Of a stretch of DNA of 22,152 nucleotides, positions 1 to 22,152 are shown in pieces; the stretch's first letter is position 1; every line of letters begins with the position of its first letter. The position numbers and the translations under genes are program-made. The stretch is from the IMG/VR virus record IMGVR_UViG_3300020470_001880, positions 1-22,152 of that record. One strand, written 5' to 3'. Source of the stretch: a virus. Below the pieces are notes generated by a model. That model saw only the letters and a program-made list of their open reading frames with translations, did no database searches and was not told the origin of the DNA.

Positions 1-324
1 TATATGAATGTTACTGATAGGTCATTTTTTCTTTTAAATCATTTCCAAGTTCCAATGACAGAACAAGAATTTTTAGCGATTAAACTTACTGATGGTTTAT
101 ATGAAGAGGCTAATAAAGGTTATCTTATGACTTATATGGATGACTTTCAATTAAAGACGAACTTACCAACTATTCTACATCAAGGTGATATGATGGCATC
201 TAAATTAGAATATGAGGAATGGAAATATAATCATTCAAAGGAAGATTATGTAGCCAAAGCTAAAAGGAAAGAACAATTATCAGATAGTCAAAGTAAAGTA
301 TTTAATGATTTATTCGGGAGTTAA
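1..324 (+). CDS. HD-domain phosphohydrolase, C-terminal part (5' truncated)
   Basis: This reading frame is already open at the first base, so the ATG at position 4 is probably an internal codon and the gene likely starts outside the window. The visible 107 residues read like the C-terminal half of the small HD-superfamily metal-dependent phosphohydrolases found in many phages. There is a 'DRSFFLLNHF' stretch (about 6-15), then 'TEQEFLAIKLTDGLYEEANK' (19-38), matching the family's 'EEYxAIxxHDGxY' segment, and then 'ILHQGDMMASKLE' (57-69), matching the last 'LLHxADxxAxxxE' helix. The HD pair itself would lie upstream and cannot be seen. Such enzymes act on phosphorylated small molecules; the substrate here is unknown. 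The gene is followed 3 bp later by the next gene, so it looks co-transcribed with the late sigma factor cluster. The family assignment is an inference from motif resemblance. Confidence 0.55.
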   Translation, partial: YMNVTDRSFFLLNHFQVPMTEQEFLAIKLTDGLYEEANKGYLMTYMDDFQLKTNLPTILHQGDMMASKLEYEEWKYNHSKEDYVAKAKRKEQLSDSQSKVFNDLFGS

Positions 325-327
325 GAT

Positions 328-591
328 ATGAAATTAGATGGAAAACAAGCACCACCACAATTAAATTTAGATATAGAAAAAGATACTAAAGTAATTAAGT
401 GTGATAATAAAAGAGTAGATTTAGAAAAAGGAATTGAAGTGGTTTGTAATGGAGAGATGTTCGCTCAAGGATATGAGTTGAGAAGAGTATCACCATTAGT
501 ATCACCGACTGGAAAAGCGTCAGTTGTTCCAGTTCCTACATTTTATTGTTTAAATTGTGGTAGAGAAATAGATATGACGGCGGTAGAATAA
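328..591 (+). CDS. Small Cys-containing protein, possible degenerate zinc ribbon
   Basis: An 87-residue protein of unknown function. It has four cysteines: C25, C40 and a CxxC pair at C74/C77 ('FYCLNCGRE'). The CxxC near the C-terminus resembles one knuckle of a zinc ribbon. The N-terminal 'IKCDN' looks like the other knuckle, but its second Cys is missing or displaced to C40. Between them lies 'LRRVSPLVSPTGKASVVPVP', a segment that I recall from short conserved hypothetical proteins of T4-like environmental phages. It sits 3 bp after the HD-like gene, and its stop codon overlaps the next start (TAATG), so translation is probably coupled. Zinc binding is an inference; nucleic-acid or protein binding would be typical but is not shown. 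Confidence 0.7.
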   Translation: MKLDGKQAPPQLNLDIEKDTKVIKCDNKRVDLEKGIEVVCNGEMFAQGYELRRVSPLVSPTGKASVVPVPTFYCLNCGREIDMTAVE

Positions 592-863
592 TGGAAACAA
601 TATTAATTATATTATTAAGTTTAGTATGTTTCGGTTGTTCATATGTGATTTGGAACTTAAACAATAAAGTCGTTGAGTATGAAGATAGGATAGAAGAGTA
701 CCAAACTTGGATAGAAGGATTTACAGATACAGTAAGAGATGTAGACCAAAAATTAAAGGATGTAGATAGTAAGGGAACATTCGAGTCAGATGATGAAGTT
801 GGAATATTCTTTGTAACATTAAAAACCCTTATGGGACAAATAACAGACTACTGGGAGAAATAG
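591..863 (+). CDS. Small N-terminally membrane-anchored protein
   Basis: A 90-residue hypothetical protein. Residues 3-22 ('TILIILLSLVCFGCSYVIWN') form one hydrophobic segment that should anchor it in the membrane. The rest is charged and mostly helical ('NNKVVEYEDRIEEYQTWIEG'), then an acidic turn ('FESDDEVG', about 64-71) and a second helix. The cysteines at 13 and 16 do not make a good lipobox, so a lipoprotein is unlikely. The ATG overlaps the preceding stop by one base, and the gene ends one base before the gp55-like gene. Proteins with an N-terminal membrane segment followed by 'DDEVG' recur near replication genes of T4-like phages, in my recollection, but their job is unknown. Confidence 0.75.
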   Translation: METILIILLSLVCFGCSYVIWNLNNKVVEYEDRIEEYQTWIEGFTDTVRDVDQKLKDVDSKGTFESDDEVGIFFVTLKTLMGQITDYWEK

Positions 864-864
864 A

Positions 865-1605
865 ATGGCAGAAAAACCAATAATGGAAAAAGGCCCTAGA
901 AAGAAAAAAAGTAAAATATACTTTGGGACACCTGTACAAGAAGCTATAATCAGATACCAAAATTCAGATTCTCAATCTGAGCGTAATAAAATATATCGTG
1001 ATGAAATAGCATATGCGTTTGATAAATTGGCAGAAAATATAATTCACACATATAAATTTTATTACTTTGATGTACCATCAGACCAAGTTAAATTAGATGT
1101 AGTTGGTTTTCTTGTAATGAATATAGATAAGTATGAATCTGAAAAGGGAAGAGCATTTTCATATTTTTCTGTTGTAGCTAAAAATTGGTTAATTCTAAAT
1201 AATAATAGAAATTATAAAATGTATAAACTACATAAAAGCACTGATAGTACTGCATATCAATCTCATATGTCACAAGAATCTGAGTATGCTGATATGAGTG
1301 AAAACACTTCAGAATTTTTTACTGAATTGGTAGATTACCTTGAAGCTAATCTTACTACTATATTCAAAAGAAAAAAAGATATAGCTGTAGCAGATGCGGT
1401 TTTATATCTTATGAAGACTCGTCAGATGATAGAAAATTTTAATAAAAAAGCTTTATATGTTCTTATTAGAGAGATGACTGGTTCAAATACTCAACATATT
1501 ACACGAGTTATAAATGTTATTAAAAAACATTATATATCGTTAAATAAGGAATATGCTAGAACTGGAACTTTAGCCTATAAGGATACTGGTAGTTTTCAAA
1601 TCTAA
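865..1605 (+). CDS. 55: Late-transcription RNA polymerase sigma factor, T4 gp55-like
   Basis: A 246-residue protein recognised as a gp55-type late sigma factor. Family hallmarks are 'KIYFGTPVQEAIIRYQ' (17-32), 'ERNKIYRDEIAYAFDKLAEN' (39-58) and 'YKFYYFD' (63-69). The sigma region-2-like block 'KGRAFSYFSVVAKNWLI' (94-110) follows, which contacts core polymerase and the late promoter -10 element. Residues about 190-235 ('NFNKKALYVLIREMTGSNTQ' onward) look like a helix-turn-helix, which T4 gp55 (185 aa) does not have as a full region 4. In T4 this protein redirects host RNA polymerase to TATAAATA promoters together with co-activator gp33 and the sliding clamp. The C-terminus here ends 'DTGSFQI', not the acidic/hydrophobic clamp-binding tail of T4 gp55. 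A GGGAG ribosome site precedes it and a strong terminator follows it. Confidence 0.92.
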   Translation: MAEKPIMEKGPRKKKSKIYFGTPVQEAIIRYQNSDSQSERNKIYRDEIAYAFDKLAENIIHTYKFYYFDVPSDQVKLDVVGFLVMNIDKYESEKGRAFSYFSVVAKNWLILNNNRNYKMYKLHKSTDSTAYQSHMSQESEYADMSENTSEFFTELVDYLEANLTTIFKRKKDIAVADAVLYLMKTRQMIENFNKKALYVLIREMTGSNTQHITRVINVIKKHYISLNKEYARTGTLAYKDTGSFQI

Positions 1606-1634
1606 ATAATCTATTTTATATATATTTTTTGAAT

Positions 1635-1661
1635 AAGGGTAACAAGTTGTTACCCTTTTTT
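1635..1661 (+). terminator. Intrinsic terminator after the gp55-like gene
   Basis: A perfect inverted repeat: AAGGGTAACAA (1635-1645) and TTGTTACCCTT (1647-1657). It would fold as a stem of about eight base pairs with a short loop and runs into six T residues (1656-1661). The G+C-richest part of the stem, GGGTAAC/GTTACCC, lies at its base next to the T run. It closes the upstream four-gene cluster and separates it from the baseplate operon, so the latter needs its own promoter. The geometry is that of a textbook Rho-independent terminator. Confidence 0.93.
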
Positions 1662-1671
1662 CGTTTATTAC

Positions 1672-1685
1672 ATATTTATATATGA
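1672..1685. promoter_or_regulatory. 14-bp AT motif, copy 1, promoter candidate before the baseplate operon
   Basis: The sequence ATATTTATATATGA stands just after the terminator and just before the first baseplate-operon gene. An identical 14-mer occurs at 16100-16113, in the only other gap of more than 100 bp in the window. Position and recurrence suggest a transcription signal for the structural genes. Read on the minus strand it contains TATAAATA, the exact T4 late-promoter octamer, but no minus-strand gene is nearby. It is AT-only apart from the G, so chance similarity is possible. Confidence 0.4.
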
Positions 1686-1695
1686 GGAAGTCTAT

Positions 1696-1701
1696 TAGGA
1701 G
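1696..1701 (+). promoter_or_regulatory. Ribosome binding site that decides the start at 1709
   Basis: TAGGAG lies seven bases before the ATG at 1709. The earlier in-frame ATG at 1682 has no Shine-Dalgarno sequence and lies inside the 14-bp repeated promoter-like motif. The start at 1709 is therefore preferred over 1682. Confidence 0.75.
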
Positions 1702-1708
1702 CAATCAA

Positions 1709-2119
1709 ATGAGTATGAAAGATAAAGATACTGAAATATTTAAAGGGAAAACACTATCATCACTTTTGAATGATATTTATAATAATCAACTACATACAAA
1801 GAGTCAGATTGATTTATTATGTGATGAATTATCTAAGATGATAAAAAATGTTAGTGATGTAGCTGTTATATCACCTATAATAAAAGATTACTTAGATGTA
1901 GCTGTAAAGAATGATGACCAATTAGTAAAAATAGCAAATGTTGTAACAAAGATTATCACTGCTAAATCAGAGGATTCCGATGATGGTATATTGAGTGAAA
2001 AAGAAAAAGAACAATTACTTGATGCACTAAATGAAGAAGTCAAAGATATACAGAGTAAATCTGAAGAAATCAAGAAGAATAAAAGTAAATTAGATAATAA
2101 TAATTACTTGGAAAATTAA
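1709..2119 (+). CDS. Small helical protein heading the baseplate operon
   Basis: A 136-residue hypothetical protein starting 'MSMKDKDTEIFKGKTLSSLL'. It is predicted from sequence to be largely helical. An N-terminal 'KTLSSLLNDIYNNQLHTKSQ' segment is followed by two acidic/Lys-rich stretches (from about residue 85) with coiled-coil character ('SEKEKEQLLDALNEEVKDIQ'). An in-frame ATG at 1682 would add nine residues but lacks a ribosome site. It is the first gene after the terminator and lies two bases before the gp5-like gene, so it is probably made late and in step with the hub. A role as an assembly factor or small hub/virion component is inferred only from position. I do not recognise the family. 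Confidence 0.75.
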   Translation: MSMKDKDTEIFKGKTLSSLLNDIYNNQLHTKSQIDLLCDELSKMIKNVSDVAVISPIIKDYLDVAVKNDDQLVKIANVVTKIITAKSEDSDDGILSEKEKEQLLDALNEEVKDIQSKSEEIKKNKSKLDNNNYLEN

Positions 2120-2121
2120 AT

Positions 2122-3462
2122 ATGGCATATAAAATAAATAAAAACAAAGGTGGATATTCAGCTTTCCAAAAGATGGCTAGTAATTTCCAAAAATTAGTGG
2201 GGCCACAAATGGGTACTTCTCCTAATGCGGCAGAATCATCGGAAGATTTTTACGAGTTAGAAGAAGCTGAAGTATTACAAGTTGTCTTAGGGCCAGGTCA
2301 ACCTGGATATTTAAGAGGAACTGATGTTGGTAAGGTAAAAGCTAGAATGGTCAATAGTGAACAGAATGTTCATCAAAATGATTTAAAATGGGCGTGGCCA
2401 ATGTCTACTAATTTTAGATGTTATCCTATTGTAGGCGAAGTAGTTGTTATAGCTAATTATTTGGGTAAACGATATTATATGCACACTATCAATAAAAGAA
2501 ATTCAGTTAATAATAATTTATATCCTGGATTATCTGTTAATAGATTGAGTAGTTTAAAATCTAAAGGTAATTCAAAAGAATATGAATCTAATAGTGCATC
2601 GGGTGGTACACCATCAATGCCTACATCTGATATTGTATCAAAAGTATATAAAACATTTACACCTAATATGTCAATACTACCAACCGTAGCTAAACAAGGT
2701 GATGTAATAATAGATGGTAAGTTTGGTCAGTCAATTCGAATGTCAGCGGCTGGAACAAAGAAAGAACAATACAAATCACCATCTATGTATTTTAGAGTGG
2801 GACAAAGATTGTCCTCAAAAGACCCAACAGGGTTTTTAAAGAAAATGGGATTTGGAAAACCATTGACAGAAGATATAAATCAAGATGGAACAAGTCTTTA
2901 TATGACTACTAATGAAAAAATAGCATTAGTAACTGCTACTGCAGAAGATACTGGTAATACTCTTCACTCTGTTAGTTGGAAAACACCAGTAAAGGGTAAG
3001 AGTGTTAGTGTACCAAATTTCTGGGATGGAAAACAAATCATATTAAATTCAGATAGGCTGATATTTAATAGTAGGAATGAAGAAATGGTTTTTTCTTCAC
3101 TTGGGTGTACTTATTTCTGTACTTCCCAATGGTTTCTTTCAGACGCTATGAAGGGGCATGTTTTTAATACAAAAGGACAAACAGTAATAAGAAATAAGAA
3201 AAACACTATTATTAATTCACCAAAGATTTTTCTTGGAGTTAAAGATGAGGGTTCTCCTAAACTTATTGATGGTAAATGTGAACATTTAGTTTTAGGTGAA
3301 ACTTTAAAAAAATTATTAGAAGAATTGATTGACACAATTATAAAGTCTCAGTATATGAATGGTGCAGGGCCAGCAAGTTTAAATCCTGCCAATATACCAA
3401 AGTTTATGGGGATTAAAAATAAACTAACTAAAATATTAAGTAAACAAAATTTTACAATGTAA
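2122..3462 (+). CDS. Baseplate hub/spike protein with OB-fold, gp5-like
   Basis: A 446-residue protein that resembles gp5-type central-spike proteins. An OB-fold-like region spans about residues 45-135: 'EEAEVLQVVLGPGQPGYL' (47-64), 'VGKVKARMVNSEQN' (69-82), 'LKWAWPMSTNFRCYPIVGEV' (88-107) and 'VVIANYLGKRYYMHTINKR' (108-126). In this fold 'YPIVGEVVVI' marks the strand pair also seen in cyanophage gp5-like proteins. The C-terminal part contains short repeated beta units ('IILNSDRLIFNSRNEEMVFS', then 'TIINSPKIFLGVKD') typical of a needle or beta-helix entry. I see no lysozyme domain, which T4 gp5 carries between these parts. The protein should sit at the tail tip. It is followed by small proteins and then gp25 and gp6, a baseplate order. 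The exact gp5 equivalence is inferred. Confidence 0.72.
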   Translation: MAYKINKNKGGYSAFQKMASNFQKLVGPQMGTSPNAAESSEDFYELEEAEVLQVVLGPGQPGYLRGTDVGKVKARMVNSEQNVHQNDLKWAWPMSTNFRCYPIVGEVVVIANYLGKRYYMHTINKRNSVNNNLYPGLSVNRLSSLKSKGNSKEYESNSASGGTPSMPTSDIVSKVYKTFTPNMSILPTVAKQGDVIIDGKFGQSIRMSAAGTKKEQYKSPSMYFRVGQRLSSKDPTGFLKKMGFGKPLTEDINQDGTSLYMTTNEKIALVTATAEDTGNTLHSVSWKTPVKGKSVSVPNFWDGKQIILNSDRLIFNSRNEEMVFSSLGCTYFCTSQWFLSDAMKGHVFNTKGQTVIRNKKNTIINSPKIFLGVKDEGSPKLIDGKCEHLVLGETLKKLLEELIDTIIKSQYMNGAGPASLNPANIPKFMGIKNKLTKILSKQNFTM

Positions 3463-3475
3463 TGGAGGTTATCAT

Positions 3476-4012
3476 ATGAAAAGTGATTTAACAAAAACTC
3501 TTAGGAAGATAATTAGAGAAGAAGTTGAGAAAGCTGTAAGGACAGAGTTTGTCAATTTTGTTTCTTTGATGGGAGAAACTACTAAACCAAAAAAGAAAAC
3601 TATCAAACCTAAGAAAAAGAAAATATCAGAATCATCTATAAAGAAGATGGTAAATGATATTGTCCCAAAACAAAAAACAATACAGAAAAGAAGTTTAAGT
3701 AATAACCCTGTATTGAATGATATATTAAATGAAACTCAAGGTGGTTTACCAACCGACCCATCAGTACCAACTCAACCTGTCCCAGAAGGACAAGAAGAAT
3801 GGCCATCGATGGGTGGAGGAACATTTGATAGGAGTAGAATGGCAGAAATGATGGGGTATGGAGGAGAAGTACCACAGACTCAAGGTATGACAACACCTGA
3901 TGGAGCTCCTATTCAAGGCGTTCCAGATAGTGTTTCAAAAGCTATGACTCGTAATTATGGGGACTTGATGAAAGCTATTGATAAGAAAAAACAGGGAGGC
4001 CCACTAAAGTAG
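3476..4012 (+). CDS. Hypothetical virion-associated protein, Lys-rich N-terminus and Gly/Pro-rich C-terminus
   Basis: A 178-residue protein not assignable to a known function. It begins with a helix ('LTKTLRKIIREEVEKAVRTE', residues 5-24) of the kind seen in small proteins between hub and wedge genes of environmental T4-like phages. A basic block follows ('TTKPKKKTIKPKKKKISES', about 35-53), and then a disordered-looking region rich in Pro, Gln, Gly and Met (about 85-150). It ends 'RNYGDLMKAIDKKKQGGPLK'. A GGAGG ribosome site precedes the ATG at good distance. Because it lies between the gp5-like protein and gp25, I infer a structural or assembly role in the baseplate. Confidence 0.75.
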   Translation: MKSDLTKTLRKIIREEVEKAVRTEFVNFVSLMGETTKPKKKTIKPKKKKISESSIKKMVNDIVPKQKTIQKRSLSNNPVLNDILNETQGGLPTDPSVPTQPVPEGQEEWPSMGGGTFDRSRMAEMMGYGGEVPQTQGMTTPDGAPIQGVPDSVSKAMTRNYGDLMKAIDKKKQGGPLK

Positions 4013-4021
4013 GGATAGGAT

Positions 4022-4351
4022 ATGGCATTAAATAAATCAGTATTAGCTAAAGGACTAGAAGCTGCACTAAATCAAGATTTACCATCTGATTTAGATGAAA
4101 TAGCTAAAAAGAAGAAGAAAAACAAAAAAATAGCTAAAGGAATGGCAGACGCTATAGATTCTTTTGTAAAAAGTGCATCAGTAGATGTTAAGGGATTACA
4201 GATGTTACCTGGAACTTCTACTATGAGTAATCCTGGGCAACCCGTTGTAGCACCTGGAAGTGGTGCTACTACTGGACCTGGAACTGGTATGACAACAGCT
4301 CCTGGAAAACTTAACCCTGCTACAGGTATAGATTGTGCTAAGGTTTATTAG
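4022..4351 (+). CDS. Small Lys- then Gly/Pro-rich protein, tandem paralog 1
   Basis: A 109-residue protein paralogous to its downstream neighbour. The N-terminal part shares 'LNKSVLAK', 'LNQDLPSDL' and a run of lysines ('KKKKKNKKIAKGMADAI'). The middle has 'FVKSAS(V/I)DVKG' followed by 'LPGT'. The C-terminal half is low-complexity Gly/Pro/Thr ('GATTGPGTGMTTAPGKLNPA') and the protein ends in a conserved 'CAKVY'. Short proteins with a helical N-terminus and a glycine/proline tail are common beside baseplate genes in environmental myophages. Their function is not known to me. The context suggests a virion component. The ribosome site is AGGG, seven bases before the ATG. Confidence 0.78.
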   Translation: MALNKSVLAKGLEAALNQDLPSDLDEIAKKKKKNKKIAKGMADAIDSFVKSASVDVKGLQMLPGTSTMSNPGQPVVAPGSGATTGPGTGMTTAPGKLNPATGIDCAKVY

Positions 4352-4361
4352 GGGATAAGTG

Positions 4362-4703
4362 ATGTTGAATAAGTCAGTATTAGCAAAACAATTAGAATCT
4401 GTGTTAAATCAAGATTTACCATCTGATTTGAATGAGATTAAAAAAATAAAGAAGAATAATAAGAAAAAGGCTAAAATGATAGCAGATTCCGTAGATAAAT
4501 TTGTAAAATCTGCATCAATAGATGTTAAAGGAATACAAACATTGCCGGGAACTAAGGTAACATTAAATCCTGGCCAACCTGTTGTAAATGCACCGCCTAT
4601 AGCAGGAGGAGCTGGAGCTACATCAGGACCTGGAACTGGTTTAACAAATTCGCCAGCTAAGATGAATCCAGGTACAGGTATAAATTGTGGAAAGGTATAT
4701 TAG
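4362..4703 (+). CDS. Small Lys- then Gly/Pro-rich protein, tandem paralog 2
   Basis: A 113-residue paralog of the preceding gene, with the same layout: 'MLNKSVLAKQLESVLNQDLP', a basic stretch ('KKIKKNNKKKAKMIADSVD'), 'FVKSASIDVKGIQTLPGT', a Gly/Pro/Ala tail and the terminal 'CGKVY'. A GTG lies directly before the ATG at 4359 and would add one residue, aligning with 'MALNK' of paralog 1. The AGGGG ribosome site (4350-4354) is seven bases from the ATG, so the ATG is preferred. The first two bases of AGGGG belong to the upstream stop region, so translation is probably coupled. Divergence between the two copies suggests an old duplication kept for two roles. Function unknown; virion role inferred from place. 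Confidence 0.78.
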   Translation: MLNKSVLAKQLESVLNQDLPSDLNEIKKIKKNNKKKAKMIADSVDKFVKSASIDVKGIQTLPGTKVTLNPGQPVVNAPPIAGGAGATSGPGTGLTNSPAKMNPGTGINCGKVY

Positions 4704-4713
4704 GAGAATATAG

Positions 4714-5214
4714 ATGCCAGAAAAACCATTAGATATAATATTAGATGATACTTTAAGAGTTGGTGGGTCACAAGTATTTGACCAAGATGAAAGTATTGCT
4801 ATAGGAGTAGCTCTTCCAATAACAAAAGGTAATGCTGGATATTTTCAACAAGAATATATTACTCTTCACCAATTGAAACATAATATAAAAAACTTAATAC
4901 TTACTATGAAAGGTGAACGACCAATGTTGCCAACATTTGGTACGGAGATATATTCTACTTTATTTGAACAAGACGATGGTAGTATGTCAGAAAAAATAAA
5001 AGAGTCTGTAATAGAAGCTTTAAAGATTTGGTTACCATTTGTAAAACTAGAAAATTTACAAGTATTGAGTTTAGAGGGAGATGCACCTGGTGAAAAAAAT
5101 GATGGTGTAGAGACACATAGAAATTCATTTAATATTAAATTGGATTTCAGTTTACAGAACGACCCAACAATGTTAGAGTCAATATCTCTACAAGTAACAG
5201 GACCAGAAATATAG
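4714..5214 (+). CDS. 25: Baseplate wedge protein gp25-like
   Basis: A 166-residue member of the gp25/GpW baseplate family. The diagnostic block is 'GERPMLPTFGTEIYSTLFE' (67-85), matching the family's 'GERpxxPxfGxxlxxxLFE'. It is preceded by the helix 'LHQLKHNIKNLILTMK' (51-66) and followed by the helix 'IKESVIEALKIWLPFVKLEN' and the closing beta strands. In T4, gp25 with gp6 and gp53 makes the core of the wedge and helps start sheath polymerisation. It is slightly longer than T4 gp25 (132 aa), with an N-terminal extension of about 35 residues. It shares a nearly identical ribosome-site leader (TAGGAGAATATAG) and N-terminus with the next gene, gp6. The order gp25-gp6 is conserved in contractile systems. 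Confidence 0.93.
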   Translation: MPEKPLDIILDDTLRVGGSQVFDQDESIAIGVALPITKGNAGYFQQEYITLHQLKHNIKNLILTMKGERPMLPTFGTEIYSTLFEQDDGSMSEKIKESVIEALKIWLPFVKLENLQVLSLEGDAPGEKNDGVETHRNSFNIKLDFSLQNDPTMLESISLQVTGPEI

Positions 5215-5224
5215 GAGAGTATAG

Positions 5225-7147
5225 ATGCCAGAACAAACTAGATTAGATAGTAAAAAAGAAGTTAGATATTTAAACAGAGACTTCTCAACATTTAAAAAAT
5301 CTCTAATAGATTTTTCTAAAGTCTATTATCCAAATTCATATAATGATTTTAATGAATCATCTCCTGGTATGATGTTCATTGAAATGGCAGCATATGTTGG
5401 TGATGTTTTGTCATTTTATATTGATAAACAATTTAAAGAAACTCTTTTACCTTATGCAGAAGAAAGGGAAAATGTAATAGATTTAGCTAAAACACTAGGA
5501 TATAGACCAACAGCGGCTACACCATCAACAGTAAAATTAGATGTGTATCAAACTGTTCCATCAAAGACAGACGATGGTGGTATAACATATTATCCAGATA
5601 TGACTTATGCTCTTCAAGTAGATTCTGGTGTTGTTTGTAGAGCGGCTTCAAACTCTACAAATTTTAGAACATTGGATGTTATTGATTTTAAATATTCTAG
5701 TTCAATGGACCCGACAGAAATAACAATTTACGAGTTCAATGATACTACACCAACTTTATATCTTTTGAAAAAACAAGTAGAGGCTGTTGCAGGAACACTT
5801 GAAACAGAAACATTTACTTTTGGAAATGCTAAAAAATATGATACTAGAACTTTAGCTGCAAATGATGTAAATGAAATAATCTCAGTAACAGATTCTGATG
5901 GTAATAGTTGGTATGAAGTTCCTTATCTAGCACAAGATACTGTTTTTATAGATGTTGAGAATAGTTCAAAGAATGACCCAGACTTAGCTCAATATTCAGA
6001 AGATACACCATATTTGTTAAAACTTAAAAAGACTGCTAGAAGATATGTATCAGAACTTACATCAAATAATTTAACAAAGATTACTTTTGGAGCTGGAGTT
6101 TCTGATTCACCTGATGAAGTTATAACACCGAATCCAACTAATGTTGGTTCACAACTTGCAACTGGTATATCTCGATTAGATAAAGCATTTGACCCAGCTA
6201 ATTTTTTATATACAAGAACTTATGGACAAGTTCCACAGAACACAACATTAACCGTTAATTATTCTAGGGGTGGTGGTGTACAATCAAATGTACCTCAAGG
6301 TGATATTACTGAAGTTACAACTATGAATACACTTAATGACCAAACATCTATACCAAACATATCAGAGTTTAATAATGCTGTTGCTAGTTTTGCAGTAACT
6401 AATACAGAACCAGCTACTGGTGGTAAAGGTCAAGAGTCAATTGATGAAATTAAATTTAACGCTTTGGCAGAATATCCATCACAACAAAGATGTGTTACTA
6501 AGGAAGACTATATTGTAAGATGTTATTCTTTACCAGCTAAATATGGTAATTTAGCTAAAGTATATATAGCACCAGATGAACAACTAAATGCAAAAGATGG
6601 TACTGATGGAATGGAAAAACCAGTAAAAATAGCAAATCCATTCTCTATGAATTTTTATGTTCTTGGATATGACTCTAATAAAAAACTAGCTAATGTTAGT
6701 GATGCTGTAAAAGAAAATTTAAGAATTTATTTATCTCAATATAGAATATTAACTGATGCTATTAATATACTTAATGGTTACATTGTTAACATCGGTATTG
6801 ATTTTGAAGTTATTGTTTTACAAGGATATAACAAAAGAGAAGTTGTTCTAAAATGTATGGAAGAAATAAAACAATTTTTTGATATAGACAAATGGCAAAT
6901 AAATCAACCAATCATAAAACCTGATTTAAATTACAGATTATCTTTGGTTGAGGGTGTTCAAAATGTTACTATGTTAGAAGTAAGAAACATAACTGAAGAT
7001 GGATACTCAAGTAACTTGTATGACTTGAAAGAAGCTGAACCTTTGACTGAAGAAGGGAAACCAACTGGTATTATATATCCATCACTTGACCCTATGATTT
7101 TTGAATTAAAAAATCCTAGTAAAGATATAAAAGGGAGAGCTAGATAA
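5225..7147 (+). CDS. 6: Baseplate wedge protein gp6-like (baseplate J family)
   Basis: A 640-residue protein close to T4 gp6 in length (660 aa). The N-terminal block 'YLNRDFSTFKKSLIDFSKVY' (15-34) and 'ESSPGMMFIEMAAYVGDVLS' (44-63) is typical of the family. It is followed by 'FYIDKQFKETLLPYAEERENV' in the 64-84 region and 'LAKTLGYRP' (87-95). A later conserved core around residues 408-435 reads 'FNALAEYPSQQRCVTKEDY'. gp6 forms the ring that ties wedges together in the baseplate and changes shape when the tail contracts. The ribosome site TAGGAG overlaps the gp25 stop codon. The last base of the stop overlaps the next start (TAATG). Confident on family; exact domain borders not resolvable by eye. 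Confidence 0.95.
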   Translation: MPEQTRLDSKKEVRYLNRDFSTFKKSLIDFSKVYYPNSYNDFNESSPGMMFIEMAAYVGDVLSFYIDKQFKETLLPYAEERENVIDLAKTLGYRPTAATPSTVKLDVYQTVPSKTDDGGITYYPDMTYALQVDSGVVCRAASNSTNFRTLDVIDFKYSSSMDPTEITIYEFNDTTPTLYLLKKQVEAVAGTLETETFTFGNAKKYDTRTLAANDVNEIISVTDSDGNSWYEVPYLAQDTVFIDVENSSKNDPDLAQYSEDTPYLLKLKKTARRYVSELTSNNLTKITFGAGVSDSPDEVITPNPTNVGSQLATGISRLDKAFDPANFLYTRTYGQVPQNTTLTVNYSRGGGVQSNVPQGDITEVTTMNTLNDQTSIPNISEFNNAVASFAVTNTEPATGGKGQESIDEIKFNALAEYPSQQRCVTKEDYIVRCYSLPAKYGNLAKVYIAPDEQLNAKDGTDGMEKPVKIANPFSMNFYVLGYDSNKKLANVSDAVKENLRIYLSQYRILTDAINILNGYIVNIGIDFEVIVLQGYNKREVVLKCMEEIKQFFDIDKWQINQPIIKPDLNYRLSLVEGVQNVTMLEVRNITEDGYSSNLYDLKEAEPLTEEGKPTGIIYPSLDPMIFELKNPSKDIKGRAR

Positions 7148-8313
7148 TGCATATATTTACTTATATTGATAAAGATGCTACTATTTATCAAAAATCTAAA
7201 ATTTTAGGAGTAGCTCCAAGTGAAGAACAGAATCAAAATACTGGTTTAGATTCTATATTAGAATTACAAAAATATAAAATTGATGGTGTGTTTTACAATT
7301 CTAGAGCGTTGGTTTATGCAGATTTAACATCATTATCTGCTGAAATAACTGCAGGTACAATACCAACAACAGCTACACATTCTTTATTACTATATAGTGC
7401 TAGAGCATATGATATTCCATTGAAATATAATATTGAAGCATATCCAGTATCTGAATCTTGGGATATGGGAACAGGTAAAGCTTCAGATGAACCTATAACT
7501 CAAGATGGTTGTAGTTGGAAATATAGAGATGGTTATTTAGATAGTAGTGGTAGTCATTGGGCTACATCATCCTTCTCTGAAGAAGCTGGTGAGTATTCTG
7601 CTACTGGTTCTGCAAACTTTGGTGGTACATATTATAAAGGACATAATGGTGATACAGATTTATATACACATACTCAAGCTTTTGAATTTGAAACTGCAGA
7701 TGTAAGTATAGATATTAGTACATCGGTTAATGCTATTAGAGCTAATACATTTGTAAATAATGGATTTATTTTGAAGAGAACTGATACTGAAGAGAATAAT
7801 AACGCACCATATGGTAACTTACAATTCTTTTCACGAGACACACATACAATTTATATTCCAAGAATAGAAACAAAATGGGATGATTCTGTTTGGTCAACTG
7901 GTAGTTTAAGTGAATTGGATATGAGTAAGGATATAATACTTTATATGAAAGGTTTAAAACCAGAATATAAAAATACATCAGTTGAAAAATTTAAAGTATG
8001 TGGTAGGAATAGAATTGTAGCTAAAACATATGCTACAGAATCAGGTTATTTAACATCAAACTACTTACCGAGTAGTTCTGTTGATGGTACAATGGGAACA
8101 TTCTACTCTGTGAGAGATGCATCAACAGATGAAGTATTGATTGATTTTAATAATTGTACAAAAGTTAGTTGTGATTCTGATGGTAACTTTTTTAACTTTA
8201 GATTAAGTACATTACAACCTGAAAGATATTATAAATTTTTATTTAAAGTAGTTAGTGGTTCAACAACTCAAATTTTTGATGATAATAAATTTCAATTTAA
8301 AGTCGTGAGGTAA
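7147..8313 (+). CDS. Baseplate-associated structural protein with DNRLRE-like beta-sandwich
   Basis: A 388-residue protein in the position of T4 gp7/gp8, but not recognisably like them. The N-terminal 250 residues follow the pattern of DNRLRE-type beta-sandwich domains. 'DKDATIYQ' (about 8-15) leads to 'NSRALVYADLTSL', then 'HSLLLYSARAYDIPLKYNIE', then 'YPVSESWDMGTGK' and a late 'NGFILKR' before 'FFSRDTHTIYIPRIETKWDD'. That last block matches the 'F.S.e......P.L.v.y' ending of the fold. Some members of this fold bind polysaccharides. The C-terminal 130 residues are also beta-rich. The protein overlaps the gp6 stop by one base, so it is probably translated by coupling. A role as an outer wedge or fibre-anchor protein is inferred. 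Confidence 0.75.
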   Translation: MHIFTYIDKDATIYQKSKILGVAPSEEQNQNTGLDSILELQKYKIDGVFYNSRALVYADLTSLSAEITAGTIPTTATHSLLLYSARAYDIPLKYNIEAYPVSESWDMGTGKASDEPITQDGCSWKYRDGYLDSSGSHWATSSFSEEAGEYSATGSANFGGTYYKGHNGDTDLYTHTQAFEFETADVSIDISTSVNAIRANTFVNNGFILKRTDTEENNNAPYGNLQFFSRDTHTIYIPRIETKWDDSVWSTGSLSELDMSKDIILYMKGLKPEYKNTSVEKFKVCGRNRIVAKTYATESGYLTSNYLPSSSVDGTMGTFYSVRDASTDEVLIDFNNCTKVSCDSDGNFFNFRLSTLQPERYYKFLFKVVSGSTTQIFDDNKFQFKVVR

Positions 8314-8315
8314 AT

Positions 8316-11267
8316 ATGGCTCAAGAAAGAAATATAGTTCCAAATCTTTATACAAGTGGTGGAGAGTTTAAATTAAAATCAGCACAGAATGGTGCACCTG
8401 GTGAAGAGTATATTGGTAGTTTTCACTATGATGTTGATTTAGATAGATACTATACTTTCTCAACTCCTGAAATAGGATTACAATCTAGTGAAGAAATAGT
8501 ATTGATAGACCCTAATATGAGAGATGAGAATGGTTATCTTATAGCACCATATAATGTTAAAAAGAATTATATGTTAAAGTTATCTCGAAAAAAATATGAG
8601 GATGTGAGAGAAGTAATCGATACAACAATTACAGAATTAGCTCCAGATATTCCTGTTGTACCTGAATTAACAATTGAAGAAAGAATTGAATTATTAAAAG
8701 GAGAGTTCTCTGATTTAAAAGTTCATATGTTTGACCAAGATTTAGATTTATTGATAAGAGAATCATTATTAGAACATAGTACTATATTAACAAGAGGTTT
8801 TACAGATGAGGTAGTTTTAAACTATATGGATATAGGTCACTTCGGTGTTGAAATGAAAGGTTCTAGTGCTACCGCAGAAGAAGGTGAGTTAGGAGATTGG
8901 CCATTTGTTACTATAAAGATTAATAATACAATAGTTTTTTCAGACCAAATAGCTCACGATGATTATAGGTGGTATAACTTTACACCAATAGTTTCACAAG
9001 AAGATGAACAACAGATGATAGAAATTAATTTTAATAATGATGTTAGTAATGAAGGTGGTGATAGAAATGTATTTATTAGAGCTATCAAAAACCAAGTACT
9101 TCCTTATCATAGATATGCAATTAATCCAGACATTGTCGAAGTAGATACAATAATAATCCCTCAAGTAACATCTTCAGAAGCTCCACAAGGTGACGGAACT
9201 GCTAATGAAATGACTATGGTACCAGAAGTTCCTTATGACCACGAACAACCTTATGCTGGATATGAAGAAAATTATTTTGAAATAAGAAATGAAGATACGG
9301 ATAGTGAAAAATCTACTCTTAAAGATTTCTTTGGAAATGATGCTAGTAATACTAATGTTCGTTTATATGATGTAGATGGTATAGCTGAAGTAAACAAATA
9401 TCCTAATGATGTTAATAGTTATGCTGGTAAGTTTAAAGGAGTTATGCGTGAAAATGGTACGGTTAAGTTTGATTTAAAAACCGATTGGTTTCAACAGAGT
9501 CTTCCACCAACACCTATTGAGTTTACTACTGATGATTTTCAAATAGGAAACATTAAGAATACTAAAATAGATTTAACCCAGACTCAACTACAACTTGAAA
9601 TGCAAGAAACGGCTATAGAAGAGTTAAAAAGAAAGTTAAATCAAGAGAATGAAGAATTTGAAGCTAGAGCAGAAGCTGCAGAAGCTGTTAGTGGTAGTCA
9701 AGCCGCTCAAATACAGGCTATGAAAGCTTCTATAAAGTCAATGTCTGAAAAATATTTTGAAGAGTGGAATGGAAAGTTTGGTGATGAGGAACGAGGGTAT
9801 AGTATGAGGTATAATGCTAGATTAGAAGCTAGTACGACTGCAGGAGCTCCTTGGGCAGGTAGTCAGAGACCAAAGTTCTGGTATGCTGACCCAGATTATG
9901 AAGATTCTATCCAAGATAATACTACAGCAGATTCACCTTTAATGATACCTAAATATCTTGGTAGTGGAGGCCCATTGGGTGATGTTCACGCATATCCTAT
10001 GGGTGATGGAGAAGAGGCTTCTGAAGGTTATGGTAAGATTAGAATGGATTATTATGCTGGTAATGCTCCTATATCACCTGAAGGATGGCCTAATGAGAAA
10101 CAAAGAATAGGTATTAGAGCTAAAGCTAATAGTTATAGAGGATGGCCAAGAATAAAGATTTATAACAAAGGTGCACCAGGAAATGATTTAGTAGGTCAAG
10201 TATCTATTGATTCTTATGAATGGAAAATATATTGGGTAGAATTAAATCTTGGTGATGTAGGTATTGAGAATAAAAATATAGAATTATTTTTTAAATTTGA
10301 TAATGATGATACTTCTTCATATAGAAAAAGAAAATGGTGGGGTAAGAAGTATAGAGTATACAGACACGATGTAACTGGTCACGATAGAGATGTATGGATA
10401 AGTCATTTGGTTAGAACAGACGGGTATCAGATTCCATTAGCTAAAGAATATAGTCCATATATGGATTCTTCAATGTTAAGAACTGAAGAAGGTGAAGATA
10501 TGGCCATTGATGGTAATGAGGAAACATATAAATATATGAGAGCTCAATGGGTTAATGTTAATAACACGCAAGTATTAACTTATCAACCTCCCTATCGAAG
10601 AGTTTATGGTCATTGGCACTGGTGGAATCCTTGGCATAAAAGATGGGTTCAATCTGAACCAACTTGGCCAGGAAGATTACCTCCAGCTGGAAAGTTAGAT
10701 AACAATGGTGGTATAAGAGTAACGATACCAGCTACTTCAGAATGGTTGTTTGAAAAATTAGATGAAGCTACCGTAGGGCCAAATAAATTAGCTCATATTA
10801 CTTTGGGTGGTCTAGGAGAAGCTGATAACGCTGGAGCAAATGGTATTGATAATATGAATGATAGGCGTGGTATTTATATTCTTCCATATCATAGATATAA
10901 ATTAGAGTTTTGTGCACATATAGAGTCTGGTATAGAATTATCAGATGGAACATTCACAACATCAGAAACACAAGCATCTAATAATAAATTTGCAGTTAGA
11001 GTTGCTGATACTAGAAATGGTGCTGAATCTGCACCTAATCCATATCCAGGCACAAAAGGATATGCGTGGGAAGTTTATCAAGAATTTGAAGCTGAAGAAA
11101 ATTGGAAAAAATTTGAAATGAATTTCGAAGGAAGACCTGGTTTACAAGGTGGAACAAAAGTTTATGTACAATTTGTACAAGGTGTTGGTGATAATGGAGA
11201 ACCACAAAGATTGTGGATTTCTGAAATAAGAATCTACGGGCCGTTTGAAGAAACAACAATGTATTAG
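8316..11267 (+). CDS. Large baseplate/adsorption protein with a CBM60-like module and a coiled coil
   Basis: A 983-residue multidomain protein. The N-terminus 'LYTSGGEFKLKSAQNG' (11-26) resembles other baseplate-associated proteins of environmental phages. Residues about 165-260 read like a calcium-dependent carbohydrate-binding module of the CBM36/60 type. The pattern is 'DWPFVTIKINNTIVFSDQIA' (194-213), a tyrosine-rich strand, then 'INFNNDVSNEGGDRNVFIRA' (237-256) with the characteristic ND...DRN loop. Residues about 415-490 form a coiled coil ('LQLEMQETAIEELKRKLNQE'). Residues 764-786 hold an extreme aromatic cluster ('YGHWHWWNPWHKRW'). The last 130 residues look like a jelly-roll sandwich. 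I infer a trimeric or long peripheral baseplate component that touches cell-surface sugars. It is not similar to T4 gp7-gp10 as far as I can see. Confidence 0.78.
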   Translation: MAQERNIVPNLYTSGGEFKLKSAQNGAPGEEYIGSFHYDVDLDRYYTFSTPEIGLQSSEEIVLIDPNMRDENGYLIAPYNVKKNYMLKLSRKKYEDVREVIDTTITELAPDIPVVPELTIEERIELLKGEFSDLKVHMFDQDLDLLIRESLLEHSTILTRGFTDEVVLNYMDIGHFGVEMKGSSATAEEGELGDWPFVTIKINNTIVFSDQIAHDDYRWYNFTPIVSQEDEQQMIEINFNNDVSNEGGDRNVFIRAIKNQVLPYHRYAINPDIVEVDTIIIPQVTSSEAPQGDGTANEMTMVPEVPYDHEQPYAGYEENYFEIRNEDTDSEKSTLKDFFGNDASNTNVRLYDVDGIAEVNKYPNDVNSYAGKFKGVMRENGTVKFDLKTDWFQQSLPPTPIEFTTDDFQIGNIKNTKIDLTQTQLQLEMQETAIEELKRKLNQENEEFEARAEAAEAVSGSQAAQIQAMKASIKSMSEKYFEEWNGKFGDEERGYSMRYNARLEASTTAGAPWAGSQRPKFWYADPDYEDSIQDNTTADSPLMIPKYLGSGGPLGDVHAYPMGDGEEASEGYGKIRMDYYAGNAPISPEGWPNEKQRIGIRAKANSYRGWPRIKIYNKGAPGNDLVGQVSIDSYEWKIYWVELNLGDVGIENKNIELFFKFDNDDTSSYRKRKWWGKKYRVYRHDVTGHDRDVWISHLVRTDGYQIPLAKEYSPYMDSSMLRTEEGEDMAIDGNEETYKYMRAQWVNVNNTQVLTYQPPYRRVYGHWHWWNPWHKRWVQSEPTWPGRLPPAGKLDNNGGIRVTIPATSEWLFEKLDEATVGPNKLAHITLGGLGEADNAGANGIDNMNDRRGIYILPYHRYKLEFCAHIESGIELSDGTFTTSETQASNNKFAVRVADTRNGAESAPNPYPGTKGYAWEVYQEFEAEENWKKFEMNFEGRPGLQGGTKVYVQFVQGVGDNGEPQRLWISEIRIYGPFEETTMY

Positions 11268-11277
11268 AGGAAAATAG

Positions 11278-14200
11278 ATGAGTTTAAAAGATTATAAAAA
11301 TTATGATGAAATAAAAGATAATAGAACTAAAACTCAAGGTAGTTTTGTTGATACTAAAACTAAAGCTCTTATAGAGGTTGGTGTAGAATTTCCATTTGCA
11401 CATTTTGGTATAGATAGTGGTTCAGGAAGACAAGTAGCTGATGATAATATTGAATTTCATGCATATACAATTGATGATAACCCACTTGGTAGTAAAGAAA
11501 CTAATTGTCACTATGAGGTAGCTTCAAAAAAAGGTGGAGATGGAGCGGCAATATTAAACTTAAAACCAGTAGAGGAATTAAATGAGTTAGGTTTTAACTT
11601 AGGTAGATATAAATATGTTTATAATATCTATAAAAAACTTACACATAATAACTTATACATACATCAAATATCACCATCAAGAACAGAGGTATTATTAAAA
11701 CCTGTAAAAACTAGAAATTTCATAAAAGACTTTCAGACAAATGTAGAATTTATGCATTTTGCAAACAAAGTTAATATTGGAGCTGAAGTTGGTTTTGAAA
11801 TGTTTGATGTTAATCAAGATGGTAATGTTAGTGTTCTTGATATTGTTGAAGGTTTAAACCCAGATAATGAGTTTGTACAACCACCACTAACATCTGCAGA
11901 AGCTTGGATTATTTCAGATTATATATTAGGATATAATCCAGAACCTAACTATGTTGGTAATGATACTTTTGGAGACCCAAGTAATCCAAGAGTTAAATTA
12001 ACATTAGATTATTTAGAAAAAAATGGAATAGATGTTAGAAATCCTGATAATCCTCACGGAAGTAATGAAGAAGCTTGGTTAAAATTAGCAAATAGATTAT
12101 TAGAAAACTATAAACTATTTGATAAATTAAATCCAGATGATTTAAACATATATTTAAATTTTGGTGGAAATAATTTCTCATTAGTTACAAATTGGATGCA
12201 GGATAAATTTAATTATCCAGAACAACCACACGGAATTGTTGTAAAATTACTAGAACCATTATCAGAAGAGATTATTGAAAGACAACAATTAAGTCTTGTT
12301 CAATTTTATAGTCCACCTGTTGTTGACAAGATTAGTTTAGTTGGAACACCACTTACTCAAAGAAAATTAAATGTTTTAGCTCCACATAATAAAAATGTAG
12401 ATGTGGGTTATCTAAAACCAAAACAAATGGAAGATTATGAAACTTGGGAAGAAATATTAGGATACAATCCAACTACATCTCAAAACATAATAGATTTTTA
12501 TTTATCAGGTAGTCATCTTGAACAAAGAGTCAATATAGACTATACTGATTATCGTAATTTTGTAAAGTTTGGTTCTGCATATGAAAGACTAGCTAATTTT
12601 AAATATAAATTAGGATTAATAGAAACTTATGATTCTAAGTCAGATGCATATTTTGTTATGAGTGGTTCACATTCTTCTTATCAACGATATAAAGGTTTGA
12701 AAGAACAAGTAATAAGTGGATTAGATGGATATGAAAAATTCTTATATTATGAAAGTGGTTCTTATATATCAGAGAGTGGATTGGGTGCAGTTGGTACTCT
12801 TGATTTTCAAGATGCTACGGCTCCAAAAATGAACTCATCAAAACCATATATTTTATATTCAACCACATCTTCACAATTTACTACTTGGTATGATAATCAA
12901 TTATCTAATGCTTTAAATCACGATAATTTTAATGAAGATTCTTTACAAGATAATGTTCCTATGCACTTAAAAAGTGATAATTCAAATGCAGAATATTTAT
13001 TATTTTTAAATATGATAGGTCAACATTTTGATACGGTTTGGACATATGCTAAACATATGACTGATATTGCAGATAGAACTCATAATATAAATACTTCTTA
13101 TAATTTTTCACCACATATTAGTGGTTCAAGAAATCACGAAGGACTTGATAAGGGATTAACATATTTTATAGCTCGTTCAAAAGGTTTAAAATTAAATGAT
13201 GGACAAGATTTAGTTAAATTGTGGAAATATGCTTTAGGTGAAAATCAATTTAGTGCTGGTACATTAACCGTAAGTGGAAATAAAATAACTATTGCAGATA
13301 CTGCATTTTCTAACGACTTGGAAGATGGTACTTTATACATACCAGCTTCAGAGAATCCATCAGGTTCTGCTTTTGAAGCTACACTAACTAATGTATATCA
13401 TACATCTGCATCAATATCACCAGCATATAATGGTGAATTTAGTTCTAGTAATTATTCAATTACTTATGATATTGAGGGTTCAGTAGAAAGTAGTTTAAGT
13501 GCAAATGATTATACAAAAGAGATATGGAGAAGATTATTAAACAACTTACCATATCTTTTGAAAACAAAAGGAACTGCTCGTTCTATTAAAGCTCTAATAT
13601 CTTGTTATGGTATACCACAAACAATATTAGACATTAGAGAGTATGGAGGCCCAACCGATGTAGGTAAACAAATTTTTTCTAAATCATATTTTGGGTATGG
13701 TTTACATTATACAGGTAGTAATCAGTATGTTGAAGTACCGTGGAAAAAATCTTCAAAAACAAGTAGGACTCCTGATTCATTACAATTTAGATTTGCATTT
13801 GATATAGATAAGAATAAAGAAGATGTTGTCTATAATTTTGGTTCAGTAACAAATATGTATCAACCACATATTAGTAGTTCGGAAGGTAATCATAATTCAG
13901 TTAGATTAGCTACACTAGGAGGAGGAGCTACAGGTAGTGCTAATTGGGAAATAAGAGCCAATACATTAACTGGTAGTGCTCTTCACGATATGGGTAAAGC
14001 TCCTGCTTCACCAAGTGTTGATTTTATACAAGGAACTGGTATACCTTCTTATGCTAGTTTCAATGCAATATCAGCTTCAACAGACCATTGGGGATACTTA
14101 TCATTTAACTTATCAGGTTCTGAGGGATATAAAACAATATTATCAGATGTATATCCTATATTTGATGGTGGATTTTGGCAAGTAGTATTACAAAGAACTT

Positions 14201-16065
14201 CTGGTTCAGATTCTAAAAATATAGCTCAAACATATGAGTTACATTTAAAAAGAGCTGAGGATAATAAGATAACATTCTCATCTGTGACATCTATGTCACT
14301 ATCATCATCTCAGACTTCTTATATGCATAATTATACTTCATCTGATTATCTATACATTGGTAATTCAGGTTCTGATATAGATGGTGGATTCTTTAGTGGA
14401 AGTATACAAGAAGTTAGATTATGGAATAAAAAATTAGAAGATAAATCTATTAATATTCATACAAGAGCTCCTTTTTCTTATGCTGGAGGAACAACAAGTT
14501 CTTTTTATGACAACTTAGAAGCTAGATTTCCTTTTAACGAAATATATGAACACGAAACAGTAGGAGTTTCAACACCTAATGTTTATTCTAGTTCAAATAT
14601 AGCTAATATTACAACTTATATGACAACAGCTTCATTAGTTAATTTTGGAACTACAAATAAATCTTATAAAGAATTTGAAATACAAAATAATTTTCAATTG
14701 CCTAATATAGGAGCTAACAGATTAACATCAAATAAGATTAGAACAGAAGATACTTATCTTGATGGAAACTTAAATGTTAAGATAAGGTCTGAAAAAAGAG
14801 CTCACGATTATGCACCAATAGACTCTCCAAAGTTAGATGTATACTTTTCTCCATCACAACCAATTAATGAAGACATTATTGCAGATTTCGCTGGATTGGA
14901 ACTAGATGATTTCTTGGGAGACCCAGAGGATATTTATAAAGACAAATATACAGAGTTAGAAAAAGTTAGAAATTTATATTTTGATAGAGTTGATAATTTA
15001 AATAATTTCTTTGATTATATTAGATTAATACAAATGTATGATTCAACTTTATTTGACCATATTAAAAGTTTAATTCCACATAGAGCACACGAAAGTGTTG
15101 GATTATTAATAGAACCAAATATATTAGAAAGACCAAAATTCTCAGGATGGAAACCTCTTGTTAGAGAAAATAAATATTTTCAAAACGATAAGGTAGAAAA
15201 TGTATATGGTGAGGATATAGCAACAGATTACACTGGTAAAGGAACGGGAGCTTCACATTCATTAGATAGAAGTGTAGAATTTTTAAGACATACTGGTTCA
15301 GTTGATATGGGTGTTGATAATATGACTGCAGAAGCTGATTTATATAATGTAGTAGGTGGTGAACTTTTTAATGATACGGTAACTTTAGGAAATTCCTTAA
15401 TTGTAGAAGTTCAAAAAACAGGAAGTTTAACAGCTCCAACAGTTGATGATTATAGTCCAATATTTTCAACAAAGTTTCCTATATCTAGTTCTTTAGTAGT
15501 TACTATGTCGGCAGATTTTTCTAATGGAGATGTTAGACCAACTGGTTCAGTAGAAGATGGTTTACAAAATAGTTTAACAACTACATATTTAGCAGATATT
15601 ACAACTAAGGATACACACCAATCTTCTTCATATATAGTTGGTTTTGGTGGTGCTGGTTATGCATCACATTCTGAAGATTGGCATGGTAATCCTGAAAAAG
15701 AAGGATTACATCCATTTGTTCATAAACATATTTTAAGTAATAGATATTTAATACATAGTTCATCTAAGTATGAGTGTGTATTAACGGATGGTACTATAAC
15801 AGAAAAACCAATGGTGCCTTATGGTTATTGGGATAATGATAGAAGTATAACAGGTTCAATAGATTCTGGTATGGCAGGTAAAGGATTCTTACCAGCAGAA
15901 TGTACTCCACCTAATACTTATGCATATAAATCTCAAAAATATATGGGTACAAAAAATAAAATAACAACTACTTATGATGGAAAGGACGCATTTGAGGTTC
16001 ACGAGACTACGCCGAATGTTTTAGTAGTGTCAGATACTTCACCAAATACATTACAAGTACAATAA
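11278..16065 (+). CDS. Giant baseplate/adsorption protein with dockerin-like Ca loop and LamG domain
   Basis: A 1595-residue protein, the largest of the window. The N-terminal about 140 residues are beta-rich. Residues 177-188 ('DVNQDGNVSVLD') form a dockerin/EF-hand type loop with oxygen ligands at all expected places (D177, N179, D181, N183, S185, D188). The following helix reads 'AWIISDYILGY'. A helical linker follows. Residues about 756-795 contain 'LPYLLKTKGTARSIKALISC' and 'YGIPQTILDIREYGG', a block I recall from large structural proteins of environmental T4-like phages. Residues about 815-1050 form a LamG/concanavalin-type sandwich ending 'FSGSIQEVRLWNKKL'. The C-terminal 500 residues are of unknown fold. 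Position after the gp6 group and size suggest a baseplate-peripheral or receptor-binding protein. TAGAGG at the upstream stop is its ribosome site. Confidence 0.8.
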   Translation: MSLKDYKNYDEIKDNRTKTQGSFVDTKTKALIEVGVEFPFAHFGIDSGSGRQVADDNIEFHAYTIDDNPLGSKETNCHYEVASKKGGDGAAILNLKPVEELNELGFNLGRYKYVYNIYKKLTHNNLYIHQISPSRTEVLLKPVKTRNFIKDFQTNVEFMHFANKVNIGAEVGFEMFDVNQDGNVSVLDIVEGLNPDNEFVQPPLTSAEAWIISDYILGYNPEPNYVGNDTFGDPSNPRVKLTLDYLEKNGIDVRNPDNPHGSNEEAWLKLANRLLENYKLFDKLNPDDLNIYLNFGGNNFSLVTNWMQDKFNYPEQPHGIVVKLLEPLSEEIIERQQLSLVQFYSPPVVDKISLVGTPLTQRKLNVLAPHNKNVDVGYLKPKQMEDYETWEEILGYNPTTSQNIIDFYLSGSHLEQRVNIDYTDYRNFVKFGSAYERLANFKYKLGLIETYDSKSDAYFVMSGSHSSYQRYKGLKEQVISGLDGYEKFLYYESGSYISESGLGAVGTLDFQDATAPKMNSSKPYILYSTTSSQFTTWYDNQLSNALNHDNFNEDSLQDNVPMHLKSDNSNAEYLLFLNMIGQHFDTVWTYAKHMTDIADRTHNINTSYNFSPHISGSRNHEGLDKGLTYFIARSKGLKLNDGQDLVKLWKYALGENQFSAGTLTVSGNKITIADTAFSNDLEDGTLYIPASENPSGSAFEATLTNVYHTSASISPAYNGEFSSSNYSITYDIEGSVESSLSANDYTKEIWRRLLNNLPYLLKTKGTARSIKALISCYGIPQTILDIREYGGPTDVGKQIFSKSYFGYGLHYTGSNQYVEVPWKKSSKTSRTPDSLQFRFAFDIDKNKEDVVYNFGSVTNMYQPHISSSEGNHNSVRLATLGGGATGSANWEIRANTLTGSALHDMGKAPASPSVDFIQGTGIPSYASFNAISASTDHWGYLSFNLSGSEGYKTILSDVYPIFDGGFWQVVLQRTSGSDSKNIAQTYELHLKRAEDNKITFSSVTSMSLSSSQTSYMHNYTSSDYLYIGNSGSDIDGGFFSGSIQEVRLWNKKLEDKSINIHTRAPFSYAGGTTSSFYDNLEARFPFNEIYEHETVGVSTPNVYSSSNIANITTYMTTASLVNFGTTNKSYKEFEIQNNFQLPNIGANRLTSNKIRTEDTYLDGNLNVKIRSEKRAHDYAPIDSPKLDVYFSPSQPINEDIIADFAGLELDDFLGDPEDIYKDKYTELEKVRNLYFDRVDNLNNFFDYIRLIQMYDSTLFDHIKSLIPHRAHESVGLLIEPNILERPKFSGWKPLVRENKYFQNDKVENVYGEDIATDYTGKGTGASHSLDRSVEFLRHTGSVDMGVDNMTAEADLYNVVGGELFNDTVTLGNSLIVEVQKTGSLTAPTVDDYSPIFSTKFPISSSLVVTMSADFSNGDVRPTGSVEDGLQNSLTTTYLADITTKDTHQSSSYIVGFGGAGYASHSEDWHGNPEKEGLHPFVHKHILSNRYLIHSSSKYECVLTDGTITEKPMVPYGYWDNDRSITGSIDSGMAGKGFLPAECTPPNTYAYKSQKYMGTKNKITTTYDGKDAFEVHETTPNVLVVSDTSPNTLQVQ

Positions 16066-16067
16066 TT

Positions 16068-16075
16068 GATAAATA
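16068..16075 (+). promoter_or_regulatory. Late-promoter-like octamer GATAAATA
   Basis: GATAAATA is one base from the T4 late consensus TATAAATA and fits the NATAAATA form described for cyanophage late genes. It begins three bases after the stop of the 1595-aa gene and lies about 110 bp before the next gene. A gp55-like sigma factor that would read such a site is encoded in this window. AT richness makes such an octamer fairly common by chance, so the support is its intergenic position. Confidence 0.5.
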
Positions 16076-16099
16076 AATGATTAAAAATTGATATTGACT

Positions 16100-16113
16100 A
16101 TATTTATATATGA
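16100..16113. promoter_or_regulatory. 14-bp AT motif, copy 2, promoter candidate before the second structural group
   Basis: ATATTTATATATGA, identical to 1672-1685. In both places it stands shortly before a group of virion genes. TATAAT occurs 14 bases downstream (16128-16133), though without a well-spaced -35 element. The 120-bp gap (16066-16185) otherwise holds no gene, no G+C-rich hairpin and no T run, so no terminator is seen between the two structural groups. Confidence 0.42.
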
Positions 16114-16185
16114 ACAAAAGTATTGTTTATAATGAAAGAAAGTTATAGAATATATCAAATAGAAAAATTATATAGGAGATAAAAG

Positions 16186-16875
16186 ATGGCATATCTTGAT
16201 AATACTACGATTACGGTAGATGCTATACTTACGAAAAAAGGTCGTGAGAGATTAGCTTCGGGTGGAAAAAGTGTGAATGGTTTTCACATTACTCAATTCG
16301 CTTTAGCAGACGATGAGATTGATTACTCATTGTGGGACCCGACACATCCAAATGGTTCAGCTTATTATGGTTCAGTTATAGAAAACACACCATTAATGGA
16401 AGCTGTATCGGATGAGACTCAAATAATGAGGTCTAAACTTTTAACATTACCAAAAGGAACACCAAAAGTTCCTCTAATTGATGTTGGGTTAGATTTAGGT
16501 TCGACTGGTATGATTACATTAACAGTAACACAGAATACAGAAGTTACTTTATCTCCAGTAACTGCTAATATAGCTGGTGCTGACCAAACATTAGGATATA
16601 CATTTATTCTACATAATGGTCAATTCGCATCACTTAATATAGTGGATGGTGTTGATGCTAATTTAGTAGGAACCGTACCATCATTCTTAGGTGACATTAC
16701 ACAACAATATACAATTAGTGAAGTTGGTAGAGTAATGAAATTAAATCCAAAGAATATTATAGGAACAACGAACAAATTTACGAAAATTACAATTATTGGT
16801 AATGAGACTGGTGCTCAGAAAACATTGGATATTAAGGTAGTACCTCAATCTGAAAACACCAATGCTACAAACTAA
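16186..16875 (+). CDS. Virion structural protein, conserved N-terminus and Ig-like C-terminal part
   Basis: A 229-residue protein. Its N-terminus 'MAYLDNTTITVDAILTKKGR' (1-20) and 'NGFHITQFALADDEIDYSLW' (31-50) is, from memory, a conserved signature of a structural protein found beside baseplate genes in many environmental myophages, with no experimentally assigned role known to me. Residues about 105-225 are beta-rich with an Ig-like look ('GMITLTVTQNTEVTLSPVTA', then 'TKITIIGNETGAQKTLDIKV'). A strong ribosome site (TAGGAG) lies ahead. It opens the second structural group after the promoter gap and is followed by two related fibre-like proteins. I infer that it is a tail or baseplate component. 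Confidence 0.75.
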   Translation: MAYLDNTTITVDAILTKKGRERLASGGKSVNGFHITQFALADDEIDYSLWDPTHPNGSAYYGSVIENTPLMEAVSDETQIMRSKLLTLPKGTPKVPLIDVGLDLGSTGMITLTVTQNTEVTLSPVTANIAGADQTLGYTFILHNGQFASLNIVDGVDANLVGTVPSFLGDITQQYTISEVGRVMKLNPKNIIGTTNKFTKITIIGNETGAQKTLDIKVVPQSENTNATN

Positions 16876-16895
16876 TAAAATAGGAGAATAGAGAA

Positions 16896-18077
16896 ATGGC
16901 AAATGTAAGTGTAGACCAAATACTGGAACAACTAGCCACGGCGATAATGGATGACGCACAAAATGAAAACATTCTAGGAATGCAAAATGCTTCAGCTGGT
17001 GGTAATTTTTTAAATCAGATAGTAAGACCAAGAGTAGAGTCATTACTTTCTACCCAAGCTACAATAGATGCTACAGTATCAAAGGCTTTTAGTAAGTTTA
17101 ATATGTCAGATGACTTAGTAGAAAATGTGTTACAAAAAGTAACAACACCACTATGGTCTCAAGCAACATCTTCTCTTACAACATTCGAAACTTCTTCTGC
17201 TCAGACAGGTTCAACACAAGGTCAGTATTATTGGGATGTATATAATTTACCTCCTGGAGCTGAAAATTCTGCAGTACAATTCTCTGTGACTTATGGTCAC
17301 TATGCTGGAAGTGGTTCAGGTGGAATAACAGATAATAGACCTTATAAAGCTATTTATTCTCAGCATGTTAACTCTGTGTTAAATCCAGGTGATACTAGAT
17401 TTACATTTGACCCGTTAGTTGGTTCTGATAATTATGAAGATGATTTTTATGCAATAAACATATCAAGAGCACTTTATAAAGAAAGACTTGACCCTGGAAA
17501 TTGGGAATTAAAGTTAAGTGGTTCAGTTGGTGGTTCTCCTACTCAAAACGCATTAACCTTTACCGATGATAGTGGACAAAATACAGCGGCTGGAACTGGT
17601 TCAGGTGCTAGAGTATTTAATATTGTTAGTGGTACAATTGATGGTGGTCAAGTAGGAACAACTAAATATGGATTTGTTTATCCAGATGTTGGATTAATTA
17701 TATTTAGTGGACAGATAACTGCATCAATTGGTTGGACAACATCAGCAGGAACAGACTATGTTAATCATCAAAGATTCTTCGCGTCAGTAAAAGATGGTCA
17801 ATACTTCAAAGCTCGTTCAGAAGAAGATGTAACATCGACACATTATTTTTGTAGAGTACATAGTAGTGAATATAATTATTCAAATAATCCAACTTGGGCA
17901 AATCAGACAACTGGTGTACCTGTAAATGATGAGTTTAAGACAGACCCTAAAGCTTATATAACAACAGTTGGTCTTTATAATGACGCTAAAGAACTTCTAG
18001 CTGTAGCTAAGTTATCTAAACCATTATTAAAATCATTTAGTAGAGAAGCCGTAGTAAAAGTTAAACTTGATTTCTAA
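16896..18077 (+). CDS. Virion structural protein with shared ER-PG / GLYN scaffold
   Basis: A 393-residue protein. The N-terminal 90 residues are helical. Residues about 120-210 contain 'AVQFSVTYGHYAGSG' and 'INISRALYKERLDPGNWELK' (188-207). A glycine-rich stretch follows, then 'YGFVYPDVGLIIF' (258-270). The last 42 residues, 'YITTVGLYNDAKELLAVAKL' onward, end 'VKVKLDF'. The ERxxPG, G-x-(V/I)-Y and terminal GLYN modules recur in the next gene, so both belong to one family of phage structural proteins. These modules are common in large environmental phages, in my recollection. Function unknown; a tail, fibre-base or decoration component is inferred from neighbours. The ribosome site TAGGAG lies well upstream, with a weaker AGAGAAATG just before the start. 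Confidence 0.75.
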   Translation: MANVSVDQILEQLATAIMDDAQNENILGMQNASAGGNFLNQIVRPRVESLLSTQATIDATVSKAFSKFNMSDDLVENVLQKVTTPLWSQATSSLTTFETSSAQTGSTQGQYYWDVYNLPPGAENSAVQFSVTYGHYAGSGSGGITDNRPYKAIYSQHVNSVLNPGDTRFTFDPLVGSDNYEDDFYAINISRALYKERLDPGNWELKLSGSVGGSPTQNALTFTDDSGQNTAAGTGSGARVFNIVSGTIDGGQVGTTKYGFVYPDVGLIIFSGQITASIGWTTSAGTDYVNHQRFFASVKDGQYFKARSEEDVTSTHYFCRVHSSEYNYSNNPTWANQTTGVPVNDEFKTDPKAYITTVGLYNDAKELLAVAKLSKPLLKSFSREAVVKVKLDF

Positions 18078-18106
18078 ATTGGATGTAATAAAATGGGAAC
18101 GAATAA

Positions 18107-19753
18107 ATGTCAATATTTAAGCGATTACAGCCAAATGAAATAACGATAACACCTTTTAAAGCACATAAAAAATTCGCCCCAACAGTAGACATTGAAGATA
18201 GTTCAAGTGGAATTGTCATTACTGAAGGCGTTAATTATACTGGTCATTTTTATACTGCTGAAGAAAAGAATACAAATGGAATGTATAAAAGGAGTGTTTA
18301 TCATTTAGTTAATAAGTTACATTATGCTTATGAACTTGACCCTGCACAAACTCTTACAAATAATACACGAGAAGTTTTAGAAAAAAATTATATTACAACT
18401 GCAGAAGATTGTCCTTTTCCAACACATACAAGTGCCTCTATAACACATATCTTAATACCACAGAAAAAATTTGGAGAAAGAATAAAACCTGGAACAGTAA
18501 AAATTACTAGTAAAAATGATGAAGTCTCACCATCTTTAAATGGTGAAATATTTTATGACGATAGTCTAGGTAATTTATATAGTAATACAATTTCATCATC
18601 TTGGGTTTCTAGTAATTCACAATCTTATTGGCCACCAACGGGTAGTCTAAAGGGTTATTGGAAATTTGATAATTCAACAGACCCATATATAGATTATTCT
18701 GGAAATGGAAATAGAGCAGAACATACAGGTTCAGATTGGACAACCTATTATGATACGGATATTAGTGCTTCTAACTTGGAGGGTTTATCTATAAAAACAC
18801 CTGAAACAAGTAGTGGTATTAGATTGATGAGACATAAAAAATTACTAGACCAAAATAAACAAACTTGGACATTATGGTTTAAACCTACTGGTCATACAAA
18901 TGGTAATTTAGGAGCTAGAATAATAACAAGAGATTTATCAGAATACTTTGGATTAAAAGAACAAGGTGATTATTCAGGTGATGGTAAGTGTGGGGCTAGA
19001 ATATATCGTGGTCAAGCTAGTTCTAGTCTTTGGACTGATGCTTTAATTTCAGGAAGTTGGCACTTCGCTGCAATTTCAATCGATTATACAAATTCTAGTC
19101 AGAGCTCTTATTTATGGAATGGAGAGCAGTGGTTTACGGATACTGGTGGAACTGGTATAGATAGTTGGACAGGTGGTAATCACGATGGTTTATCTCACGG
19201 ATTGGGTTATAAAAGAGCAGTTGTATTAGGTTGTAATTCTGAACACCATACACAGATGCAATTTAAAAATAATTGTTTCTCTGGTAGTTATGATGAGGTT
19301 AGATATTATGATACAAATTTAAGTCAAGAACAAATATATACCTTAAAAGATTATCCAAGAGGAAAACAACAATCATTTATTGGTGATGTTTGGTACAATC
19401 AGGGGGAGATAGTAGTTAAGACTCAAAATGAAAATAAATATCTAGCTTCAGGTACAGGTTCAAATGGTTTTGAATTGGAATGGGATGCAACAGTTCAAAT
19501 ATTTGAACACGAATATAAATGTACTGCCGATGTTGATGAATTTAATAAAACAATAAACAGAAGTATAATTAAAGAAAGTTTAAATAATAATGAATTAATT
19601 GGTGTAGCTTCACATTCTTTATTTTCACCATATGTTACCACAATAGGTTTATATAATCAAGATTATGAACTATTGGCTATTGGTAAATTAGCTAGTCCAA
19701 TCAAGACATCAACAGAAACACCAATGACATTTGTAGTAAGAATAGATTTATAG
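18107..19753 (+). CDS. Virion structural protein with an inserted LamG lectin-like domain
   Basis: A 548-residue protein built on the same scaffold as its upstream neighbour. It has 'ILIPQKKFGERIKPGTVKIT' (115-134) and 'IFYDDSLGNLYS' (148-159), then a LamG/concanavalin domain (about 181-414), then 'GDVWYNQGEIVV' (426-437) and the terminal 'YVTTIGLYNQDYELLAIGKL' (509-528). The LamG domain shows typical features: 'LKGYWKFDNS' (181-190), 'DYSGNGNRAEHTG' (196-208), 'TWTLWFKPTG' (253-262), 'GSWHFAAISID' (316-326) and 'CFSGSYDEVRYYDTNLS' (390-406). Such domains in phage tail proteins usually bind sugars or stabilise fibres. GGGA eleven bases before the start is the likely ribosome site. I infer a receptor-contacting or accessory baseplate protein. 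Confidence 0.8.
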   Translation: MSIFKRLQPNEITITPFKAHKKFAPTVDIEDSSSGIVITEGVNYTGHFYTAEEKNTNGMYKRSVYHLVNKLHYAYELDPAQTLTNNTREVLEKNYITTAEDCPFPTHTSASITHILIPQKKFGERIKPGTVKITSKNDEVSPSLNGEIFYDDSLGNLYSNTISSSWVSSNSQSYWPPTGSLKGYWKFDNSTDPYIDYSGNGNRAEHTGSDWTTYYDTDISASNLEGLSIKTPETSSGIRLMRHKKLLDQNKQTWTLWFKPTGHTNGNLGARIITRDLSEYFGLKEQGDYSGDGKCGARIYRGQASSSLWTDALISGSWHFAAISIDYTNSSQSSYLWNGEQWFTDTGGTGIDSWTGGNHDGLSHGLGYKRAVVLGCNSEHHTQMQFKNNCFSGSYDEVRYYDTNLSQEQIYTLKDYPRGKQQSFIGDVWYNQGEIVVKTQNENKYLASGTGSNGFELEWDATVQIFEHEYKCTADVDEFNKTINRSIIKESLNNNELIGVASHSLFSPYVTTIGLYNQDYELLAIGKLASPIKTSTETPMTFVVRIDL

Positions 19754-19761
19754 GAGATTAA

Positions 19762-20271
19762 ATGGTTATATTAGGATTGGATGTATCCACGACTTGTGTC
19801 GGATACGCATTCACAGAAGATAAGAAGATTCTCGATATGGGATTCATCGACATCAAAAAAGAAAAAACGCCTAGAGATAAAGTGCAAAAAGTTCTTGACT
19901 TTCTCAATAATAGCTCGTATATTGATGAGGTAGAAAATATCAATGTTGAGGATAATTTGTCAGGATTTGCAGGTGGATTTACCTCTCAACAAGTTATTAT
20001 TAAATTAGCAAAGTTTAATGCAATATTGTGTTTTATGTTGGAAAATTTTGATTTCAAGGTTCATAACATAAATCCAAATACTGCAAGAAAACAAGTGTTT
20101 GGTGCGGCTAGAGTAAAAGGAATTAAAGCCAAAGACTATGTTAGAATGAAAATAGAAGAAATGTATGATACAAAAAAATGGTGTAAAAAAACTACACGAG
20201 GAAATTGGGACAAAAGAAATATTGATGCTTATGACGGCTTGGTTATGGCATTATTTGAAAAAAGCTCTTGA
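19762..20271 (+). CDS. RuvC-like Holliday junction resolvase
   Basis: A 169-residue RNase H-fold nuclease of the RuvC type. The first strand 'VILGLDVSTTCVGYAF' places the first catalytic Asp at D7. 'INVEDNLSGF' supplies E63. The C-terminal helix 'NIDAYDGLVMA' supplies D155 and D158. This D-E-D-D layout parallels E. coli RuvC (D7, E66, D138, D141). The enzyme would cut four-way junctions in replicating phage DNA, the job done in T4 by the unrelated endonuclease VII (gp49). The TAGGAG ribosome site overlaps the stop of the preceding structural gene. The gene begins the replication/recombination block (primase and gp47-type nuclease follow). Confidence 0.88.
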   Translation: MVILGLDVSTTCVGYAFTEDKKILDMGFIDIKKEKTPRDKVQKVLDFLNNSSYIDEVENINVEDNLSGFAGGFTSQQVIIKLAKFNAILCFMLENFDFKVHNINPNTARKQVFGAARVKGIKAKDYVRMKIEEMYDTKKWCKKTTRGNWDKRNIDAYDGLVMALFEKSS

Positions 20272-20297
20272 CTTTTATAGTAAAAGTTTCGTAAATT
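20268..20297 (+). promoter_or_regulatory. Possible sigma70-like promoter before the primase
   Basis: TTGACT (20268-20273) is one base from the -35 consensus, and TAAATT (20292-20297) is a weak -10 match (four of six) at 18-bp spacing. A transcript starting six to seven bases after the -10 would begin at or next to the primase GTG at 20304. The short gap contains no Shine-Dalgarno sequence. Confidence 0.35.
20271..20287. repeat. Perfect inverted repeat before the primase
   Basis: ACTTTTA (20271-20277), a TAG spacer, and TAAAAGT (20281-20287) form a perfect seven-base inverted repeat directly at the stop codon of the resolvase gene. It lies between the -35-like and -10-like boxes. It is too AT-rich and lacks the T run needed for a clear terminator. 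It could be an operator, an mRNA processing hairpin, or chance. Confidence 0.5.
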
Positions 20298-20303
20298 TAT
20301 ATT

Positions 20304-21236
20304 GTGACAAAACAGCATAATCAAATAGTTAGACTTGTAGAAAGGTTACTGAACAGAAGTACTCAGCTCAGAAATAATGAGCATGCATATCATTGTCCTT
20401 TCTGTAATCACCACAAAAAGAAACTACAAATAAACTTCAATACCTTCAGATGGCATTGTTGGATATGTAATACTGGTGGTCATAATTTAAAACAACTATT
20501 TAAAAAATTAAAAGCTACAAGAGAACAATTCAGAGAATTATTTGAACTATTGGGTGATATGATTCCTATGAAGAGAGAGTACTCTGATGAAAAGGTTAAA
20601 GAAAAAATATCACTTCCAAAAGAGTTTAGACCATTATATCAAGTACAGAATACACCTGATTATAAGAGGTCTATAATGTATTTAAAACAACGAGGCATAA
20701 CCAAAGAGGACATTTTAAAGTATGGTATGGGTTATTGTGAGGAAGGTGCATATAGTAGCAGAATTATTGTACCATCATATGATTATATGGGTAATTTAAA
20801 TTATTTTGTAGGTAGGGACATTTATGATTCCAAGTTAAAATACAAAAATCCACCTGTTAGTAAAGATATAATTGGATTTGAATTGTTTGTAAATTGGGAT
20901 GAACCAATTGTATTGGTTGAGGGTGTATTTGATGCTATAACTATCAGAAGAAATGCTATCCCGTTATTTGGTAAAACTATACCAAAGTCACTTGAGAGAA
21001 AAATAATAGAAAATAATGTTAAAGATATTTATATATCGTTGGACAATGATGCTCTACAAGACGCATTAAAAATATGTGAAAGATTTATGAAACAAGGAAG
21101 AAATGTTTATATGATAGACATACCAGACGGAAAAGACCCATCATCTATTGGGTTCGAAAATTTCCATAACAAATTAACAGCTACCGATGAATTAGACTTC
21201 AGTACTATGATGAAGTATAGATTATTCAGCATTTAA
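20304..21236 (+). CDS. 61: DNA primase, DnaG/gp61-type, with zinc ribbon and TOPRIM
   Basis: A 310-residue primase. The N-terminal zinc motif is 'YHCPFCNHHKKK' (29-40) with C31 and C34, then 'WHCWICNTGGH' (50-60) with C52 and C55. 'YLKQRGITKEDILKYGMGYC' (126-145) resembles the segment between zinc and TOPRIM domains of DnaG-type proteins. The TOPRIM core has 'IVLVEGVFDAITI' (E206) and 'YISLDNDA' (D247, D249), the acidic residues that hold metal ions. It would make RNA primers for lagging-strand synthesis with a gp41-type helicase not in this window. T4 gp61 is 342 aa, so the length fits. The start is a GTG with no Shine-Dalgarno sequence, after a 32-bp gap, unlike neighbours. Confidence 0.9.
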   Translation: MTKQHNQIVRLVERLLNRSTQLRNNEHAYHCPFCNHHKKKLQINFNTFRWHCWICNTGGHNLKQLFKKLKATREQFRELFELLGDMIPMKREYSDEKVKEKISLPKEFRPLYQVQNTPDYKRSIMYLKQRGITKEDILKYGMGYCEEGAYSSRIIVPSYDYMGNLNYFVGRDIYDSKLKYKNPPVSKDIIGFELFVNWDEPIVLVEGVFDAITIRRNAIPLFGKTIPKSLERKIIENNVKDIYISLDNDALQDALKICERFMKQGRNVYMIDIPDGKDPSSIGFENFHNKLTATDELDFSTMMKYRLFSI

Positions 21237-21244
21237 GGAGAACT

Positions 21245-22152
21245 ATGATAGAAGTAAAAGTACCATTCAAAAAAATAAAAACTATACATCACTTATCTGA
21301 TATTCATATTCGTAATTTAAAACGACATACTGAGTATAGACAAGTTTTTCAAAAAGTATATGATAGAATTAAGAAAAACTCTAAGGATAGTGTAATCTAT
21401 GTTGGTGGTGATATAGCTCACGCTAAACTAGATATGTCACCAGAGTTAGTAGATTTAATATCAGAGTTTTTACAGAATTTAGCTGATATAGCACCTACAA
21501 TAGTTATAGCTGGAAATCACGATTGTAACTTGAATAATCTTCACAGATTGGATGTACTACAACCTATTGTGAAAAATTTAAATCATCCAAATGTACACTA
21601 TTGGAGAGACACTGGTGTGTTTAAAATGGCAGATGTTACTTTCGTAGTTATGTCAGTATTTGATGAACACGACATATCAAAGTATCCAAAAGCTCAAGAT
21701 ATAGAGGGAGACACTAAGGTTGCATTATTTCACGGAAGTATAGACAATTGTTCAACAGATTTTGGATTTCATCTTAAAAATCCTGAACATACAACTGCAA
21801 TGTTTGAAGGTTATGATTTAGCTCTTCTTGGTGATATTCACAAAAGGCAGTTTATGGACAAAGAGCATCGTATAGCTTATTGTGGTTCTTTGATTCAACA
21901 GAATCACGGAGAGGCATTAGAACACGGATACTTGACTTGGGATGTTGGGACAAGAGAATCTACTTTTGAAAAAATTGATAACGATTATGGTTATTATACA
22001 TTAGAGGTTGATAATGGTGTAGTTCCTATGGTTAAAGATATGCCTAAGAAAGCTAGACTTCGTGTAAGAATATCTAATACAGATTCTTCTCAAGTCAAAA
22101 AAGTTATAGCTAAAATTCATAAGACATATAATGTAAAAGATATAGCTGTAAA
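21245..22152 (+). CDS. 47: Recombination nuclease, SbcD/Mre11-like, gp47-type (3' truncated)
   Basis: 302 codons are open from the ATG to the window edge with no stop, so the 3' end lies beyond it. T4 gp47 has 339 residues, so most of the protein is visible. All metallophosphoesterase motifs are present: 'HLSDIHIRN' (D19, H21), 'YVGGDIAHA' (D56), 'IAGNHDCN' (G90-N91-H92-D93), 'ALFHGS' (H163) and 'LLGDIHKRQ' (D197, H199). It should pair with an SbcC/gp46-type ATPase, expected just downstream, to resect DNA ends and feed recombination-dependent replication. AAGGAG, four bases before the ATG, is the ribosome site and lies at the stop of the primase gene, so the two are likely translated together. 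Confidence 0.94.
   Translation, partial: MIEVKVPFKKIKTIHHLSDIHIRNLKRHTEYRQVFQKVYDRIKKNSKDSVIYVGGDIAHAKLDMSPELVDLISEFLQNLADIAPTIVIAGNHDCNLNNLHRLDVLQPIVKNLNHPNVHYWRDTGVFKMADVTFVVMSVFDEHDISKYPKAQDIEGDTKVALFHGSIDNCSTDFGFHLKNPEHTTAMFEGYDLALLGDIHKRQFMDKEHRIAYCGSLIQQNHGEALEHGYLTWDVGTRESTFEKIDNDYGYYTLEVDNGVVPMVKDMPKKARLRVRISNTDSSQVKKVIAKIHKTYNVKDIAV

Follow-up and report, generated by a model that had tools for sequence, protein, structure and literature searches.

Carbohydrate-binding-type modules in the conserved baseplate gene block of a distant T4-like myovirus

Background

In the wedge of contractile baseplates, the third wedge protein (BW3) joins gp6 in a (gp6)2-gp7 heterotrimer and serves as the attachment site of receptor-binding proteins. 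T4 gp7 and P2 gpI are both members of this attachment-protein family, which also includes pyocin PA0619 and Milano gp30 (PMC10811340). Sugar-binding-type domains have already been seen in the baseplates of a few other phages; for instance, the wedge protein Gp119 of the Bacillus myophage Vp4 contains carbohydrate-binding modules (CBMs) that are missing in its Deep-Blue homologue, and Gp119 decorates cells, which Gp177 does not (PMC11406892). Among the domains considered below, CBM96 is known as an accessory in polysaccharide-degrading enzymes, and alginate binding has been described for the CBM96/DNRLRE type (PMC9971899).

Here we examine a 22 kb IMG/VR fragment (IMGVR_UViG_3300020470_001880; 22,152 nt, hereafter the window) from a virus that is a distant T4-like myovirus with a bacterial host, together with about 25 distinct related loci. 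The comparison supports the presence of several kinds of carbohydrate-binding-type folds in its baseplate block, some of which act like auxiliary host-contact modules in that they are patchy and fast-diverging. As in Vp4 Gp119 and the tail proteins of Deep-Blue and A511, CBMs are found in a conserved wedge protein, are missing from a close homologue, and recur in neighbouring tail proteins. However, the Vp4 modules adopt CBM16/xylanase-type folds and serve Gram-positive hosts, whereas those of the window are of the CBM96, CBM60 and LamG types, belong to a distant T4-like lineage and are putative in their binding; the set is unusual and in part fast-changing.

Results and discussion

The wedge core

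Four features define the scaffold of the block (the open reading frame positions given in a preliminary description proved correct):

4714..5214, plus strand, gp25-like baseplate wedge/sheath initiator, context (Pfam GPW_gp25, E 1.8e-10; PHROG baseplate wedge subunit, E 1.3e-16)
5225..7147, plus strand, gp6-like wedge protein, context and scaffold (PHROG 219, E 8e-24; hhalign to T4 gp6, E 7e-5)
11278..16065, plus strand, g14, wedge protein of the P2 gpI / T4 gp7 type (BW3) carrying module insertions (KGT domain, gene order)
13486..13671, plus strand, KGT domain of g14, residues 737-798, a wedge-family signature (hhalign to P2 gpI family)

The order gp25-gp6-g12-g13 slot-g14 is kept across the relatives, and the gp6-like protein shares 42-49% identity with those of immuto, LR756508 and Mel-JY01. 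The baseplate blocks of the Flavobacterium phage immuto and the Microcystis phage Mel-JY01 have the gene order of the window, with homologous gp25, gp6, g12 and g14-g17; they differ in that the slot lacks a CBM60 protein, and in that both LamG inserts are missing in immuto and present in Mel-JY01.

Profile comparison of the KGT domain of g14 with the P2 gpI family yielded a match (P 85.7, E 5.5e-6) that no other window family tested produced, and a KGT HMM recovered tail protein I of Vibrio phage X29 (E 2e-5) and, weakly, that of Fels-2 (E 0.01). A direct hhalign comparison of T4 gp7 with g14 was not significant (P 0.6), although T4 gp7 has a similar motif (STKGIEASYKFLFKVLYNEEVEIEIE); the link therefore rests on P2 gpI and the common KG motif. 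S-SKS1 matched the T4 gp7 family over the KG motif region (P 70.5), cyanophage gp7-like proteins showed no significant link to g14, and a PDB sequence search with the g14 profile returned nothing convincing. The g14 protein resembles the BW3 family in its KGT domain and its location downstream of gp25 and gp6, and differs from it in its length (1595 aa), in a LamG domain placed directly after the KGT domain, in a dockerin-like loop near the N-terminus and in the two genes that separate it from gp6.

The preliminary description had held T4 genes 7-11 to be unrecognisable. For gp8, gp9, gp10 and gp11 this appears to stand at the sequence level, there being no PHROG match and only P <= 1.2 in hhalign comparisons with single T4 sequences, in which the positive control gp6 was detected (P 62.9); for gene 7 it does not, given the P2 gpI / T4 gp7 KGT domain of g14. 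That structures of T4 gp7 and gp8-gp11 do not occur among the fold matches has no bearing on this, since LamG fills the match list of g14. With its KGT domain, g14 completes a wedge core of gp25, gp6 and gp7/gpI, onto which the modules are added. The earlier suggestion that they may stand in place of ordinary wedge proteins is not supported, given the presence of all three, an immuto g14 free of the LamG insert, and the g17 of most relatives, which is without LamG.

A CBM96-like domain in g12

7147..8313, plus strand, g12, two-domain conserved baseplate-block protein (found in all related loci covering the position)
7147..7884, plus strand, CBM96/DNRLRE beta-sandwich of g12, residues 1-246 (8wab Z 15.2; 7vbo Z 12.0; NF033679 family best 3.1e-12)
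7915..8310, plus strand, Ig-like C-terminal domain of g12, residues 257-388 (AlphaFold model; SiiE Ig domain Z 6.2, weak)

The start of g12 overlaps the end of gp6, which it directly follows in the relatives covered; its product shares 34-35% identity with those of immuto and Mel-JY01, and an alignment of 22 sequences has 26 invariant columns. The DNRLRE-like sandwich proposed earlier is borne out: NCBIfam NF033679 matches the window's protein with E 2.9e-5 (24.2 bits, cut-off 34 bits) and 13 of the 22 family members (best 3.1e-12), and Pfam CBM96 matches five of the 22 (best 1.5e-7), the window's own protein not among them. In the predicted structure the same region superimposes on the chondroitin-sulfate CBM 8wab (Z 15.2, rmsd 3.0, 170 aligned) and on the alginate-binding CBM 7vbo (Z 12.0, rmsd 3.4, 159 aligned). 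The g12 domain shares both the beta-sandwich fold and the family profile of CBM96/DNRLRE modules (TM6-N4, PDB 7vbo; 8wab), but lies in the product of a phage baseplate-block gene and not in an enzyme. PDB sequence searches with the g12 profile or with the single immuto g12 query returned nothing convincing.

The variable slot and its CBM60 modules

8316..11267, plus strand, g13, variable-slot protein with an anchor and carbohydrate-binding-like modules (anchor kept in 7 loci)
8316..8645, plus strand, conserved N-terminal anchor of g13, residues 1-110 (71-73% identity to L005/L006/L009, against 40-49% for the modules)
8853..9110, plus strand, CBM60 module 1, residues 180-265 (FNNDVSNEGGDRNVFI motif at 9030-9077; Pfam PF16841)
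10095..10415, plus strand, second CBM60-like module, residues 594-700 (DRD motif at 10377-10400)
10611..10646, plus strand, Trp/His cluster HWHWWNPWHKRW, a variable loop (8 W/H in 12 residues)
10686..11264, plus strand, C-terminal module, residues 791-983, resembling a CBM in pattern only (inferred from sequence; no Pfam match)

In most relatives the g13 position is occupied mostly by short, unrelated genes. The relatives of g13 were recovered only via neighbouring genes, direct searches having found none in phages and, by peptide patterns, none in viral contigs. The CBM60 assignment holds, with Pfam PF16841 scoring 29.2 bits against a cut-off of 28.2 and matching four of six family members (best 4.5e-12); contrary to this hmmscan result, a six-frame search of the record with the CBM60 model gave no candidate. 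The ND...DRN motif shared with CBM60 is kept in the g13 family, and g13 has two copies of the module, the second degenerate. This second module, overlooked in the preliminary description, matches module 1 in profile-profile comparison (P 95.9, E 6e-9; other g13 regions P <= 0.7), with Pfam giving no match for the second and third modules alone. The Trp/His cluster is real in that its level was reached in 0 of 1000 shuffles of g13; it is not conserved, being absent from relatives (L005-L007). No carbohydrate-binding family was found by Pfam in the other slot genes or in the N-terminal extensions of g14 in L013, L016, L017 and L023, nor did a Pfam CBM_4_9 search of the record produce a match.

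Modules of g14 and g17

11755..11967, plus strand, dockerin-like single calcium loop and helix of g14 (DVNQDGNVSVLDI at 11806-11844; Dockerin_1 E 0.01 in the window)
13681..14502, plus strand, LamG insert of g14, residues 802-1075 (structure match; directly after KGT)
16896..18077, plus strand, g16, conserved, with a C-terminal domain common to g17 (hhalign g16C-g17C, P 99.5, E 3e-23)
18107..19753, plus strand, g17, conserved protein with a lineage-specific LamG insert (missing in most relatives)
18632..19342, plus strand, LamG insert of g17, residues 176-412 (Laminin_G_3)

What had been called a dockerin-type calcium loop is a single DxNxDG loop; it is degenerate, for dockerin type I needs two calcium-loop-helix repeats and the second half here has no loop. 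The Dockerin_1 profile scores 16.4 bits in the window, below the cut-off of 22.9, which only the relative L010 exceeds (23.4 bits), and the loop is confined to the window, L006, L007, L009 and L010. Both LamG domains reported earlier are upheld. That of g14 is weak by sequence (5.9e-4), and its model matches LamG/pentraxin-type folds with Z 12.6-16.6 (4dqa 16.6, PAPP-A LamG about 15.9, pentraxins about 14); outside the LamG the g14 model is poor (mean pLDDT 57). The g17 domain is detected by Laminin_G_3 (E 3e-5 in the window, family best 1.6e-19) and is related to the g14 LamG (P 89). The g14 LamG occurs in all loci compared but that of Flavobacterium phage immuto, and the g17 LamG only in the window, L012 (on one contig with L009), L010, L002 and L034, so that, as with Vp4, such a domain is present in some wedge homologues and not in others. 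The domains named in the preliminary description are therefore mostly real, but comprise four fold types with LamG counted twice rather than five, and g15 and g16 lie between the two LamG genes.

Divergence of the modules and their possible role

CBM60, the dockerin-like loop and the g17 LamG are patchy among the related loci. Against the near relatives L005/L006/L009, g13 retains 71-73% identity in the anchor, 40-41% in CBM60 and 22-30% in the Trp/His loop region. In g14 compared with L009, the core and KGT domain retain 73-87% (KGT itself 87%) and the LamG 63%, diverging more slowly only than the linker; in g17 compared with L012 the flanks retain 78-81% and the LamG 63%. The faster divergence of CBM60 and the LamGs than of their scaffolds is as expected for host-contact modules; alternatively, it can reflect relaxed constraint.

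In light of these observations, we rather favor the view that a conserved, ordinary-plan contractile baseplate is decorated with auxiliary glycan-binding-type modules. The scaffold would consist of gp25 and gp6 with g14 in the role of third wedge protein, of gp7/gpI type, and the additions would be the CBM96 of g12, the two CBM60-like modules of g13, the LamG and calcium loop of g14 and the LamG of g17. We infer the virion position and copy number of the modules: on a six-fold baseplate each would be shown in at least six copies. Their repeated contacts with polysaccharide of the capsule or host surface, each weak by itself, could then keep the tail close to the cell until it is committed by dedicated fibres or spikes. 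The module set would probably aid sticking to sugar coats.

Given that the CBM96 of g12 and the LamG of g14 are near-universal across the loci, they may be partly or wholly structural. It is accordingly possible, though doubtful, that both folds were co-opted as wedge parts (spacers, interfaces or fibre docking) that bind no sugar, host contact being left to g13 and perhaps g17. The occurrence of CBM96 in every locus covering g12, and of the g14 LamG in all but immuto, across hosts as far apart as Flavobacterium and Microcystis, agrees with this, as do the 26 invariant g12 columns and the match of the CBM96-like fold to TGF-beta prodomains and BAM-complex chains (Z 9-10), owing to which the fold by itself is no proof of sugar binding. 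However, within g12 it is CBM96 that diverges faster (71% versus 83% for the other domain, to L009), the g14 LamG likewise lags behind its core and KGT domain, and the best structural neighbours are true CBMs for g12 and a putative carbohydrate-binding protein for the g14 LamG. Conversely, a rather unlikely extension of the adhesive reading is that a glycan-binding CBM96 is hard-wired as a core wedge part throughout this distant T4-like lineage, from Flavobacterium to Microcystis hosts, with the adjoining swappable g13 slot gaining CBM60 modules, so that general glycan adhesion is built into the wedge.

It is improbable that g12-g17 are genes for ordinary tail fibres or tailspikes next to the baseplate genes, with products that form adhesion fibres instead of baseplate decoration: the wedge KGT domain of g14 and the overlap of g12 with the gp6 stop, which it directly follows in the relatives covered, speak against it. 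Part of g16/g17 could nevertheless be fibre adaptors, as their C-terminal domain occurs in five consecutive proteins of Mel-JY01, and in immuto the annotation gives tail fibre and tail spike for genes downstream of the block. CBM60, CBM96 and LamG are commonly found as accessory domains in glycoside hydrolases and polysaccharide lyases; yet neither Pfam nor PHROGs detected a catalytic domain in g12-g17, and it appears very improbable that the modules are left over from enzymes that degrade polysaccharides (as accessory CBMs of depolymerases).

Should the modules bind sugars, viruses of this lineage would attach to their hosts through the baseplate as well as the fibres, and some parts of this attachment may evolve through the exchange of modules at fixed positions, namely g13 and the insertion points in g14 and g17. 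They would then be concrete, separable domains for testing, with the cultured immuto, naturally without LamG inserts, as a comparison. Should they not, baseplates would use CBM-type folds as structural building blocks, a warning against inferring host range from such domains.

Other features of the block

The T4-type late promoter TATAAATA showed no enrichment, and a PDB sequence search with the g16 profile returned nothing convincing; a g16 homologue is present in RM378. The gene between g14 and g16 is:

16186..16875, plus strand, g15, a strongly conserved protein of the baseplate block (homologues in relatives covering g15)

The N-terminal 100 aa of g15 are 96% identical to those of L009.

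Gene order and relatives of the baseplate block

All genes of the window, an IMG/VR fragment of 22,152 bases, lie on the plus strand, and from gp25 onwards their order is gp25, gp6, g12, g13, g14, g15, g16 and g17, followed by RuvC-like, DnaG-like primase and SbcD-like genes:

g12, plus strand: 388 aa
g13, plus strand: 983 aa, in the variable slot between g12 and g14
g14, plus strand: 1595 aa, proposed wedge protein
g15, plus strand: 229 aa
g16, plus strand: 393 aa
g17, plus strand: 548 aa

By gp6 identity, the nearest named relatives are the Microcystis phage Mel-JY01 (49%), the uncultured phage LR756508 (43%) and the Flavobacterium phage immuto (42%), with cyanophages next (~24%); Rhodothermus phage RM378 also has a g16 homologue. 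The block is common to about 35 IMG/VR loci, many of which are near duplicates, and counts of loci therefore overstate their independence. Two small tandem paralogues of the window (4022-4351 and 4359-4703, plus strand; 109 and 114 aa) share a single matching place in the related loci L005, L008, L010 and L011.

Identification of the wedge protein

The preliminary description considered T4 genes 7-11 unrecognizable and took the carbohydrate-binding-like domains to stand in place of, or in addition to, ordinary wedge proteins. Examination of g14 reveals the stretch 'LPYLLKTKGTARSIKALISCYGIPQTILDIREYGG'. When its profile is compared with that of the P2 gpI family, the two match (P 85.7, E 5.5e-6, pairwise hhalign E-values being those of single comparisons); the g12, g15, g16 and g17 families gave no match when compared with the same family. 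An HMM built from this stretch also finds tail protein I in Vibrio phage X29 (E 2e-5) and, with a weak score, in Fels-2. Around residue 737, T4 gp7 carries a comparable KG motif, and a protein of cyanophage S-SKS1 matches the T4 gp7 family in the same region. Published structural studies regard T4 gp7 and P2 gpI as one and the same wedge protein, called BW3, which is where receptor-binding proteins are attached (PMC10811340). Given this equivalence and the matches of its signature KGT region, which family-built models detect in all related loci covering that part, g14 is the predicted gp7/gpI equivalent. Thus, on sequence grounds the wedge core is present, with gp25, gp6 and this protein all in the window, and the earlier view holds, at sequence level, only for gp8-gp11, which neither PHROGs nor hhalign recognized in the window while recovering gp6 as positive control.

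Core and accessory modules

The domains named in the preliminary description are mostly real. In g12, the DNRLRE model is matched by 13 of the 22 family members (best 3.1e-12) and Pfam CBM96 by five; the AlphaFold model (pLDDT 71) bears out the fold, matching a chondroitin-sulfate CBM (8wab, Z 15.2) and an alginate CBM (7vbo, Z 12.0). Predicted structure likewise supports the g14 LamG, which is weak by sequence and clear by structure (Z 12.6-16.6 over the best 50 matches); it lies within the region of the g14 model that is predicted better, the remainder being poor. The g17 LamG is clear by profile within its family and related to that of g14. The dockerin-like feature of g14 consists of a single calcium loop, its second half being degenerate; one relative scores above the Pfam cut-off and the window below it. 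By hmmscan, the CBM60 of g13 exceeds its Pfam cut-off (family best 4.5e-12), at odds with a six-frame search of the window record with the CBM60 model, which yielded no candidate; profile comparison adds a second, previously overlooked CBM60-like module (P 95.9, E 6e-9; other g13 regions <1%). The Trp/His cluster of g13 is statistically unusual and absent from all relatives having a g13 protein.

Family-built models place CBM96 in all related loci covering g12, and LamG in all those covering that part of g14 except immuto. CBM60 and the dockerin-like loop are each confined to the window and four relatives (near ones for CBM60), and the g17 LamG to the window, its near relative L012, L010, Mel-JY01 and L034, most g17 homologues being without it. 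By this distribution, KGT, the g14 LamG and the g12 CBM96 are core, and CBM60, the dockerin-like loop and the g17 LamG accessory.

Slot proteins at the g13 position range from ~60 to 983 aa and are mostly unrelated by sequence. In L026 a ferredoxin-like ORF with two cysteine clusters (3508-3804, 98 aa) lies between g12 and g14, and in L034 the g13-slot and g14 homologues are directly preceded by a protein of 1582 aa (24-4772) that contains fibronectin type III repeats. The g12 homologue of L016 (960-2067) spans two overlapping frames, reflecting a frameshift or sequencing error.

Possible roles of the modules

Displayed around the baseplate in at least six copies each, the modules would engage surface polysaccharide through weak and multivalent contacts, and probably help adsorption in this way. 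A close precedent for such a CBM-decorated wedge is Gp119 of Bacillus myophage Vp4, a wedge protein with CBMs that decorates host cells, whereas its Deep-Blue homologue lacks CBMs and does not (PMC11406892). In the main competing explanation, CBM96 and LamG, both near-universal, serve as structural parts; for g12, the present results do not separate this from adhesion. Modules tend to change faster than their surroundings: g12 CBM96 is 71-76% identical to L005, L006 and L009 versus 81-83% for the Ig domain; in g13, identity to the same loci is 40-41% for CBM60 and 22-30% for the region of the Trp/His loop, versus 71-73% for the conserved N-terminal anchor; g14 LamG 63% to L009 versus 87% for KGT and 73% for the core; and g17 LamG 63% to L012 versus 78-81% for its flanks. 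The dockerin-like stretch (63% to L009) resembles its surroundings. Such faster change in the modules fits host contact and also relaxed constraint.

Several g14 homologues are extended at the N-terminus. Those of L013 (2489-9160), L016 (2381-9199) and L017 (2352-9194) exceed 2200 aa, with extensions of ~1000 aa that match no Pfam family; those of L030 (4108-9141) and L026 (4289-9094) contain in their extension a Hint (Vint) domain (E 3.4e-19), which is unusual for a wedge protein. Finally, a C-terminal domain common to g16 and g17 also ends five consecutive Mel-JY01 proteins (L002:25999-34945), which suggests that tail proteins share one domain for docking.
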